Source of the DNA: Alteromonas sp. CI.11.F.A3
GTDB lineage: Bacteria > Pseudomonadota > Gammaproteobacteria > Enterobacterales > Alteromonadaceae
NCBI RefSeq assembly: GCF_032925565.1
Contig: NZ_CP136708.1
Span: 1,426,001 to 1,490,000 of the forward strand
DNA length: 64,000 nt
Direction: 5' to 3'
This document shows positions 1 through 64,000 of this stretch, piece after piece. The notes under the pieces are model-generated. The model was not told where the DNA came from, did not search any database, and was given only the letters and a program-made list of their open reading frames with translations. A program made the position numbers and the translations under genes. How positions within the stretch are numbered: position 1 is the first letter of the stretch; the number at the start of each line of letters is the position of its first letter.

Positions 1-1970
1 TCAAGCAACGCTTCAATAGCATCACCCGATAGGTTGTTCGACAACACGATACGATCGTCAATATCAATACGGTAGAAATCTACCGTTAAATTGAAATTAG
101 CCGTAGGCGAATAGGTGAAACCTGCACTGTAGTTATCTGACTCTTCAGCATCAAGACCTGGGCTACCCAATGCCTGTGCAACATCACTTGAAGCGGCAAA
201 CGTACCCGTTTCAGTTGGCTCGCCATCCACAAATACTGTGGCAATAGAAGTAAAGTGCTGTTGTTGAAGCGATGGCGCTCTAAAACCAGTAGATACTGAT
301 GCGCGAAGGGCAAGTGCATCGGTAATGGTTACTCGATGTGACATTTTCCAGTTAAACGTACTGCCAAAATCTGAATAGTCTTCATAACGACCAGCTACTG
401 CCACATTCCAGTTTTCGAGCACATCGGCTTCAACATCTACATAAAAGCTGTAGTTGTGGCGAGTGTTTTCACCTGCTGACTCTGGCGTGAAGCCAGGGAA
501 TACTTGTGATCCCGCTGAGCCAAAAGGGCCATCTACAGGGTCGGTAACTACACCACCTGGGCCAAACGTACCTTGGATATACGAGTTTTCTTCACCAGCG
601 GTAATTTCATAGCTTTCGTGACGATATTCCGCACCCATGGCGAAGTTCATTTCACTAAAGAAATAGCCTGTATCCACCAAACGCGACGCATCAGCGTTAA
701 CAATAGTGGTGTTGTATTCAAGCTCACCCGCGTTAAAGCTGGTTTGGCTTGTTGGCCCAAGAGAGGTGTTTAAGCTATTTACTACGCTGTACTCTAGTGC
801 ATTTCCACCGTGGGTGAGTGATAAATCGTAGTTCCACACATCGCCATAACCCTTAATGCCGCCTAGTACAGACATATCTTGAATATCGGTTTGTATAGAA
901 GGTAAAAAGCCATCAGGATAGATAGAGGTAATGTTACGGCTATCTGATGCTCTTCGATAAAAACCGCCACCAATAGAATCACGTGAACTAAAGCCCGCAG
1001 TACCATAAAATTCGATGCTGTCGTTAATGGCTTTACCTGCGTTTACGAACAGCGCGTAATCTTCTACTTCACCGTTACCATATACATGGTTGTAGCGGTT
1101 AACCGTAAATTCTCTTTCATCTAAATTACCATCAGCGTCACGAGCATAATTTTCGCGGGTATCGAAGTCGGAACGATTTGATTCACCGCGATCGCGGTAT
1201 TCTGCTGATACATTTACAAAGCCATCATCGCCCCACTCAAAGCCCATGTTGCCGCGAAGGGTAAAAGTTTGACCGTCGGTCAGTTCACGGTCTGAACCAG
1301 TATTGAATGCAAGGTTGCCATCAGCATCTGCACTTACGCCTTCTAAATTCGGCACGCCGTCCATCGTAGTTACGTTCGCGCCGTATGTGGCCGACACTTC
1401 ACCGCCTTCGCTAGCATCTTTCAATACAATATTAATTACGCCCGCAATGGCGTCTGAACCGTATTGTGCCGCCGCGCCGTCGCGAAGTACTTCAATGCGT
1501 TTAATCGCATTAGCGGGTATAGCATTTAAATCTACAGCCGAAGAGCCACGGCCTACAGAACCGTTTAGGTTAAGTAGCGCTGAAGTATGGCGGCGCTTAC
1601 CATTCACTAAAACAAGTGTGTGATCTGGCGCTAACCCACGAAGCTGAGCGGGGCGAACATGGTCTGTTCCATCAGTAACAGAAGGCTGCGGGAAGTTGAA
1701 GCTTGGCAACAACGAGTTAAGGATCATGTTGGTTTCGGTTAAACCAGTGGCTTCAATAGAAGACGCATCGATAATATCGATAGGAACCGGAGAGTCATTA
1801 ACAGTGCGGCCTACACGGCGCGAACCAACAATTTGAATCTGTTCAACATCTTGTTCGTCAATATTGGTTTGTTCTTGAGCGAAGGATGAAGTCGAAAAAG
1901 GAATAGCAGCGATTGCGCCAGCGATTAAGGAAAGCTTAAAAGCAGAAGCGTTAAATTTTGCCTGTTGCAT
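1..1970 (-). CDS. TonB-dependent outer-membrane receptor, C-terminus beyond window
   Basis: This reading frame stays open from an ATG at 1970 down to the window edge, giving at least 656 codons. It begins with a Sec signal peptide ending near Ser-Phe-Ala-Gln. A TonB-box-like stretch (EQIQIVGSRR) follows, then a plug domain with LRGLAPDHTLVLVNGKRR and an IEVLRDGAAAQYGSDAIAGV motif, the usual plug signature. The remainder is beta-barrel-like, rich in aromatic and Asn/Asp residues. The protein would import a large or scarce ligand across the outer membrane using TonB energy. An AGGAA Shine-Dalgarno lies just before the ATG. The ligand cannot be told from sequence. It is divergent from the VOC gene at 2272. 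The last barrel strands are missing here only because the window ends. Confidence 0.93.
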   Translation of the reverse strand, partial: MQQAKFNASAFKLSLIAGAIAAIPFSTSSFAQEQTNIDEQDVEQIQIVGSRRVGRTVNDSPVPIDIIDASSIEATGLTETNMILNSLLPSFNFPQPSVTDGTDHVRPAQLRGLAPDHTLVLVNGKRRHTSALLNLNGSVGRGSSAVDLNAIPANAIKRIEVLRDGAAAQYGSDAIAGVINIVLKDASEGGEVSATYGANVTTMDGVPNLEGVSADADGNLAFNTGSDRELTDGQTFTLRGNMGFEWGDDGFVNVSAEYRDRGESNRSDFDTRENYARDADGNLDEREFTVNRYNHVYGNGEVEDYALFVNAGKAINDSIEFYGTAGFSSRDSIGGGFYRRASDSRNITSIYPDGFLPSIQTDIQDMSVLGGIKGYGDVWNYDLSLTHGGNALEYSVVNSLNTSLGPTSQTSFNAGELEYNTTIVNADASRLVDTGYFFSEMNFAMGAEYRHESYEITAGEENSYIQGTFGPGGVVTDPVDGPFGSAGSQVFPGFTPESAGENTRHNYSFYVDVEADVLENWNVAVAGRYEDYSDFGSTFNWKMSHRVTITDALALRASVSTGFRAPSLQQQHFTSIATVFVDGEPTETGTFAASSDVAQALGSPGLDAEESDNYSAGFTYSPTANFNLTVDFYRIDIDDRIVLSNNLSGDAIEALL

Positions 1971-2271
1971 TGTGTGTTCCTGAATTTTTATAAATGTATT
2001 TCAACATGAGCATAAACTGCATTTACAGGGCGCTAAAAGCGCGTCTGTTTTACGCGTATTTTTGGTACGCATACTGCACCGCAGTTATTGCGATTACTTT
2101 CTTTTTATGTGGGGTACAGCTAAACGCCGATTTGTCTGATTAGACTTATTATTATTAGATGTGATAAACGCGTTTCGTTCATGTGCTTGAGTAAATCACA
2201 AAAGAGAAGGTAGGCACAATACTAAAGTTGCAACAATTTCTATATATCAAATAACGTAGGAGTGCTTCTCT
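1971..2271. other. Divergent intergenic region
   Basis: About 300 bases between the receptor gene on the minus strand and the VOC gene on the plus strand. It must hold promoters for both genes. I could not assign convincing -35/-10 pairs. The only clear element is the TAGGAG ribosome-binding site at 2257-2262 for the downstream GTG start. Confidence 0.5.
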
Positions 2272-2661
2272 GTGGTACAAAACATACATCACATTAACTT
2301 TCTGGTAAGAGAGTTAGATAAAGCTGTAGCGGCATTCGCCGAACTCACCAATACCCATCCTATATTTGAGCCACTCTCTAGCCGTGGGGCTAATTCGGCG
2401 CGTTTCCAATTGGGCGACACGTGGCTTGTATTTGTCAGCCCAACAGATGAAAACGGCATTATCGCGTCGATTTTAGAAGAAAAAGGAGAGGGGGTTTTTC
2501 TCATTTCATTTGGCAGTGACGATCTTTCAAAAACACTCGCTGGATTAACGGGAAACCCTCGCATGGGTGAAATGCGTAAAGGGCTGGCCAATTGGTATGT
2601 GCAAGACATTTCATTAGATTATGATTTCGGTTCAATACTGCAGCTTTGTGAAGCGCTTTAA
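2272..2661 (+). CDS. VOC-fold (glyoxalase/epimerase-like) protein
   Basis: A 129-residue protein starting with GTG, nine bases after a TAGGAG ribosome-binding site. The N-terminal HHINFLVREL stretch and the GEGVFLISF segment around residue 72-80 resemble methylmalonyl-CoA epimerase and related vicinal-oxygen-chelate proteins, in which GEGVHHIAF carries a metal-binding histidine. Here that histidine is replaced (Phe-Leu). The first-strand His7 and a C-terminal Glu127 are still present. The length equals a single VOC unit. The altered metal site makes an epimerase assignment unsafe; it could be a binding protein or an enzyme of altered chemistry. It stands just upstream of the sigma-54 operon on the same strand, but the 240-base gap with its own control sites suggests separate transcription. 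Confidence 0.8.
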   Translation: MVQNIHHINFLVRELDKAVAAFAELTNTHPIFEPLSSRGANSARFQLGDTWLVFVSPTDENGIIASILEEKGEGVFLISFGSDDLSKTLAGLTGNPRMGEMRKGLANWYVQDISLDYDFGSILQLCEAL

Positions 2662-2690
2662 TATTTATACCTATATATACCTACATTATT

Positions 2691-2726
2691 ATTTCAAATT
2701 GAAATTTATTTATTTCATGTTGAAAT
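2691..2726 (+). promoter_or_regulatory. Paired palindromes, likely activator binding sites
   Basis: Two 15-bp palindromes, ATTTCAAATTGAAAT (2691-2705) and ATTTCATGTTGAAAT (2712-2726), lie with centres 21 bp apart, two helical turns. They sit about 100-130 bp upstream of the -24/-12 promoter at 2824, the normal place for enhancer sites of a sigma-54 activator. Binding by the regulator encoded at 2905 is inferred, not shown. Confidence 0.65.
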
Positions 2727-2823
2727 ATTAATGCTGGTTATTTTCTCATCGATATGACTACACTGGGCGCTTGATTATTGTACAGCCCCCGTGAATCCTA
2801 CCACACACTGTTTTTTTATTAAG

Positions 2824-2841
2824 TTGGCACAACTGGTGCAA
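2824..2841 (+). promoter_or_regulatory. Sigma-54 (-24/-12) promoter
   Basis: The sequence TTGGCACAACTGGTGCAA matches the sigma-54 consensus YTGGCAC-N5-TTGCW, with the GG (2826-2827) and GC (2838-2839) dinucleotides separated by exactly ten bases. Transcription would start near 2851, about 50 bases before the regulator start codon. A TATAAT at 2855-2860 has no matching -35 box and is probably incidental. Confidence 0.75.
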
Positions 2842-2904
2842 TACCCAGTGTAACTATAATAAAAATTCACGTTACTTCATGGGGCAACCTATTGGAGAAA
2901 TGTG

Positions 2905-4785
2905 ATGGAAAACAACAACGTGAAATCGGTAAGATTGGTTCAGCCTCAACTTCGTATCCTTATCGTTGGTTATAACGAATTTAGCCAGCTGGTGGGGAGC
3001 GTGCTACCTGAATACGTCGGTGAAGCCCAATTTAAGATTGTAGATTCCATCGTTGGAAGTACGAAAGAAATTCAACAGCATATTTCAGAATTTGACCCTG
3101 ATGTAATAGTCAGCGCAGGTTCAAATGCGCGATATCTACAATCTGCGTTGTCTATTCCAGTAGTCTCGATGCAAACAACAGAATGGGACGTATTCGAAGC
3201 GGTTGAAAAAGCCTCTAAGGTCTCAAAGTCAATTCACATCATTTCTTTTGCAGAAGCATCGTGCGCAGCAAAGCTTGCTGATTCCCACCTCAATATCAAT
3301 ATTGTAGAGTCGATTTACTTAACGGCCGACCAAGCAAGAGAGCAGTTTCATATTGCGAGTCAATCTGAAGGCATCGCAGTAGTGGGAGCTAGCCTAGTAT
3401 GTGGTTTAGCGAATAGCAAAGGTATTCCCTCATTCTTAATTTATACAGAACGCTCGTGTAGAAAAACCCTTCAAAGCGCCATCGACGAAGCTAAGAGAGC
3501 CCGTTTGTTAGCCAAAGAACAAGCGTTGGTATCATGGTTACTCACTAAATCTCAAACCCCCATTATCATGGTCGATGAGAGCGATGATGCCTTAACCCTT
3601 AATAGCGCTGCCAAGCATCACTTGAATCTAAGTACAAATGCAGAAGTTGATTTAGATGCCCTTATTCATCCAAGTGGTGGAAAACGTGAAACTGATGGCG
3701 AATGTGAAATTAACGGTGAGGAGTGGTGGTTTCATCTAGACACGTTATCAGAAGGCAGTACGAGTAAATTCGTTTACCAACTTTATCGCAAAAAACTTAG
3801 AAAAACGCCATCCAAGCAAGCGGCATCCCCTCGCCACGATTTAGTCTACCAATCTAACGAGATTGAAGCGGTGTTACAGCAGGTCAAGGCGTTTTCAACA
3901 TCGCCAAGTAACGTATTGCTGTTTGGAGAGTCGGGCACGGGAAAAGAGTTAGTTGCCAGGCAAATACATCATCAAGGCCCCTATGCGGGTGGCAAGTTTG
4001 TCGCCCTTAATTGCAGTGCTATCCCATCTGAGTTGTTTGAAGGTGAACTGTTCGGACATCAGGATGGCGCGTATACAGGCTCAAAGCGAGGTGGTCGCAA
4101 AGGGTTAATAGAGGAAGCCGAGAACGGCGCACTATTTCTTGATGAAATTAGCGAGCTAGCGCTAGACCAACAAGCTAAATTGCTAAGGTTTTTACAAGAA
4201 AGAAGCTACCGTCCTTTGGGGGGGAACCAAGAGCGAGAAGTTGACCTAAAACTGATCGCCGCTTCAAACCGTTCGTTATCTGAAATGGTTAATGAAGGCG
4301 CGTTTCGTGAAGATCTCTACTACCGACTCAATGTATTCAATATCTCTATTCCTCCTTTGCGCGAGCGCCCCGACGATATTCTTCACATTGCGGCGCACAA
4401 GCTTGAAAAACTATTAAATCGTTATGGGGTTTTACACAGCCCATCAACCATTCTTGAACATCTCAATGACAGCTTCGCTGCGCACAACTGGCCTGGAAAT
4501 ATACGCGAGTTAGAAAACGTGTTAGAGCGCGTGGTGGCTTATCTTCATACCGTAAACGACCTTGGTCGATTGCAAACAGCATTATCTCAAATTGCGCCAG
4601 AGTTAAGTGGGGGGCGTCAGCCTGTATTGACAGACAAAGGAATAATAAAAATAAAAGAAAACGAACTCATTCTAGCCGCATTGGCGCGATGGAAGGGTGA
4701 TAAACGTAAAGCAGCTCAGGACTTAGGAATTAGCCAAACCACATTGTGGCGAAGGTTAAAAACAATAAATCACAACAATAATTAG
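2905..4785 (+). CDS. PrpR-type sigma-54-dependent transcriptional activator
   Basis: A 626-residue regulator. Residues about 15-190 resemble the PrpR N-terminal sensor domain, which in propionate catabolism responds to 2-methylcitrate. A linker follows. The AAA+ domain has Walker A GESGTGKE (341-348), a GAYTGS loop (388-393) in place of the usual GAFTGA sigma-54 contact, Walker B GALFLDEI (408-415), and the FREDLYYRLNVF and PPLRERPDD segments. A Fis-type helix-turn-helix (KAAQDLGISQTTLWRRL) ends the protein. ATG at 2905 is preferred over the GTG at 2902 because it lies seven bases after GGAG (2894-2897). The next gene starts 15 bases downstream, so the activator heads its own target operon and is probably self-activating. 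Its inducer is likely a small hydroxy-di- or tricarboxylate or its thioester precursor, by analogy only. Confidence 0.93.
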   Translation: MENNNVKSVRLVQPQLRILIVGYNEFSQLVGSVLPEYVGEAQFKIVDSIVGSTKEIQQHISEFDPDVIVSAGSNARYLQSALSIPVVSMQTTEWDVFEAVEKASKVSKSIHIISFAEASCAAKLADSHLNINIVESIYLTADQAREQFHIASQSEGIAVVGASLVCGLANSKGIPSFLIYTERSCRKTLQSAIDEAKRARLLAKEQALVSWLLTKSQTPIIMVDESDDALTLNSAAKHHLNLSTNAEVDLDALIHPSGGKRETDGECEINGEEWWFHLDTLSEGSTSKFVYQLYRKKLRKTPSKQAASPRHDLVYQSNEIEAVLQQVKAFSTSPSNVLLFGESGTGKELVARQIHHQGPYAGGKFVALNCSAIPSELFEGELFGHQDGAYTGSKRGGRKGLIEEAENGALFLDEISELALDQQAKLLRFLQERSYRPLGGNQEREVDLKLIAASNRSLSEMVNEGAFREDLYYRLNVFNISIPPLRERPDDILHIAAHKLEKLLNRYGVLHSPSTILEHLNDSFAAHNWPGNIRELENVLERVVAYLHTVNDLGRLQTALSQIAPELSGGRQPVLTDKGIIKIKENELILAALARWKGDKRKAAQDLGISQTTLWRRLKTINHNNN

Positions 4786-4800
4786 TGTTCGGAGATAGTC

Positions 4801-7377
4801 ATGCAAACCACCGGAAAAACATATTTAGCATTGCAAGTGTCGCTCGCGTTAACCATAGGAAGTTCAGCCATTCCTGCTTTTGCACAAGAAGAAAAGCAAG
4901 CAACGTCTGAGCTCGTTGAAATTATCAGTATTTCACGAAAGCGCCCTGAAAGTATTCAGGAAGTGCCGATTGCGGTAACGGCGTTGTCAGCAAGGGAATT
5001 AGAGGCTGCGGGGGTAGAGCGTCCTTCCGATTTTATTAGCCTGATTCCAAACGTAAGTATTGTTGATGCAGCCAACGTAGGTGATACGCAGGTAAATATC
5101 CGGGGGATTATTTCTACACGCGATGCAGAGTCTACGTTTGCGTATGTAGTGGATGGGGTGTTGCAGACTAACCCGAATAGTTTTAACGAAGGGCTAACCG
5201 ATATAGCCCAAATAGAAGTTTTAAAAGGGCCTCAGGGGGCGCTATATGGCAGAAACGCGGTAGCCGGTGCCATTCTGATAACAACGGAAAAGCCCTCAGA
5301 CGTGATGGAGGCCAGAATTGAAGGTGGCGTTGGTAATAACAATTCGCAGCGCTATTCAGGAATGCTTACCGGGCCGCTTGCTGACAACGTGTTTGGGCGC
5401 ATCGTTGTAGCGCATTCAACCACTGATGGTTTTTATGAAAATGTGTATCTGGGACGTGACGACGCGGTAGATTACTTAGAAGATACATCGGTAAAAGGGC
5501 GTCTTATTTGGGAAGCGACTGATGACCTTACTTACGATTTTCGCGGTTCGTACAGCGAGGCAAAAGGCGGTGCAATAAACTTCAACGCTGTGTTCGCGCT
5601 TCCTAGTTTTGTAGAAGATTTTGGGCAAGATGCATTTTTCAAAGATGTAAATGATCATGAGTTTATTTTTGCTTTTAATGTACCTGGTGAAAATGAGCAA
5701 AAAACCACAGAGTTCTCAGTAAAAGCTGACTGGCAAGGCGATGGTTTCGACGTAACCTCTGTGCTTGCATACAATAATTTAGAAGAATATCTGTTATCAG
5801 ATGGTACAAGCGCTTCATTTTATGGCTATGAAATTACAGAGCAATGTCAAACCGATCGTGCCACATTAAATAACCTTCCTGTCGATTTTGGTGGAGCAGG
5901 AAGAAGCGACTTATTTGGCGATTTCCTATCTCCATTTGTAGTCCTTCCGCCAGGACAGGATTTTCAAGGCGTATATGGACCCTACACGCCATCTACGTGT
6001 GATGGTTATCAATATCAAGAACGAAGCCAACAAGATTACAGCGGAGAAATTAGATTTACATCGAACGACACAGATTCGCCCCTGCAATGGATAGCGGGCG
6101 TCTATTTCGCCAATATTGATAGAGATGTTGTCGTAGCTTACGGTGCTGATTTAGGCCAAGGTTTCTTGCGTCAAGCATACGTTCCGGCCGACGGGCCAAA
6201 CCCTACAGACTTACTGTTTGATGATACGTTTTCAACCACGGTGTTATCTACGTTCGGCCAAATTGAGTACGACGTTAACGACAAATGGGAAGTGTCTTTC
6301 GCACTCAGGTATGACAACGAGTCGCGAGAAGTGGCAAATAATGTACCCAATGTATCTGCCTCTGGTTTTAATGTGAATACCATTGTCGACGGTGTAGTAG
6401 GGCCTATCAACCCTGCATTTACGGCTAATCCTGATGGTATTCCCGATCGCGAGCAAAGCTTTAGTCAGTGGCAGCCAAAGCTAACCGTTAGTTACGAAGC
6501 AAGCGATGCCCTAAACCTTTATGCCAGTTATGGAGTGGGTTTTAGAAGCGGTGGATTTAATTCTATCGGCACTGAAGCCACGTTAGATTTTTGGTTCAAT
6601 GCAAGTGGAACCGGTACACCTGGTGATGCGGTTGATGCTCAACTTATCGTACCTGATAACTATGATAAGGAAATTACCACAAGTATTGAATTCGGTGGCA
6701 AGGGAACGTTTTTAGACAACCGGTTAAAAGTGAACAGCGCGGTGTTTCACACCAAAGTTGAAGATAATCAGTTCTTTGAGTTCTTTGCTGGCCCGTTTGG
6801 ATTATTAAGGGCGGTTACCACCATTGATGAGCTAGAAATTCAGGGCTTCGAAATGGACGCAAACTACCGGGTTAACGACAACCTTAGTGTCTTCGCAGGA
6901 TTGGGGCTTATTGATAGTGAAATCATTGAGAACAGAAATAGACCGCTCTCGGTAGGTAATGAAGCACCACAAACACCAAAATCTTCTTACACCCTAGGTA
7001 TTTCTTACGATCACGAGATTACCAGCGACTTACAACTTACCACCCGAATTGATTATCAATATGTGGGAGAAACCCATTTCCATACGCTGCAAGGTGAAGA
7101 AACGCCTACTATCTGGGATTTCTTCGGCACGTTGGGTGGCGGTGTTCCTCCCGGCCCTCACTCTCAAAACTTCAGTAACGCTCAGCGTGATGCTTATAGC
7201 ACCGTTAACGCTCGCATTTCCATAGAAGGTGAAATGTGGACGGTCGCATTGTGGGGCAAAAACTTAACTGATGAGGCTTATTTGCAAGAGGTGATCCCTG
7301 CGCCAGAATTCGGCGGCTCGTTTGTTCACCCCTCGGCGCTACGTTCCTACGGTTTAGAACTTAGCATGAGTTTCTAA
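4801..7377 (+). CDS. TonB-dependent receptor of the catabolic operon
   Basis: An 858-residue outer-membrane receptor with a signal peptide cut near PAFAQ, a TonB-box-like ELVEIISISRKR segment, and a plug carrying VNIRGI, VLKGPQGALYGRNAVAGAI and a short loop before the barrel. The barrel ends in a terminal Phe (LSMSF), the usual outer-membrane insertion signal. The gene starts 15 bases after the regulator stop, with GGAGA just before the ATG. It is the only transport gene in the operon, so it probably brings in the operon's substrate. That would imply a substrate too large, too scarce or too hydrophobic for porins. No inner-membrane carrier is encoded in the block. The plug style is that of the large orphan receptor group of Alteromonadales; the ligand is unknown. 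Confidence 0.93.
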   Translation: MQTTGKTYLALQVSLALTIGSSAIPAFAQEEKQATSELVEIISISRKRPESIQEVPIAVTALSARELEAAGVERPSDFISLIPNVSIVDAANVGDTQVNIRGIISTRDAESTFAYVVDGVLQTNPNSFNEGLTDIAQIEVLKGPQGALYGRNAVAGAILITTEKPSDVMEARIEGGVGNNNSQRYSGMLTGPLADNVFGRIVVAHSTTDGFYENVYLGRDDAVDYLEDTSVKGRLIWEATDDLTYDFRGSYSEAKGGAINFNAVFALPSFVEDFGQDAFFKDVNDHEFIFAFNVPGENEQKTTEFSVKADWQGDGFDVTSVLAYNNLEEYLLSDGTSASFYGYEITEQCQTDRATLNNLPVDFGGAGRSDLFGDFLSPFVVLPPGQDFQGVYGPYTPSTCDGYQYQERSQQDYSGEIRFTSNDTDSPLQWIAGVYFANIDRDVVVAYGADLGQGFLRQAYVPADGPNPTDLLFDDTFSTTVLSTFGQIEYDVNDKWEVSFALRYDNESREVANNVPNVSASGFNVNTIVDGVVGPINPAFTANPDGIPDREQSFSQWQPKLTVSYEASDALNLYASYGVGFRSGGFNSIGTEATLDFWFNASGTGTPGDAVDAQLIVPDNYDKEITTSIEFGGKGTFLDNRLKVNSAVFHTKVEDNQFFEFFAGPFGLLRAVTTIDELEIQGFEMDANYRVNDNLSVFAGLGLIDSEIIENRNRPLSVGNEAPQTPKSSYTLGISYDHEITSDLQLTTRIDYQYVGETHFHTLQGEETPTIWDFFGTLGGGVPPGPHSQNFSNAQRDAYSTVNARISIEGEMWTVALWGKNLTDEAYLQEVIPAPEFGGSFVHPSALRSYGLELSMSF

Positions 7378-7418
7378 TCCCTACGCTTTGAAGATTGAAT
7401 TGTAATCAGGAAGAATTT

Positions 7419-8618
7419 ATGAATAAACCATTGTCAGGCATTACTGTCATTGACCTTACGCATATGCTGTCAGGGCCATACTGCGGAATGATACTCGCCG
7501 ATTTAGGGGCAGAGACGATTAAAGTGGAGCCATTGCAAGGGGAAGGCACTCGAAAGCTTCTCGCAACCGACCCCGATAATTCGTTGGACGGTATGGGCGC
7601 CTACTTCATTACACTGAACCGAAACAAAAAAAGTGTCTGCATCGATTTAAAATCTGAAGAAGGCTTAAACGTATTCTATGAATTGGTAAAAAAAGCCGAT
7701 GTGGTGGTCAACAACTTTGGTGCAGGTGTACCAACGCGTTTAAAAATCGACTATGAACAGTTAAGTAAAATAAACCCCGAGATAATCACTTGTTCAATTA
7801 CGGGTTTTGGTAGCAACGGCCCCAAATTCAAACGTCCAGCGTTTGATCAAGTGGCACAAGCGACTGGTGGCGGTATGTCTATCACGGGTACCGATCCAAA
7901 TCACCCTGTTCGAGCCGGTATTCCAATCGGTGATTTGGGCGGCGGTATGTTTGCCGTCATGGGGATTCAAGCCGCGCTTTTGGAACGGGCAAAAAGTGGT
8001 AAAGGACAAGACGTTGATATCTCAATGTTAGATTGTCAGATATCACTGCTTAACTACATGGCTACAATGTACTTTCTGTCAGAGAAAGACCCATTCCCCA
8101 TTGGCAATTCGCACTTTGTTCACGTGCCCTACAACACTTTTAAAACAGCGGATGGTTTTATTGTGATTGCAGTTATCACCGATAACTTTTGGCAGAACTT
8201 AAAAACGGTGGTGAAGATAGATGCATTGGACTTACCCGAATTCGATACCCAGCCAGGACGGTGGGCAAAGAAAGACTTTATCGACGAAACCCTTAACCAA
8301 ACACTGCAAACACAAACCTCAAGCTATTGGATTGAAAAGCTAGAAGCGGCGCGTATTCCTTGTGCGCCTGTTAATACGTTCTCTCAAGCCCTCAGTGATG
8401 AACAAGTACAACACCGTAATATGGTGGTTGAGCTTACCTCGGGTGATGGCAACAAAACCAAAGGGCCGGGAAATCCTATTAAGTTTTCACGTACCACAGA
8501 CGAAGTATTCTCGCCTGCACCCAAGGTAGGCGAACACACTAAGGATGTGTTGAAAGATTTAGTAGGCATGAGTGACAGTGAGTTAGCCCTTTTATTTGAG
8601 AAAAAGGTAGTTCGCTGA
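7419..8618 (+). CDS. Family III (CaiB/BaiF) CoA-transferase
   Basis: A 399-residue class III CoA-transferase that would move CoA from a donor such as succinyl-CoA to a carboxylic acid. The opening LSGITVIDLTHMLSGPYCGMILADLGAETIKVE is the family hallmark, as is LNRNKKSVCIDLKSEEG. The catalytic aspartate is Asp172 in GIPIGDLGGGMFA. ATG 7419 follows AGGAAG (7408-7413); an upstream in-frame TTG at 7395 lacks a site. The stop overlaps the lyase start as TGATG. Paired with an HMG-CoA-lyase-family enzyme, it matches the succinyl-CoA:D-citramalate CoA-transferase / R-citramalyl-CoA lyase pair known in Chloroflexus. A citramalate-like substrate is therefore my preferred guess. Other acids cannot be excluded from sequence. 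Confidence 0.92.
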   Translation: MNKPLSGITVIDLTHMLSGPYCGMILADLGAETIKVEPLQGEGTRKLLATDPDNSLDGMGAYFITLNRNKKSVCIDLKSEEGLNVFYELVKKADVVVNNFGAGVPTRLKIDYEQLSKINPEIITCSITGFGSNGPKFKRPAFDQVAQATGGGMSITGTDPNHPVRAGIPIGDLGGGMFAVMGIQAALLERAKSGKGQDVDISMLDCQISLLNYMATMYFLSEKDPFPIGNSHFVHVPYNTFKTADGFIVIAVITDNFWQNLKTVVKIDALDLPEFDTQPGRWAKKDFIDETLNQTLQTQTSSYWIEKLEAARIPCAPVNTFSQALSDEQVQHRNMVVELTSGDGNKTKGPGNPIKFSRTTDEVFSPAPKVGEHTKDVLKDLVGMSDSELALLFEKKVVR

Positions 8619-9538
8619 TGAAAACGAAAGGAAAAATCATCATCAACGATGTTGGCCCCAGAGATGGCCTACAGAATCAGAAAAAGCACCTGAGTGTGGA
8701 TGAGCGACTTGCATTAATAAATGCATTAGTTGCAGCTGGATTACCCGCCATTGAAGTAGGGGCTTTTGTATCGCCTAAAGCGGTTCCCGCTATGGCGGGG
8801 ACAGATGAGGTGATTAATCAACTCGCGGCCAAAGATAAGGTGGCGTATTCAGTGCTTATACCCAACGAAAGAGGGTTTAGCACTGGGGTTGAATTAAATG
8901 TGCCGCTGATGTCACTGGTAGTTGCTGCCAGTACAACGATGAACGAAAAAAATATTCGAATGACGACTACCCAAGCGCTGTCTATGTCATCTGACGTGCT
9001 TGCTCTAGCCACACAATTAAATCGTAAAGTGCAAGCTTATGTTGCAACAGCATGGGAATGCCCTTTTGAAGGGCACATCAGCGTGGATGAAGTGATTAAA
9101 GTATCAGCCGCATTATTAGATGCTGGGGCTGCTCACATTGTGGTGGCCGATACGATTGGTGCGGCATCTCCAGATCAGGTACATGCGCTGATGAGCAAAA
9201 TGGTATCGGAGTTTGGCGCCAACAAATTGTCGTGCCATTTTCATGATACACGCGCAATGGGCGTTGCAAACGTTTACGCCGCGATTGAAGCGGGTATTCG
9301 ACAATTTGATGCATCAATAGCGGGCTTGGGTGGCTGCCCATTTGCACCGGGCGCCACCGGAAATGTAGCGACAGAAGACGTGGTGCTGCTAGTAGAGCAA
9401 ATGGGTTATAGCACAGGCATAGATATGGGCCTGTTACTTGCAGCATCGGACAAAGCCAAGGCATTAACAGGCACAGCACGTGGTGGACATGCTAAAACCT
9501 GGTTAGAACAACAAGAAAATAAAAGGGGAAGCAAATGA
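8618..9538 (+). CDS. HMG-CoA lyase family enzyme, possible citramalyl-CoA lyase
   Basis: A 306-residue TIM-barrel lyase of the DRE-TIM family. It keeps the DVGPRDGLQN motif (11-20), metal-binding histidines in CHFHDTRAMG (His207, His209), and the GLGGCPFAPGATGN loop with the catalytic cysteine (Cys240). Family members cleave 3-hydroxy-3-methylglutaryl-CoA or the related R-citramalyl-CoA, both tertiary-alcohol acyl-CoAs. No leucine-degradation genes (acyl-CoA dehydrogenase, methylcrotonyl-CoA carboxylase, enoyl-CoA hydratase) are nearby. With a CoA-transferase upstream and LeuCD-like genes downstream, cleavage of a citramalyl-CoA-type compound to pyruvate plus an acyl-CoA fits better than HMG-CoA cleavage. 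Its TGA overlaps the ATG of hyuA (ATGA), showing translational coupling. Confidence 0.92.
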   Translation: MKTKGKIIINDVGPRDGLQNQKKHLSVDERLALINALVAAGLPAIEVGAFVSPKAVPAMAGTDEVINQLAAKDKVAYSVLIPNERGFSTGVELNVPLMSLVVAASTTMNEKNIRMTTTQALSMSSDVLALATQLNRKVQAYVATAWECPFEGHISVDEVIKVSAALLDAGAAHIVVADTIGAASPDQVHALMSKMVSEFGANKLSCHFHDTRAMGVANVYAAIEAGIRQFDASIAGLGGCPFAPGATGNVATEDVVLLVEQMGYSTGIDMGLLLAASDKAKALTGTARGGHAKTWLEQQENKRGSK

Positions 9539-11616
9539 GTTATCGATTAGGGGTTGATGTAGGCGGAACCTTTACCGACCTACTATTAATTAACGAAATA
9601 TCTGGGGAAACCTTTACTGCAAAAGTGCCTTCTACACCGCACGATTCTTCCGTTGGGGTGCTTAACGGCATAGACCGTATTTGTGAAGAATCAGGTGTTA
9701 ATGTTACTGATATCGCGCGTGTTATGCACGGTACAACTGTTGCAACCAATGCGGTATTAACTGGCAAAGGGGCAAGTGTCGCACTGGTTACCACACAAGG
9801 CTATAAGCACGTGCTGCAAGTGGCACGTTCATTTTGTCCGGGGGGGCTGGGAGGCTGGGTAAGCTACATGAAGAAGCCTTTGCTTGCACCGTTAGAACTC
9901 ACCATTGAAGCAAGTGAAAGAGTGGGCGCTGATGGCAGTATTGTAAAAGCCCTAGACGAAGAGAAGCTCACGCAAAGCTTACAGGCATTAAAAGATAAAG
10001 GTGGATTTACTGCACTCACTATCTCTTTTATAAACGCCTATGTGAACGGAGAGAACGAGCGCCAAGCTCAAGCGGTTGCACAGCGTGTTTTCCCTGATAT
10101 GCCAATCTCTATTTCTTCTGATGTTGTTCCTGAATTGCAAGAATACGAGCGAACTGAAACCACAGTGGTAAACAGTTACGTTCGCCCTGAAGTAGCCAAA
10201 TATGTCGATAATTTATATGGCGCGCTAACCGATCGTATGGGCAGTGATATTCATCTGTCTATCTTGCGCTCAGATGGCGGGCTGGCGTCTGCACGTTCAG
10301 CCGCAGAAAGCCCAGTTAACTTGCTAATGTCTGGTCCTGCTGGCGGTGTAGCGGGGGCTATCCATTTTTGTAAACAAGGTGGGTTTAACGACATACTCAC
10401 TTTTGATATGGGCGGTACGTCTACTGATGTTGCACTAATACAAAATGCGACAGCACGGGTAAGACGAGAAACTCGTGTTGGAGATGTTACCGTACGTGCA
10501 CCATCGGTAGACGTAAGAACCGTTGGCGCTGGTGGTGGCTCTATTGCTTTTGTGCCTGAACTGACTAAAGCACTGCGCGTAGGTCCAGAGTCAGCTGGCG
10601 CTAAACCGGGCCCAGCGGCTTATATGAAAGGCGGTGTAGAACCAACGGTATGCGACGCCAATGTGGTACTCGGTTATCTTCCTTCAGATGTGCAGCTTGG
10701 TGGCAAAATGGCTATCAATCGAGACGCTGCAGTAGCGGCGGTAAAAAAAGTGGCAGACGCCATGGATATTTCGGTTGAAGAAGCGGCTGAAGGTATCATT
10801 AAGATTGCTAACGAAGCTATGTTCGGCGCCCTTCGGTTAGTGTCGGTAGAGCAAGGATTCGATCCAAGAGAGTTTGCCCTTGTAGGGTTTGGCGGAGCTG
10901 GTCCATTACATGCCAATGCACTGGGTATGCTAACCCAAGCGTGGCCTGCCATTATTCCTCCTGGTCCGGGCGTATTATGTGCTTATGGTGACGCCACCAC
11001 ACAGGTACGTGACGAGGCCTCCCAAACACTGGTTTCGCTAATCGACAACCTCAGCGACGATGCATTTAAGCATGTACTCACTGAATTAGCAGAAAAAGCA
11101 TCTTCTACCCTGCTCGCCGATGGAATTTCAATGGACGAGCAAACTATTACTTATGAAGCGGATGTTCGCTACACCGGGCAAGCCTTTCAACTCTGCGTTC
11201 CTTTTTCTAAGCAAGATATTGAAGACAATGGACTTTCTTTACTTAAAAAGCACTTTGATGCTGAACATACGCAGCTATTCACCTTTGAGTTAGAAGAGGG
11301 CCATGAGGTTGTGATGGTTCGCGCAGTTGCCACAGCAAAAAGCAAAGCGCTCCCGGCTCCTCCGCCTGTCAACACCAGTTATACCTTGGAAGATTGCATG
11401 TTAACCGATAGCCAAATTTATTATGAAGGTAGCTATCACGATGCAATCATTTATGAGCGTAGAAAACTTCACGAAGCGTTATCGGTCAAGGGCCCCGCTG
11501 TAATTTGTGAAATGGACTCGACTACCGTGGTTCTCCCTGGTTACGTTGCAACCGTTGATGCGGTGGGCAACCTATTACTTAACCCGTTAAGCAGCCCTGA
11601 ATCGACTGGCAAATAA
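9535..11616 (+). CDS. hyuA: Hydantoinase/oxoprolinase family subunit A
   Basis: A 693-residue ATP-binding subunit of the hydantoinase A / 5-oxoprolinase family. The ASKHA-type phosphate loop is DVGGTFTD (8-15). HGTTVATNAVL (65-75), SGPAGG (266-271) and DMGGTSTD (291-298) follow. Characterised relatives use ATP to open five-membered lactams and imides (5-oxoproline, N-methylhydantoin) or larger lactams (caprolactam). Acetone carboxylase is a more distant relative. A hyuB gene follows nine bases after the stop, as expected for the two-subunit form. The presence of a downstream amidase suggests a ring carrying an amide nitrogen. The exact substrate cannot be read from the protein. Confidence 0.93.
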   Translation: MSYRLGVDVGGTFTDLLLINEISGETFTAKVPSTPHDSSVGVLNGIDRICEESGVNVTDIARVMHGTTVATNAVLTGKGASVALVTTQGYKHVLQVARSFCPGGLGGWVSYMKKPLLAPLELTIEASERVGADGSIVKALDEEKLTQSLQALKDKGGFTALTISFINAYVNGENERQAQAVAQRVFPDMPISISSDVVPELQEYERTETTVVNSYVRPEVAKYVDNLYGALTDRMGSDIHLSILRSDGGLASARSAAESPVNLLMSGPAGGVAGAIHFCKQGGFNDILTFDMGGTSTDVALIQNATARVRRETRVGDVTVRAPSVDVRTVGAGGGSIAFVPELTKALRVGPESAGAKPGPAAYMKGGVEPTVCDANVVLGYLPSDVQLGGKMAINRDAAVAAVKKVADAMDISVEEAAEGIIKIANEAMFGALRLVSVEQGFDPREFALVGFGGAGPLHANALGMLTQAWPAIIPPGPGVLCAYGDATTQVRDEASQTLVSLIDNLSDDAFKHVLTELAEKASSTLLADGISMDEQTITYEADVRYTGQAFQLCVPFSKQDIEDNGLSLLKKHFDAEHTQLFTFELEEGHEVVMVRAVATAKSKALPAPPPVNTSYTLEDCMLTDSQIYYEGSYHDAIIYERRKLHEALSVKGPAVICEMDSTTVVLPGYVATVDAVGNLLLNPLSSPESTGK

Positions 11617-11625
11617 GGAGGCGTT

Positions 11626-13491
11626 ATGAATAATAAAATTAAACAAACGAACACAGCTGAGTTGACCAGAATTGACGTTGATACGGTTACCGTTGATATC
11701 ATTGAAAATGCATTGCGTAATGCCAGAGAGGAAATGGATGCGGTGTTATTTCGTACCGCAATGAGCCCAGGGATCCGCGAGCAGGGTGATTGCTTTCCCA
11801 TGATTGCTAATAAAGACGGCAAAATGGTAGTAGGGCAATTTGGTTCTTTTATCCATGGCTTCCTAAGTGCATTTGAGGGCGAATTGGAAGAAGGGGATAT
11901 CATCCTTACCAACGACCCTTACATGACAAATGCAGCCGTTTCCCATTTACCCGACTGGATTATTCTTGTTCCTATCTTTAAAGAGGGGCGACACATTGCG
12001 TGGACTGCAATGTTTGGTCATATGTCAGATAACGGCGGAATGGTGCCAGGTTCTATACCCATTAAAGCGGAAACCATATTTCAAGAAGGTATTCGAATTC
12101 CACCCACAAAACTTTATAAAAAGGGTGTGCTACAACGCGATATATTAGAGCTCATTTTACATAATGTGCGAACGCCACAGTGGAACCGATTTGACTTAAA
12201 CGCACTTGTGGCAGCGTGTAAAACGGCGGCAAAACGCTGCCAAGAAATAGCCGAGCGTTTTGGTGACGATATGTTTTACTCCACCATGGAAATTATGCTC
12301 GAGCGTAACCATGTTGCGATGGAAGCCATTATCAATATGTTGGTGCCAGAAGAGCCTCGCGTATTCGAAGATTATTTATGTGACGATGGTGTGGGCATGG
12401 GGCCATACAAAATACGCTGCAAGATGTGGCGTGAGAATGGCAAGGCAATTTTCGACTTTGAAGGCACCGACCCGCAAGCGAAAAGCTCAATAAATTTCTA
12501 CTTAAATGAAGACATGTTCAAGATGTTCTTCGGCTCCTTTACTATCAATTTGGTTGACCCTCAAATACTGTTCAATGATGGGTTTTATGACTTAGTTGAT
12601 GTGCGTATACCTCAAGGCAGCTTACTTAAACCAAACTTTCCAGCCGCTCTTTCGGGAAGAACGCACGCATTAGGCCGTATCTTTGACGTAATGGGAGGGC
12701 TATTAGGACAAGGTGCACCTGATGCCATGAATGCAGCCGGTTTCTCTGATTCTCCTCATCTGTTTTATTCTGGCTATGACGATAAAGGAGAGTGGTTCCA
12801 ACTCTTCCAGATTGGCTTTGGTGGGATCCCAGGCAGGCCTGTAGGTGATGGGCCAGACGGACACTCTCTGTGGCCGGGTTTTACTAACGTACCGAACGAA
12901 TTTATCGAAGCGTACTTTCCTCTACGTGTTGAAACTTACGAAACTATTCCAGATTCCGGTGGCCCTGGTTTTCACCGCGGCGGTAATGGCTTGTCGGTGG
13001 GGTATCGGTTCCTTTGTGATGGGGCCATCGCTATTCATGATGACAGATGGTTAACTTATCCTTGGGGCGTTAATGGAGGGTTGCCAGGTAAACGTTCAAC
13101 AAAACGCCTCATTCGAGAAGATGGCAGCACAGAAACTCTCCCAGCCAAATGCGAGGGCATTGTAGTAAAAGCGGGTGATGTATTGTATTTCGATACATGG
13201 GGCGGCGGCGGTTGGGGCGATCCATTTGACCGCGAACCTAATGCGGTAGCTGATGATGTCGCCAGAGGATTAGTATCTTTGGAAGGCGCGCGTCGATACG
13301 GTGTGGTGATTGAAAATGGGTCGGTAAACGACACCGAAACCCAGCGCTTGCGAGCGACATTGAAAGAAGAGAGAGGTGAAGTGTCGTTGTTTAATCGTGG
13401 CGGAACAATAGAAGAAATTAAAGCCAAAGCGAAAGAGGAAACGGGCTTAGCCGCACCAGTATCACCATCGTTCAACGTTGCGAGACAATAA
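11626..13491 (+). CDS. hyuB: Hydantoinase/oxoprolinase family subunit B
   Basis: A 621-residue partner of HyuA. The conserved NDPY motif (96-99) followed by SHLPD, then HMSDNGG (132-138) and PGS, is the HyuB signature. The C-terminal GGGGWGDPFDRE ... VARGLVSLEGARRYGVV block is also typical. This subunit carries the substrate-binding and presumed metal-binding half of ATP-dependent ring-opening amidohydrolases. A full AAGGAGG ribosome-binding site (11615-11621) overlaps the hyuA stop codon, five bases before ATG 11626. The length is at the long end for separate B subunits (roughly 500-620), with an N-terminal extension of about 15 residues. It is co-transcribed with the rest of the operon. Confidence 0.93.
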   Translation: MNNKIKQTNTAELTRIDVDTVTVDIIENALRNAREEMDAVLFRTAMSPGIREQGDCFPMIANKDGKMVVGQFGSFIHGFLSAFEGELEEGDIILTNDPYMTNAAVSHLPDWIILVPIFKEGRHIAWTAMFGHMSDNGGMVPGSIPIKAETIFQEGIRIPPTKLYKKGVLQRDILELILHNVRTPQWNRFDLNALVAACKTAAKRCQEIAERFGDDMFYSTMEIMLERNHVAMEAIINMLVPEEPRVFEDYLCDDGVGMGPYKIRCKMWRENGKAIFDFEGTDPQAKSSINFYLNEDMFKMFFGSFTINLVDPQILFNDGFYDLVDVRIPQGSLLKPNFPAALSGRTHALGRIFDVMGGLLGQGAPDAMNAAGFSDSPHLFYSGYDDKGEWFQLFQIGFGGIPGRPVGDGPDGHSLWPGFTNVPNEFIEAYFPLRVETYETIPDSGGPGFHRGGNGLSVGYRFLCDGAIAIHDDRWLTYPWGVNGGLPGKRSTKRLIREDGSTETLPAKCEGIVVKAGDVLYFDTWGGGGWGDPFDREPNAVADDVARGLVSLEGARRYGVVIENGSVNDTETQRLRATLKEERGEVSLFNRGGTIEEIKAKAKEETGLAAPVSPSFNVARQ

Positions 13492-13492
13492 T

Positions 13493-14122
13493 ATGCAGCT
13501 TAGTAGCAGCGATTTACTAACGCAAGGTGTCGCCTTTGGCGTGCGCCCTGCGTTAATTGTTGTCGATATGACAGTAGGCTTTGCGTCACCTGAGAGTCCT
13601 CTTGGCGGTGTATTTGATAGTGAAATTACCGCCGCTGAAGCACTAATTCAGCACTTTGATGGCGCAGGCTTACCTGTTTATTTCTCAACAGTTGTGTATG
13701 ACAACGACAGCCAGCAATCGGTGTTCAGACAGCATTTGCCTGACTTAGATATGCTTGCTCGGGGTAGCCGGTGGGTTGAGATAGACCCCCGCCTATCGTT
13801 TTCTAATAATGCCACTTTAATAGAGAAAACCGCCCCAAGTGCTTTTTTTGAAACCCAGCTAAACGAGAAGTTAAAAGCCGGCGGGGTGGACAGCGTAGTG
13901 GTGTGTGGCTTAACAACTAGCGGTTGCGTTCGCGCAACCGCAGTAGATGCATTGTCGTGTAATTTTCCTGTGTGGGTTGTTGAAGAGGCCTGCGGAGACA
14001 GAAATATTGACGCTCACAAAGCGAACTTGCACGACCTACACGCAAAGTATACTGAGGTTGTCAGCCTTGACACTGTGTCGTCATATTTTGCTAAGAAAAA
14101 AGCGGAGGACGACCATGCCTAA
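13493..14122 (+). CDS. Isochorismatase-fold amidase (N-carbamoylsarcosine/maleamate amidase type)
   Basis: A 209-residue cysteine hydrolase with the family triad Asp25 (VVDMTVGF), Lys112 ([11 protein letters not shown]) and Cys145 ([12 protein letters not shown]). The [13 protein letters not shown] segment and the SAFFET turn point to the amidase branch that includes N-carbamoylsarcosine amidase and maleamate amidohydrolase, not true isochorismatase. It would release ammonia from a linear amide formed when HyuAB opens a ring. ATG 13493 overlaps the last base region of hyuB and has no clear Shine-Dalgarno, so it is probably translated by coupling. The upstream TTG at 13478 is rejected. Its end overlaps the leuC-like start by eight bases. 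In creatinine breakdown HyuAB-type N-methylhydantoinase and this amidase family also act in sequence. Confidence 0.9.
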
Positions 14123-15524
14123 AACACTTTATGACAAGCTTTGGGACAGACATTTTGTTACTTCAGTTGATGGTGACGGGTTGCTTTACATTGATAGGCA
14201 CTTGATTCATGAAGTGACTTCACCTCAGGCATTTGATGGCTTAAAACAATTCAACAGAAAAGTACGACGACCTGACTTAACGATAGCAACAATGGATCAT
14301 AGCATTTCTACGCAGTCGACGAGTCTTGATGCATGTGGTCCAAAGAACGCGTTGCAGTTAAAGACATTAATTAAAAACTGCCAAGCTAATAATATCGTTT
14401 TATATCCAGTAGGAGACAGTCACCAAGGTATTGTGCATGTTATGGGGCCGGAAATGGGGCTTATCCATCCTGGTATGACCGTGGTGTGTGGCGACTCGCA
14501 CACAGCTACCCACGGCGCCTTGGGTACGCTAGCGTTTGGTATTGGCACATCTGATGTGGAGCATGTGTTAGCAACCCAAACTATTCGGCAAAGCAAAGCA
14601 AAGAATATGCGGGTGAATTTTAATGGCGAGCTACCCGAAGGTGTCTTCGCTAAAGATATGATTTTAGCCTTAATTCGAGAAATTGGACACGACGGTGCAA
14701 CCGGGTTTGTTGTGGAGTATAGCGGAGACGCGATATCGAGTTTGTCGATAGAAGGGCGAATGACAATCTGCAACATGAGTATCGAAGCCGGCGCGAAAGC
14801 AGGCATGATTGCACCGGATGATGTCATATTTCGCTACTTAGACGGAAAAGCATTTTCGCCTAAAGGAGAGAAGTTCGAGGCAATGAAAGTCGCTTGGTCG
14901 GCGCTTTATTCAGATGTTGATGCAGAATTTGATAAAACAGTCGACATTGATGTGTCTCGTTTATCCCCTCAGGTGACGTGGGGAACTAACCCAGGGCAAG
15001 TTATCGGCATCGATGAAGCCGTACCTCAATTGCCTGACAGTTATTCTGATGGCGACAGTAACGCTATGCAAAAGGCGCTGCAGTATATGGACATTAACGC
15101 TGGACAAAGCATAGACGATGTTGCTATTTCCCATGTGTTTATTGGTTCGTGTACAAACAGTCGAATAGAAGACTTAAGAGAAGCCGCTGCGGTGGTATCA
15201 AATGGGCGAGTGGCCGAACAAGTAAAAGCTATTGTGGTGCCAGGTTCTATGCGAGTAAAAAAACTGGCGGAAGAAGAAGGGCTAGACCGCGTGTTTATCA
15301 ATGCGGGGTTTGAATGGCGATTGCCCGGGTGTTCAATGTGTTTAGGGATGAACGATGACGTGCTTAAAGAAGGCGACCGCTGCGCGTCTACCAGCAATCG
15401 AAACTTTGAAGGCAGACAGGGGCGAGGCGCTAGAACACACTTAGTCAGTCCAGCCATGGCCGCTGGGGCGGCACTAAAAGGTAAACTCACCGATGTTAGA
15501 TTGCTATTAAGGAGGCAGCCATGA
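14115..15524 (+). CDS. leuC: LeuC-type hydro-lyase large subunit
   Basis: A 469-residue aconitase-superfamily protein. It has the same length as E. coli LeuC and cluster cysteines in the same places: Cys346 (FIGSCTNSR), Cys406 and Cys409 (LPGCSMCLG). [20 protein letters not shown] and [16 protein letters not shown] complete the family pattern. The [4Fe-4S] cluster would catalyse dehydration/hydration of a hydroxyacid. Close homologues act on isopropylmalate, citraconate/R-citramalate, maleate or dimethylmaleate. The protein is near to canonical LeuC, so true isopropylmalate isomerase activity is not excluded, but leuA and leuB are absent and the operon is catabolic. ATG 14115 follows GGAGG (14104-14108); an in-frame extension to 13947 lies inside the amidase gene and is not used. 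Confidence 0.93.
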
Positions 15525-16120
15525 AGCCATTAATAACGGTTGAATCTAAGGCAATACCTTTTGTAGAAAATAACGTGGATACTGATCAACTACTGCCAAA
15601 GCAATTTCTGACAGAAATAACGCGTCAAGGTTTCGGAAAGCATCTTCTCCATGATGTACGTTACCTCGACGCTAATGAAAGCGTTTTGAACCCAGATTGT
15701 GTGCTCAATGACCCTGTGTATGTTGGAGCGGAAATACTGCTTGCGGGCGAGAACTTCGGTTGTGGCTCTAGTCGAGAGCATGCGCCATGGGCCATTGCCG
15801 ACTTTGGATTTCGTGTAATTATAGCCAAAGGATTTGCCGATATTTTTTATGCTAATTGTCTTAATAATCAGATTCTACCAATTACATTACCCCACGATGT
15901 GGTTGACGATATTGCAATGCAATGTCGGCAGAATCCGAATCAACTGGTATGTGTTGATTTAAGTAATCAGCAGGTTCGTTTTAACAGTGATGTTTTCAAT
16001 TTTGCTATTCCGCTTCACCATAAACAAAATTTGATAACTGGAGTAGATAAAATAGGAAGAACATTACTGGAAGAAAACGCTATCGCTGGGTACGAAGCAA
16101 AAACATTGTATTATATGTAA
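15521..16120 (+). CDS. leuD: LeuD-type hydro-lyase small subunit
   Basis: A 199-residue small subunit that completes the LeuCD-type enzyme. It has [12 protein letters not shown] near the N-terminus and [14 protein letters not shown] at about residues 79-92, the swivelling-domain signature. The length is close to the 201 residues of E. coli LeuD. The ATG overlaps the leuC stop (ATGA), with AAGGAGG a few bases upstream. Substrate choice in this family depends partly on the small-subunit loop before the FGCGSSRE motif; that loop (around residues 20-40) looks LeuD-like here. It is the last gene of the block, followed by a terminator at 16245. Confidence 0.92.
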
Positions 16121-16206
16121 ACGTTCTATTAAACGCCCAATAGAGAGCCTTGTTTGAAGGTGGATAGGCAATTGATTGGGCGCCAGCTAATCTGACAGTC
16201 TCAAGT

Positions 16207-16223
16207 GTACGTGAAGCGGATGT
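16207..16223 (+). repeat. Short dispersed repeat, copy 1
   Basis: GTACGTGAAGCGGATGT here recurs at 18019-18035 as GTACGTGAAGCGGACGT, one mismatch in 17 bases. Both copies lie in gene-free gaps of the accessory stretch between 16.1 and 20.5 kb. The rest of the gap 16121-16421 holds only the operon terminator and no gene. Confidence 0.6.
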
Positions 16224-16244
16224 TCACGATTTTTAATTTCTAAT

Positions 16245-16284
16245 CAAACCTAAGCCAGTCTGAGGTTTGCATTTTTTATTTTAA
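16245..16284 (+). terminator. Intrinsic terminator of the catabolic operon
   Basis: CAAACCT (16245-16251) pairs with AGGTTTG (16263-16269), with two further base pairs inside after a mismatch, and is followed by a T-rich tract CATTTTTTATTTT. It lies about 125 bases after the leuD-like stop codon and closes the 13-kb block. Confidence 0.7.
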
Positions 16285-16421
16285 AACGAAGTACAACAGC
16301 TAAGTAGATGTTTCCAGTCGCAAGTTTTCAGAAGAGAGTAGAGCAAATCGTTCTTCATCACAGAATGGTGTTACGCTAACGCGTAGATAAAAAATAAATA
16401 TGACAGTGGAGCGTCAACCAA

Positions 16422-17834
16422 GTGAATCAGAAATCAACATTAGTTTTTATCCTATTTTTTTCCTTTTGCTCTTTTGCTTTTGGTGACGAAAATGACCAAA
16501 ACGCAAAGAATACGACTCTTCCTGCAATCGCGAACGACATCGCAACGCAATTTCATGATATGGGGTGGTTTTCCGGAAGTGTACTGGTAATACAAGATGA
16601 TAAAGAAATATTTGTATCGTCTTATGGTTTTCAGAACATTAAAGAGCAAATAAAGAACACGGGGCAAACTCGGTTTAACCTTGGTTCGATCATGAAGGAC
16701 TTCACTAAAGTATTGGTATTACAACAAATTGAAAAAGGCAAGCTTAGGTTGAACAGTCAGCTGATTTCCTTTGATTTGGGTTTCAAACAGTCTTTTACTG
16801 AAGACATAACAATCGAACAACTACTAAATCACAGCGCTGGTTTTGACGATATCTTTGTCGCTGAATATCGGGAAAACCCTCTTGCATTTGATACTCTCGA
16901 TAAGAAACTGAGTATATTGATCGATCGCCCCCTCATATTCAAACCCGGTACTGACAATCAATATTCGAACTACGGATATATCGTATTGGGTAAGATTCTT
17001 GAAAAAGTTACGGGTGAGCCATTCGAAGAACTACTGAAAAATAAGATATTCTTACCGACGGAAATGACAGACACCACATTCGAGCCTTCTCATTCACATG
17101 ATCACCAGTCGGTAAAATATACTTATCAATACGACAGCACATTGAGGGAAGTGGGTGTTGTTGAGCATCCAAGTCCAGATGGCGGTATTGAGTCAACTGT
17201 AAGAGACGTACATCGATTTTATAAAGCGCTCTTTTACACCAATAAACTATTACAAAATTCAAACCCAATTAATCGCAAAGTATTTGCTATGGATAAGCCT
17301 CATTGGGGGGCATATGGTGGCGGACTTGGAGTCAGTGCCGCCGTGGAAATTGACCTAGCTAGTAACTATCAAATTGTGGTTCTTGCAAATAGTGACAACT
17401 TAGTCGCGGAACTCATATCTGGTCGAATACTCTCGTTTATCAAAAACGGGGAGTATGCGCCAGTTAGGCAGTTGGAAAAGAATTTTGCTTACGAATACTA
17501 TAAGACCAACGGGAAAAAGAAGTTTTCAAAGCAATTTAAACTGGCTTACAGCGATGAGGGATACGAGCGATTCATTGGCAGAACCATCAATGAACTTGGA
17601 ATGGAACTCCTTAGGGCAGAATCATTTACGGAGGCATTTGACATGTTTTATTATTTAGTTTCACTTTTTCCAGATGCACCTCAGGTATACGACAGTCTAG
17701 CCTTTGCCTATCTATCTAAAGGGGATGAGACGACTGCGAAAGATACTTTCAGTCAATCTTTAGCGATCAAAGCTGATTTTGAAAGCGATTACGTGAGTGA
17801 TAATTATGGTCATGATGACACTGTAGTTGACTGA
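16422..17834 (+). CDS. Exported beta-lactamase-fold serine hydrolase with C-terminal TPR-like region
   Basis: A 470-residue protein with a signal peptide (cut near AFG). The class C beta-lactamase/esterase fold shows Ser89-x-x-Lys92 (SIMK) as nucleophile motif, Tyr181-Ser-Asn183 as the second motif, and HWG as the third. FKPGTDNQYSNYGYIVLGKILEKVTGEPF is typical of the family of D-alanyl-D-alanine peptidases, esterases and class C enzymes. The last 60 residues read like a TPR unit (DAPQVYDSLAFAYLSKGDETTAKDTF). The GTG start lies ten bases after GGAG. A true antibiotic-hydrolysing role is unlikely given the fusion; peptidase or esterase activity in the periplasm is more plausible. The codons are more AT-rich than in the operon before it. 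Confidence 0.88.
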   Translation: MNQKSTLVFILFFSFCSFAFGDENDQNAKNTTLPAIANDIATQFHDMGWFSGSVLVIQDDKEIFVSSYGFQNIKEQIKNTGQTRFNLGSIMKDFTKVLVLQQIEKGKLRLNSQLISFDLGFKQSFTEDITIEQLLNHSAGFDDIFVAEYRENPLAFDTLDKKLSILIDRPLIFKPGTDNQYSNYGYIVLGKILEKVTGEPFEELLKNKIFLPTEMTDTTFEPSHSHDHQSVKYTYQYDSTLREVGVVEHPSPDGGIESTVRDVHRFYKALFYTNKLLQNSNPINRKVFAMDKPHWGAYGGGLGVSAAVEIDLASNYQIVVLANSDNLVAELISGRILSFIKNGEYAPVRQLEKNFAYEYYKTNGKKKFSKQFKLAYSDEGYERFIGRTINELGMELLRAESFTEAFDMFYYLVSLFPDAPQVYDSLAFAYLSKGDETTAKDTFSQSLAIKADFESDYVSDNYGHDDTVVD

Positions 17835-18146
17835 GTGCACAGTATTTCTAGCTTTAAGCACTGCATTGCTCTACTTGTAACTATCCACACGAAGCTTTTA
17901 ATTTGGGATGTAGTGGCATAATTTTTTTGCAATTAACTACCCAAAGGTTAGTCAATTTTCTGCATGCTGAATGTCCGCTCCTTGTCTCAAGGTGCCTCTG
18001 AAGCTATTGGGCTGCTCAGTACGTGAAGCGGACGTCTAATATCCTTTCCATGAGTAAATGTTAGATGGTTTTTTAGGCAAAACGGGTGTTAGTATGAAGT
18101 CTTTGTAGGCAGCTTTTAGTTAGCCCTTAATCTACATGGATGTAAT
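17835..18146. other. Intergenic region with an inverted-repeat element
   Basis: A gene-free gap of 312 bases. It contains the 17973-18035 element described separately and an AT-rich leader before the protease gene. I saw no open frame with a ribosome-binding site. Confidence 0.5.
17973..18035. repeat. Short inverted-repeat element, dispersed
   Basis: GTCCGCT (17973-17979) and AGCGGAC (18027-18033) form inverted arms about 47 bases apart. The inner segment CCTTGTCTCAAGGTGC (17980-17995) recurs exactly at 19035-19050, and the right arm recurs at 16207-16223. A looser match to the left arm (GTCCGCTCTTTGTCT) lies at 20229-20243. This is probably a degenerate family of mobile or integration-linked intergenic repeats. 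Confidence 0.55.
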
Positions 18147-18938
18147 ATGAGAGTTTTGGTTTTCTTTTTCGCTGTTTTCATTGCAACTAGTAGTAATGCT
18201 GTAGTGAAACGGCACGATATCCCCTCCCGAAATTATGTCTTAGAAAAAGCACCCGAATACTTAATTGATCTACCTCATGAGGGGCATGGGGTATTGATAA
18301 AACCTCAATGGGTTGTGACAGTCGCTCATACCATTTTTTATAATTACATAGGTAAAAAATTACGCGTTGGCGATAAAGTCTTTGAAATAGAAGAGGTTCA
18401 CATACATCCACTTTATATTGAACCAGATGAGGTTCTCTTCAAAGGTGATGCAGCTCCCTTAATGAAGTTTCTAGAATCTAGAAGTGACATTGCTTTAATA
18501 AAGCTATCTTCCCCTGTTACAACGAGAGAACCAATTGATATCTACCCAAACATTGATCAAGCGGGCAAAGAGATCACAGTATTTGGTCGTGGAGCAACAG
18601 GTGACGGAGAAATTGGTGAAAACCTCGAAACAAAATCATTGCGAGAATTAAACCATTGTAGAAACATTATTGAATCTTCAAAAGGAAACTGGCTCTCATA
18701 TAAATTTAACAAGCCACCTGATGCATTGCCCCTTGAAGGAATGCACGGTGCTGGTGATAGTGGCGGAGCTTCAGTGATAATTGAAAACGGTAAAGCTTAT
18801 TTGGTTGGTTTATCGAGTTGGCAAGTTTGGCGTGGAGATCTTGCTAATTTTAAAGGCGGTTTATATGGTACTACCGCTTATCAAGTTAGGGTGTCAAATT
18901 ACCGAGACTGGATTGAAAGTGTATTGGGCAACTCGTGA
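18147..18938 (+). CDS. Exported trypsin-like serine protease
   Basis: A 263-residue chymotrypsin-fold protease with a short signal peptide (cut near SSNA). The catalytic triad is visible: His61 in VVTVAHTI, Asp114 in SRSDIALIKL, and Ser205 in GAGDSGGASV. The residue six before Ser205 is Glu or Gly-rich (EGMHGAGDSGG), so no clear trypsin-like S1 aspartate can be read. There is no long propeptide and no PDZ domain, unlike DegP. The gene is flanked by repeat-bearing gaps and is AT-rich relative to its neighbours, suggesting an acquired gene. Its substrate is unknown. Confidence 0.88.
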   Translation: MRVLVFFFAVFIATSSNAVVKRHDIPSRNYVLEKAPEYLIDLPHEGHGVLIKPQWVVTVAHTIFYNYIGKKLRVGDKVFEIEEVHIHPLYIEPDEVLFKGDAAPLMKFLESRSDIALIKLSSPVTTREPIDIYPNIDQAGKEITVFGRGATGDGEIGENLETKSLRELNHCRNIIESSKGNWLSYKFNKPPDALPLEGMHGAGDSGGASVIIENGKAYLVGLSSWQVWRGDLANFKGGLYGTTAYQVRVSNYRDWIESVLGNS

Positions 18939-19146
18939 GTCAGCCTAAAGAATACTTATCGTTTAGTTTCTTCTCCTTTTTACCTAGTTTAATCAAGTAT
19001 TCATATGCCCATAGGTAAAGGGAAAACGGCGGCGCCTTGTCTCAAGGTGCAGCTAGCACTTAAGGGCTGAAACGCTCGAAAACGGAGCTTCGAGCTTTCG
19101 GCTCTGTCTATTGCCTTCATTCATCTCATGGCTTAGCAAATGCACA

Positions 19147-19695
19147 TTATTTCTTGGCATTTATTTTTGCTAAAACGATTTGGTTCTGTTCCGATATTGG
19201 CATTGATTTAAATGCGCTGATATTGCTGCCGCCAGTATTACCATGAGGTAAAAGTCCTACTACCGTTTTAGTTATAGCTCCCAATAAGCGCACAGATTGT
19301 CCAATGACTTCGTTGAGAATCCTATAACGAACGCCAAATACCAACATCTGCCAATGAACTAGCGTATGCAGATACGTTGAACGTTGGCCGATGACATGAG
19401 CATCCTCAAGATGTTTAAACTCAGCTTTAACATCGCCTGTTTCGCGAGCTGTGTTTGCTTGATTTAGTTTTGTTTGTACAAATGGCTTTGCTCTTTCACA
19501 GTAGCCTTTTTGGTGCTTAGAACCAGAATTTCCAACGTTACGCTCACGATAACTAAAAGCTATCAATGAGAGGCTGGCTAGAAGCACAATAGGGTGTAAA
19601 ACTAAGCTATGAACTACGCTTTGCCCTGTGAAAAAACCATGCACTAAACATATACAAATGGAAATTACACCAATCCATACTCCAACTGATTTCAT
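19147..19695 (-). CDS. DUF3703-like membrane protein under MerR-type control
   Basis: A 182-residue protein with two N-terminal membrane spans (about residues 5-22 and 30-47), then a soluble domain. Within it, FKHLEDAHVIGQRSTYLHTLVHWQML, GQSVRLLGAI and PHGNTGGSNISAF match my memory of the DUF3703 family, which is often found beside metal-responsive genes. DUF3703 proteins normally lack the membrane-anchored start, so this one looks like a fusion or extended form. The gene is divergent from a CadR-like regulator and its promoter has a MerR-type 19-bp spacer. A role in metal handling is inferred from that control alone. Confidence 0.75.
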   Translation of the reverse strand: MKSVGVWIGVISICICLVHGFFTGQSVVHSLVLHPIVLLASLSLIAFSYRERNVGNSGSKHQKGYCERAKPFVQTKLNQANTARETGDVKAEFKHLEDAHVIGQRSTYLHTLVHWQMLVFGVRYRILNEVIGQSVRLLGAITKTVVGLLPHGNTGGSNISAFKSMPISEQNQIVLAKINAKK

Positions 19696-19737
19696 TTCGA
19701 ACTCCTCGCTCGCTTTTGCTTGCCGTTTAAAAACAAA

Positions 19738-19768
19738 ACTATAATGTCTATACTCGGTATAGGGTCAA
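19738..19768 (-). promoter_or_regulatory. MerR-type promoter with operator
   Basis: Read on the minus strand, -35 TTGACC (19768-19763) and -10 TATAGT (19743-19738) are separated by 19 bases, the overlong spacer typical of promoters activated by MerR-family regulators. The palindrome CTATACTCGGTATAG (19748-19762) fills the spacer. It should drive the DUF3703-like gene under the regulator at 19785. Confidence 0.85.
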
Positions 19769-19784
19769 ATAAGAATTGAAAGTT

Positions 19785-20177
19785 ATGCAAATAGGCGAAC
19801 TGGCTAGAAAAACAAGCTGCACTGTTCAAACGATTCGACTCTATGAGCGAAGCGGATTGTTAAAACTGCCTTCGCGCAGTGCAGGAAACTATAGAGTTTA
19901 TGATAGCGAAGCGTTAGAAAGGCTGGTCTTTATTCGACAATGCCGCGCACTGGGAATATCAATTAAAGAGATTGCGACATTGTTACACCGGAAGGAGGCG
20001 CTCGACGAAAGCTGTAATGAGGTAAATCAGCTTATCGCAAAACATCTTTTAAAAGTTCAGGAAAAGATATGTGAACTGCAAGGACTGCAAATCACATTAG
20101 AGCAACTATCAAACGAATGCTCAGGTACGAGTACAATTCAAACTTGCGGTATTTTCAGTAAGCTCGAATCCACTTAA
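19785..20177 (+). CDS. MerR-family regulator, CadR/PbrR-like
   Basis: A 130-residue MerR regulator. The N-terminal winged helix reads MQIGELARKTSCTVQTIRLYERSGLL, followed by SRSAGNYRVYDSEALERLVFIRQCRALGIS. The cysteines are placed as in cadmium/lead-responsive members: Cys77 (SCNEVN), Cys112 (SNECS) and Cys121 near the C-terminus (TCGIF). ATG 19785 is preferred to TTG 19776, since family members begin at MKIGEL or MQIGEL. It is divergent from the DUF3703-like gene and probably binds the palindrome between them. The typical target, a P-type ATPase or CDF efflux pump, is not in the window. The inducer is likely a soft divalent metal, by family knowledge. Confidence 0.9.
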   Translation: MQIGELARKTSCTVQTIRLYERSGLLKLPSRSAGNYRVYDSEALERLVFIRQCRALGISIKEIATLLHRKEALDESCNEVNQLIAKHLLKVQEKICELQGLQITLEQLSNECSGTSTIQTCGIFSKLEST

Positions 20178-20488
20178 ACCTTGACCAGTTGGTAGATGAG
20201 AAAGTTACTCTCTTTAGAGACTGGTAAGGTCCGCTCTTTGTCTATTCCTGCCCGTCAGATTAAATCGAATCTTCCCTGCGACAGTATCAAATTAGATATA
20301 AGCGACTAGACATAAGGCGCGCTATCGCTGTCACCGCATATGTATTTTTATTGATGCACTAATAACGTAAAGGCACACCTCAAAAGCCTTTTTATTGACT
20401 TTTGTAAGCCGCTGAATAAATGTAGAGCGCGCAAACGCGTACTTCAGCGTCTAGATTCTATAAAACAAATAAAATAATAAGGGACAGA
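20178..20488. other. Intergenic region
   Basis: A gene-free stretch of 311 bases between the MerR regulator and the DUF885 gene. It holds a partial match to the dispersed repeat (20229-20243) and a TTGACT hexamer at 20395-20400 that could be a -35 box for the downstream gene, with only a weak -10. I see no small gene. Confidence 0.4.
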
Positions 20489-22303
20489 ATGAAAACATTT
20501 TTTAAATGGTTAGGCATAGGTGTGCTAGTAATTATACTGGGTTCAGCTGCGTGGGGAACGTATGAATGGAAAGCGGAAAAACCGCTTTCATTTCGTGTAT
20601 TTCTAGACAGAACGCTTATCAAGCAAGCATTAAAAAGCCCTCAAACGTTAACCTCAATTGGCGTGTTAGATGGTATGGGTATAAAAGGCCATAACGCCCA
20701 CCTTGATGATGCGAGTTTAGCGTCTTCACAAGCTACGTTTGATGAGCTTATGCAAGTTAAAAGTGTACTCATGCAATATGAAGACTTGGATGAAGACCAG
20801 CAATTATCCAAAGACATCGCAATGTATTTGCTCGATACCTTAAGCGGGTTCGAAAAGTACCAATATCATAGTTACCCGTTCAACCAAATGTCTGGGGCAC
20901 AAAGCAACTTTCCGAGCTTCATGGATGGGCAGCACCCAATTACTGATGTAGAAAGCGTTGATTTCTACGTTAGCCGGTTAAGTGAAAGTAAGCGCTACTT
21001 TACGCAGATGCTTGAAGGCATGAAGTTGCGCGAAGAAAAAAATATCCTTCCACCACGCTTTGTTATTCAGCGTGTGATAGATGAGATGCAGAGCTTCATC
21101 GATAAGCCAGTGAAAGAAAATATTTTGTATACCTCAGTTCAGCGCCGTATGGAAGAGTCTGAAGCCATTGTTGAAGCTGACTACAAAGGGCTTTTGTCCA
21201 ACGTTGCTACAGAAATAGAAAGTACGGTTTATCCTACTTACCAAATGCTTATTGACTACTTCACTGGCCTTAAAGAAAAGGCGGGTACCGATGACGGCTT
21301 ATGGCATTTAGACGGCGGAGACGAAGCGTATAAATTGGCTCTGCGTTTCTTCACTACCACTGATTATACTGCTGACTACATTCATAATGTGGGTTTATCA
21401 GAGGTTGATCGTATACAAGCTGAGATTTTGGCGATATTAGCGCAAGAAGGTTTTGATATTAGCCAAGGCTTTACTGCGGCAATAAATACGCTAGCAGAAG
21501 ACGAGCGCTTTTATTATGAAGATACTGATGAAGGACGGGAGCAAATTCTAGCCGATTACCAAACTATTCTAGATGAAATTGATGCAGGCCTTGGCGATGC
21601 ATTTTTAGTGCGCCCAGAAGCGGGTATGGAAGTGAAACGCATTCCACTGTTTAAAGAGAAAACGGCGCCAGGTGCATATTATCAACCGCCTGCTTTCGAC
21701 GGTTCTCGTCCTGGTGTTTTCTTTGCCAATCTTTATGATATTAAAGCAACGCCTACTTACAGCATGCGAACACTTGCTTACCATGAAGGCATTCCTGGCC
21801 ACCACTTCCAAATTGCCATTGCAATGGAGCTAGAAGGTTTACCAATTTTTAGAACCGTTGCGCCTTTCGTGGCTTACATCGAAGGCTGGGCGCTCTATTC
21901 TGAACGCTTAGCATGGGAACTCGGTTTCCAAGACGACCCGTTTGATAATATCGGCCGTTTACAAGCCGAGCTTTTCCGTGCAGTAAGGCTAGTGGTAGAT
22001 ACTGGTATTCATGCGAAACGCTGGACGCGTGAAGAAGCAATAGCGTACATGCTTGCTAATACAGGCATGGCCGAATCTGATGTAACCTCTGAAATTGAAC
22101 GTTACATCGTGATGCCGGGCCAAGCCACTGCGTACAAAGTGGGCATGATGAAAATTTTGGAACTGCGTGAAAAAGCCAAAGTAGCGTTAGGCGATAAATT
22201 TGTTTTGGGTGAATTTCATGATGCAGTACTGAAAAACGGTGCCGTGCCGTTAGATGTATTAGCACAAATAGTTGACGGCTATATTGAAGATACGCTTAAT
22301 TAA
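20489..22303 (+). CDS. Membrane-anchored DUF885 family metallopeptidase-like protein
   Basis: A 604-residue protein with one N-terminal membrane span (WLGIGVLVIILGSAAWGTYEW region) that would anchor it facing the periplasm. The C-terminal half has the DUF885 hallmark YHEGIPGHHFQ, a zinc-binding HExxxHH-type site, followed by AYIEGWALYSERLAWELG and MPGQATAYKVGMMKI. Family members are predicted zinc peptidases or carboxypeptidases, with few characterised. The ATG follows AAGGGA. It is monocistronic, ending at the strong bidirectional terminator at 22401. No substrate can be assigned. Confidence 0.9.
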   Translation: MKTFFKWLGIGVLVIILGSAAWGTYEWKAEKPLSFRVFLDRTLIKQALKSPQTLTSIGVLDGMGIKGHNAHLDDASLASSQATFDELMQVKSVLMQYEDLDEDQQLSKDIAMYLLDTLSGFEKYQYHSYPFNQMSGAQSNFPSFMDGQHPITDVESVDFYVSRLSESKRYFTQMLEGMKLREEKNILPPRFVIQRVIDEMQSFIDKPVKENILYTSVQRRMEESEAIVEADYKGLLSNVATEIESTVYPTYQMLIDYFTGLKEKAGTDDGLWHLDGGDEAYKLALRFFTTTDYTADYIHNVGLSEVDRIQAEILAILAQEGFDISQGFTAAINTLAEDERFYYEDTDEGREQILADYQTILDEIDAGLGDAFLVRPEAGMEVKRIPLFKEKTAPGAYYQPPAFDGSRPGVFFANLYDIKATPTYSMRTLAYHEGIPGHHFQIAIAMELEGLPIFRTVAPFVAYIEGWALYSERLAWELGFQDDPFDNIGRLQAELFRAVRLVVDTGIHAKRWTREEAIAYMLANTGMAESDVTSEIERYIVMPGQATAYKVGMMKILELREKAKVALGDKFVLGEFHDAVLKNGAVPLDVLAQIVDGYIEDTLN

Positions 22304-22400
22304 ATAGTGCTTATAAACAGCGTTCAATAATAGCGCAAGCAAAAACTGGCAATGCAAAGTTAGAACTAAACGCTGTAAACAAACACTTAATATACAAAGT

Positions 22401-22437
22401 AAAAAGGCGTTACCTGTGTGAGGGTAACGCCTTTTTT
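22401..22437. terminator. Bidirectional intrinsic terminator
   Basis: A perfect 14-bp stem (22401-22414 with 22423-22436) around an 8-base loop, flanked by an A tract on one side and a T tract on the other. It lies between the convergent DUF885 gene and the alpha/beta hydrolase gene and can serve both. Confidence 0.92.
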
Positions 22438-22455
22438 GCTTACACAGTATTGCTA

Positions 22456-23169
22456 CTAGGCTAACCCATCCACAAAGCGTTGAATGCATGCATTCACTTT
22501 GTCATATTGCTCGGCAAACACCATATGGGTTCCGGCTTCTACAATCTCTAATTGGGCATTAGGCAATTGCGCGAGTAAGTATTCAGAGTACTTAACGGGG
22601 GTCATAATGTCTTTGTCGCCTACAATTAGCTGAACTGGTAATGGTAGATTCGCTAGGTCGTGCATAATGTCGAAATGGTCACAAGCAGTAAAGTCGTTCA
22701 ACATAACCGCTGCACCGTTGTTAATAATTGCCGTATTCACCTGGGTTCTTAACGGTTCTTGCAGTTGTTGGTTTGAAGCCAATAGGTAATCGGGAAATTC
22801 GCCGCCTTCTTCTATAAGCGTGGCTAGCGAGGTAAGCAGTTGAGGCATTACCTTTAATTTCGCGCCAGCCCCAATCAGCACCAGTGCTTTAAGTCTATCG
22901 GCATCAAAAGTCGTTGAGTTGCTATGCGCAAGCAGAGCAGCTTGCATGGCAACTGCACTTCCCAAAGAATGGCCTACTAACACCACGTTGGTTAAATCTT
23001 CTTGTTCAACGGTGTTAAGCACCCATTGCGCAATAGATTCCACATCGCGCAAGGCTTCCCCTTCAGGGTGGCCTGGAAAATTAAGCGCTAAGCTATCGTT
23101 GAAAAACGAAACTTGATGTTCCCACACGTTACTTGTGCAACCAGAGCCGTGTAAAAAAACGAAGGTCAT
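22456..23169 (-). CDS. Alpha/beta-fold hydrolase
   Basis: A 237-residue hydrolase. FLHGSGCTSNVW forms the oxyanion region, Ser68 in GHSLGSA is the nucleophile, the aspartate is in VGDKDIMTP, and the histidine is in EAGTHMVFAE. It is shorter than many esterases but complete. The start overlaps the stop of the upstream monooxygenase gene by the ATGA arrangement, so the two are translationally coupled. An ester or lactone made by Baeyer-Villiger oxidation would be a natural substrate. That is inference from the gene pair; nothing in the hydrolase fixes its specificity. Confidence 0.9.
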   Translation of the reverse strand: MTFVFLHGSGCTSNVWEHQVSFFNDSLALNFPGHPEGEALRDVESIAQWVLNTVEQEDLTNVVLVGHSLGSAVAMQAALLAHSNSTTFDADRLKALVLIGAGAKLKVMPQLLTSLATLIEEGGEFPDYLLASNQQLQEPLRTQVNTAIINNGAAVMLNDFTACDHFDIMHDLANLPLPVQLIVGDKDIMTPVKYSEYLLAQLPNAQLEIVEAGTHMVFAEQYDKVNACIQRFVDGLA

Positions 23170-24701
23170 GCTGAAGCCTCTCTTGTGTTTATATTTTTTT
23201 GCGGTGCTGCTTTACACATGCTGTTTTCTTTTTTGAAGAAGTGTAAAGCAGCGTCCTCGATAGGGTCGTTCAATAGCATTTTTCTGTCTTTTCCATAATG
23301 CATAGTGACTTTCCAAGGGTATTTAGCGCCTTGACGAGGAAGTTGGTGTTTGCCCCTTTGTACATAGCCTGCTTGCAGAGAATCCATGACACCGTCATCC
23401 AGCGCACAGTTATCATGATCTTCAGGCACAACTACTTCAAAATCATTATTTTGCATGTATTTAAACAATCGACAAAGGTATGTAGCGGAAATGTCTGCTT
23501 TCAATGTCCAAGAAGCGTTAACGTAACCAAATATCCACGCCATGTTAGGCATGCCCTCAATCAACACGCTTTTGTAGGTCATTTTTTCTGAGAATGAGCA
23601 GGGGGTATTGTCGACGCTAACCTTAATGCCACCTAAGGTAAGTAGGTTTAAGCCCGTTGCAGTAATGATAATATCCGCCTGAAGTGTTCTACCGTCTTTC
23701 ATGGTAATACCGTTTTCAGTGAACGACGCTATTTCGCCCGTTTCAATAGCAGCTTTTCTACTTCGAATAGCATTAAATAAATCGGCATCAGGTACTGAAC
23801 AAAGGCGTTCATCCCATGGCATATATTTGGGGGTGAAATGACGCATATCTACGCTGTCGCCCACATGCTTTCGCACATGTGAAAGTAGATACTTTTTCAT
23901 AAAATTTGGCCAACGACGACAAGCTAAATAAATCCCCCGCTGCAGGGCCAAGTTCCGTTTGCGCGCAAGCTTAAAAGCCCACTGCTTAGGTAGAATTCGT
24001 TGAAGCATTTCAGTCATTTTGTCTTCTGAAGGAACTGAAAAAATATATGAAGGGGAGCGTTGAAGCATGGTGACACGAGCCGCGTCATTTGCCATCGCGG
24101 GCATCAAGGTTACCGCGGTGGCGCCACTTCCTATAATGACAACGTTTTTATCCTTGTAATTAAGGTCTTTTGGCCAGTGTTGCGGATGAATCTTCCGCCC
24201 TTTAAAACATTCCTCATTAGGAAATGTAGGCCGATACCCAGCATCTTGATCGTAGTAGCCGGTGCAGCTTATGAAATACCCACAGGTATACTGACGTTTC
24301 TCACCCGATTTTTCGTGAAGCGCTATAACCGTCCAGCATCTTGATTCACTATCCCAATTGGCACTTAGCGTTTTAACGCCAAATTGAATTTTCTCTGTTA
24401 CCCCAAATTCATCTGCAGTATCAGAAATATATTGTTTAATTGCGGGGCCATCCGCCAAAGTGTGCAACTTATTCCAAGGGCGAAAGTTATAGCCAAACGT
24501 CAGCATGTCAGAGTCTGAACGAATACCTGGGTAATTAAATAAATCCCATGTGCCGCCCAGTGTTTCACGCCGTTCTAGTAGGGTGATAGTTTTTTTGGGG
24601 AATGTATTTGTAATATGACAAGCGGTGCCAATACCCGAAAGCCCAGCACCGATAATGAGTACATCAAAATGGGGTATATCATCATGTTGCACTGACGCCA
24701 T
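23166..24701 (-). CDS. Flavin monooxygenase, Baeyer-Villiger type
   Basis: A 511-residue FAD- and NADPH-dependent monooxygenase. The FAD site is VLIIGAGLSGIG (GAGLSG at 18-23) and a second dinucleotide site is VVIIGSGATAV near 189-197. Between them, FKGRKIHPQHWP (166-177) matches the Baeyer-Villiger fingerprint FxGxxxHxxxWP. The protein is of the class of FMO-like type I enzymes of about 500 residues that oxidise ketones to esters or lactones. ATG 24701 follows AAGGGAAG; a TTG eighteen bases upstream gives the longest frame but is less likely. It is the first gene of a two-gene operon with a hydrolase. The substrate is unknown. Confidence 0.92.
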   Translation of the reverse strand: MASVQHDDIPHFDVLIIGAGLSGIGTACHITNTFPKKTITLLERRETLGGTWDLFNYPGIRSDSDMLTFGYNFRPWNKLHTLADGPAIKQYISDTADEFGVTEKIQFGVKTLSANWDSESRCWTVIALHEKSGEKRQYTCGYFISCTGYYDQDAGYRPTFPNEECFKGRKIHPQHWPKDLNYKDKNVVIIGSGATAVTLMPAMANDAARVTMLQRSPSYIFSVPSEDKMTEMLQRILPKQWAFKLARKRNLALQRGIYLACRRWPNFMKKYLLSHVRKHVGDSVDMRHFTPKYMPWDERLCSVPDADLFNAIRSRKAAIETGEIASFTENGITMKDGRTLQADIIITATGLNLLTLGGIKVSVDNTPCSFSEKMTYKSVLIEGMPNMAWIFGYVNASWTLKADISATYLCRLFKYMQNNDFEVVVPEDHDNCALDDGVMDSLQAGYVQRGKHQLPRQGAKYPWKVTMHYGKDRKMLLNDPIEDAALHFFKKENSMCKAAPQKNINTREASA

Positions 24702-24719
24702 GTCGTTCTTCCCTTTCAA

Positions 24720-25140
24720 ACTTCAGTAACTGGATAATAACGCAAATGTTAATTTTATGTTTATTTTTAAGTGGGCGGAACGTGGATATAAAGGTGATTT
24801 TGCCCTTATATCGATCAATTCGTTGGTGCGCGGTGTAGTCGGTACAAATATTGTAACTACCTATCTGTTGGCATATTAAGTGGTTAAAGTGTGAGCAATT
24901 TACAGGCTTAGGAGTGTAATCAAGTAAGTGTTTCTTATGGAACTTGTTTGAATTGGCTTTTATAAAGCATCGCAACAATCGGCCGTCATTCACAGCGATG
25001 GTAAATATCACTACATATCAACACATACTGTCAAGCAGCTCGCTGAGAGTACTGCACAGCAACGTTAGTAAAAGATGCTATTAGCGCGTTTTATGCAATC
25101 GAACCAACACTATTAGCAAAGATGAAAAAAGGGGAGAAAC
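24720..25140. other. Divergent intergenic region
   Basis: About 420 bases between the monooxygenase gene (minus) and the glutaredoxin-fusion gene (plus). The region is AT-rich and must hold promoters for both. I found no operator-like palindrome and no credible small gene. A GGGGAG site directly precedes the plus-strand gene. Confidence 0.45.
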
Positions 25141-25875
25141 ATGAGTAAAACTGCAATCCTTTACAGAATGGTCACCGACAATCATATTTGCCCATTTGGC
25201 TTGCGATCAAAAGATTTGCTGGAAAGAGAAGGCTATGAGATAGACGATCGACCGCTTACCTCCAGAGAAGAAACCGATGCGTTTAAAGCTAAGCACGATG
25301 TAAAAACCACGCCACAAGCTTTTATAAACAATGAGCGGATAGGTGGATACGATGAGTTGCGTACGTATTTTGGCAAAGGCGAGGCGGGACAAACTGGTAC
25401 AACGTACACACCCGTAATCGCCATATTCTCTGTTGCAGCGCTATTAGCTTTAGCCGTTCAATATGCTGTCGCGGGGGCGTATTTCTCGCTTCGCACGCTA
25501 ATGCTCTTTATTGCGTTTTCAATGTCGCTGTTGGCAGTACAAAAGTTGAAAGATCTTTTCAGCTTCACCAATTCATTTATTACCTACGATTTATTAGCCA
25601 TGAAATGGGTTCGCTACGGGTATATCTATCCGTTTATAGAAGCCTATGCAGGTATTGGTATGGTGGCTCATTTGCCCGCACTAGTAGTAGCGCCGTTCTC
25701 CCTATTTATCGGAACGGTAGGAGCGGTTTCAGTTATCAAAGCGGTGTATATCGATAAACGGGAGCTTAAATGTGCCTGCGTAGGTGGCGACAGCAATGTG
25801 CCATTGGGTTTTGTTTCGTTGACTGAAAACCTGTTTATGATAGCTGGTGCTCTGTTGATGTTTTTCTACATGTAG
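25141..25875 (+). CDS. Glutaredoxin-MauE/DoxX-like membrane fusion protein
   Basis: A 244-residue two-part protein. Residues 1-80 form a glutaredoxin-like domain with Cys17-Pro-Phe-Gly, a monothiol version of the usual CPxC, and TTPQAFINNERIGGYDEL, the cis-proline and glutathione-binding segment. Residues about 90-244 have four membrane spans related to MauE/DoxX-type redox membrane proteins, with the CACVGG pair (Cys-Ala-Cys) before the last span. The design suggests passing electrons or thiol-disulfide exchange across the membrane. GGGGAG lies just upstream of the ATG. It appears to be a single-gene unit. The partner protein is not identifiable here. Confidence 0.88.
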   Translation: MSKTAILYRMVTDNHICPFGLRSKDLLEREGYEIDDRPLTSREETDAFKAKHDVKTTPQAFINNERIGGYDELRTYFGKGEAGQTGTTYTPVIAIFSVAALLALAVQYAVAGAYFSLRTLMLFIAFSMSLLAVQKLKDLFSFTNSFITYDLLAMKWVRYGYIYPFIEAYAGIGMVAHLPALVVAPFSLFIGTVGAVSVIKAVYIDKRELKCACVGGDSNVPLGFVSLTENLFMIAGALLMFFYM

Positions 25876-26186
25876 CTGGGTTCATCCTCATGTAAAACCT
25901 TCATAAATGCTGAAAAAGTCGCACGCTCAAGGTTCCGGCCAAAGCACTGTAACTTTTCATCTCTAGTAAAAAATTGCATATAAACAGAAGCTTAAGGTTT
26001 TTATAGCACTGGTTTGGATATTGCAGTCTCAAAGCTACACATACAAATTAGTTATTCGAATTGCCGGCTTAGAAAGTGTACCGCTGAATAGCGTACATAC
26101 AAGCAATCTTCATTTTCAGCTTTGCTTTACGCAAACACTGAATGGGAAGCGGCATTAGATGTTGTTTAAGAGATAGGAGTTTCATT
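25876..26186. other. Intergenic region
   Basis: Around 310 bases with no convincing gene. The longest frame runs into the next gene from an upstream ATG at 26142, but the true start is the ATG at 26187 with AGGAG. No hairpin terminator for the preceding gene was seen. Confidence 0.45.
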
Positions 26187-26738
26187 ATGAGTAATCAGCA
26201 AAATTTGGAAGGCAAAAAAATCGCTATTTTAGCTACCGATGGTTTTGAGCAAAGTGAGCTTGTGCAGCCAAGAGATATGCTGACAGAGCAGGGCGCCACA
26301 GTAGAGATACTATCAATTGATGACCAAAGCAGTATCACTGCATGGAATGAAGGAAATTGGGGTAAACAAATATCGGTAGATGCGCAAGTGTCCTCGGTAG
26401 CGCCAAGCGATTACGATGCGCTGGTATTGCCTGGTGGTCAAATTAACCCTGATATTTTACGTACAAACAGCGATGCGGTTTCATTTATAAAGCAAGCGCA
26501 CGCTGAACCTCGCATTAAAGCCCTTGCCGCTATCTGCCATGGACCTTGGTTACTCGTTGAATCGGAAGTGGCAAAAAATAGCGCCCTGACTTCCTTCCCA
26601 AGTATTAAAACCGATTTAATAAATGCGGGCGCAACATGGAAAGATGAGCAGGTGGTGCAAGATGGTAAATTGGTTACCAGCCGAAACCCAGATGACATTC
26701 CTGCCTTTGTAGAGAAAATTAGTGAACTCATAGCTTAA
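26187..26738 (+). CDS. DJ-1/PfpI family protein, YhbO-like
   Basis: A 183-residue protein of the PfpI/DJ-1 group. The nucleophile-elbow cysteine is Cys117 in AAICHGPWLL, with a supporting Glu near the N-terminus (DGFEQSEL) and the LVTSRNPDDIPAF tail seen in E. coli YhbO. Such proteins act on glycated or methylglyoxal-modified molecules or as stress hydrolases; the deglycase claim is disputed in the literature. ATG 26187 follows AGGAG (26175-26179). An upstream ATG 15 codons earlier has no site. The gene may be co-transcribed with the SDR gene 74 bases downstream. Confidence 0.92.
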   Translation: MSNQQNLEGKKIAILATDGFEQSELVQPRDMLTEQGATVEILSIDDQSSITAWNEGNWGKQISVDAQVSSVAPSDYDALVLPGGQINPDILRTNSDAVSFIKQAHAEPRIKALAAICHGPWLLVESEVAKNSALTSFPSIKTDLINAGATWKDEQVVQDGKLVTSRNPDDIPAFVEKISELIA

Positions 26739-26812
26739 GCATTTTAGGTGAGACTAGAAACTCTCACAAAGAACTTTAGGCGAGTAAATAATTAGATTGA
26801 CCAGGAGTATGT

Positions 26813-27514
26813 ATGTCTAGTCAGAAAACAGATTCAAAGGTTATTGTTATTACCGGTGCATCAAGCGGGATTGGCAAAGCAACTGCCCAAGCATTGGTAA
26901 ATGAAGGCAATAAAGTTGCCTTAATTGCAAGAAGCGAAGATAAGCTTAACGACCTAGTGGCAGAACTTGGCGATGAAAATGCATTTGCAGTTACTGCCGA
27001 TGTGAGCGATTTCGATGATTTAGAAAAGGCGTTTAGCAAAGTAACTAAGCATTACGGCCAAGTAGATGGTGTATTCGCCAATGCGGGTACAGGCGCTAAA
27101 AGCGCAGGTATCGAAAATGGCGATGTTGAAGAATGGCAAAGCATGTTGGGCGCGAATATAAATGGACTTTTATACACTGCAAAGCTTGGACTACCTTTGC
27201 TGAAAAAGACTAAAGGTCACTTTATATTGACCAGTTCGGTAGCGGGCAGAATTGCGCTTAAAGGCTCAGTATATGGCGCGAGCAAATGGTTTGCTTATGG
27301 CTTTGGGCAAAACTTAGCGGAAGAAATGAAAGAGTGGGGCGGGCGATGCACTACCATTTGCCCAGGTATGGTTAATACGCCATTTTTCGATGAGCCCAAA
27401 GAAGATAAGCTACAGCCCGAAGATATTGCCAAATCGGTGTTGTTTGTATTATCTGCTAATGATTCGGCCTGCGTACGAGAAGTTTACGTAATGCCAACAT
27501 CGCAGACGACTTAA
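26813..27514 (+). CDS. Classical short-chain dehydrogenase/reductase
   Basis: A 233-residue SDR. TGASSGIGKAT is the cofactor-binding glycine motif, FANAG the NNAG-like motif, the catalytic serine is in LTSSVAG, and Tyr-x-x-x-Lys is YGASKWF. The Arg-Ser pair after the second strand (ALIARSEDKL) suggests NADP preference. PGMVNTPFF follows the catalytic tyrosine as usual. AGGAG (26803-26807) precedes the ATG. It lies downstream of the YhbO-like gene on the same strand, so both may form a carbonyl-stress unit. The substrate is unknown. Confidence 0.92.
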   Translation: MSSQKTDSKVIVITGASSGIGKATAQALVNEGNKVALIARSEDKLNDLVAELGDENAFAVTADVSDFDDLEKAFSKVTKHYGQVDGVFANAGTGAKSAGIENGDVEEWQSMLGANINGLLYTAKLGLPLLKKTKGHFILTSSVAGRIALKGSVYGASKWFAYGFGQNLAEEMKEWGGRCTTICPGMVNTPFFDEPKEDKLQPEDIAKSVLFVLSANDSACVREVYVMPTSQTT

Positions 27515-27547
27515 CAGGCTTAATGTTTGTAACTTCACGGTAGATCT

Positions 27548-27579
27548 ATGGCAGCGGATGTAAGCATGTCCGCTGCCAT
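27548..27579. terminator. Hairpin between convergent genes
   Basis: An 11-bp perfect stem, ATGGCAGCGGA (27548-27558) with TCCGCTGCCAT (27569-27579), around a 10-base loop. It sits between the convergent SDR and LysR genes. No long T tract follows on either side, so intrinsic termination is likely but not certain. Confidence 0.55.
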
Positions 27580-27606
27580 ATGCTTTAAATGTTCCTCATA
27601 TCCCAC

Positions 27607-28491
27607 TCATTGATCGCACATACTTAGCATATAACCTATAGACAAGGCCTCGCCGCACAACGATGGAGTGGCACTACAATAGCGATGCACATTCTCAATT
27701 AAATCCCGCGCTTGAACACTTGGGCTAGATGAATTAGGCCACAATGCATAGATGGGGCGAGTAAATAACTGCTCACTATGAAACTGCAACTCAGGCGTTT
27801 TATCATCTATGAGTGTCTGAATTTCAGTACTGGGTAACAGTGCTGCCCCATTTCCTGACGCTACAAACTGTCTCGCTAGCGTAATATCACCCACGAAATG
27901 CACATTGTCATACGCGCCGGCTAAAGTAGTAAACTGCTCAGCGTTGGGAATTTGTTTGATGGTGTAGGGTACAAAAAGATGAGAAGTATTTAGTTTATTA
28001 TCCCTTCCAACAATGTGAACAGAAACACTGCCCATTTTTCTCTGTATTAATGAAGAGTCTTGCTGTTCTCCTACCCGAAACGCGATATCAAATTGCTTTT
28101 GACTCGTTAATACGTTTCGGTTGTTAGGCTCTATACGCAGTTGTAATGTTGGGTGAGCAAATTGAAATTCACTGAATGGCGTAAATAATGGGCCGGCTAC
28201 CAAATTTTGTGGGCATAACACACTAAGCATATTTAGTTGTGTGCTGTCGTATGCTTGCACCTTTTGTTTTACGCGTAAAATAACATCGGCAACATCATCG
28301 TATACCATTTTACCAAATGCAGTCAGCACTACGCCCCTAGACGAACGAGTCAGTAGAGGGGTACCAAATCGCACTTCAAGTTTTGCGATACGTTTTGATA
28401 ACGCTGAGGGAGATATATGCAAATCTTCCGCCGTTTTAGCGAAACTGCCTCTTTGGATCACTTCGATAAAAAGCGTTAAGTCATCTAGCAC
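27607..28491 (-). CDS. LysR-family transcriptional regulator
   Basis: A 294-residue LysR regulator. The helix-turn-helix covers residues 1-60 (FIEVIQRGSFAKTAEDLHISPSALSKRIAKLEVRFGTPLLTRSSRGVVLTAFG reads across it). The effector domain follows and ends near residue 270 (for example LARQFVASGNGAALLP). It starts with GTG, five bases from AGGAA. It is divergent from the DUF2798/monooxygenase pair at 28579, the usual arrangement for a LysR regulator and its target. The effector is unknown. Confidence 0.92.
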   Translation of the reverse strand: MLDDLTLFIEVIQRGSFAKTAEDLHISPSALSKRIAKLEVRFGTPLLTRSSRGVVLTAFGKMVYDDVADVILRVKQKVQAYDSTQLNMLSVLCPQNLVAGPLFTPFSEFQFAHPTLQLRIEPNNRNVLTSQKQFDIAFRVGEQQDSSLIQRKMGSVSVHIVGRDNKLNTSHLFVPYTIKQIPNAEQFTTLAGAYDNVHFVGDITLARQFVASGNGAALLPSTEIQTLIDDKTPELQFHSEQLFTRPIYALWPNSSSPSVQARDLIENVHRYCSATPSLCGEALSIGYMLSMCDQ

Positions 28492-28520
28492 ATCATTTCC
28501 TGCAATCTAAGGTTTCCATT

Positions 28521-28541
28521 TCGCTTATTCTCACCAAGCGA
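28521..28541. promoter_or_regulatory. Possible LysR operator
   Basis: TCGCTT (28521-28526) and AAGCGA (28536-28541) form an inverted repeat with nine bases between, compatible with the T-N11-A pattern of LysR sites. It lies midway between the divergent LysR gene and the DUF2798 gene. Confidence 0.45.
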
Positions 28542-28578
28542 CACACGTATACACTAACATCGCTTTAAGGAGGAATGG

Positions 28579-28794
28579 ATGGAAAGAATTATCTTTACTG
28601 CGCTGTTTTCATGTTGTCTGTCTGGACTGATGTCCGGTTGGGTGACATTTATTAATTTAGGGATCACAGATACGTTTTTGTCAGATTGGTCAATAGCATT
28701 CATTAAGGCTTACCCCATGGCCTTTGTGGCTGCGTACGCCCTTGCTAAGCCAATTAAATTATTAACCCAAAAAATCATAGGATCAAATTCATGA
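28579..28794 (+). CDS. DUF2798 small membrane protein
   Basis: A 71-residue protein with two membrane spans (about residues 6-27 and 41-60). The pattern SGLMSGWVTFINLG followed by WSIAFIKAYPMAFVAAYALAKPIKLL resembles DUF2798, a family of small inner-membrane proteins without known function. AAGGAGG precedes the ATG. Its last four bases overlap the start of the next gene, and it is divergent from a LysR regulator that probably controls both. Confidence 0.85.
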   Translation: MERIIFTALFSCCLSGLMSGWVTFINLGITDTFLSDWSIAFIKAYPMAFVAAYALAKPIKLLTQKIIGSNS

Positions 28795-29099
28795 AGAAAG
28801 CCGACAAACCGGTGCATATTGTTGCCATTATTCAACCACAGCTACGCTATTATGAAAAGGGAATAGAGGCACTACAGCGCCTTCTCATCCCCACTAGAGG
28901 TGAGCCTGGGTGTATTCGCTTTGATGTTTTTGAAGATAGAGAAAATGGCCAATATATTTTGGTGGAACACTTCAAGTGCCAGGCCGACTTAGACTTTCAT
29001 TACGCGCAAGAATATACCAAGTCGGTATTTGCACTGTATGAAACCATTTTGGCAACAGCACCTGAAATTCGCCATCTTTCTCCCATAGAAGCGAGCTAG
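28791..29099 (+). CDS. Antibiotic biosynthesis monooxygenase (ABM/YgiN) family protein
   Basis: A 102-residue dimeric alpha/beta-barrel protein of the ABM fold. GEPGCIRFDVFEDRENGQYILVEHFKCQADLDFHYA is the family core, as in YgiN-type quinol monooxygenases and related small cofactor-free oxygenases. It overlaps the DUF2798 gene by four bases (ATGA). The pair, under a divergent LysR gene, recalls quinone or electrophile defence units, but this is inference. The gene runs convergent with cyoE, whose stop is 30 bases away. Confidence 0.87.
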   Translation: MKKADKPVHIVAIIQPQLRYYEKGIEALQRLLIPTRGEPGCIRFDVFEDRENGQYILVEHFKCQADLDFHYAQEYTKSVFALYETILATAPEIRHLSPIEAS

Positions 29100-29128
29100 C
29101 ACCTAAACCGCTACGTAAAAGAGTTTAA

Positions 29129-30013
29129 CTAAAAAAGGCTTAAAACGTTGCTGTGATAATCCACAGCCATGGCAATTGAGAGCGCCGTGATATTGATAAT
29201 CGAAAACCCGAACACTTGGCGCGCCCAGCCTTCAATATTGATATCGCGGCGATATCCCCGTAGCGCCATTATCAACCACCACAAGCTTGTGGAAAAGGCG
29301 ACAGCCAAAAAGCCTACGCCAGTATAACCACCAATTGGTAACAGTAGTGTGACCATGGCATACACCGCAATGTATAACACAATGTGTTGCTTAGCTTTTG
29401 CAATGCCTTGTGCCACAGGAAGTACCGGTATATTGGCCGCTTCGTAATCTTTGTAACGAAAAATAGCGATTGCGTAAGAGTGAGGCATTTGCCATATACT
29501 GAACATCACTAGTAATATCGCGGCGGCCATATCAAATGTGCCAGTTACTGCGCAGTAACCTACCACGGGCGGCACCGCGCCAGACAAACTGCCCACAAGG
29601 GTGCCATATACAGAGTTACGCTTCATGTATAAGCTGTATACACCTACGTAAACCACATAACCCAAGGCAGCGAAAAACACTGCCGTTAGGTTTGTATAAA
29701 AAGTCAGTAAAGCGAACCCTGCAACCCCTAGCACTGCGCCGTGCCAGAAGGCTGCTTTCAACGACATTTCGCCGGTAACTGTCACCCGAGTGCGTGTTCG
29801 CTGCATTTTGTTGTCGATGTCGCTGTCTATGCAGTTGTTAATCGCACAACCAGAAGCCACCACTAAAGACAAGCCAACCAAGGTCGCTATCATTAAAGGC
29901 CAGTCAACATCCCCGCGAGCAGCGAGTAAAAAACCACCTGCTACGGAAATTAAATTGCCCATAATGATGCCGGGTTTAGTCACCGATAAATAGCGGCGAA
30001 ATATAGCGTTCAT
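29129..30013 (-). CDS. cyoE: Protoheme IX farnesyltransferase (heme O synthase)
   Basis: A 294-residue UbiA-superfamily membrane protein, close in length to E. coli CyoE (296). The prenyl-diphosphate-binding motif [17 protein letters not shown] is clear, with a second Asp-rich segment in a later loop ([13 protein letters not shown]), and seven to nine membrane spans. It attaches a farnesyl group to heme b to make heme O for the terminal oxidase encoded upstream. It is the last gene of the cyo operon, 54 bases after cyoD. Confidence 0.97.
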
Positions 30014-30067
30014 TTAACTGTTTACCTTTTTCGTTGTCAGTGCCTAACCTTCGTTACGCGCGAAGGG

Positions 30068-30451
30068 CTAGTACATCATCATGGCGTTCGATTCGTAGAT
30101 TATCCAAATCGACAACCCTACTACCATGAAGATAATGAGTGCGCTGAATAAAAACGAAATAGTACTGGCTCGACCGTCTTCAGTAACAAAGTTAAGGTGA
30201 AGGAAGTACTTTAGATGAACCCAAATTTGTACAATCGCGAAAACGACGATGCTCCATAAGGTGGTCACTTTTGAGAAGTCTCCTTCCATTACCATCCAAA
30301 ATGGAATAACCGTTAAAATCACTGACAATACAAAACCAATTAAATAGGTTTTCACGTTGCCATGGTCTTGCGCATGGGCGCATTCAGCATGAGTTATGGC
30401 ATTTCCGTTACTCGAATTGGCGGTTATTTTGTTAGAACGATGACCCGTCAT
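30068..30451 (-). CDS. cyoD: Cytochrome o ubiquinol oxidase subunit IV
   Basis: A 127-residue protein with three membrane spans. HGNVKTYLIGFVLSVILTVIPFWMVM and FAIVQIWVHLKYFLHLNF closely follow E. coli CyoD. The start is set at ATG 30451, which overlaps the cyoC stop as TGATG. A longer in-frame opening to 30601 lies inside cyoC and is not used. The N-terminal 30 residues before the conserved part are His- and Asn-rich and longer than in E. coli (109 residues in total). This subunit assists assembly of the oxidase. Confidence 0.95.
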   Translation of the reverse strand: MTGHRSNKITANSSNGNAITHAECAHAQDHGNVKTYLIGFVLSVILTVIPFWMVMEGDFSKVTTLWSIVVFAIVQIWVHLKYFLHLNFVTEDGRASTISFLFSALIIFMVVGLSIWIIYESNAMMMY

Positions 30452-31065
30452 CACATTGCCCCCATTAAATAAACCACAGTGAAAACACAAATCCATACAA
30501 TATCGAGGAAATGCCAGAACAAGCTTAAGCAACTTAATCTTGTTACCGTTTTCTCCGGTAAGCCACGGCGCAACACTTCGATAAACAAAATTGTCATCCA
30601 AATAAGCCCCGACGTTACGTGGATACCGTGTAAGCCTACTAGCGAGAAAAAGGCAGTAAGAAAGGCGCTTTCTTGAGGGCCGTTACCATGCACGATTAAG
30701 TGATGGAATTCATACACTTCCATACCTATGAAGGTAGCACCCAACACCCACGTAATAGCAAGCCATGCCAATGCACCACTTTTGTTTTGCTTGTGCGCGC
30801 AAATCATGGCGAAGCCGAAGGTGATACTACTAACGAGTAGCGCGGCGGTTTCAACCGCCACAAAGTTAAGTTCGAAGATATCTTTACCAGACACGCCTCC
30901 GGCCGTGTTCATGAACAACACGGCGTAGGTAGCGAAAAACGACGCGAACAACAAGCAATCGGTCATTAAGTAAAGCCAAAATCCGAATACCGTATTGTTT
31001 TCGTGATGTTCGTGCTCATGTTCTTGTTGTATATCGCGAGCCATATCAGTTGCTAATGCGCTCAT
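30451..31065 (-). CDS. cyoC: Cytochrome o ubiquinol oxidase subunit III
   Basis: A 204-residue membrane subunit with five spans, the same length as E. coli Cyo[40 protein letters not shown], and [14 protein letters not shown] are conserved. It is part of the four-subunit quinol oxidase in the inner membrane. Its ATG overlaps the cyoB stop (ATGA). Confidence 0.96.
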
Positions 31066-33050
31066 ACAGACACTCCTTTCGCATTGGCAGCTAAATGCGC
31101 TTGTTCAATTTTTTCAATCTCATCTACCTGAACGTAGTAATCAACATCACAGGTGTAACAACGCTTAATAAATACACCTATTCCAGCGATAAGCGCAGCA
31201 GCGGCTAACCACCAAATATGCCAAATAAGCGCAAAGCCCATTACGGTGAAGCTCATGCTCATGAATACGCCAGCAGAGGTATTCTTCGGCATGTGAATAG
31301 GCGCGTATTTCTCAGGTTTTTGATAAGAGTCACCTCGTTCTTTTGCGTCTGTCCACGCATCGATATCGTGGATGTGAGGAATGTGCGCAAAGTTATAAAA
31401 CTGAGGCGGCGATGCAGTTGACCATTCCAGTGTGTGTCCATTCCATGGATCGCCGGTGGTGTCATCAAGCTTGTCTTTATTTTTGAAGCTTATGTACAAC
31501 TGTAATAGCTGGAAGAAAATACCAAGGGCAATAACAAACGCACCCACTGCTGCAATGTATAGCCACAAGTTCCAGTCAGGGTTGTTGGTATGGTTAAGCC
31601 TACGGGTCATGCCTAAGAAGCCCAGCACGTACAATGGTAAGAACGCCATCATGAAACCAATTTGCCAGCACCAGAAAGCGGCCTTACCGGTTCTTTCATC
31701 AAGCTTGAAGCCCATGGCTTTCGGGAACCAAAATGCAAAACCTGCCAAGTAACCAAATACCGCTCCACCAATAATGGTGTTGTGGAAATGAGCAATCAAA
31801 AACAGACTGTTATGAAGTACATAATCGGCGCCAGGTATAGCCAGCAGAACACCGGTCATTCCACCAATGGTAAAGGTCACCATAAAGCCTAATGCCCATA
31901 GAACAGGTACGCTAAGTACGAGACGGCCGCGGTACATGGTGAATAACCAGTTGAATAGTTTCACCCCTGTTGGCACCGCGATAACCATGGTCATAATACC
32001 GAAGAAGGCATTTACATTGGCACTTGAACCCATGGTAAAGAAGTGATGCAGCCATACTACAAAGCCTAAAATGGCAATTGCCCCCGATGCATACACCATT
32101 GAGGTATAACCAAATAAGCGTTTTGCCGTAAAGGTTGAAATAACTTCTGAGAAAATACCAAAAGCAGGTAGCACCAAAATGTAAACTTCAGGGTGGCCCC
32201 ATGCCCAAAATAAATTAATGTACATCATCGAGTTACCACCAGCTTCGTTCGTGAAGAAGTGGAAGTCTAGATAGCGGTCTAGTGTTAGCATGGCTAGCAC
32301 AGCCGTAAGAATAGGGAACGACGCGGCAATAAGGATATTTGCCCATGTACATGTCCACGTGAAAATTGGCATTTGCATCAATTTCATGCCCGGTGCACGC
32401 ATCTTAAATACAGTCACTAAGAAGTTAACCGCAGTAAGTAGCGTGCCGAGCCCTGATATCTGCAAGGCCCATATGTAGTAGTCGACGCCAACCCCCGGGC
32501 TTAATTCAAGCCCCGCTATTGGCGGATAAGCTACCCAACCTGTTTTTGCAAACTCACCTATACCTAATGAAATATTAATGAGAATGGCACCGCCAGCGGT
32601 AAGCCAAAAACTTAAATTATTCAAAAACGGGTAAGCAACATCACGGGCACCAATTTGCAGCGGTAGCACAATGTTCATTAAACCAATCATAAATGGCATG
32701 GCCATAAAGATGATCATAATAACGCCGTGAGCGGTGAAAATTTGGTCGTAGTGTTCTGGTGGCAAATAGCCAGGTGCGCCATTCGTTGCCACCGCAAGTT
32801 GGGTACGCATCATAATAGCGTCTGCAAAACCACGTAGTAACATCACCATAGCCAGCACAATGTACATAATGCCTAGGTGTTTATGGTCAACAGACGTGAT
32901 CCAATCATTCCACAGTGTGCCCCACTGCTTATATTTTGTTATGAGCAGTGCAATCGCAATACCCACTACAGCAATCACTGCCAACGTAACCATAATAATG
33001 GGTTCGTGGTAAGGCACTGACTCTATAGATAATTTACCTAAAAAAGACAT
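31062..33050 (-). CDS. cyoB: Cytochrome o ubiquinol oxidase subunit I
   Basis: A 662-residue heme-copper oxidase subunit. The heme-copper centre ligands are visible in [18 protein letters not shown] (copper-B His with cross-linked Tyr) and [11 protein letters not shown] (the two further copper-B histidines), and the heme ligands in HFHNTIIGG. The N-terminal [15 protein letters not shown] opening is typical. The subunit reduces O2 to water using ubiquinol and pumps protons. The length matches E. coli CyoB (663). It begins two bases after the cyoA stop codon. Confidence 0.97.
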
Positions 33051-33052
33051 AA

Positions 33053-33994
33053 TTATTCGTTAACCTCTTCATGATGACCCTTGTGCATATCAGGCATCGC
33101 TTTTTTCATACCTGTAGCCGCGTTATTAGGCTTGCTGTAAAAATCCATCGAGCCGTGGTCTTTCATGTATTTCATTAGTATTTCGTGGAATAACCCATCA
33201 CTTACATCGCCGTAGTAGGTCACAGGATGATCTTCGGTGGGCTCTGCGAGTTCTTTGTAAGAGCCAGAAGTTAATGCCGTATCTTCTTGCTTAACCTTCT
33301 CTACCCAAGCGTCGAAATCAGCTTCTGTAGGGGTGGCAATAGCATTGAATTTCATGCCCGAGAAACCCGCGCCACTGTAGTTGGATGAAATGCCTTTGAA
33401 CGTACCCGGCTCATTTGCAATGAGGTGTAGCTTGGTTTCCATTCCGGCCATTGAGTAAATTTGACTGCCCAATTGTGGAATGAAAAACGAGTTCATGGCG
33501 TTTTCAGAAGTAATTTTGAAAGCGATGGGTTTGTTAGCAGGAAAAACTAATTCGTTCACCGTAGCAATGCCTTGCTCTGGATAGATGAATAACCACTTCC
33601 AGTCTAATGACACCACTTCTACAGTAAGGTGTTCACCTTGACCTTCAAGCGGTGCATAGGGGTCTAACGCTATGGTTGAACGCCAAGTTATAACGCCTAA
33701 AGCAACAATAATGAGTACGGGAACTGACCATACCAAAGCTTCAATTTTGGTAGAGTGGGCCCATTTGGGGGTGTAAATTTCAAAGTCGCGACTGGCGCGA
33801 TATTTCCAAGCGAAATAGAGTGTTAGCACAATGACTGGGATCACAACAATGAGCATAAGAATGGTGCAAAGAATGATTAGATTCTTTTCATCCACACCTA
33901 CTTGCCCTTTAGGATCGAGTACGCCGCCACTGCAACCGGCTAGCATCAGCACGATTGTGGTAAAAGTTAGTTTCAAGAGGTTACGAATAGACAA
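33053..33994 (-). CDS. cyoA: Cytochrome o ubiquinol oxidase subunit II
   Basis: A lipoprotein of about 313 residues with the lipobox Leu-Ala-Gly-Cys (LMLAGCSGG), two membrane spans and a periplasmic cupredoxin domain. [24 protein letters not shown] and [12 protein letters not shown] are conserved with E. coli CyoA. Copper-A ligands are absent, as in quinol oxidases. I set the start at TTG 33994, after TAGGAAAA. This gives near the E. coli length of 315, against 344 from the longest frame starting at 34087. The exact start remains uncertain. It is the first gene of the cyo operon. Confidence 0.94.
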
Positions 33995-34222
33995 AAATAT
34001 TTTTCCTATAACCCGTAAGTTCAAGGGGTTGCGGCAATTAGTCAGCACAAATAAACAGTGCAGACGAGCAGCAAAGATAAGTATCAAAGGTAAGCAGCAA
34101 ATAGATCATCGATATGCATACCGAAGACAATAGATGGCCGCGGTGCTTAGTCCGCAAAGACAAGCACGCCATTTAGCGTTTTCGGGTAACGATCAGTGTT
34201 TACACATCGATATCAAAAACGG

Positions 34223-34642
34223 TTAGCTGAGAGTAGGAGGTGCTCGGCTACCAATTTTTTGAATAAAGGGGTGAGGGTATTCGTGAAAAACGAAAGGAAC
34301 AGGTTGGTCATTGCCAATAAACTGGGCTCTAGCGGTGGCGCAAGCATGAACTTGAAGGCCAACCAGCACCAATATAATGGTAGGAAGAGAAAACAGGGAG
34401 AGCGCTTGGTTAAAAGCGGCAATGAAAAAAGGCTCAATAACAATATTGTCGTGGAGCGCACTAACAAACTCGCCGGAGTCGGCCATTGTGCCGCTGGCTA
34501 TCAATGCTACGTTAAGCAATAAGGCGGCGTTTGCAATCCATAGGAATACCCCTACACCTGTGGTGTAGCGTTGAAGTTTCTGCACAAATGCAGCGAAAGC
34601 AGGCTGCAGAAAAACATCAATTGAAGGGTGTGGATTAGCCAT
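34223..34642 (-). CDS. Unknown membrane protein upstream of cyo
   Basis: A 139-residue protein with two probable membrane spans (GVFLWIANAALLLNVALIASG and LFSLPTIILVLVGLQVHACA). I do not recognise the family. GAGGA lies about 13 bases before the ATG at 34642, a rather wide spacing. It is co-directional with cyoA, with a 228-base gap that probably contains the cyo promoter. Other frames across this stretch are open too, so the call rests on the hydrophobic pattern and is moderate. Confidence 0.6.
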   Translation of the reverse strand: MANPHPSIDVFLQPAFAAFVQKLQRYTTGVGVFLWIANAALLLNVALIASGTMADSGEFVSALHDNIVIEPFFIAAFNQALSLFSLPTIILVLVGLQVHACATARAQFIGNDQPVPFVFHEYPHPFIQKIGSRAPPTLS

Positions 34643-35349
34643 GCTTAAGTAAAAATCCTCGAAAATTGCCGGGGCAATTAAATGAACTTGAGTCGCTATT
34701 TCAGCGAGGGAGAGTAATGATTAATTCTATTCATCACAAGGGGCGACTGCCCACTTTATTAAAAATCACTTCAATAAAAAACTTTCGATTTTTACCCGCG
34801 TTAACAAATAATTAATTTTTAATAAGGTTGGGAGTGTAGAGGCTGTGGGTAGTTGAAAGCCCTAAGAATTGGACGTGTGCGTTCGATTTGTGTATTTAAC
34901 TCACTGCTAAGATATGATTTTGTTAATTTAATGTTTTGTTTTTTCGCGTGGTTAGGCTTACATGAAGTCAGTTGGGATAACAGTTAAGTAAGCCGATTTT
35001 TGCGATGAGTAGAAGCACTCTATTATGGCTTACAGCCTAAATATATTTTGAAAATCAGTCATATTCTATTAAGAAGTCATATTATTAGAATAATAAAGAC
35101 GGGTTGGTTTTATTAGCTTCACTAAAAAGCAGTAGTCTATTTTCTTCCCATTATTGATTTCATGAAGTATCTGAAATTAGGCAAATAAAGTATCTACCCT
35201 CACATCTGCAGACTACTCTACTTATCGATTATATAACTCATTGAGCTCCGCTTCTTTGTTGACCTTACTTCGTCTGGTCGTAGTGGTGGCGGCAAGCAGA
35301 CGTTGCAGCAATCGTATTTGCTGCGCTAATAAAGGCAACAGGAGAGCAG
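34643..35349. other. Long AT-rich intergenic region
   Basis: About 700 bases without a supported gene, separating divergent units. It contains a 14-bp palindrome ATTATTAGAATAAT at 35081-35094 and several AT-rich tracts that could be promoters. A CAGGAGAG ribosome-binding site sits just before the SDR gene at 35350. I see no RNA gene. Confidence 0.45.
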
Positions 35350-36243
35350 ATGTCTCAGTCTAATGAATTTTCAGGTAAAACCGCGGTTATTTCTGGCGCA
35401 GCGGGTGGAATTGGCTTAGCCCTAAGTGAAGCATTGGCGGCGCAGGGAATGAATATTGTGATGGGCGATATAGATGCCGCAGCCCTTGCACAATCTAGCG
35501 AAGATTTGCGCGCTAAGGGTTACAAGCTAATAACCTGCTCACTTGATGTCACCGACTATGCCCAGTGGGAAGAGGTTGTCGCGAAAGCCAAAGAAGCGTT
35601 TGGCAAAATACATATGGTCATCAATAACGCGGGTGTTGGTGGTTCGCCTGGAAAAATAGAAGACTCAGAAGCTGAAACCTGGCGCTGGGTGATGGATGTG
35701 AATGTGATGGGCGTTCTTTATGGTGCTCAAGCTTGCGTTCCTGCTATCAAAGAGCACGGCGAAGGGGGCTGGGTGTTAAACGTGGCGTCGATGGCCGGCA
35801 TGATGGGTATGCCATACGCTGGCGCATACTGCGCCTCTAAGGCGGCGGTTGTGTCTATGACTGAAGGTTGGGTGCCAGAGCTTGAGCCATTTAATATTCA
35901 CACGTCGGTATTATGCCCTGCATTCGTAAAAACCCGTATTCATGAGTCTTATCGTAATAGACAAGAAAAGTATGCGGTAGCCACTGCAAAGCGTATCGAT
36001 AAAGAAAAACTAAAAGCAGGGGCCAAAGCTGCCACTATGGCCGTGGAATCTGGAATTCCTGTATCTATGTTGGCTGAACGTGTGTTAGAAGCATTACGTT
36101 CAAAACAAACGTACATTTACACGCATCCTAATTACCGCAGGGTAACGCGTGGGCGCGCTAAAGCCATTGATAACGGGTTTATCGATGCTGAAAACAGCCC
36201 GATAGTCGGTCATTTGATTAATGATGACATCGTCACTTTTTGA
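35350..36243 (+). CDS. Short-chain dehydrogenase/reductase
   Basis: A 297-residue SDR, longer than the typical 250 because of a C-terminal extension of about 45 residues. SGAAGGIGLAL is the cofactor motif, the Asp after the second strand (GDIDAAAL) suggests NAD, INNAGVGG is the structural motif, the catalytic serine is in NVASMAG, and the catalytic pair is in YCASKAAV. The extension (QTYIYTHPNYRRVTRGRAKAI) resembles that of SDRs acting on bulky lipophilic substrates. Two hairpins follow the stop. It stands alone between regulatory gaps. Confidence 0.92.
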   Translation: MSQSNEFSGKTAVISGAAGGIGLALSEALAAQGMNIVMGDIDAAALAQSSEDLRAKGYKLITCSLDVTDYAQWEEVVAKAKEAFGKIHMVINNAGVGGSPGKIEDSEAETWRWVMDVNVMGVLYGAQACVPAIKEHGEGGWVLNVASMAGMMGMPYAGAYCASKAAVVSMTEGWVPELEPFNIHTSVLCPAFVKTRIHESYRNRQEKYAVATAKRIDKEKLKAGAKAATMAVESGIPVSMLAERVLEALRSKQTYIYTHPNYRRVTRGRAKAIDNGFIDAENSPIVGHLINDDIVTF

Positions 36244-36250
36244 TAAAAGC

Positions 36251-36275
36251 GTACGTTTAACAAGAACGTACTTTT
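36251..36275 (+). terminator. Terminator-like hairpin after the SDR gene
   Basis: GTACGTT (36251-36257) pairs with AACGTAC (36265-36271), followed by TTTT. It lies eight bases after the SDR stop codon. The stem is short and may be the first of two terminators. Confidence 0.5.
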
Positions 36276-36363
36276 AAAAAGAGCACACCTTTAATTAGAA
36301 CTTACTTTTACTCATGCTGCACTTTCTAAAAGCAGCTTAGTTTTACTGAGCGCATACGCTTCC

Positions 36364-36402
36364 AAAAGAGCCAAGTTTTCATCAGAAGCTTGGCGCTTTT
36401 TT
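36364..36402 (+). terminator. Intrinsic terminator
   Basis: AAAAGAGCCAAG (36364-36375) pairs with CTTGGCGCTTTT (36389-36400) with one mismatch, followed by further T residues. The remainder of the gap 36244-36603 shows no gene and should hold the promoter of the large BNR-repeat protein. Confidence 0.7.
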
Positions 36403-36603
36403 AAATGGTGTCCACTCAACTGGGCAATATATTTTTTCGCTTATTATCTCACCAGAATTCGTTTTCCACTCACGACCATTTTTTAACCTCTATATTCGTT
36501 AGTTGGTCGTGTGTTTATTGAATCTTTAAAGGTTTGTTAGTAGTTGTATAAAATCACATTTACTTAGCGTGATAATATAACAACTAATCTGTGGATAATA
36601 ATA

Positions 36604-39600
36604 ATGAAGAAGCTTTTTAAAGCTGCAGTAGCTGTATCTCTTGCACTCTCATGCTCGACTGTTTTTGCAGAAAAATCTAACGACGACAAATCTATTTTTA
36701 GCAGTTCAACTTTTAAAGCCATGGAGCTTCGAAATATTGGGCCCGCTTATATGTCTGGCCGAATAGCTGATATTGCTATCGATCAAAATAACCCTTCAAC
36801 ATGGTTTACCGCAGTAGGTTCTGGTGGCGTATGGAAAACTACGAACGCTGGTAACACCTGGACGCCTATTTTCGATAAACAAGCGGTTTACTCTATTGGC
36901 GATGTGACCATTGCGCCTAGTAACTCAAATATTATTTGGGTAGGTACAGGTGAGAATAACGGCGGGCGTCATATTAGCTTTGGCGATGGCGTATACAAAT
37001 CTGTCGATGGCGGTCAAACATGGGATAATGTGGGCTTAGAGAAATCTGAACATATCTCTGACATTATTATTCACCCAACAAACCCCGATATTGTGTGGGT
37101 TTCAGCCCAAGGGCCATTGTGGTCTGGCGGCGGTGAACGTGGCTTGTACAAAACCACCGATGGTGGTGATACTTGGAAGCAAGTACTTACGCCTGCCGAC
37201 AAATGGACTGGCGTAACCTCCTTACTTATCGATCCGCGCAACCCTGATAAACTTTATGCAGCAACGTGGGCTCGCCAGCGTTCTATTGCGGTATATGTAG
37301 GGACTAATGAAGGCGCAGGCATTCATACCTCTGACGATGGCGGTGAAACCTGGACCGAACTTAAAACTGGTTTGCCAGAAGGCAACATGGGTAAGATAGG
37401 TATGGCGATATCGCCTATGAATCCTGATGTACTTTACGCCACTATCGAAACTGATAATCGCAAAGGTGGCTTCTATCGCTCAGCCGATCAAGGCGCAAGT
37501 TGGACCAAAGTGTCTGATGAGATAGGTGCTGGAACAGGCCCTCATTATTACCAAGAAATTTTTGCTGACCAACACCAGTTCGACCGTGTTTATATTGCCA
37601 GTAACTACAGTAAAGTGTCTGACGATGGCGGTAAAACGTGGACACCAATCAATACCAAACGCAAGCACGTGGACGATCATGCCATGGCATTTCATCCCAC
37701 CGATCCTGATTTTGTGTTGATGGGATCAGATGGTGGTATTTATATGTCTCATGACAGAATGGCGAACTGGCACTTTATGGCGAACTTGCCGCTAACCCAG
37801 TTTTATAAAGTGGCACCGGATGACTCAAAGCCCTTCTACATGATTTATGCGGGTGCTCAGGATAACTCGACCCAAGGCGGGCCATCACGCACAATGCGCA
37901 AAGACGGCATTAAGAACAAAGATTGGTTCTTAACCCTAGGCGGAGATGGGCATCAGCCAGCAGTTGAGCCGGGTAACCCAGATATTATTTATTCACAGTG
38001 GCAGCAGGGTAACCTTACCCGCGTAGACATGACCACCAAAGAAGGTGTTTACGTTAAGCCGCAGCCACTTCCAGGCGACCCAGCAGAGCGCTACAACTGG
38101 GATGCACCGATTAATGTGTCTAGCCACGATCCTGCGCGTATTTACTTTGCTTCACAGCGCGTATGGCGTTCAGACAATCGCGGCGATAGCTGGACAGCCG
38201 TTTCTGGCGACCTCACCCAAGACGGAAACCGCATGCACATGCCTATGATGGGCAGAACATGGTCGGTAGAAGCGGGGTGGGATTTGTATGCCATGACAGA
38301 ATTCCACACGATTGCTAACTTCTCTGAAAGTCCAGTGGATGAGAATATTCTGTGGGCAGGTACTGACGATGGCATTATTCAAGTCACTACCAATGGCGGT
38401 GAGTCGTGGAAGAAAATCGAATTAGACGATATTAAAGGTATTCCCGCCACCGCTTATGTGAATGATATTCGCGCTGATTTATACGATCCGAATACGGTAT
38501 ATGTTGCTTTAGATAACCATAAATATGGCGACTACAAACCTTACTTAATTAAGTCGACTAACCTAGGTAAAAAGTGGACATCACTTGCCGATGATTTACC
38601 TGCAAAGCATCTTGTTTGGCGTATTGTTCAAGATCACGTGAACAAAGATTTGATGTTCATTGGTACCGAGTTTGGTGTTTTCTTTACGGTGAATGGCGGT
38701 AAAAAGTGGGTTGAACTAGATGGCGGTATGCCAACCATTTCTACTCGCGATGTGAAAATACAGCGCAGAGAAAATGACTTAGTGGCTGGTACGTTCGGTC
38801 GTGGAATTTATATTCTAGATGATTACGCTCCGCTTCGTGCATTAACTGAAAAGTCGATGCAGCAAGACGCGCTTTTATTCGCGCCTAGTCGCCCTGTGAA
38901 ATGGTTTCAGTTAGATACTAAACACACCGACTCAGACGGCGATGACCGTTTTGTGGCAGAGAACCCTGCACATGGTGCTACGTTAACCTATTTCTTAAAA
39001 GACAGTTTGTTAACCGCGAAGGGCAAGCGTCAAGAAGCTGAGAAAAAGCTACTGGAAGATGACAAGTATCCTAAGTACCCAAGTTGGGAAGCGATTGAAG
39101 CCGAGCTTCAAGAGCCAGCGCCTGCTATTTATGTTGAAATTCGTGACAGTGCGGGTGACGTCATAAATCGCGTAGCGGGTAGCACTAAGAAAGGGCTACA
39201 TCGTATTACGTGGGATATGAAATACTCAAATACCACACCGCTTACTAAGAAAGACAGCAAAAATAATGGCTTAATGGCATTGCCAGGCACCTATAGCGCT
39301 ACGTTGTTTAAGCGTGAAGGAGCAACGGTTACTCAGCTGGCTGAACCTGTTGAGTTTACGCTGGAATCTATCTATGAAGGTGCATTGAAAGGGGCATCTG
39401 CTGAGGACATTACCGCTTACGGCAACGCCGTTACTAAAGCGCAGAAACGTATAATGTCTTCTAGCACTGTGCTTAAACAAGTGAAAGAGACAATGGAATT
39501 GCTTCGTGTCGCTATTGACCGTACCCCTAGTGATGTAAGCCAACTAGAAGCTAAGTTTGCGAGTATTCAAAGTGAATTAAACGATATTAATAAGGCGTTT

Positions 39601-39861
39601 AGTGGTCTAGAGTCGCGCAATCGTAAAGGCATTAAACCGGCGAATATTATGAGCCGTTTACGCTATGCAAGATCGGCACTGGGTTCATCTTACGGACCTA
39701 CTCAACAGCATAAAGATCAACTTGGTTATGCTGAAGATGAATTAAACAAAGTGAGTGCACGTATTAAAACACTGCATGAAACTACTGTGCCTGCACTACA
39801 ACAAGCCGTAGTGAATGAAGGTGGTCCTTGGACCGCTGGTATTCCTGTTATTACAAACTAG
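36604..39861 (+). CDS. Exported BNR/Asp-box repeat beta-propeller protein
   Basis: A 1085-residue secreted protein with a signal peptide ending near TVFAEK. The first 750 residues form beta-propellers made of repeated Asp-box units such as KTTNAGNTWTPI, KSVDGGQTWDNV, KTTDGGDTWKQV, TSDDGGETWTEL and VTTNGGESWKKI, as in sortilin/VPS10-like and sialidase-like propellers. The remaining 300 residues include an immunoglobulin-like segment and a helical, possibly coiled region (residues 960-1060). No sialidase catalytic Arg triad or Tyr-Glu pair can be read with confidence. Such proteins are common in marine bacteria that degrade polymers. A binding or peptidase-associated role is possible. It is followed by a strong terminator. 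Confidence 0.88.
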   Translation: MKKLFKAAVAVSLALSCSTVFAEKSNDDKSIFSSSTFKAMELRNIGPAYMSGRIADIAIDQNNPSTWFTAVGSGGVWKTTNAGNTWTPIFDKQAVYSIGDVTIAPSNSNIIWVGTGENNGGRHISFGDGVYKSVDGGQTWDNVGLEKSEHISDIIIHPTNPDIVWVSAQGPLWSGGGERGLYKTTDGGDTWKQVLTPADKWTGVTSLLIDPRNPDKLYAATWARQRSIAVYVGTNEGAGIHTSDDGGETWTELKTGLPEGNMGKIGMAISPMNPDVLYATIETDNRKGGFYRSADQGASWTKVSDEIGAGTGPHYYQEIFADQHQFDRVYIASNYSKVSDDGGKTWTPINTKRKHVDDHAMAFHPTDPDFVLMGSDGGIYMSHDRMANWHFMANLPLTQFYKVAPDDSKPFYMIYAGAQDNSTQGGPSRTMRKDGIKNKDWFLTLGGDGHQPAVEPGNPDIIYSQWQQGNLTRVDMTTKEGVYVKPQPLPGDPAERYNWDAPINVSSHDPARIYFASQRVWRSDNRGDSWTAVSGDLTQDGNRMHMPMMGRTWSVEAGWDLYAMTEFHTIANFSESPVDENILWAGTDDGIIQVTTNGGESWKKIELDDIKGIPATAYVNDIRADLYDPNTVYVALDNHKYGDYKPYLIKSTNLGKKWTSLADDLPAKHLVWRIVQDHVNKDLMFIGTEFGVFFTVNGGKKWVELDGGMPTISTRDVKIQRRENDLVAGTFGRGIYILDDYAPLRALTEKSMQQDALLFAPSRPVKWFQLDTKHTDSDGDDRFVAENPAHGATLTYFLKDSLLTAKGKRQEAEKKLLEDDKYPKYPSWEAIEAELQEPAPAIYVEIRDSAGDVINRVAGSTKKGLHRITWDMKYSNTTPLTKKDSKNNGLMALPGTYSATLFKREGATVTQLAEPVEFTLESIYEGALKGASAEDITAYGNAVTKAQKRIMSSSTVLKQVKETMELLRVAIDRTPSDVSQLEAKFASIQSELNDINKAFSGLESRNRKGIKPANIMSRLRYARSALGSSYGPTQQHKDQLGYAEDELNKVSARIKTLHETTVPALQQAVVNEGGPWTAGIPVITN

Positions 39862-39882
39862 CTTACGTTAGTAAAAATAGAT

Positions 39883-39910
39883 GCGGCAGCATTATGCTGC
39901 CGCGTTTTTT
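39883..39910 (+). terminator. Intrinsic terminator
   Basis: A perfect 9-bp GC-rich stem, GCGGCAGCA (39883-39891) with TGCTGCCGC (39895-39903), a 3-base loop and a TTTTTT tract. It closes the BNR-protein gene. Confidence 0.93.
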
Positions 39911-39956
39911 ATTCTTACCCTTCCTTTTATTAGTTTTATCACCGTAGCAAGACCCA

Positions 39957-42140
39957 ATGAAAAGCCTGTCGTATTCTTTCTGTTTTATCTTCCATGCAAA
40001 GTTTTTTGAATTGCCTTCTGCTAAGTTATCGATGTTTGGATTAGCCCCCTTTAAGCTATTTTTAGCCGTTTCATTTTTAGCTGCCCCCATTTTTTGTGCC
40101 GCTGCCACTGATGATAAAAGCGCTGACGATATAAGTCCTGATAGTAAGCGCGTTGAGGAAGTCGAGCGGTACACTGTCACCGCAGAGCGCCCTTATTACA
40201 ATGAAACCTTAAACAGTATTTTTCCCCAATATAGCTACGATAAATCAAATCTTGTGGGTAGCCCTCATATCAATGATATTTTGCTTCAATCGCCTTCAGT
40301 TAATTTAAATGGGCAAGGTGGGCAAATTCAAAACATCAATATTCGCGGCTTTTCTCGCTGGCGAATTCAATCGTTACTTAATGGCGTACCTATTGTGAGC
40401 GACCGCCGAGCGGGGGCGAGTGTTGGCTTTGTTCCACCGTCTTTTATTCAAGGTGTTGCCGTCATTCCAGGTGCTGCATCTACCTATTTAGGCTCGGGCG
40501 CTATTGGTGGCGCAGTGGATTTGTTACTTCCTTCCAATACTGAATCTAACCTTCAATTAGGGTGGAGCAGTAACCAACAGGCACAGGATTACAGTTATGC
40601 CGATTACGCAGGCAATACCGATTGGAATCTGTCATACCGTAAAGGGAATAATGGCTCTGACGCACAAGGGAATACCCTGTTTGATAAGTTTGAACAAACC
40701 GCGCTATTCATAAGGCATCGACCGGAAAGTGGGGTGCTGAAAGAAGCGTGGACTTTGTATTCAGACAACCGTGATATTGGTAAATCCAGCAGTGATTTTC
40801 CAGAAGATAGAGTAACAACCTACCCAGAAAACACGCACTGGCTAGGCAAAATGACCTTTGCATTCTCTGACTTATTTAGCGAAGACATAGCTAGCTCTGA
40901 CACATCTAGCACAGACCTAGTAAGCCACCTTTGGTGGCACCAATCCACATTGGACACCCATATTTTAAGGCCAGAGGATCGGATAAACGAAAGTGAAAGC
41001 GAGGCGTTAGATTTTGGGTTTGATGTGGGCAGTAACGCACGCATTAATAACTGGCAGGTAAACTGGCAAGTTCAACTGATGGGGCGAGAGGGGGTAATTA
41101 TTGATGAAAGAGAGTTCTCTTTGGTTTCCTCTGCTAGCGGATCGCTTGTAGACGACTCTCTTGTAGACGAATCCCCTACAAATCAGCCTCTTTTAGATGA
41201 AGCTTCAAACCTAACAGACTCATCTTTTATCTCGGAATTGGCTTACGAGCTTCGTACATTGGATGCTAGTGAAACCACAGTGGCAGGTATAACCGATGCC
41301 TCGCGTACCTTTGGTGCTACTTCGCTAGCATTTGGAGGCAGGCTTGATTGGCAGCAGCAGTCTAACAACGCTGATGATGTCACTAATACTAACGTTAGCG
41401 GTTTTATTGGGGCCAGCCATACGCTTTCAACCCAATGGTCGGCAAGTGTTTACTTATCTAGCGCCTTTAGAAATCCGTCATTAACCGAACGCTATTTTTC
41501 GGGAGAAACCCCTAGGGGCACCGTGCTAGGTGATGCCGATTTAGACACAGAGCAGGCCACAAATATACAGGCTTCGTTGTTGTACAACAGCACTTTTTTA
41601 ACCGGCTCAGTTGAAGTATTTCGTCAGAAAATCAATCACTATATTGAACGAACTACGGTATCTGAGGATGTGCAGGTTTATAGCAATTTAGACAGTGCGA
41701 CCATTCAAGGCATAAGCTATCAGCTAGATTGGCAACAGTCACAAGCTGTAATCAGACCGCAAAATAACGGAACAGATCCGGGGTATTGGTTTGCTCAGTT
41801 AAATGGTGCGTGGATTGATGGAGAGGATGCTGCAGGAAACGCTATCGCTGATATTCCGCCAAACAGTCAGCGATTAACCCTAGGGTATGAACTAGAGGGA
41901 GTACGATTATTTTCAACGCTTGTTTATCGTGCTAGCAAACGAGATATTGGCGATGGTGAAAAAGCACTCGATAATGTAACTACGTTAGATATTGGCGCGG
42001 CATGGGAATTGAGCCAACGTACGTCGGTGCAAGCGAGTTGGCGGAATCTTACTAATCAGCAATATTATGTGAGCGCCGACGACAAAGCAGCATTTGCTCA
42101 AGGTGAAAGCGTACAGTTAGCACTAACCTTTTTGCTGTGA
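39957..42140 (+). CDS. TonB-dependent receptor
   Basis: A 727-residue outer-membrane receptor. A hydrophobic signal segment lies at residues 33-48 (FKLFLAVSFLAAPIFCAAA), which is late, so the true start may be the ATG at 40032; neither start has a good ribosome-binding site. The TonB box is ERYTVTAERP, the plug contains INIRGFSRWRIQSLLNGVPI and VIPGAASTYLGSGAIGGAVDL, and the barrel ends in LALTFLL. The barrel holds an acidic insert with short repeats SLVDD/SLVDE (about residues 396-405). Its 3' end overlaps the end of the PepSY gene on the other strand by 18 bases. Iron-chelate uptake is a guess from the PepSY neighbour. Confidence 0.9.
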   Translation: MKSLSYSFCFIFHAKFFELPSAKLSMFGLAPFKLFLAVSFLAAPIFCAAATDDKSADDISPDSKRVEEVERYTVTAERPYYNETLNSIFPQYSYDKSNLVGSPHINDILLQSPSVNLNGQGGQIQNINIRGFSRWRIQSLLNGVPIVSDRRAGASVGFVPPSFIQGVAVIPGAASTYLGSGAIGGAVDLLLPSNTESNLQLGWSSNQQAQDYSYADYAGNTDWNLSYRKGNNGSDAQGNTLFDKFEQTALFIRHRPESGVLKEAWTLYSDNRDIGKSSSDFPEDRVTTYPENTHWLGKMTFAFSDLFSEDIASSDTSSTDLVSHLWWHQSTLDTHILRPEDRINESESEALDFGFDVGSNARINNWQVNWQVQLMGREGVIIDEREFSLVSSASGSLVDDSLVDESPTNQPLLDEASNLTDSSFISELAYELRTLDASETTVAGITDASRTFGATSLAFGGRLDWQQQSNNADDVTNTNVSGFIGASHTLSTQWSASVYLSSAFRNPSLTERYFSGETPRGTVLGDADLDTEQATNIQASLLYNSTFLTGSVEVFRQKINHYIERTTVSEDVQVYSNLDSATIQGISYQLDWQQSQAVIRPQNNGTDPGYWFAQLNGAWIDGEDAAGNAIADIPPNSQRLTLGYELEGVRLFSTLVYRASKRDIGDGEKALDNVTTLDIGAAWELSQRTSVQASWRNLTNQQYYVSADDKAAFAQGESVQLALTFLL

Positions 42141-42656
42141 GCGATAATATTGCTTTAGATATTTGCTTTTAAGCGTAGTAAATAACATTACTAAGCCCGT
42201 CAGCCATAAAATGAACAGCAAAATGGCGGCGGGCAAAAACAACCATAGTTTTGCCCCTTCAAAAAACCAGCTGCCATCGTGAATAGCTTCGATAGTATCG
42301 GTGCGCCGGTAAGCAACCTGCAGCACTTCGCCACTAATTGCATCTAGCTGCACTTCCCAATGATTCTTTCCGCGTACTTTTATAATGCCTTTACTGGGGC
42401 GAACGTCTAACCGGTCGATGTCATCCCAGCTATTCAGTTGAGCTTCGGGGGCGAGTTGCACTGATTCGATAACTTTTTCGAAGCTAATAGATGGCGCACT
42501 ACCCGTGGCTTTTTGGGTAGGCGGTTGTAGCCAGTCGAACTCTTTTTTCACCTGCAGCAACAAGCCACTGCCAATCACAACAACGACAGGAATAAAAATG
42601 ACCAAAGAAAGCCACAAGTGAAGGTTGCGGCTTGTTTTACGCAGGTTAATCGACAT
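42123..42656 (-). CDS. PepSY-associated transmembrane protein
   Basis: A 177-residue protein with an N-terminal span (LHLWLSLVIFIPVVVVIGSGLLL), a periplasmic PepSY-like domain (residues about 55-115; WEVQLDAISGEVLQV is the signature) and a C-terminal span (LFLPAAILLFILWLTGLVMLFTTL). The form is that of the short PepSY-TM proteins found next to siderophore receptors and ferric reductases. It is convergent with the adjacent TonB receptor gene. A role in reduction of imported ferric chelates is a family-based guess. Confidence 0.85.
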   Translation of the reverse strand: MSINLRKTSRNLHLWLSLVIFIPVVVVIGSGLLLQVKKEFDWLQPPTQKATGSAPSISFEKVIESVQLAPEAQLNSWDDIDRLDVRPSKGIIKVRGKNHWEVQLDAISGEVLQVAYRRTDTIEAIHDGSWFFEGAKLWLFLPAAILLFILWLTGLVMLFTTLKSKYLKQYYRSQQKG

Positions 42657-42792
42657 TCATTTACTACCTAAAAGTGGACACTCACTATACTGCATCTGAC
42701 TTTAGGAGTAAAAATGACCTAAGGTACTTCAACGTATATCGCCCCGCTTTTAGCGCATTATTTCCATCTTTACTATAAAAGGTTTTGTCGCC

Positions 42793-43845
42793 TTAATTAG
42801 CGAGCTTGCTTGGTGATGGCAATGCTACTTTATAAACCTCGAACTCCATGCTACTTACGTCACTGCCAGCATCTTGAATTTTACTGTTGGTGTAGTAAAG
42901 CGAGTCATTATGAATACTAAATGTATCAGCCCAATTTACTGCATCCCCATCTACTAAAGTGTGCAGTGTTAAATCGGGCGTTAAGTACTGAACTAACTGC
43001 TTCTCTAAATCGGCGAGGTACAAAATCCCATCATGATAAATTAGGCCGTCAGGTGCCCCTGTAGTGGCGACTTTGCGTACTTTACTGGCAATGTCGTTGT
43101 TACTTGTAGGCTTTATATCTAGGGTATCTATCGCGTATAGGGTGTAGCCACTTAATGCGTGAAAATAAACAATGTCATGTTGGCTATCAAGCGCTAGGCC
43201 ATCAGAGTGAACTGTGTTCGTAAACGGTTTTCCAGCAATGTCTAACGTAGAAGTTTCTGCACGGGTAAATTGATGGTTATCTAAAATACGGTAACTATTG
43301 TCGTCGCCTAAGTCGTAGATGACGAGTCCGGCATGGCCAGAATCTGTCATGTAAATTCGATTCGTTTTATCATCAACGCGCAAATCATTAATGTAAGAAT
43401 CAGAGTGATAGGCATTGCTGCCTATGGTGAGCACACTTTCCACCTTATTTGTTTCAAGGTCTATTACAAAAATACGAGGGGCATCTTTAACCCCTTTAAA
43501 TTGCGGGTTGCGGGTATCTAAAACATATAATTTATCTTCGTGAGCCACTACCGATTGTACCGCTAAAAAGCAATCGTCACTTACTCGGACTGAAGCCACA
43601 CAGCTATTTAATTCTTTATTTGGATAAGCTTCAAAATGGCCTGAATCTGATATTTTTGCCACGGCAAACTCGACGCCACTTCGCCAGGTAGGGGCATTAA
43701 CAAATACCTCGCCTTTATCACTGACTGTGACACCGGTTATTTGCGTCCCCTTTACACTTGCTAGCTTTTGTATTGTTTGTGCACTTAACGCATTTGCTGA
43801 AAAGAACGCTAATCCCATCGTGAAAAATAACTGTTTTAAAGCCAT
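42793..43845 (-). CDS. Exported major royal jelly/yellow-type beta-propeller protein
   Basis: A 350-residue protein with a signal peptide (cut near NALSAQ). The body resembles the six-bladed propeller of the royal-jelly/yellow family, with LYVLDTRNPQFKG, DSYINDLRVDDKTNRIYMTDSGHAGLVIYDL and SDGLALDSQHDIVYFHALSGYTLYAID as the recognisable segments. Bacterial members are known but uncharacterised; SMP-30-type lactonases share the fold. A lactonase-like or ligand-binding function is possible. It is transcribed alone on the minus strand, 136 bases before the PepSY gene start region. Confidence 0.85.
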   Translation of the reverse strand: MALKQLFFTMGLAFFSANALSAQTIQKLASVKGTQITGVTVSDKGEVFVNAPTWRSGVEFAVAKISDSGHFEAYPNKELNSCVASVRVSDDCFLAVQSVVAHEDKLYVLDTRNPQFKGVKDAPRIFVIDLETNKVESVLTIGSNAYHSDSYINDLRVDDKTNRIYMTDSGHAGLVIYDLGDDNSYRILDNHQFTRAETSTLDIAGKPFTNTVHSDGLALDSQHDIVYFHALSGYTLYAIDTLDIKPTSNNDIASKVRKVATTGAPDGLIYHDGILYLADLEKQLVQYLTPDLTLHTLVDGDAVNWADTFSIHNDSLYYTNSKIQDAGSDVSSMEFEVYKVALPSPSKLAN

Positions 43846-44064
43846 GTCCTTGCCCTGTATTATGAATGAGTAGAGTTTGCCGGATAATAGTTAGTGTAAG
43901 AGATTTTTATCATTGAACTTGATAAATGCTACGTGTGGCTTAAAAGAAAAGCCCAATGGTAGATTGTATTGGCTTTAGCTCTTTAGTTGGCTGTTACTGC
44001 GCAATTTATATTTTCCAGTTACCTAACCGCCCGTTATTAAATTGGTTTCAAATGAGTAAACTAT

Positions 44065-45243
44065 ATGAAAAATAAACTCGTCGCACTTTTCTTGGTGGCT
44101 TATTCTTCTGCGCTTAGTGCGAACACACTAAAAGTCGCTACGTTTAACGTCAGTATGGAATCAACTAATTACGAAGCGCTTGGTTTAGCGCCTAGTGCTA
44201 AAGTTTTAAAGCAAGTGCTATCTAATGGTGATAATCAGCAAGTTAAGAATATTGCTGAAATTATTCAGCGTGTTAATCCTGACATTCTGCTACTTAATGA
44301 ATTTGATTATATCGCGGACCAGTCAGTTGGAATTGATAACTTTATAAAACACTACCTGAATGTTTCACAGGCGGGCCAACAAGCGGTGAATTACGAGTAT
44401 GTTTATACCAACACTGTGAATACGGGCGAGCCCACGCATTTTGATTTAGACAACAACGGCAAGAAAGAAAAATACGGCGGTGATGCTTATGGTTACGGCT
44501 TATACCCTGGGCAATATGGGATGGTGGTGTTATCTAAGTATCCTATTGAACAGGCCAATGCACGCACCTTTCAGACCTTCAAATGGAAAGATATGCCTGG
44601 TGCACAACAGCCTATATTACCTGCTACTAATGCGAAAGAATTGGGTACACCATGGTATTCAGAAGAAGAATGGCAAGCCTTTCGCCTAAGTTCGAAATCT
44701 CATTGGGATATTCCGGTTAATGTGAACGGAGAAATAGTGCATGTGTTAGCGATGCACCCCACACCGCCAAATTTTGATGGCGAAGAAGACAGAAACGGTA
44801 CCCGTAATCACGATGAAATTCGGCTCATGGCAGATTATTTAACGCCTAATCGTGGTGACTATATTTATGACGATGCTGGCGCGCAGGTGAGTTTAAAAGA
44901 GAACGAACGGTTTGTGCTAGTTGGCGATTTTAATGCAGCTGATATGGGCGATAAGCATAGAGTTGATGTGATTGAGCAATTGACGGAAAGCCCTTTGGTG
45001 AACAATAGCCTTATTCCGACAAGTGCGGGTGGTGCAGAAGCATCAAGGGAAGATTTTAGTAACCGGTTCACTGCGTATTGGGGGGCAAGAGCCGATTATG
45101 TGCTGCCTTCACAGTATGGTTTTGACGTAAAAGACGCTGGCGTATTTTGGCCTAGTAAAGATAGTGACCTATATCGCTTGGTCAAAGACAGGCAAGCAAG
45201 TTCTGACCATAGGATGGTGTGGGTGTCGTTAACGATAAAATAG
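44065..45243 (+). CDS. Exported endonuclease/exonuclease/phosphatase-family protein
   Basis: A 392-residue secreted enzyme with a signal peptide (cut near ALSAN). The EEP fold is shown by LKVATFNVSMES at the start, ILLLNEFDY (metal-binding Glu), the QYGMVVLSKYPI strand, VHVLAMHPTPP, VLVGDFNAAD (Asp-x-Asn) and SSDHRMVWVSL (catalytic Asp-His) at the end. It could be a nuclease or phosphatase acting outside the cytoplasm, for example in phosphate or DNA scavenging. There is no visible pho box. It appears to be a single gene. Confidence 0.9.
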   Translation: MKNKLVALFLVAYSSALSANTLKVATFNVSMESTNYEALGLAPSAKVLKQVLSNGDNQQVKNIAEIIQRVNPDILLLNEFDYIADQSVGIDNFIKHYLNVSQAGQQAVNYEYVYTNTVNTGEPTHFDLDNNGKKEKYGGDAYGYGLYPGQYGMVVLSKYPIEQANARTFQTFKWKDMPGAQQPILPATNAKELGTPWYSEEEWQAFRLSSKSHWDIPVNVNGEIVHVLAMHPTPPNFDGEEDRNGTRNHDEIRLMADYLTPNRGDYIYDDAGAQVSLKENERFVLVGDFNAADMGDKHRVDVIEQLTESPLVNNSLIPTSAGGAEASREDFSNRFTAYWGARADYVLPSQYGFDVKDAGVFWPSKDSDLYRLVKDRQASSDHRMVWVSLTIK

Positions 45244-45378
45244 CTTGTCTCTAGCCGCTAAACGTTAAAAAAATTTAATGAACTGCTAATCTATTCTGGT
45301 TACTTGCCCGTTTATAACCTCATACACCTTCGCCTATGTCACCTGACGTAGGCCATGTTTCGGGAGAGGCAAGTTTCT

Positions 45379-46110
45379 ATGGACGATCCTACGCTAATAA
45401 TCCTAATGTATTTCATCATTCCCATCTGGTTTGTGGCGGGTATTGTCGATTGGTACTGCCATAAGCGAAGTAATATTTCCGGTACTAGCGGCGCAAAAGA
45501 ATCGCTTATCCACTTACTCATGTTCGCCGAAGTGGGCATTCCACTTTTCATGGTGCTGATATTCGAGGTTAATAGCTTAATTATTGGTATTAGTATTTTG
45601 CTCTTTTTTGTGCATGAAGCTACCGCCATGTGGGATGTCTCTTATGCGGTAACTAAGCGCCGTGTAGGGCCCATTGAACAGCATGTTCATAGCTTTTTAG
45701 AAATGATCCCGCTATTAGCATTAGTTTTAGTGGTGGGCCGACATTGGCCTCATTTCACAGCGCTGTTTGGTATTGGCGATATCCCCGCCGATTTCGCACT
45801 TCAACTTAAAGAAGACCCTTTACCTACATGGTATTTAGTTACCGTGCTATTGATAGCGCTAGCCTTAGAATTTGTACCTTATTTGGAGGAATTAATGCGT
45901 GGTTTAAAAGATAAAAATCAAGTTAATAGCGGCAGAAGCAACGGCACCCGTGGCACCGGTGATAGAAACGTCACGCCCGTTTCAGATGCTGAAGCCGAGG
46001 CTGCTAGTCCCTATGCTACGTCAGTGGCTGGGGAAGAAGACCCCGGTGTAGCATTAGAAGAGTTGGTAGAAAGTCGCAATGGGGGTACGCCAATCAACAA
46101 GAAGCGGTAA
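45379..46110 (+). CDS. Polytopic membrane protein with conserved His/Glu residues
   Basis: A 243-residue protein with about five membrane spans, then a hydrophilic tail of some 60 residues rich in Gly, Ser, Glu and Ala. HEATAMWDVSYAVTKRRVGPIEQHVHSFLEMIPL is the most conserved-looking stretch, with several His and Glu near membrane edges, and DWYCHKRSN near the first span. This is reminiscent of histidine-rich membrane oxygenases, but the spacing does not match a family I know, so I give no function. ATG 45379 follows GGGAGAGG; a frame opening at 45355 overlaps that site and is not used. Confidence 0.78.
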   Translation: MDDPTLIILMYFIIPIWFVAGIVDWYCHKRSNISGTSGAKESLIHLLMFAEVGIPLFMVLIFEVNSLIIGISILLFFVHEATAMWDVSYAVTKRRVGPIEQHVHSFLEMIPLLALVLVVGRHWPHFTALFGIGDIPADFALQLKEDPLPTWYLVTVLLIALALEFVPYLEELMRGLKDKNQVNSGRSNGTRGTGDRNVTPVSDAEAEAASPYATSVAGEEDPGVALEELVESRNGGTPINKKR

Positions 46111-46182
46111 ACAGCGGTAATTGGGATGTATTGATTCGGTTTACCGACATAAGTGAGGGCTCCTTAATCTGCGTGCTATCCT

Positions 46183-46216
46183 CTCCATGTAATGCCTTAA
46201 TAGGCATGACATGGAG
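46183..46216. terminator. Hairpin between convergent genes
   Basis: CTCCATGT (46183-46190) pairs with ACATGGAG (46209-46216), and the inner ATGCC pairs with GGCAT around a 6-base loop. It sits between the convergent membrane-protein gene and the M1 peptidase gene. No T tract is present, so its efficiency is uncertain. Confidence 0.55.
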
Positions 46217-46254
46217 TTAAATTCAGCGAGGTTTATGCGCCTTGTTTTACCTTA

Positions 46255-47988
46255 TTACTCGGTCTGCTTTTTCCTCATTTCAGCTTGCTCTACTTGCCAT
46301 TCCCGATAATCTTCAAAACGCTGTTCGTAGCGAAGCACCTTACTGTTAGGGTCAGCAATTACTGCATCGTATTGGCTTACTGCTAAGCTGGTTTGGTTTT
46401 GCATATCAAGCGTGGTTAATTTACCGTTTACGCTAACTTCTAACGGCATAGGGAAGGGTAAGTCACCTTCTGTTTTCCACGTAAATGTAATGTCATTTTC
46501 GGTGCGAGCAACAACTAATTTAGGTAAAGCTGCACTGAATATATACACGTCAAAAAACCAATCTAGATTGTGCTCACTGTTTTTATTGACGATATCAATA
46601 AAATCTTGAGTATTGGCAAAAATCGGTTTGAAATTGCCAGGCTTGGGGTCACTGCGGCCATACACTAATTCGGTTACAGAGCGGAAAAAGTCTTCGTCGC
46701 CCATTAGCCCTCTAAGCGTATGAATAACCCATGAACCTTTGGCATAAATATCACCCGCAGGGCCTTTTTCATAAACATCTTCTTCAGATAACAATTGGTT
46801 GCTTACAATAGGGTGAGCGTTTGCCAACCCTTTTCGCTGTGCATTCAGCTTCACAAAGTAGGCTTCGTTGCCGTGTAGATATTGGGCATATAACGGTTGC
46901 ATGTAGGTGCCAAACCCTTCGTGTAACCACATATGATCCCAGTTGTCGTTGGTAAGCTGATTACCAAACCACTCATGCGCAAACTCGTGCTGCATTAACC
47001 AATCGTATCCTGCATCGTCTTTTCTATATTGGTTGCCGTAGGCGTTTATGGTTTGATGCTCCATACCCAAGTGAGGGGTTTGTACTATGCCTACTTTCTC
47101 GTCAGCAAAAGGATAGGGGCCAATCATACGTTCGAAAAAAGTAACCATTTCAGGTAGCTCGGCAAACAACGCTTTTGCTTTGTTTTCGTTTTCTGGAAGG
47201 TGGTAGTAGGTTAACGGGTAAGTGTTGCCGTAAATGCTGGTAAAACTTTTGGTCAGCTTTTCGTAAGGCGCTATGTTCAAGGCAATGCCGTAGGTATTGT
47301 GCATTGATTTGGTTTGCCAATGAAAGGTGCGAGCATCACCATTTTCTTCAGTTGCAACTAATACTCCATTGCTGGCCGCTACTAGTGGCTTGGGAACGGT
47401 AATGAAAAGTTCGGTGTTAGCGGGTTCGCCATAAGGTTGGTCGATACACGGCCAGAAAAGATCGCACCCTTCACCTTGCACTGCAGTTGCCAACCATGGG
47501 TGTCCATCAGGGGTTCCTTCCCACATCACGCCGCCATCCCAAGGGGCTCTAATCGGCGTGCGAGGATGGCCTGAATACACAACCCGTAAGGTTGCAGGAA
47601 AAGCCACATTACTAGTTGGCGATACAATAAGCTCGCCTTCAAGGTTACTAAATTGCTGTGCAGGTAGCTCAGTATCATTCAGCCAAACGCCTTCAATAGC
47701 AAAACGCGTGTCTAAATCCACAGAGATTTCTTGTTGTGGTGAAGGCGCTTGCAGGGTGAGGGTAGTATCCCCAAACAAAATCTCTTTATCGAAATCGAAG
47801 GAAAAGGCGAGCGTTGCATGGCTAATAGATAGGTTCTGTTGCCTTTTAGGAATTTCTCCCCCGGTTTTTAACGTGTAGGGTGTTGATAGAACGGCAGCGT
47901 GTATAGGATTCACTGAAGAAGCGGGTTGAGTTGCACACCCAACAATAATTGATGATGCGCACGCTAAGGCCAGCGTTTTTAATTTCAT
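46255..47988 (-). CDS. M1-family zinc aminopeptidase, lipoprotein
   Basis: A 577-residue protein with a lipobox (IIVGC, Cys18). The gluzincin site is MQHEFAHEWFGNQ ... WLHEGFGTY (HExxH plus a distal Glu), and the exopeptidase motif is GMEHQ, as in the GxMEN of other M1 enzymes. The protein lacks the long C-terminal domain of PepN, ending with a short beta domain, like leukotriene-hydrolase-related bacterial forms. It would remove N-terminal residues from peptides at the periplasmic face of a membrane. It is a single gene on the minus strand. Confidence 0.93.
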   Translation of the reverse strand: MKLKTLALACASSIIVGCATQPASSVNPIHAAVLSTPYTLKTGGEIPKRQQNLSISHATLAFSFDFDKEILFGDTTLTLQAPSPQQEISVDLDTRFAIEGVWLNDTELPAQQFSNLEGELIVSPTSNVAFPATLRVVYSGHPRTPIRAPWDGGVMWEGTPDGHPWLATAVQGEGCDLFWPCIDQPYGEPANTELFITVPKPLVAASNGVLVATEENGDARTFHWQTKSMHNTYGIALNIAPYEKLTKSFTSIYGNTYPLTYYHLPENENKAKALFAELPEMVTFFERMIGPYPFADEKVGIVQTPHLGMEHQTINAYGNQYRKDDAGYDWLMQHEFAHEWFGNQLTNDNWDHMWLHEGFGTYMQPLYAQYLHGNEAYFVKLNAQRKGLANAHPIVSNQLLSEEDVYEKGPAGDIYAKGSWVIHTLRGLMGDEDFFRSVTELVYGRSDPKPGNFKPIFANTQDFIDIVNKNSEHNLDWFFDVYIFSAALPKLVVARTENDITFTWKTEGDLPFPMPLEVSVNGKLTTLDMQNQTSLAVSQYDAVIADPNSKVLRYEQRFEDYREWQVEQAEMRKKQTE

Positions 47989-48209
47989 GTGTTTTCCGTT
48001 TTTATTATTGTGAATTCGTTATCTCGTTCTTATGGTTATACGAACGGGAGCAAGATAAATCAATCACTTATCTTTCACAAAAGTCTCAATACAATGCAAC
48101 GGGTAAACGGTTAATACGAGGGTAAGTAAGATGAAAGGCGGTAACCGACTGCGTGGCTAATTCAATCTTTGATAAAGGCGCCTTTGTATAAGCCGATTAT
48201 TTTAATGGT

Positions 48210-48476
48210 CTATCTTAGCTGGCTATCTTTACTGCCTCTACGGTTAAACAACGACTCAACCTTGCTTGTTTTTTCCATTTCAGCTTGGCAGTTAATACAC
48301 AATTGAACGCCAGGCACTGCTATGCGTCTGCGCTCAGGAATAGGGGCGTCGCACTCTTCACAGAACTCAGCACTCTCACCGTGATACATGTTGTTTTTAG
48401 CACGCGCCACGGCATCTTCAACGCTTGCATCTATTTGGTCTTGTACTGCACCATCTTTTGCCCAGCCACCAGCCAT
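48210..48476 (-). CDS. DksA/TraR-type C4 zinc finger protein
   Basis: An 88-residue protein with a four-cysteine zinc finger, CEECDAPIPERRRIAVPGVQLCINCQ (C-x2-C-x17-C-x2-C), of the DksA/TraR family. The short size and the MAGGWAKDGAVQDQIDASVEDAVARA lead are like E. coli YbiI, not full-length DksA, which has a long coiled coil carrying acidic tip residues. A role in transcription is possible but unproven for this branch. It stands alone on the minus strand. Confidence 0.88.
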   Translation of the reverse strand: MAGGWAKDGAVQDQIDASVEDAVARAKNNMYHGESAEFCEECDAPIPERRRIAVPGVQLCINCQAEMEKTSKVESLFNRRGSKDSQLR

Positions 48477-48651
48477 GTTTCCTCCTAAATGTTACTTGTG
48501 CGTTGTGCTAACTAACCTACATTGAAACTAACCAATATCGAAACTAATCAGCATCAACCATAAGAACTTGCTTTAACCATAGAGTGAAGCAAAGACAGTG
48601 CCGAGCCCTCCTTTAATTATTTTTGATAATAATTACAGGAGGTTAGAGAAA
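48477..48651. other. Intergenic leader region
   Basis: Promoter region for the zinc finger gene (minus) and the possible small gene (plus). No clear promoter hexamers were assigned. An AGGAGG at 48637-48642 is the strongest ribosome-binding site in this part of the window. Confidence 0.4.
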
Positions 48652-48762
48652 ATGAATACGATGAAGCATGGTATGGCGTATGAAGTGCCCGTAGTCTTTA
48701 CTGATAGCAGTGAAATATTTGCTTCGTGCTATTTTGGTATAGGCAAAGACATAATAGGTTAA
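48652..48762 (+). CDS. Possible 36-residue small protein
   Basis: An ATG nine bases after a full AGGAGG opens a frame of 36 codons ending in TAA, with a strong hairpin 43 bases downstream. The predicted peptide is neutral and mixed (it contains VPVVFTDSSEIFASCYFGIG), with no clear membrane span. I do not recognise it. The ribosome-binding site and terminator make it worth listing, but no homology is known to me. Confidence 0.4.
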   Translation: MNTMKHGMAYEVPVVFTDSSEIFASCYFGIGKDIIG

Positions 48763-48804
48763 GAGAGAACAGCTTAAGTGAGAAAAGCCTTGTTTGAGGA
48801 AAAC

Positions 48805-48832
48805 ACTAAAAGGAGCAACAGCTCCTTTTAGT
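48805..48832. terminator. Bidirectional intrinsic terminator
   Basis: A perfect 12-bp stem, ACTAAAAGGAGC (48805-48816) with GCTCCTTTTAGT (48821-48832), and a 4-base loop. It lies between the possible small gene on the plus strand and the M56-TonB gene on the minus strand. Confidence 0.85.
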
Positions 48833-48855
48833 ATTCTTACTTGTTAGGCTTAAGC

Positions 48856-50079
48856 CTATTTTTCAGTGCCCGCCGTTAAAGGCTGATCAAGTTTATAGTC
48901 GAGCTGTACTAACAAACCCGTTTGCCTGCGGGCAACACCACCTTTAATTGCTGGTTTGTATTTCCATTGTTTGAGCGCGGCTTTAGCACTCTCATCAAAT
49001 ATACCGTCGGGAGTGGCATTGACTACCGTGATATTGTCGGTGCTACCGGTTTTAGTAATATCGAATTGCAGTACAACGAAGCCTTCAATATTGCCTTTTT
49101 CGGCCGCTTCGGGGTATGCAGGCGATACAAATTCTACCGGTGCAGCGTCGTTAACCTTCGACTGTTTGTGTTCAGTATTGTGAAGCGGGGCGTTAGCTAA
49201 TGCCATATTGGCAGTGATTAAGGCAAAAATAGCCGCTGTGCCAGCGGCAAGTAACTTATTACCTTTATGCGGGGTTTTAATCGCGTTTAGTCTTTTCATC
49301 ATTGTACTTTTCTCTCCAAAGGTGGGGTACAGGTTTACTGCTTTTGAATTATGCTCGGCACAACAAACAAGTGCTTTTGCATAAATGAGTTTCTCGTCTG
49401 GTGATTTGTTGGCTAGCACTGAGTTATCACATGCTAATTCTTGACTACTACGAAACGATTTCAAGGCAAGCCAGGTTGCAGGGTTGAACCAAAAAAGTAC
49501 TGTAAAAGCTAACGCAATAGCATTCCATACGTTGTCTTTGTGTTGGTTATGTACTCTTTCATGTTCAAGTATTAATGCTTGCTGAGTACCTGAAAATGCA
49601 GTCTTGAAATAACTAGGCAGCAGAACGACAGGCTTCAAAAAACCAAAGAGCATAGGTGTAGAAGCTTTATTGGAATAATACGCGCTAAGGGAAGGTGACG
49701 TATTAGAGCCTACTGAAACGGTAGATTTAGGCGAAGGAACAACGTGCTTTTTATCAATAGAGCGAAATAGGCTTATATGATGCACCAATATGTAAGCTGC
49801 TACTGCACTAGCACCTGTTGCCCATAGCCAAAACAGCACGCTGAATTGCGAACCGGATACATTAGGGTTAATACCCACTATATAGCGGCTGATGCTATTA
49901 GCAGAAATAGAGACCAAATCAACGGGCAGGTTGTTCATCACAAGTGCGACAGGTATTAACAACCACGCTTTGTAAACAAACTTAGTACCTAGTTGGTTAG
50001 TAAGGAAGCGTTCACAAAAGATCAAAAGCGCCAAAACAACCGTTAACATAGCTTGCTGAGAAATCACCCACTCAATCAT
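48856..50079 (-). CDS. M56 (BlaR1-like) membrane peptidase fused to a TonB C-terminal domain
   Basis: A 407-residue protein. Residues 1-210 carry four membrane spans and an M56 zinc-peptidase site, His173-Glu174-Arg-Val-His177, with Glu214 (SSQELACD) as the likely third ligand. One further span (about 275-296) is followed by a periplasmic domain (315-395) reading as a TonB C-terminal domain: PAYPEAAEKGNIEGFVVLQFDIT and FDESAKAALKQWKYKPA. There is no penicillin-binding sensor domain. ATG 50079 follows GGGAG and overlaps the end of the BlaI-type gene by eight bases; the longest frame to 50163 is rejected. The protein may sense an envelope signal and cut the BlaI-type repressor, or serve TonB-like energy transfer. 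Confidence 0.9.
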   Translation of the reverse strand: MIEWVISQQAMLTVVLALLIFCERFLTNQLGTKFVYKAWLLIPVALVMNNLPVDLVSISANSISRYIVGINPNVSGSQFSVLFWLWATGASAVAAYILVHHISLFRSIDKKHVVPSPKSTVSVGSNTSPSLSAYYSNKASTPMLFGFLKPVVLLPSYFKTAFSGTQQALILEHERVHNQHKDNVWNAIALAFTVLFWFNPATWLALKSFRSSQELACDNSVLANKSPDEKLIYAKALVCCAEHNSKAVNLYPTFGEKSTMMKRLNAIKTPHKGNKLLAAGTAAIFALITANMALANAPLHNTEHKQSKVNDAAPVEFVSPAYPEAAEKGNIEGFVVLQFDITKTGSTDNITVVNATPDGIFDESAKAALKQWKYKPAIKGGVARRQTGLLVQLDYKLDQPLTAGTEK

Positions 50080-50464
50080 TGTTTTGCTCCCACTGTTTGA
50101 TAACCGCTTTAAGCTCATCGATATCTTCTTTAGATAATTCGTTTTGGTTAGCAAAGCCCGCAATCATTGGAGCCACTTTACCTTTGAACATCCTGCCTAA
50201 AAAGCTACTGGTTTCTTCTTGAACATATTCTTCACGGGCCATTAATGGGTAGTAAAGGTATTGGCGCTGTTGCTTGTGAAAACTGACAGCCCCCTTTTTA
50301 ACTAGACGGCCGAGTAAAGTTTTTACCGTTTTTTCATGCCAAGGTTTATGTTGATTTAGACGCTCAATTACCTCGTTAGACGATATTGGGTTTCTGTCCC
50401 AAATTACGTCTAATACTTCAAACTCAGTATTACTAATATCTGGCTGCGCTTTAGATGTCGTCAT
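50072..50464 (-). CDS. BlaI/MecI/CopY-family repressor
   Basis: A 130-residue winged-helix repressor. ISNTEFEVLDVIWDRNPISSNEVIERLNQHKPWHEKTVKTLLGRLVKKGAVSF is the BlaI/MecI DNA-binding domain, and the C-terminal helices would dimerise. ATG 50464 is preferred over TTG 50485. The gene overlaps the M56-TonB gene downstream, the standard BlaI-BlaR1 pairing. Operators of the BlaI type lie just upstream. No beta-lactamase gene is adjacent, so the regulated process may be envelope homeostasis rather than resistance. Confidence 0.92.
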   Translation of the reverse strand: MTTSKAQPDISNTEFEVLDVIWDRNPISSNEVIERLNQHKPWHEKTVKTLLGRLVKKGAVSFHKQQRQYLYYPLMAREEYVQEETSSFLGRMFKGKVAPMIAGFANQNELSKEDIDELKAVIKQWEQNND

Positions 50465-50514
50465 AAGTATTTTCGCTTTACCCAATCATGTAGTGGCTTT
50501 TTAATTAAATAGAT

Positions 50515-50551
50515 TACAAGCGTAGTCTAAACTTAAGATTACATGTGTAAT
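50515..50551 (-). promoter_or_regulatory. BlaI-type operators upstream of the repressor gene
   Basis: TACATGTGTA (50540-50549), inside a 14-bp palindrome ATTACATGTGTAAT (50538-50551), matches the family core TACANNTGTA. TACAAGCGTA (50515-50524) is a second site with one mismatch. The centres are 25 bp apart. They lie 50-90 bases upstream of the repressor start, consistent with autorepression. Confidence 0.8.
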
Positions 50552-50648
50552 TCTAAAGTGCAAGTTTCTTTAGCACTTTTTTGAGTAATGGCTGTAGGTG
50601 TAGGGCGGAAGCGGGGGAAATGGCCACAAGTTAGTGACGGGCCATTAT

Positions 50649-50990
50649 CTATTCATTGTTGTAAATTTCGTTTTGTAATTGCTCTAACTCATCCAGTACT
50701 TTCATAAACTTACTACCAAACTCGGTTACTTCGTACTCCACTCTTGGGGGGACTTCGTTATAAGACGTTCGAGCTAAAATGCCAAATTCGATATTTTTCC
50801 GCAAACACTGGTTGAGTACTTTTGTGGTAAGGCCATCTACACGACGAACCATTTCGCCGGGGCGATTTATTCCATGGCTCAGCAATTGATAAATAGTGAG
50901 AGACCATTTGCAACCGCAAACAGCTTGCACCATTAATGCTGCTTTACTCGGCGCTACTTTTTTTGAAAAATTCTTCTCTATAGTTTTCAT
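50649..50990 (-). CDS. HxlR-family transcriptional regulator
   Basis: A 113-residue single-domain winged-helix regulator. CGCKWSLTIYQLLSHGINRPGEMVRRVDGLTTKVLNQCLRKNIEFGILARTSYNEVPPRVEYEVTEFG is the HxlR pattern (the usual form has W-x-L at the start and PPRVEYxLT near the wing). The Cys-Gly-Cys near residue 25-27 may be redox- or electrophile-sensitive, as in other family members. It is divergent from the SDR gene at 51098 and probably regulates it. Short direct repeats (TGTACCTA, AGTACCTA) lie in the gap between the two genes. Confidence 0.9.
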   Translation of the reverse strand: MKTIEKNFSKKVAPSKAALMVQAVCGCKWSLTIYQLLSHGINRPGEMVRRVDGLTTKVLNQCLRKNIEFGILARTSYNEVPPRVEYEVTEFGSKFMKVLDELEQLQNEIYNNE

Positions 50991-51097
50991 TAAGATGTAC
51001 CTAAAAGTACCTACCTTACCGATAAGTGCTTACTTTTTAAGTCTATTAATTGCCGTTAGATTGGCCTTTCATTTTAACACAAGCAAGGTCATTAATA

Positions 51098-51871
51098 ATG
51101 CAAACTTCTAATATTGCAGTGGTAGTCGGTGGTTCAAGTGGAATGGGATTGGCAACGGCTAAACAGCTTTCTGCAAAAGGAATTGATACGGTTATTTTAG
51201 GTAATAACAGTGGCAAGCTAGCATCAGCAAAGGTTGATATTGAATCATATGCTTCAAGTGGTGCTACTGTTGAGACTATTCAGGCCAATTTACATAAACA
51301 ACAAGACGTCGAAAAAGTGATACAGCAATTGAACGCCGAAGACAGGCATATTCAATACTTGGTTAATGCAGTAGGCTATTTTAGTCCTAAGCCATTCCTA
51401 TCACATGAGCCTGGTGACTATGATATATATGCCACATTGAATCGCGCCATATTTTTTATCAGTCAATCGATTGCTAATAATATGATTAAGCATGGCGGGG
51501 GCGCCGTGGTGAATATTGGTTCAATGTGGGCTAAACAGGCAATTAAAGCCACGCCTTCTTCTGCATACTCAATGGCTAAAGCGGGGCTACATGCATTAAC
51601 GCAACACATGGCGATGGAATTAGCAGAATATAATATACGCGTAAATGCAGTGTCGCCTGCGGTAGTGAAGACTCCTATTTACGAATCATTTATTAATCCG
51701 GCTGATGTCGATGAGGCATTAAAAGGGTTTAATGGATTCCACCCTATTGGGCGTATTGGTACTTCTGATGACATTGCAAATAGTATTATGTTTCTGCTTC
51801 AGGAGCAGAGCAGTTGGGTAACTGGTGCAATATGGGACGTTGATGGTGGTGTTATTGCCGGGCGAAACTAA
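51098..51871 (+). CDS. Short-chain dehydrogenase/reductase
   Basis: A 257-residue [20 protein letters not shown] is the cofactor site, VNAVGYFSP replaces NNAG with a weak variant, the catalytic serine is in NIGSMWA, and the catalytic pair is YSMAKAG. It ends with the usual [13 protein letters not shown] segment. The ATG at 51098 is used, not the upstream frame opening at 51050, which runs through the regulatory gap. It is divergent from an HxlR regulator. The substrate is not identifiable. Confidence 0.92.
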
Positions 51872-51910
51872 GCGTATTGTTTGGTAGCGATGTTGTTGTC
51901 GAAGAAGCAT

Positions 51911-51937
51911 AAAGGCCAGCTTTTCTCTCTGGCCTTT
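51911..51937 (+). terminator. Hairpin terminator after the SDR gene
   Basis: AAAGGCCAG (51911-51919) pairs perfectly with CTGGCCTTT (51929-51937) around a 9-base loop. It lies 39 bases after the SDR stop and also faces the convergent gene at 52030. Confidence 0.75.
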
Positions 51938-52029
51938 ACATATGAGTGAAAGCGCATAAAGAAAAGTGTATGGGGCATCTGAAGTTAGTTAGCAAAATCA
52001 ACAAGCTATCTGAAAGCGTTTAATTGACT

Positions 52030-52494
52030 CTACGCGCCACATATCTTTTTAATAACACAAGCACACAATAGTGATAAAAGCCCCACCGTTATTCCCGTAA
52101 GTAAGCCAACCCAAATAGCGTGCAATGGAATAAAAATTAAAGCCAGGCTGGCTGTTGATGATAAATGCCCATCTGTATAAGAAGAGTAGTTTACCCCCCA
52201 ATATCCCCAGCAATGAAAAAGAGTGATGGCGATTAGAGCTGCCCAAAAGGCTATTTTTTCATGGACACAATAATGACGACCTTGAAATGCGGCTAGACCA
52301 GCAAGCAGCAAATAAGGAATAAGTTGAAAAATAGCGGAATCAAAGTAACTAGAAAGGGAAAAGTATCGGAAGGTATGTTCATCACTGGCATCGAAACTAT
52401 ACCCACCAATGGTAATCGCAAGTAACCAATCGACAGTTTCTGCATTAACCATTAAAAAACACAAAATCAATACACGCCAAAACCATTTGTTCAT
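52030..52494 (-). CDS. Unknown membrane protein
   Basis: A 154-residue protein with four predicted membrane spans (residues about 7-28, 58-70, 80-98 and 118-146). I do not recognise a family. The start MNKWFWRVLILCFLM looks like a signal-anchor. It is convergent with the SDR gene. The frame is supported by length and hydrophobic pattern only. Confidence 0.7.
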   Translation of the reverse strand: MNKWFWRVLILCFLMVNAETVDWLLAITIGGYSFDASDEHTFRYFSLSSYFDSAIFQLIPYLLLAGLAAFQGRHYCVHEKIAFWAALIAITLFHCWGYWGVNYSSYTDGHLSSTASLALIFIPLHAIWVGLLTGITVGLLSLLCACVIKKICGA

Positions 52495-52862
52495 CTAGAA
52501 ATCCATTTTAATTAATCTATTTGCCGCCACTGGTTAATAAAAACCATAATTAACTTTCAGCCAATATGCCTTAGGCTTTACGTTTAATTGATGGTTCTTT
52601 ACTTGTATTGACAACGGGGCAGCAGCACTGCAAACCTGTCTTCCTATTCATTTTCTTATTGCATGACATAAATACAAAGTAGGGGGCTTGATACGCTTTC
52701 GCCTATCGAGGAGCAAAAGAGGCTCAATTTGAAGGAACACACATTAATAAATCATGTGGTTCAACAATTGCTTTGTTTGGCCGTAGAAGATTTTTTGTGG
52801 CTCAAATTCATTGAAATTCAGGCCTTTTTTATTTTTTCAAGCGTAGTAGTGAGGGGAAACCC
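52495..52862. other. Intergenic region
   Basis: About 370 bases between divergent genes, with no supported gene. A GTAGTGAGGGG stretch lies just before the ATG of the PLP enzyme gene at 52863. No palindromic operator stood out. Confidence 0.4.
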
Positions 52863-54194
52863 ATGAGTGTAGAGCCAGAGCATTTAAACCGCAGACATAT
52901 GCTAAAAGCCCTTGCAGGAGGGGCGTTAGGATCGCTAGCGGTGTCCCAGTTGGTTCATGCTAGCAGCGAGGTGGCACCATTGAGAACGGTCAAAATCCCT
53001 CCAAGGCCTAAAAATATATCGCCCGAAATACTGGCAAAAGATGAGTCATTTTGGGCTCAAGTTGCACTGAATTATGACAAAGTGCAGGGCATTGTTAATT
53101 TAGAGCATGGTTATTGGGGAAAGATGTCTAAGCAGGTGCAGGAAGTATTCATTGCGAAGACGGAAATGGTGAATACACAGCTTTCTGTTTATGGTCGTAG
53201 ACACTTTAAAGATGACCTAGCTCATAGCACCAATAGAGCAGCACAAGCGCTCGGCGCTGAAAACGAAGAAGTGGTTCTTACCCGTAATGCCACTGAGTCT
53301 ATTCACAATTTGATGCGGCAGTACAATAATTTTGAGGCAAACGATACAGTGCTGTTTGCCGACATTGATTACCCAAGTTTTAAAGATACCATGCGTTGGT
53401 TGGCAAAAACGCAGAACGTAGAACCTGTAGAAGTTATTTTACCCGCGCAAACCGACCAATCTGAAATCCTCGATATTTACGTTAAAGCATTTGATAAACA
53501 TCCTAATTTGAAGTTAATGCTGCTTACCCATGTGAGTAACCAGCACGGGCTCATACTGCCCGTTGCAGACATTGCTAAAGCGGCAAAAGCGCGAGGGATA
53601 GATATTATTTGTGACTGTGCCCAATCGTGGGGCTTGCTCGACTTTACCATTGCCGAATTAAATGTGGACTGGGCAGGCTTTAATCTACATAAATGGATTG
53701 GCAGCCCTGTAGGTGTTGGGGCGCTATATATGAAGAAGGGCAGTTTAGAAAAAATCTCTCCCTATCCGGGAGAAATCGACCCCAATAATACGTTAGTAGA
53801 TAAACGAGTTCACACTGCCACTTCAAATTTTGCATCTATCCTAACGGTTCCTACTGCTATCGATTTCCATGAATCTATTGGGCCTGCCAATAAAGAAGCT
53901 AGATTGCGTTACTTGCGTAATCTGTGGGTAAAAGAAGCAAAGCAGTTACCCAATATTGAAGTGCTGGGCGGCGAAGATGATGCATCAAGTACGGGAATGG
54001 GGGCATTTCGTATAAAAGGTAAAGTGTCGCTAGACGAAGCAAAGATGCTACAGCAAAGACTGGAAAATGAATTCAATGTATTTACGGTGGTAAGGGTAGG
54101 GTTAGCCAGTGGCTGTTGTATAAGAGTGACCCCACAAATATTTATTTCAGCTGAAGAAATTAAGCAATTAACGCTTGCGTTAAAAAGCCTATAG
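52863..54194 (+). CDS. Tat-exported class V aminotransferase-like PLP enzyme
   Basis: A 443-residue PLP enzyme of the class V aminotransferase/isopenicillin-N-epimerase type. The first 33 residues form a twin-arginine signal (Asn-Arg-Arg-His-Met-Leu-Lys, Arg10-Arg11) with a hydrophobic stretch ending at VHASS. TRNATESIHNLM is the phosphate-binding turn, Asp251 in IICDCAQSWG contacts the pyridine, and Lys277 in NLHKWIG is the PLP lysine. Tat export of a folded PLP enzyme fits the family need for cytoplasmic cofactor loading. A RidA-like exported protein follows twelve bases downstream. The substrate is unknown; epimerase, lyase or cysteine-desulfurase-like chemistry are all possible. Confidence 0.92.
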   Translation: MSVEPEHLNRRHMLKALAGGALGSLAVSQLVHASSEVAPLRTVKIPPRPKNISPEILAKDESFWAQVALNYDKVQGIVNLEHGYWGKMSKQVQEVFIAKTEMVNTQLSVYGRRHFKDDLAHSTNRAAQALGAENEEVVLTRNATESIHNLMRQYNNFEANDTVLFADIDYPSFKDTMRWLAKTQNVEPVEVILPAQTDQSEILDIYVKAFDKHPNLKLMLLTHVSNQHGLILPVADIAKAAKARGIDIICDCAQSWGLLDFTIAELNVDWAGFNLHKWIGSPVGVGALYMKKGSLEKISPYPGEIDPNNTLVDKRVHTATSNFASILTVPTAIDFHESIGPANKEARLRYLRNLWVKEAKQLPNIEVLGGEDDASSTGMGAFRIKGKVSLDEAKMLQQRLENEFNVFTVVRVGLASGCCIRVTPQIFISAEEIKQLTLALKSL

Positions 54195-54206
54195 AAAGGA
54201 AAAACG

Positions 54207-54728
54207 ATGAAGAAATTTATACTAGCGACAGCCGTCTCATTAATGTTTGCGCCCATAGTGGCAAGTGCGAATACGCCAGAGCAAAGTTTGAAAGCAGATG
54301 GCTTTACACTGCCTGCGCCAGTGAAACCCATTGCGAATTACGTTACATGGCGCCGTGCTGGCAACCTTTTGTATCTGTCGGGTCACGGCGCCTGTGAAGG
54401 CAAAAGTGTACTTGGAAAATTGGGGCAAGATGTAACAGTAGAGCAGGGTTACGATGCCGCACAATTGGTGGGGTTATGTGCTTTGGCAACGATTAAAGAA
54501 GCCACTGGCGATTTGAGCAAGGTTAAACAAGTGCTGCAGATTACGGGCATGGTAAACGCCACTGATGATTTCACGGGGCATTCACTGGTGATAAATGGTT
54601 TTTCCGATATATTCGTCACCGCGTTTGGTGACGATGGCAAAGCAGCAAGAGCCGCCGTTGGCATGAGTAGCTTGCCCGGCAATATGTCGGTTGAGGTAAG
54701 TGCTATAGTCGAACTGAAGAATGAGTAA
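54207..54728 (+). CDS. Exported RidA/YjgF-family protein
   Basis: A 173-residue protein with a Sec signal peptide (cut near IVASAN), followed by a RidA-like domain. LLYLSGHGACEG, ARAAVGMSSLPGNMSVEVSAIVEL and a kept Arg in KAARAAVG match the imine-deaminase fold. In cytoplasmic RidA this arginine binds the carboxylate of enamine/imine intermediates released by PLP enzymes. Here both this protein and the PLP enzyme upstream carry export signals, so the pair would work outside the cytoplasm. The loop (GKSVLGKLGQDVTVEQGYDAAQL) is longer than in E. coli RidA. Confidence 0.9.
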   Translation: MKKFILATAVSLMFAPIVASANTPEQSLKADGFTLPAPVKPIANYVTWRRAGNLLYLSGHGACEGKSVLGKLGQDVTVEQGYDAAQLVGLCALATIKEATGDLSKVKQVLQITGMVNATDDFTGHSLVINGFSDIFVTAFGDDGKAARAAVGMSSLPGNMSVEVSAIVELKNE

Positions 54729-55180
54729 AGAGCACGTATGCTTAACTAAAAAGCTCAGCGGAAAAAAAGCCTGTGGAATGGTTAAGCCATAGAGAGTAAG
54801 GGTATTTACCGTTAACTAAAATAGACAGCTTTCAAGCGTAAAGTGAATTGCGCACATGCTCATTTACTCCCACCTAATCAAACCAATCAATACATAGCCG
54901 GCATGCCCGGCTTCATTTTGCACGCCTTTCAAAGCGATAACCACTCAGCGCCACGCTTTTTGTGTGAAGAAGAACACCCCGCAGATGATTACGCAATATT
55001 GGCAGTACCTACCATTGTGTCCTCAACGCGTTTTTGCAACGAAAGGCCTATTTTTGAACTAAAGTAATAGCGAAGGCTTGCGGAGGTATTTGAAGAAAAT
55101 ATATGGCGAGCTTGATGACAAAGGATAAGTTGATATGTATTTCACTATGTTTATATATTGTAAATTAAACCTTTGTCTAG

Positions 55181-55192
55181 AACGATTAAGTT
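55181..55192 (+). promoter_or_regulatory. Possible auxiliary operator
   Basis: AACGATTAAGTT is close to one half of the 18-bp palindrome at 55362-55379 (CGATTAAGTT identical). It lies about 180 bases upstream. It could be a distant site for the same regulator. Confidence 0.4.
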
Positions 55193-55361
55193 AATTAGGA
55201 GTGAATTTTGAAAGTAAATTGAACTTTTTTTCTTGTTGTTGTTTTTAGTTAGGCTTTTGATTTAACTTTATTTTAAATAATTCTGCTTGTTTCGGTTAAA
55301 ATATTTTTAGCTATTTTTTTAAACAAATAATTTACATGTCAGCATTCTTCGAGTAATCTTT

Positions 55362-55379
55362 AACTTAATCGATTAAGTT
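55362..55379. promoter_or_regulatory. 18-bp palindromic operator of the sucrose operon
   Basis: AACTTAATCGATTAAGTT is a perfect palindrome with a central CG, the style of LacI-family operators. It lies 91 bases upstream of the TonB receptor start and overlaps a possible -35 box, so it would serve for repression. No LacI-family gene is in this window. Confidence 0.75.
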
Positions 55380-55469
55380 GACGTTTGTTAATTTATGACT
55401 TTAGTTCTCTTTCGCTTCTTCTCACACAACTAAGCGTAAGAGAGTTTCGCTTAGCTTTGGAGAATACCC

Positions 55470-57989
55470 ATGCACACACCATTTAATAAAAGCGCATTGG
55501 GCATAGCAGTGTTATTAGGCCTAAGTGGCGCTGCTTTAGCTCAAGAGAATCTACCTCAAGAAGCACAAGAAAAGAAAGCAAAAGAGACGTATGAACAAAT
55601 CGTAGTGACTGCCAGCCCCGCAGGTGTTTCTGCGCAAGAGGCGAGTGTTTCTGTCAGTTCATTCAATGAAGAAGAAGTGATGAAACTAGCTCCTCGCTCA
55701 ACAGCTGAGGTTTTCCGTGCACTGCCAGGTATTCGCGCTGAATCTTCAGGCGGTGGCGGTAACGCAAACATTACTATTCGTGGTATTCCTTTAGCTACAG
55801 GTGGTTCTAAATTCATGCAAATTCATGAAGACGGCCTTCCAGTTTTAGAGTACGGCGATATCAACTTTGGTAACGCAGATAACTTCCTGCGCTACGATTG
55901 GTCTGTAGAGCGAGTAGAATCTGTACGTGGTGGTTCTGCATCAACATTTGCCAGTAACTCACCGGGTGGGGTCATCAACATGATCAGTGCTACCGGTGAA
56001 CAAGGTGGTGGTGCAATTGGCACATCGTTTGGCCTTGATTACGAAGAGTTTCGTCTAGACTTCGCTTACGGCGGTGAAGTAAACGACGACCTATACTTCC
56101 ATATTGGTGGTTTCGCGCGTGGCGGCGAAGGCGTTCGCGACACTGGCTATAACGGCGACCAAGGTGGCCAAGTAAAAATCAACTTCACTCAGTTGCTAGA
56201 TAATGGTCATCTACGTTTTTACTTCAAGCATTTAAACGACAGAGTGACTACTTACTTACCTGCACCTGTAATGGTAAAAGGTAATGGTAGCTATGGCGCG
56301 GTTGATAACTTTGATGCAAGCAGCCAAACACTACATTCTGCTTACACTACCAATGTGTCGACGTTCGATTCTTTCGGTAACCCGGTTAATCGTGATCTAA
56401 CAGACGGTATTGAATCTGAAGTGACCTCATTCGGCTTTGAAGCTGACTTGGAAGTGGCAGAAGATCTTTACCTGCTTAACAAATTCAGAACGTCTGATGT
56501 AGGCGGTGGGTTCGTTTCTCCTTTCACTGATACTTTCGGTGCTTATGGACCGCAGTCTGCTAGCAGCATGGCGACAGCGATATGTGCCTCAGCCTTAGAT
56601 GGCGACGGTAACGCTTTCAATTGTGATTCAACTAGCGTAACCCTTGCGAACGGTCCAAATGCCGGTGACGAGTACAACGGTTTAGCGTTCCTGAACTTAT
56701 TGTTTGATACAACTTACAATGATTTAGGCAACATGATCAACGATTTAAGTCTTCGTAAAGAGTATGACAATGGCGTAACGCTTACCGCGGGTTACTACTA
56801 CTCTAAGCAAGACATCGCGATTAGCTGGAACAGCTGGAATACCTACATTCAAACAGTAGATGGTACTAACTCTCAGTATCTTCATATTGAAGATGCCGAC
56901 GGTACTGCACTTGTTGACCAAGGACTTTGGGCACCAAGCTTCCTTTCATGGGAATGGGATTTAAACTACACCACTACAGCACCTTACATTAACGTAGGCT
57001 TTGAGGTGGGTGACAACTGGTTGTTTGACGTGAGTGCTCGTCGTGACACCGTACAAGCAAACGGTGAGCTTATAAACTCATGCTGTGGCGGTAACACTGA
57101 CGTAGACATTAACGGCGACGGCATTATTTCAGGCAATACCGAAGATGCATCTGCATCAAATGGTTTCGGCTTTGGTGGTGGTGCTATTCGCCTAAATCGT
57201 GCTAATGCAACAAGCCAAATAGTTGATTACGAAGCAAGTAATACATCATTCTCGTTAGGTGGTTCATACCTGTACAGCGACTCTGTGACTTTCTTTGGTC
57301 GCTATAGTGAAGGTGGCCGAGCGCTAGCGGATAGACTACTTCAAATTGCCGGTACCCTTAATGGGGATGGTAGCTTAACGAGTACGACAAGTGGTTTCGA
57401 TGAAACAGAGCAGTTAGAGTTTGGTATCAAGTACGGTACACGAGACTTTAAATTTAACGCGACATTGTTCAATACGGTAACCCAAGATACTCAAGCTGAA
57501 GTGACAAGCGGTTTAACCTTTATTCGTGAATACGAAGCAACAGGTTTAGAACTTGAGAGTAAGTACGATTTCGGTAACGGTTTCACAATGTCAGGAAACG
57601 CAACCTGGACAGATGCAGAAATTAGTGAAGACAAGTTCAACCCTGCATTAGTAGGCAAGACACCTCGTCGCCAAGCCGATTTCATTTATACGGTTATTCC
57701 ACAGTACGACTTTGAAAACTTCAGTATTGGTGCGTCGTTACAAGGTTCAACAGAGTACTATGTTCAAGACTCTAACGAGCTTAAGCAAGATGCTTACGTA
57801 GTGGCTAACTTATTTGCCACTTGGTATGTATCTGACCAGTTCTCGGTATCGTTGAATGTAAATAACGCTACTGATGAATTTGTTATTACTGAGTCTGAAG
57901 AGAGTGCTGCTTCAGCTGGCGATATCATTCGAGCTCGCCCAATTAGTGGAAGAACGTCTTCAATTCAATTGAAGTACGCATTCTATTAA
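55470..57989 (+). CDS. TonB-dependent receptor, probably for sucrose
   Basis: An 839-residue receptor with a signal peptide ending at ALAQ, a TonB box (YEQIVVTASPAG), a plug with ITIRGIPLATGGSKFMQIHEDGLPVLEYGDINFGN and VESVRGGSASTFASNSPGGVINMISATG, and a barrel ending in a terminal aromatic (KYAFY). It is the first gene of a three-gene group with an MFS transporter and a sucrose phosphorylase, like the sux system of xanthomonads and marine bacteria. Sucrose or a related glucoside is thus the likely ligand. GGAG lies before the ATG. The hairpin after the stop probably lowers expression of the downstream genes relative to the receptor. Confidence 0.93.
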   Translation: MHTPFNKSALGIAVLLGLSGAALAQENLPQEAQEKKAKETYEQIVVTASPAGVSAQEASVSVSSFNEEEVMKLAPRSTAEVFRALPGIRAESSGGGGNANITIRGIPLATGGSKFMQIHEDGLPVLEYGDINFGNADNFLRYDWSVERVESVRGGSASTFASNSPGGVINMISATGEQGGGAIGTSFGLDYEEFRLDFAYGGEVNDDLYFHIGGFARGGEGVRDTGYNGDQGGQVKINFTQLLDNGHLRFYFKHLNDRVTTYLPAPVMVKGNGSYGAVDNFDASSQTLHSAYTTNVSTFDSFGNPVNRDLTDGIESEVTSFGFEADLEVAEDLYLLNKFRTSDVGGGFVSPFTDTFGAYGPQSASSMATAICASALDGDGNAFNCDSTSVTLANGPNAGDEYNGLAFLNLLFDTTYNDLGNMINDLSLRKEYDNGVTLTAGYYYSKQDIAISWNSWNTYIQTVDGTNSQYLHIEDADGTALVDQGLWAPSFLSWEWDLNYTTTAPYINVGFEVGDNWLFDVSARRDTVQANGELINSCCGGNTDVDINGDGIISGNTEDASASNGFGFGGGAIRLNRANATSQIVDYEASNTSFSLGGSYLYSDSVTFFGRYSEGGRALADRLLQIAGTLNGDGSLTSTTSGFDETEQLEFGIKYGTRDFKFNATLFNTVTQDTQAEVTSGLTFIREYEATGLELESKYDFGNGFTMSGNATWTDAEISEDKFNPALVGKTPRRQADFIYTVIPQYDFENFSIGASLQGSTEYYVQDSNELKQDAYVVANLFATWYVSDQFSVSLNVNNATDEFVITESEESAASAGDIIRARPISGRTSSIQLKYAFY

Positions 57990-58010
57990 TGGTCGTTATA
58001 ACTATTCACT

Positions 58011-58034
58011 GCGGCGCTTTTTAATAAGCGCCGT
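58011..58034 (+). other. Intercistronic hairpin
   Basis: GCGGCGCTT (58011-58019) faces AAGCGCCGT (58026-58034), pairing through GGCGCTT/AAGCGCC; the flanks ACTAT and ATAGT extend the structure. It lies between the receptor and MFS genes of one operon. No T tract follows, so mRNA processing or partial termination are likelier than full stop. Confidence 0.55.
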
Positions 58035-58128
58035 AAGTGATAGTTCTGGTATTTCGGCGTAAGCGCTAGATAAGATTTTTAAGCGCAGCAACGCGTTTAT
58101 CTTTCTTAAGTTTCTAAGGTAAATCTCC

Positions 58129-59415
58129 ATGTCTACTAACCAAACGAGCGAACACAACTACGGGTTAATTCGCTGGTTAACCTATTTGATGTTTATGATG
58201 TTCGCGATGACATCCGACTCAGTAGGCGAAATCATTAAAGAAGTAAAAATTGAGTTTGCAGTTACCAATACTCAGGCGAGTTTAATGCATTCTTTGTTCA
58301 TGATAGGTATCGCATTTTCTGGGCTGTTTCTTGGCTTCTTAGCCGATAAGTTTGGTCGCAAAAAAACGCTAATCTTAGGTTTAGCCTTATTCGCGATTTC
58401 TTGCTACTTGTTTATGGTAGGCAGTACCTTTTCGTTTATTTTAAGTTTAGTCACGTTATCAGGCTTGGCGGTAGGGGTATTTAAAACCGCTGCACTTGCG
58501 TTGATTGGTGATATTTCTCGCTCGACCAAAGAACATACGGGCACCATGAACGGCGCTGAAGCTTTCTTCGGTGTTGGTGCTATTATTGGGCCAATTTTAG
58601 TTGCTTGGCTTATTGTTCAGGGTGTGCACTGGACGTGGTTATACGTTATAGCCGGTGGATTATGTACCGTACTAATCTGCATGGCGCTGATGGTGGAATA
58701 CCCTGAAAGCAAGGCGGTAAAAGAAAAGCCTACCAGTCTTGTCGATAGCCTAAAGCTCCTTAAAGACCCTTACGCGCTAGGATTCTCTATTGGTGCGTTT
58801 CTGTACGTTGCGGCCGAGAGCGCAATTTATGTGTGGATGCCAAGTTACTTAATATGTGATGCCAATGCTGCATCAGATATTTACAGCTGCTACGCCAATG
58901 AATCTACCCAAACACTCGCTATTTACGCGGTTTCCGTTTTCTTCGCTTTGCGTGCAGTAGGCCGGTTTGTGGGTATTTGGATGATGCAGCATTACGAGTG
59001 GACCAAAGTACTACTGTTATTTAGTTTCATGATAATGCTGTGCTTCGTGGTTGGCTTATTATCAGGCCCATCGCTGGCCGTTTTCCTTTTCCCTTTAAGC
59101 GGCATATTTATGTCGGTCATTTATCCTACTTTTAACTCTAAAGGCATTAGCTGCTTCGAGAAGCGACAGCACGGTTCAGTAGCGGGGGTTATTTTGTTTT
59201 TTACCGCTGCGGGCGCGGCCGCGGGGCCTTTTATCATGGGAGTGGTAAGTGATGCCTATGGTGGTGATGCCAAGTACGGATTTGTCGTTGCTACAGGCTT
59301 CTCTATCTTGTTGTTCCTAGGCTTACTTTACAACGCTATTGCACAGCCAACACGTGAGCGACTCGCCATGATTGAGAAACGTGAATATGGCGTTGACTCA
59401 ACCACAGCTAGCTAA
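58129..59415 (+). CDS. MFS sugar transporter
   Basis: A 428-residue major facilitator protein with twelve spans. The loop between spans 2 and 3 is GFLADKFGRKK, the family signature, with a second in the 8-9 region (LRAVGRFVGIWM). The cytosolic central loop follows span 6 (YPESKAVKEKPTSLVDSLKLL). It carries two Cys in an extracytoplasmic loop (ICDANAASDIYSCYAN) that could form a disulfide. In this operon it would bring sucrose or a related glucoside across the inner membrane after uptake by the TonB receptor. Confidence 0.92.
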   Translation: MSTNQTSEHNYGLIRWLTYLMFMMFAMTSDSVGEIIKEVKIEFAVTNTQASLMHSLFMIGIAFSGLFLGFLADKFGRKKTLILGLALFAISCYLFMVGSTFSFILSLVTLSGLAVGVFKTAALALIGDISRSTKEHTGTMNGAEAFFGVGAIIGPILVAWLIVQGVHWTWLYVIAGGLCTVLICMALMVEYPESKAVKEKPTSLVDSLKLLKDPYALGFSIGAFLYVAAESAIYVWMPSYLICDANAASDIYSCYANESTQTLAIYAVSVFFALRAVGRFVGIWMMQHYEWTKVLLLFSFMIMLCFVVGLLSGPSLAVFLFPLSGIFMSVIYPTFNSKGISCFEKRQHGSVAGVILFFTAAGAAAGPFIMGVVSDAYGGDAKYGFVVATGFSILLFLGLLYNAIAQPTRERLAMIEKREYGVDSTTAS

Positions 59416-59560
59416 AACAAATACGCTTAGTTAGAACAGTATTACGTTTCACTATTTACATAAATCAATGCAGTGTTTCTTATTGCCATAGAGGCACTGC
59501 AAATTTTCGGTGCATTTTTGCTTTTTCAATACGCAGCACCCCGATATTTGGAGAATTTTC

Positions 59561-61042
59561 ATGCCTTTACGCAATGGCGTTCAACTTATTACCTACGCAG
59601 ACCGCTTAGGTGAAGGAAATATGTCTGGCCTCAACACGCTTCTAAGCACCAAGTTGAAAGGGCTGTTTACCGGCGTTCATATTTTACCTTTCTATTACCC
59701 TTTCGATGGCGAAGATGCTGGATTTGACCCTATCGATCATACTACCGTTGATTCACGTTTGGGCAGCTGGGCCGATGTGAAACAGGTTGGTGAGTCGATG
59801 AATATTATGGCAGACCTTATTGTTAATCATATGTCTGCGCAAAGTGAGCCATTCTTAGATGTGATTAAGCACGGTCGTGAATCACAATACTGGCCGCTAT
59901 TTTTAACGAAACAGTCGGTGTTCAGCGAAGACGATGCGGCTAATGTTGCAAACATCGGGAAAGTATTTAGGCCTCGCCCTACGCCTTTTTTCTCTGAATA
60001 TGAGTTAGATAACAAAGAGGTTGTGCCTTTTTGGACAACGTTCACCGCGAATCAAATTGATATTGATGTTGAGTCTGACTTGGGTAAAGCGTATCTAGAG
60101 TCGATCCTAGAGGCTTTTACACAAAGCAATGTTGACCTAATTCGTTTAGATGCAGCAGGTTATGCCATTAAACGCGCGGGCACTAACTGTTTCATGTTAG
60201 AAGAAACTTTTGAGTTTATCGAAGCATTGAGCAAGCGTGCGCACGAGATGGGCATTCAAAGCTTGGTTGAAATTCACAGTCATTTTGAAACCCAAATTGC
60301 TATTGCATCTCGTTGTGACAGCGTTTACGACTTTGCGCTTCCGCCATTGGTATTGCATACCCTATTTAGCAAAGACGCGTCTGCCTTAGCGCATTGGTTG
60401 TCTATTTCGCCACGTAACTGCTTCACGGTGCTAGATACCCACGATGGAATAGGTATTGTTGATGTAGGATCAAGTGGCGATAAGCCTGGGCTTTTAACTA
60501 ATTCGCAAATAGACAACTTGGTAGAAACGATTCATGTTAACTCTGATGGTGAATCAAGAAAGGCCACAGGTGAAGCCGCTAGCAACGTAGATTTGTACCA
60601 AATTAACTGTACTTATTATGATGCGTTAGGAAAAGACGACTATAAATACTTGCTCGCCCGTGCAATACAGTTCTTCAGCCCAGGTGTACCACAAGTGTAT
60701 TATGCTGGGTTGTTAGGGGCGACCAACGACATGGAGTTGTTAGCGAAAACGAATGTGGGACGAGACATCAATCGTCCTTACTTAAGTGAAAGCGATATTG
60801 ATGACGCGCTCACAAAGCCAGTGGTAAAAGGCCTCGTTGAATTAATTCATATTCGAAACAACACAAATGTGTTTAACGGCGATTTCTCTGTTACTGAAGA
60901 CACAGGTACTTTGTTGCTGGTTTGGACATTAAATGAAGATCGTGCCGAGTTACGGGTGGAGATGAGCACACTTGATGCAACTATTACATTGCTAGAAGGC
61001 GGGGTAAAATCTACTCTTTCGCTGGCGAAACTTACGGCATAG
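59561..61042 (+). CDS. Sucrose phosphorylase (GH13 subfamily 18)
   Basis: A 493-residue GH13 enzyme. The nucleophile is Asp197 (LIRLDAAGYAIK), the acid/base Glu238 (LVEIHSHFETQ), and the third carboxylate Asp295 (LDTHDGIGIVDVG). FDPIDHTTVDSRLGSWAD is typical of sucrose phosphorylase. It converts sucrose and phosphate to glucose-1-phosphate and fructose in the cytoplasm, saving ATP. Related enzymes acting on glucosylglycerol or glucosylglycerate are close, so the acceptor site should be checked. ATG 59561 follows GGAGA (59550-59554). An upstream in-frame extension to 59510 is not used. Length fits the family (about 490-505). Confidence 0.93.
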   Translation: MPLRNGVQLITYADRLGEGNMSGLNTLLSTKLKGLFTGVHILPFYYPFDGEDAGFDPIDHTTVDSRLGSWADVKQVGESMNIMADLIVNHMSAQSEPFLDVIKHGRESQYWPLFLTKQSVFSEDDAANVANIGKVFRPRPTPFFSEYELDNKEVVPFWTTFTANQIDIDVESDLGKAYLESILEAFTQSNVDLIRLDAAGYAIKRAGTNCFMLEETFEFIEALSKRAHEMGIQSLVEIHSHFETQIAIASRCDSVYDFALPPLVLHTLFSKDASALAHWLSISPRNCFTVLDTHDGIGIVDVGSSGDKPGLLTNSQIDNLVETIHVNSDGESRKATGEAASNVDLYQINCTYYDALGKDDYKYLLARAIQFFSPGVPQVYYAGLLGATNDMELLAKTNVGRDINRPYLSESDIDDALTKPVVKGLVELIHIRNNTNVFNGDFSVTEDTGTLLLVWTLNEDRAELRVEMSTLDATITLLEGGVKSTLSLAKLTA

Positions 61043-61096
61043 TCGTGTTCTAGCCGGAACAAAAAAAGAAATAAATAAAGATTAAAACAAAAAAAT

Positions 61097-61136
61097 TCGG
61101 ACGTGACTTCCATCACTCTATCGAAGTCACTTCCGA
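61097..61136 (+). terminator. Intrinsic terminator of the sucrose operon
   Basis: TCGGACGTGACTTC (61097-61110) pairs with GAAGTCACTTCCGA (61123-61136) with a single mismatch and a 12-base loop. An A tract precedes it and a T-rich stretch follows. It ends the three-gene group 55 bases after the phosphorylase stop. Confidence 0.8.
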
Positions 61137-61257
61137 TTATTCAATATTAAATTCAAATCGTTACCCTTCTAAATAACCGCAAAGCCTAGTCTCTTTAAAT
61201 GTACGCTTACCATTCTCTTCGAATTGCCCGTAAAGTTGAAACTGAATTGGTTGTATT

Positions 61258-61286
61258 TTGTACAAATAATGTTAAGTTAATATAAT
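61258..61286 (+). promoter_or_regulatory. Sigma-70-type promoter of the muramidase cluster
   Basis: TTGTAC (61258-61263), a 17-base spacer, and a perfect TATAAT (61281-61286). The start would be near 61293, 16 bases before the muramidase ATG, leaving a very short leader with no strong ribosome-binding site. Confidence 0.6.
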
Positions 61287-61308
61287 AGTTTAAATAATAA
61301 CCATCGAA

Positions 61309-62160
61309 ATGAAGTATGTTTCAAGGTTGCATGGACACAACCCAATGCACTTCACCACTTCAGAACGACTAAAACGAATTCAACAACACTTGGGTGTATC
61401 ACCTGATGGTGTACTTGGTGGCGAAACGCTTTGTGCACTTGAAAAGCGGTTACTTCCCATTTCAGAACGCCTAACCCAAGTTACTTCAACAACCACGCCT
61501 GTCACATCAAATGAAATTAGCCTTACGCTCTCACAAAAGGGGATAGATCTTATCGTGCAACATGAGATCAGTTCGAAGCAATACTATAAGAAAAGGCTTA
61601 CCCATCCTACGTGGCCTAAAGGTGATTCGGGGATCACTATTGGTATTGGCTACGATTTAGGTTATGCAAGTAAGAGCCAATTTCAATCAGACTGGCAGTC
61701 GCTTCTTAGTACCTTTGATATGAAGAAGCTTACGCGGGTATGCGGCCTGAAAGGGCAAACCGCTAAAATTCATGTTTCATCTTTACGTTCTGTCACTGTG
61801 CCTTTCGATGCCGCAAAGCATGTATTTGTGCACTCATCGCTACCTAAATATGCACAAAAAACAAAATCTACTTTCCCTGGAGTCGAGTACTTGAATGCTG
61901 ATGCTCAAGCTGCCTTGGTTTCATTAGTTTATAACCGTGGGGGGAGCCTGAAAGGTGACTCACGACGAGAAATGGCTGCCATAAAACCTTTGGTAGCGAG
62001 TAAAGATTATATTGGAATAGCGCAGCAAATTACGAAGATGAAACGATTGTGGCAGGGCAGAGGGCTTGATGGCTTGTTACACCGACGAGATGATGAAGCT
62101 AATTTAGTTAGGAATTCAGATAGAAGGTATTTAGTTGACGACCTGGTGAGGGTTGCGTAA
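61309..62160 (+). CDS. Peptidoglycan-binding muramidase (pesticin/T4-lysozyme-like)
   Basis: A 283-residue protein without a signal peptide. Residues about 15-48 resemble a peptidoglycan-binding helix bundle (RLKRIQQHLGVSPDGVLGGETLCALEKRL). The catalytic part starts near residue 80 and has His-Glu86, then Asp106-Ser-Gly and Thr110 in DSGITIGIGYDLG, spaced as in the Glu/Asp/Thr triad of pesticin and T4-type lysozymes. The later NADAQAALVSLVYNRGGSL is also lysozyme-like. Lacking a Sec signal, it might be delivered by a secretion machine or a phage-type route, or act on neighbours. Two small genes and a peptidoglycan-binding gene follow at once. Confidence 0.85.
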   Translation: MKYVSRLHGHNPMHFTTSERLKRIQQHLGVSPDGVLGGETLCALEKRLLPISERLTQVTSTTTPVTSNEISLTLSQKGIDLIVQHEISSKQYYKKRLTHPTWPKGDSGITIGIGYDLGYASKSQFQSDWQSLLSTFDMKKLTRVCGLKGQTAKIHVSSLRSVTVPFDAAKHVFVHSSLPKYAQKTKSTFPGVEYLNADAQAALVSLVYNRGGSLKGDSRREMAAIKPLVASKDYIGIAQQITKMKRLWQGRGLDGLLHRRDDEANLVRNSDRRYLVDDLVRVA

Positions 62161-62450
62161 TGAAAACCCTCCAGCACGATTTACATTTACGGTACGAAGC
62201 CTACACCCGAGCACATCAACGTTTCGCAGAAAGGGGAGAGTTTCGAGTTGAAATTTACCAAGGCAGATTGGAAATCGACAATCAGCACGACTTGAAGCAT
62301 TTGGCTACTTATCCATTTTCACCAGAAACGGTTGAAGAAAGCGCCGTGATACCTGCATCTATACCCGCAGTTCAGGGCTCCGCCTTGCCCTTATTTAAAG
62401 CGCTATTCAATACAAACTTTGTTAAGGCAATAAAGCTGCTTTTTTATTAA
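62160..62450 (+). CDS. Small unknown protein downstream of the muramidase
   Basis: A 96-residue protein whose ATG overlaps the muramidase stop (TAATG). It is charged in the first half (YEAYTRAHQRFAERGEFRVEIYQGRLEI) and hydrophobic at the very end (FVKAIKLLFY). I do not recognise a family. Position directly after a lysozyme without signal peptide makes an immunity or accessory role thinkable, but there is no membrane span or secretion signal to support it. Confidence 0.7.
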   Translation: MKTLQHDLHLRYEAYTRAHQRFAERGEFRVEIYQGRLEIDNQHDLKHLATYPFSPETVEESAVIPASIPAVQGSALPLFKALFNTNFVKAIKLLFY

Positions 62451-62467
62451 TTTATAGAAGGAATTTT

Positions 62468-62818
62468 ATGATGGGAAAGTTCAAAGACGCAATGCAAACC
62501 ATGGCAGACGGTATTGGTGATTTGTCTAAACTTGATGTAGTGACATTTCAAGGCTCAGTAACACTGAACGCGGCGGATACCGCGCCGTTAAAGTTTGATG
62601 ACGTCATGTCGTCTGCAATGGGAAACGCCACGGTGGCAGTTAAGGTACTCGCTAGTACTCAGACGAGTATTGATGGCGACATTGTTGCTTTTTACGATAA
62701 GGATATCACCGAAGAACAGCGACTTGCTCATGCCGATTTGGTGCTAGCGGGGGCTGAATCTCGAGCAGCATCTATCGAATTCGTGAGATCTATCGTAGGG
62801 GAAATTGCGGATTTGTAG
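62468..62818 (+). CDS. Small unknown protein of the muramidase cluster
   Basis: A 116-residue protein, start ATG 62468 (or 62471) after GAAGGA. It is alanine-rich and mostly helical, with VTFQGSVTLNAADTAPLKFDDVMSSAMG near the start. No signal peptide or membrane span. I do not recognise it. It lies 17 bases after the previous gene and 2 bases before the next, so all four genes from 61309 form one operon. Confidence 0.7.
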   Translation: MMGKFKDAMQTMADGIGDLSKLDVVTFQGSVTLNAADTAPLKFDDVMSSAMGNATVAVKVLASTQTSIDGDIVAFYDKDITEEQRLAHADLVLAGAESRAASIEFVRSIVGEIADL

Positions 62819-62820
62819 TG

Positions 62821-64000
62821 ATGGACGACAAATTTGGCATACCCGACAAGTTGGGAAGGGGGCTTGATGCTTCGATATCTAAGCATTATTTGCCCAACCC
62901 GACGTTAGGCTCTGATAATCCGAATGAGACTGATTCTTCTGCCTATATCCGCGCTATTAGAGCCCGTTTAATTGAGCTAGGCTACTTAGGAGAAGGGCAC
63001 AAATTTACAAATCGCCATAACCCGCAAATTGACCGCATTCTGATCAAAAAAATAAAGCAGTTTCAACATGATGCTGGTATTACCGAAGACGGTTGGGCCG
63101 GAAAGCTTACATGGCAGGCTTTGGAGTGCCTAGTAAGCTTTGAAAATCAGCAAAGTCCTGCGCTATGGGGAAATGTTTGGCGAAATGCTTCTAGTGAAGA
63201 ATGGAGAAGCTCATGGCAGCAGTCACGGCAGCAATTATCCCAGCAGTTATCGCAGCAACCAATGCAGCAGTTATTGCAGCAACCGACGCCAGAAAATCAA
63301 CACCAAGTTTGGCTATTTAAAGATGGGGTATTACACAACAAAGCAGTGATGCGGGCGGCGTATTGCCGCCTCTATACCCTCGGTTTTTTCTCTGAGTGGG
63401 AACCACATCGCATTCACACTAAAACCATAATCAACCCCAGCGATAATGCCGACTTTCAACATGCGATTGACCAGTTTTGTGGGTTTGCCAAGCAACTTAA
63501 ATTAGTAAAAATCACGTGTTCTGGATTAAATATGGACTTACTCAATGCCATGTTTGAATACGACAACATTGTTGCGACGTTAAGCGACAATACGTACTTT
63601 GACCCTGCAATGACTGCGTACCCCAAAACGATAGAAGCAATAGCCAGAATAGAGCTTTGGATGCTTGGTTATGATATTACACCGGGGAAAGATCAAACTG
63701 TTAGAAGAGCTACAAGAAGGTTTAAAAAGCGCACTTTTATTAGCGCCTCAAAAACTCAACTTGCGATTAAACAGTTTTATTCTGACTACCCTGTTGTAAG
63801 CCTAAGCAATGAAAGTAATGATAAAAAAAGTAATACCGAAAGCGCTAATAGCACCAGCGGCCACCCACTAAATGCTTATTTAATGGCGGCATTCTCTGCG
63901 CTTTCCACCGATGTAGAAGTGACTGAGAGTGACAATGAAAGTTTAAACGCTTCGGTAAACCAATTATGGCAAAGTAAAAGTAAGCAAAATGCGTTAAGAG
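62821..64000 (+). CDS. Peptidoglycan-binding protein with Gln-rich repeat, C-terminus beyond window
   Basis: A frame open from ATG 62821 to the window end, at least 393 codons. A peptidoglycan-binding domain of type 1 lies at about residues 42-103 (ARLIELGYLGEG ... IKQFQHDAGITEDGWAGKLTWQAL). A Gln-rich segment at 133-156 is built from three 8-residue repeats. A second, weaker peptidoglycan-binding-like unit appears later (RIELWMLGYDITPGKDQTVRRATRRFKKR), and the remainder is unassigned. No signal peptide is visible. The layout, several wall-binding units in a large protein after a muramidase, suggests a wall-targeting delivered protein or a scaffold. The function is unknown. Confidence 0.82.
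   Translation, partial: MDDKFGIPDKLGRGLDASISKHYLPNPTLGSDNPNETDSSAYIRAIRARLIELGYLGEGHKFTNRHNPQIDRILIKKIKQFQHDAGITEDGWAGKLTWQALECLVSFENQQSPALWGNVWRNASSEEWRSSWQQSRQQLSQQLSQQPMQQLLQQPTPENQHQVWLFKDGVLHNKAVMRAAYCRLYTLGFFSEWEPHRIHTKTIINPSDNADFQHAIDQFCGFAKQLKLVKITCSGLNMDLLNAMFEYDNIVATLSDNTYFDPAMTAYPKTIEAIARIELWMLGYDITPGKDQTVRRATRRFKKRTFISASKTQLAIKQFYSDYPVVSLSNESNDKKSNTESANSTSGHPLNAYLMAAFSALSTDVEVTESDNESLNASVNQLWQSKSKQNALR
63217..63288 (+). repeat. Three tandem 24-bp in-frame repeats
   Basis: Units at 63217-63240, 63241-63264 and 63265-63288 each begin with CAGCAG and encode QQSRQQLS, QQLSQQPM and QQLLQQPT. Because 24 is a multiple of three, copy-number change would keep the frame. The flexible Gln-rich linker they encode separates two parts of the peptidoglycan-binding protein. 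Confidence 0.85.

Follow-up and report, generated by a model that had tools for sequence, protein, structure and literature searches.

A ten-gene block of Alteromonas sp. CI.11.F.A3, a candidate operon for the breakdown of a five-membered cyclic imide

The window is the whole stretch of 64,000 nucleotides of Alteromonas sp. CI.11.F.A3. Nine genes (2902–16120), all on the forward strand, form a tight run, with the spacing between neighbours ranging from a 14-base overlap to a 41-base gap. The tenth member of the block is a VOC gene (2272–2661) upstream of this run. The sequence-only reading had described the nine closely spaced genes correctly and omitted the VOC gene, which is conserved with the block. 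The features are as follows.

2272..2661, forward strand, VOC protein with the methylmalonyl-CoA-epimerase fold, probable accessory epimerase-like protein
2824..2841, forward strand, sigma-54 -24/-12 promoter-like site ahead of the regulator gene, match at 13/14 specified positions
2902..4785, forward strand, PrpR-like sigma-54-dependent activator (PF06506, PrpR_N; PF00158, Sigma54_activat; PF02954, HTH_8)
4801..7377, forward strand, TonB-dependent outer-membrane receptor (PF07715, PF00593)
7395..8618, forward strand, family III CoA-transferase (PF02515)
8618..9538, forward strand, HMGL-type lyase with altered pocket (PF00682)
9535..11616, forward strand, HyuA, ATP-binding subunit of a hydantoinase/oxoprolinase-type hydrolase (PF05378, PF01968, PF19278)
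11626..13491, forward strand, HyuB, metal-binding subunit (PF02538)
13478..14122, forward strand, isochorismatase-type cysteine hydrolase, probable half-amide hydrolase (PF00857)
14115..15524, forward strand, LeuC-like hydratase large subunit (TIGR00170)
15521..16120, forward strand, LeuD-like hydratase small subunit (TIGR00171)
16242..16282, forward strand, possible intrinsic terminator, weak (hairpin and T-run)

The regulator has start codons GTG at 2902 and ATG at 2905. The CoA-transferase starts with TTG at 7395, with an alternative in-frame ATG at 7419. LeuC starts with ATG at 14115; the LeuC query used in searches began one codon (Thr) ahead of it, with matches unaffected.

At the level of sequence, the block has the hallmarks of a sigma-54-controlled operon, a -24/-12 site upstream and an AAA+ activator. 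The proposed PrpR-type activator at its head has PrpR_N, Sigma54_activat and HTH_8 domains, and the promoter match is 13/14. Sigma-54-type sites scoring at least 11/14 occur in 16 of 26 regulator loci. Against TIGR02329 (PrpR propionate regulator) the regulator reaches 420.6 bits, under the cut-off of 499.2; the domain architecture is common to both. A sigma-70 scan of the window gives 21 sites, fewer than shuffles (mean 34.2), and an Rfam scan of the window gives no matches. Of the terminator proposed at the end of the operon, the hairpin and T-run are present, but the structure is weak: 16236–16285, with the T-run next to it, folds at -7.1 kcal/mol, and 28/200 shuffles fold equally well or better. 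Window-wide, 16 terminator sites are found against a shuffle mean of 19.5.

HyuA and HyuB carry the features of the ATP-dependent hydantoinase/oxoprolinase superfamily: phosphate motifs DxGGTxTD (DVGGTFTD, residue 8) and DxGGT (DMGGT, residue 291), adenosine motif GxxPGP (GAKPGP, residue 355) and an Asp-His-Asp-His site (HyuB D55, H107, D110 and H132, aligned with the metal ligands of caprolactamase). The enzyme previously called an amidase is a hydrolase, as claimed, and belongs to the isochorismatase fold (PF00857). Its residues are D30, K117 and C150; the first two are present in 61/61 copies and C150 in 60/61.

LeuC (707.5 bits; TIGR00170 cut-off 560.25) and LeuD (227.5 bits; TIGR00171 cut-off 116.25) pass the 3-isopropylmalate dehydratase models, and their true substrate may differ. 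Conversion of citramalate to citraconate is described for 3-isopropylmalate dehydratase in PMC5882075. The LeuD loop in the window is PKQFL; loop differences between loci hint at different side chains.

The lyase retains the catalytic motifs GPRDGLQ, HFHDT and GGCPFA. A literature search on HMG-CoA lyase pocket residues found nothing. Two pocket-region columns, Trp and Gly, are changed in 68/68 cluster copies. The lyase lacks the pocket residues common to the canonical copies of the genus (L123–L130; set aside were operon copies L119–L122, island copies L131–L133, and L134). In the Trp column, Trp stands in 8/9 non-island genus copies and 0/68 cluster copies; island copies L131–L133 have Ile and non-island copy L134 has Ala. 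As judged from this loss in all 68 cluster copies, the operon lyase is distinct from the canonical HMG-CoA lyase of the genome. Another pocket column, which we take to be Ser75 in human numbering, is mixed in the cluster (Ser 41/68, Ala 27/68).

The CoA-transferase scores 289.4 against the mesaconate CoA-transferase model, far under the cut-off of 700. The TonB receptor is far under cut-off in family scans with heme-receptor models. The VOC protein does not reach the cut-off of TIGR03081 (methylmalonyl-CoA epimerase) and presumably lacks most metal ligands of epimerases.

The full gene set is present in 4/36 same-genus genomes searched, the own genome counted, and is therefore regarded as a patchily distributed accessory module. 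Gene order had been proposed as a check, and by tblastn the same ten genes stand in identical order in the three other genomes (G001, G011, G035). A search of 148 genomes from the order places HyuB and the CoA-transferase in an identical set of 4 genomes, with about 3 kb between the two in each. Some rows of the genome searches report stops inside the match (including HyuB, CoA-transferase, LeuC and canonical HMGL).

In related loci, genes were labelled by best BLAST hits spanning at least half of the query. With these labels, which include 28–45% identical matches possibly of other subfamilies, CoA-transferase, HMGL-type lyase, HyuA, HyuB and isochorismatase-type hydrolase occur together in 46/80 loci, the VOC gene in 29/80 and LeuC within the block in 12/80. 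Three of the 80 HyuB genes are unlabelled, a longer antisense frame having been chosen, and two loci are not independent (L023 is a contig also in G035, L043 a contig also in G002). LeuCD, counted as part of the full set in the sequence-only reading, thus falls outside the conserved core. LeuC was found elsewhere in the genome for 6/6 chosen loci; on the basis of these six, unlinked LeuCD may serve loci lacking a block LeuC.

HyuAB and hydrolase, with CoA-transferase and/or lyase, are also found in Bacillota, Actinomycetota and Haloarchaea. Natronomonas has HyuAB, hydrolase and a PrpB-like lyase; in Haloterrigena a CoA-transferase adjoins a citramalate-synthase-family protein. Related islands retain hydrolase and LeuCD and add PuuE-like proteins (allantoinase relatives) and relatives of PrpB/dimethylmalate lyase, so that other ring-opener and lyase families appear to be placed around the same steps. 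Larger islands hold many further genes.

On balance, the block is probably an inducible operon that breaks down a cyclic imide with a five-membered ring; a 2-methyl-3-R-maleimide is the likeliest substrate. Protein families, sequence motifs and gene context are the basis for all steps. The TonB receptor would import the imide or a larger parent compound. HyuAB with ATP would open the imide ring to a maleamate-type half-amide, and the cysteine hydrolase would release ammonia, leaving a substituted maleate. LeuCD would add water over the cis double bond to give 2-methyl-3-R-malate, an analogue of citramalate or methylisocitrate. The CoA-transferase would form its CoA ester, from which cleavage by the HMGL-type lyase would yield R-CH2-CO-CoA and pyruvate. 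Epimerisation at the carbon adjoining the thioester is a possible role of the VOC protein. The PrpR-like activator probably responds to one of the intermediates and switches on the sigma-54 promoter ahead of its own gene. The enzyme set is still best explained by the order put forward in the sequence-only reading (import, ATP-dependent ring opening, ammonia release, hydration, CoA transfer, C-C cleavage), except that this order lacked the VOC protein and relied on LeuCD, which is outside the core.

Cyclic amides or imides had been named as candidate substrates; an imide is retained and narrowed by the inferred chemistry to a five-membered one. An imide is preferred because, among the ring types considered, only an imide, once opened, supplies the hydrolase with an amide and LeuCD with a dicarboxylate. 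The ring is put at five members because LeuCD chemistry requires a 1,2-dicarboxylate. A tertiary alcohol intermediate is suggested by the presence of a lyase instead of a dehydrogenase. Unsubstituted maleimide was dropped by reasoning: its malate is directly oxidisable, leaving CoA-transferase and lyase idle. A citrazinate/cis-aconitamide route was likewise dropped, as its endpoint would be cis-aconitate.

Several observations stand against the imide. LeuC is in the block at only 12 of the 80 loci, the CoA-transferases of distant loci are only about 30% identical, the Ser/Ala pocket column is mixed, and the VOC protein presumably has few of the epimerase metal ligands. A TonB receptor should be unnecessary for a small imide. 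Among solved relatives, HyuAB and the hydrolase are closest to ureide enzymes, N-methylhydantoinase and N-carbamoylsarcosine amidohydrolase (26st), respectively. These two catalyse the two steps of creatinine breakdown. The relationship favours a cyclic ureide as substrate, with HyuAB turning a hydantoin-like ring into an N-carbamoyl compound, the hydrolase decarbamoylating it, and CoA-transferase, lyase and LeuCD using a carbon chain freed otherwise. This is unlikely: such a route would end in an amino acid, unusable by the conserved CoA-transferase and lyase, and the domain scan finds no amino-acid deaminating enzyme among the ten genes.

A six-membered imide of the 3-methylglutaconimide type, opened, deamidated, hydrated to 3-hydroxy-3-methylglutarate, CoA-activated and, as HMG-CoA, split into acetoacetate and acetyl-CoA, would suit the lyase score (324.1 bits against HMG-CoA lyase subfamily model NF004283, cut-off 246) and the nearest solved relative of the CoA-transferase, succinate-hydroxymethylglutarate CoA-transferase 9br6, level with formyl-CoA transferase 10uh. 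Its chances are nevertheless poor, as the genome already has a second, canonical HMGL elsewhere, operon lyases have lost residues of 8/9 non-island genus copies, and LeuCD action on a 1,3-dicarboxylate is unexpected.

A lactam route comparable to caprolactam breakdown, in which HyuAB would open a gamma-lactam (pyrrolinone) and the hydrolase would take off a separate side-chain amide, draws on the similarity of HyuAB to caprolactamase. CapAB (PMC8453981) likewise has two subunits with the same ATP motifs and metal ligands, but its substrate is a seven-membered lactam, and the window proteins lie under the NCBIfam equivalog cut-offs for CapA and CapB (509 and 184.1 bits; cut-offs 1000). Such a route is quite improbable, requiring two distinct nitrogen groups and an amine removal for which the ten include no gene. 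Coincidental neighbourhood of genes for unrelated tasks (leucine synthesis, leucine breakdown, amide use), each family being common by itself and the source names generic, is very improbable and largely refuted by the ten-gene order kept in G001, G011 and G035, the shared presence pattern in 148 genomes and the clustering of the core in distant phyla.

The five-membered imide reading was compared with known systems. Cyclic-imide breakdown by imidase and half-amidase is known from Blastobacter and Pseudomonas; a literature search found no paper on it. It likewise leads from imide through half-amide to dicarboxylate and ammonia, but its imidases are ATP-independent, whereas the operon has ATP-dependent HyuAB and is predicted to go on to hydrate the product, transfer CoA to it and cleave a C-C bond. 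Creatinine breakdown also uses a HyuAB-type enzyme and then an isochorismatase-type hydrolase, but acts on a ureide and has no further carbon-chain enzymes. The last steps of the 2-methylcitrate cycle share a PrpR-type activator, an aconitase-family hydratase and pyruvate from a 2-methylmalate-like acid; the cycle uses PrpB, where the window has CoA-transferase and HMGL-type lyase instead, and PrpB-like lyases occur in related loci. The itaconate/citramalyl-CoA pathway also employs a CoA-transferase and a cleavage that yields pyruvate and acyl-CoA; its CitE-type lyase and mesaconyl/itaconyl-CoA (enoyl-CoA-type) hydratase are absent from the ten proteins by domain scan. HMG-CoA lyase of leucine breakdown shares fold and catalytic motifs; the operon lyase differs by its remodelled columns, and the genome keeps a separate canonical copy. 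The earlier claim that no described pathway uses the full enzyme set agrees with a literature search, in which no account of these genes as a set came up; the ten-gene assembly line is apparently undescribed.

The breakdown of chlorophyll, heme and bilins ends in the fragments methylvinylmaleimide, ethylmethylmaleimide and hematinic acid. A broader proposal, doubtful at present, is that the block represents a mobile, undescribed pathway of Pseudomonadota, Bacillota, Actinomycetota and Haloarchaea that would mineralise 2-methyl-3-alkylmaleimides from these sources via ATP-dependent imide opening and citramalate/methylisocitrate-like cleavage. The larger islands carry LeuCD of two types (loops PKQ(F/Y)L and PSREM) as well as lyases of two types, and such islands would then deal with the two maleimide classes that come from one tetrapyrrole. 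If the imide reading is right, many proteins of marine genomes and metagenomes named 'hydroxymethylglutaryl-CoA lyase', 'hydantoinase' or '3-isopropylmalate dehydratase' would belong to one nitrogen-releasing catabolic pathway, with the altered lyase columns as a marker for their re-annotation, and a single operon would allow a direct test of what becomes, in living systems, of the highly stable maleimide ends that pigment degradation leaves.

The block lies in the window (G000:C1:1426001-1490000) and comprises a VOC gene at 2272-2661 followed by nine genes at 2902-16120. These nine, described in the sequence-only reading as tightly packed on one strand, are all on the + strand, neighbours overlapping by up to 14 bases or standing at most 41 bases apart. 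Pfam and NCBIfam profiles assign them, in block order, to a PrpR-type sigma-54 activator, TonB receptor, family III CoA-transferase, HMGL-like lyase, HyuA, HyuB, isochorismatase-type hydrolase, LeuC (start codon ATG 14115) and LeuD. Candidate control elements, and flanking frames recognised by eye, are as follows.

Candidate control elements and flanking frames of the block
3-1970, - strand, second TonB-receptor-like frame, truncated by the window start, divergent from the block
2824-2841, + strand, sigma-54 -24/-12 promoter-like site upstream of the regulator gene, 13 of 14 specified positions matching
16242-16282, + strand, weak possible terminator
16422-17834, + strand, serine beta-lactamase/esterase-like frame directly downstream; in another locus, L022, the block is likewise followed by this frame, at 99% identity
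18147-18938, + strand, frame resembling a trypsin-like secreted protease
19776-20177, + strand, MerR-like regulator frame

Sigma-54 sites of at least 11/14, evaluated against mononucleotide shuffles, lie upstream in 16 of 26 partly non-independent regulator loci (>40% identity). Ten of the 26 are without a qualifying upstream site, six of them having the regulator deeper in the block. Of the terminator claimed from sequence, a candidate hairpin is present but weakly supported, 28 of 200 shuffles folding equally well.

A search for the same gene order in relatives had been proposed, and the complete order VOC-regulator-TonB receptor-CoA-transferase-lyase-HyuA-HyuB-hydrolase-LeuC-LeuD recurs in three further same-genus genomes (G011:C6, G001, G035), thus in 4 of 36 searched with the window's own counted. 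Close HyuB is present in 6 of 60 relatives, own genome included. In a search of the order covering 148 genomes, HyuB (E <=1e-150) and CoA-transferase (E <=1e-120) match the identical four genomes, about 3 kb apart in each; one extra HyuB, on G011:C16, is without a nearby CoA-transferase partner.

Among the best 80 of 227 confirmed loci from genome contigs, many truncated by contig ends, label counts are HyuA 77, HyuB 77, CoA-transferase 64, HMGL 60, TonB receptor 56, hydrolase 54, VOC 29, regulator 25, LeuC 12 and LeuD 12. All five core enzymes (CoA-transferase, lyase, HyuA, HyuB, hydrolase) occur together in 46/80 loci, and in 35 of the 50 of at least 19 kb. The core is joined by LeuCD in 6/80, and all ten genes are present in 4/80, among which L023 duplicates G035. 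The PrpR-like gene (25/80) and a second regulator cluster, c0 (22/80; one member, in an Acidiphilium record, annotated GntR), are never found together (0/80). In SAR92/Porticoccaceae-type loci (L091, L092, L094, L098, L100) the block adjoins genes for acyl-CoA dehydrogenase, carboxylase and enoyl-CoA hydratase, which by eye resemble a leucine-degradation operon. In L083 and L101, FAD-linked oxidase-like, M24-peptidase/DddP-like and further genes lie upstream of CoA-transferase-HyuAB; they perhaps channel other ring compounds into the module. The DddP-like gene scores far under the DddP model's cut-off.

HyuA retains both phosphate motifs and the adenosine motif, and HyuB all four metal ligands, by comparison with caprolactamase as described in PMC8453981. 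Hydrolase Asp30 and Lys117 are conserved in 61/61 aligned copies and Cys150 in 60/61. Lyase motifs GPRDGLQ, HFHDT and GGCPFA are intact. The lyase differs from canonical genus HMG-CoA lyases at columns that we take to line the pocket: Trp (8/8 canonical) versus Ala 52, Arg 6, Val 3, Leu 3, Lys 3, Ser 1 (n=68); Gly (8/8) versus Ala 64, Ser 4 (n=68); and Ser in 7/8 versus 3/68. A ninth non-island copy, L134, likewise lacks the Trp, which counts against that distinction. Also counting against it, one pocket column, presumably Ser75, is mixed within the cluster (Ser 41, Ala 27; n=68). The genome's other HMGL (L128) has the canonical residues. The lyase query matched 4235 proteins at E <=1e-60 among 8000 scored, not all certainly of the cluster type, and every function-named protein among the 120 matches listed is called hydroxymethylglutaryl-CoA lyase.

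LeuC and LeuD score over their family cut-offs, and the genome carries a second LeuCD. For six chosen loci without LeuCD, LeuC lies elsewhere in the genome; in a seventh genome examined (G124) it is 1.3 kb from HyuB. The LeuD loop is PKQFL, as in the genus's other copies, and PSREM in LeuD adjoining PuuE-like genes. 3-Isopropylmalate dehydratase is reported in PMC5882075 to turn citramalate into citraconate. The fold of the VOC protein is that of a methylmalonyl-CoA epimerase, yet its score lies under that family's cut-off.

Related sets also occur outside the order. Geobacillus plasmid pGYMC5201 (L012) carries a sigma-54 regulator, hydrolase, HyuAB, CoA-transferase, HMGL, LeuC and LeuD, 30-60% identical to the window proteins; IS982, IS701 and IS1634 are interspersed among the enzyme genes, so that activity of the set in its strain is uncertain. 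A Rubrobacter plasmid carries GntR, CoA-transferase, HyuAB and hydrolase. Natronomonas PL131 combines HyuAB and hydrolase with a PrpB/PEP-mutase-family lyase, and Haloterrigena has HyuAB and hydrolase opposite CoA-transferase and an isopropylmalate/citramalate/homocitrate-synthase-family protein, with scores under the equivalog cut-offs. In Novosphingobium capsulatum, TonB receptor, GntR, HMGL, HyuAB and CoA-transferase occur with a product annotated as N-carbamoylsarcosine amidohydrolase. One Acidiphilium JZ-6 plasmid holds two sets; in the second, LeuCD and two polysaccharide-deacetylase-family genes stand in place of HyuAB.

In G002, G011:C16 and G016 the HyuAB-LeuCD group lies inside islands of tens of kilobases, which add a second LeuCD, HMGL, isochorismatase-like genes, PuuE-like polysaccharide deacetylases and a PrpB-like lyase; of the three, G011 and G016 showed a family III CoA-transferase. 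Two sphingomonad plasmids (L142, L143) share much of this list. Methyltransferase, MmgE/PrpD and FAD enzymes also accompany the two LeuCD pairs in the large catabolic islands L135-L141 and L018 (from G002, G011:C16 and G016), L142 and L143. Methylisocitrate lyases, 2,3-dimethylmalate lyase and petal death protein are among the solved relatives of the PrpB-like lyase; petal death protein cleaves 2-alkylmalates, an ethyl-methylmalate being one of them. Varied ring-opener and lyase families around constant hydrolase and LeuCD steps fit half-amide, alkylmaleate and alkylmalate intermediates.

Beyond the observed gene content, order, conservation and intact motifs, every reaction of the pathway is one that we infer. 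We lean towards inducible catabolism of a five-membered cyclic imide, probably a 2-methyl-3-R-maleimide. An imide is preferred because its opening alone, among the ring types considered, yields both an amide for the hydrolase and a dicarboxylate for LeuCD, whose chemistry in turn points to a five-membered ring. A lyase instead of a dehydrogenase suggests a tertiary alcohol and hence an alkyl group, methyl being the simplest. The route would end in pyruvate and R-CH2-CO-CoA, the latter being acetyl-CoA where R is H, butyryl-CoA for ethyl, glutaryl-CoA for carboxyethyl. A PrpR-like sensor would fit, since 2-methyl-3-R-malate is methylisocitrate-like. The strongest points against the imide reading are that LeuCD is rare in the core and that the closest solved relatives carry ureide-type names.

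The gene set was nowhere described in the literature searched, a scope outside which most subscription papers fall, and we rate it as a new form of cyclic-amide/imide catabolism. Compounds of the 2-methyl-3-alkylmaleimide type occur naturally, and many record titles of related loci suggest marine, photic habitats; from these two points a link of the pathway to tetrapyrroles may, speculatively, be drawn.
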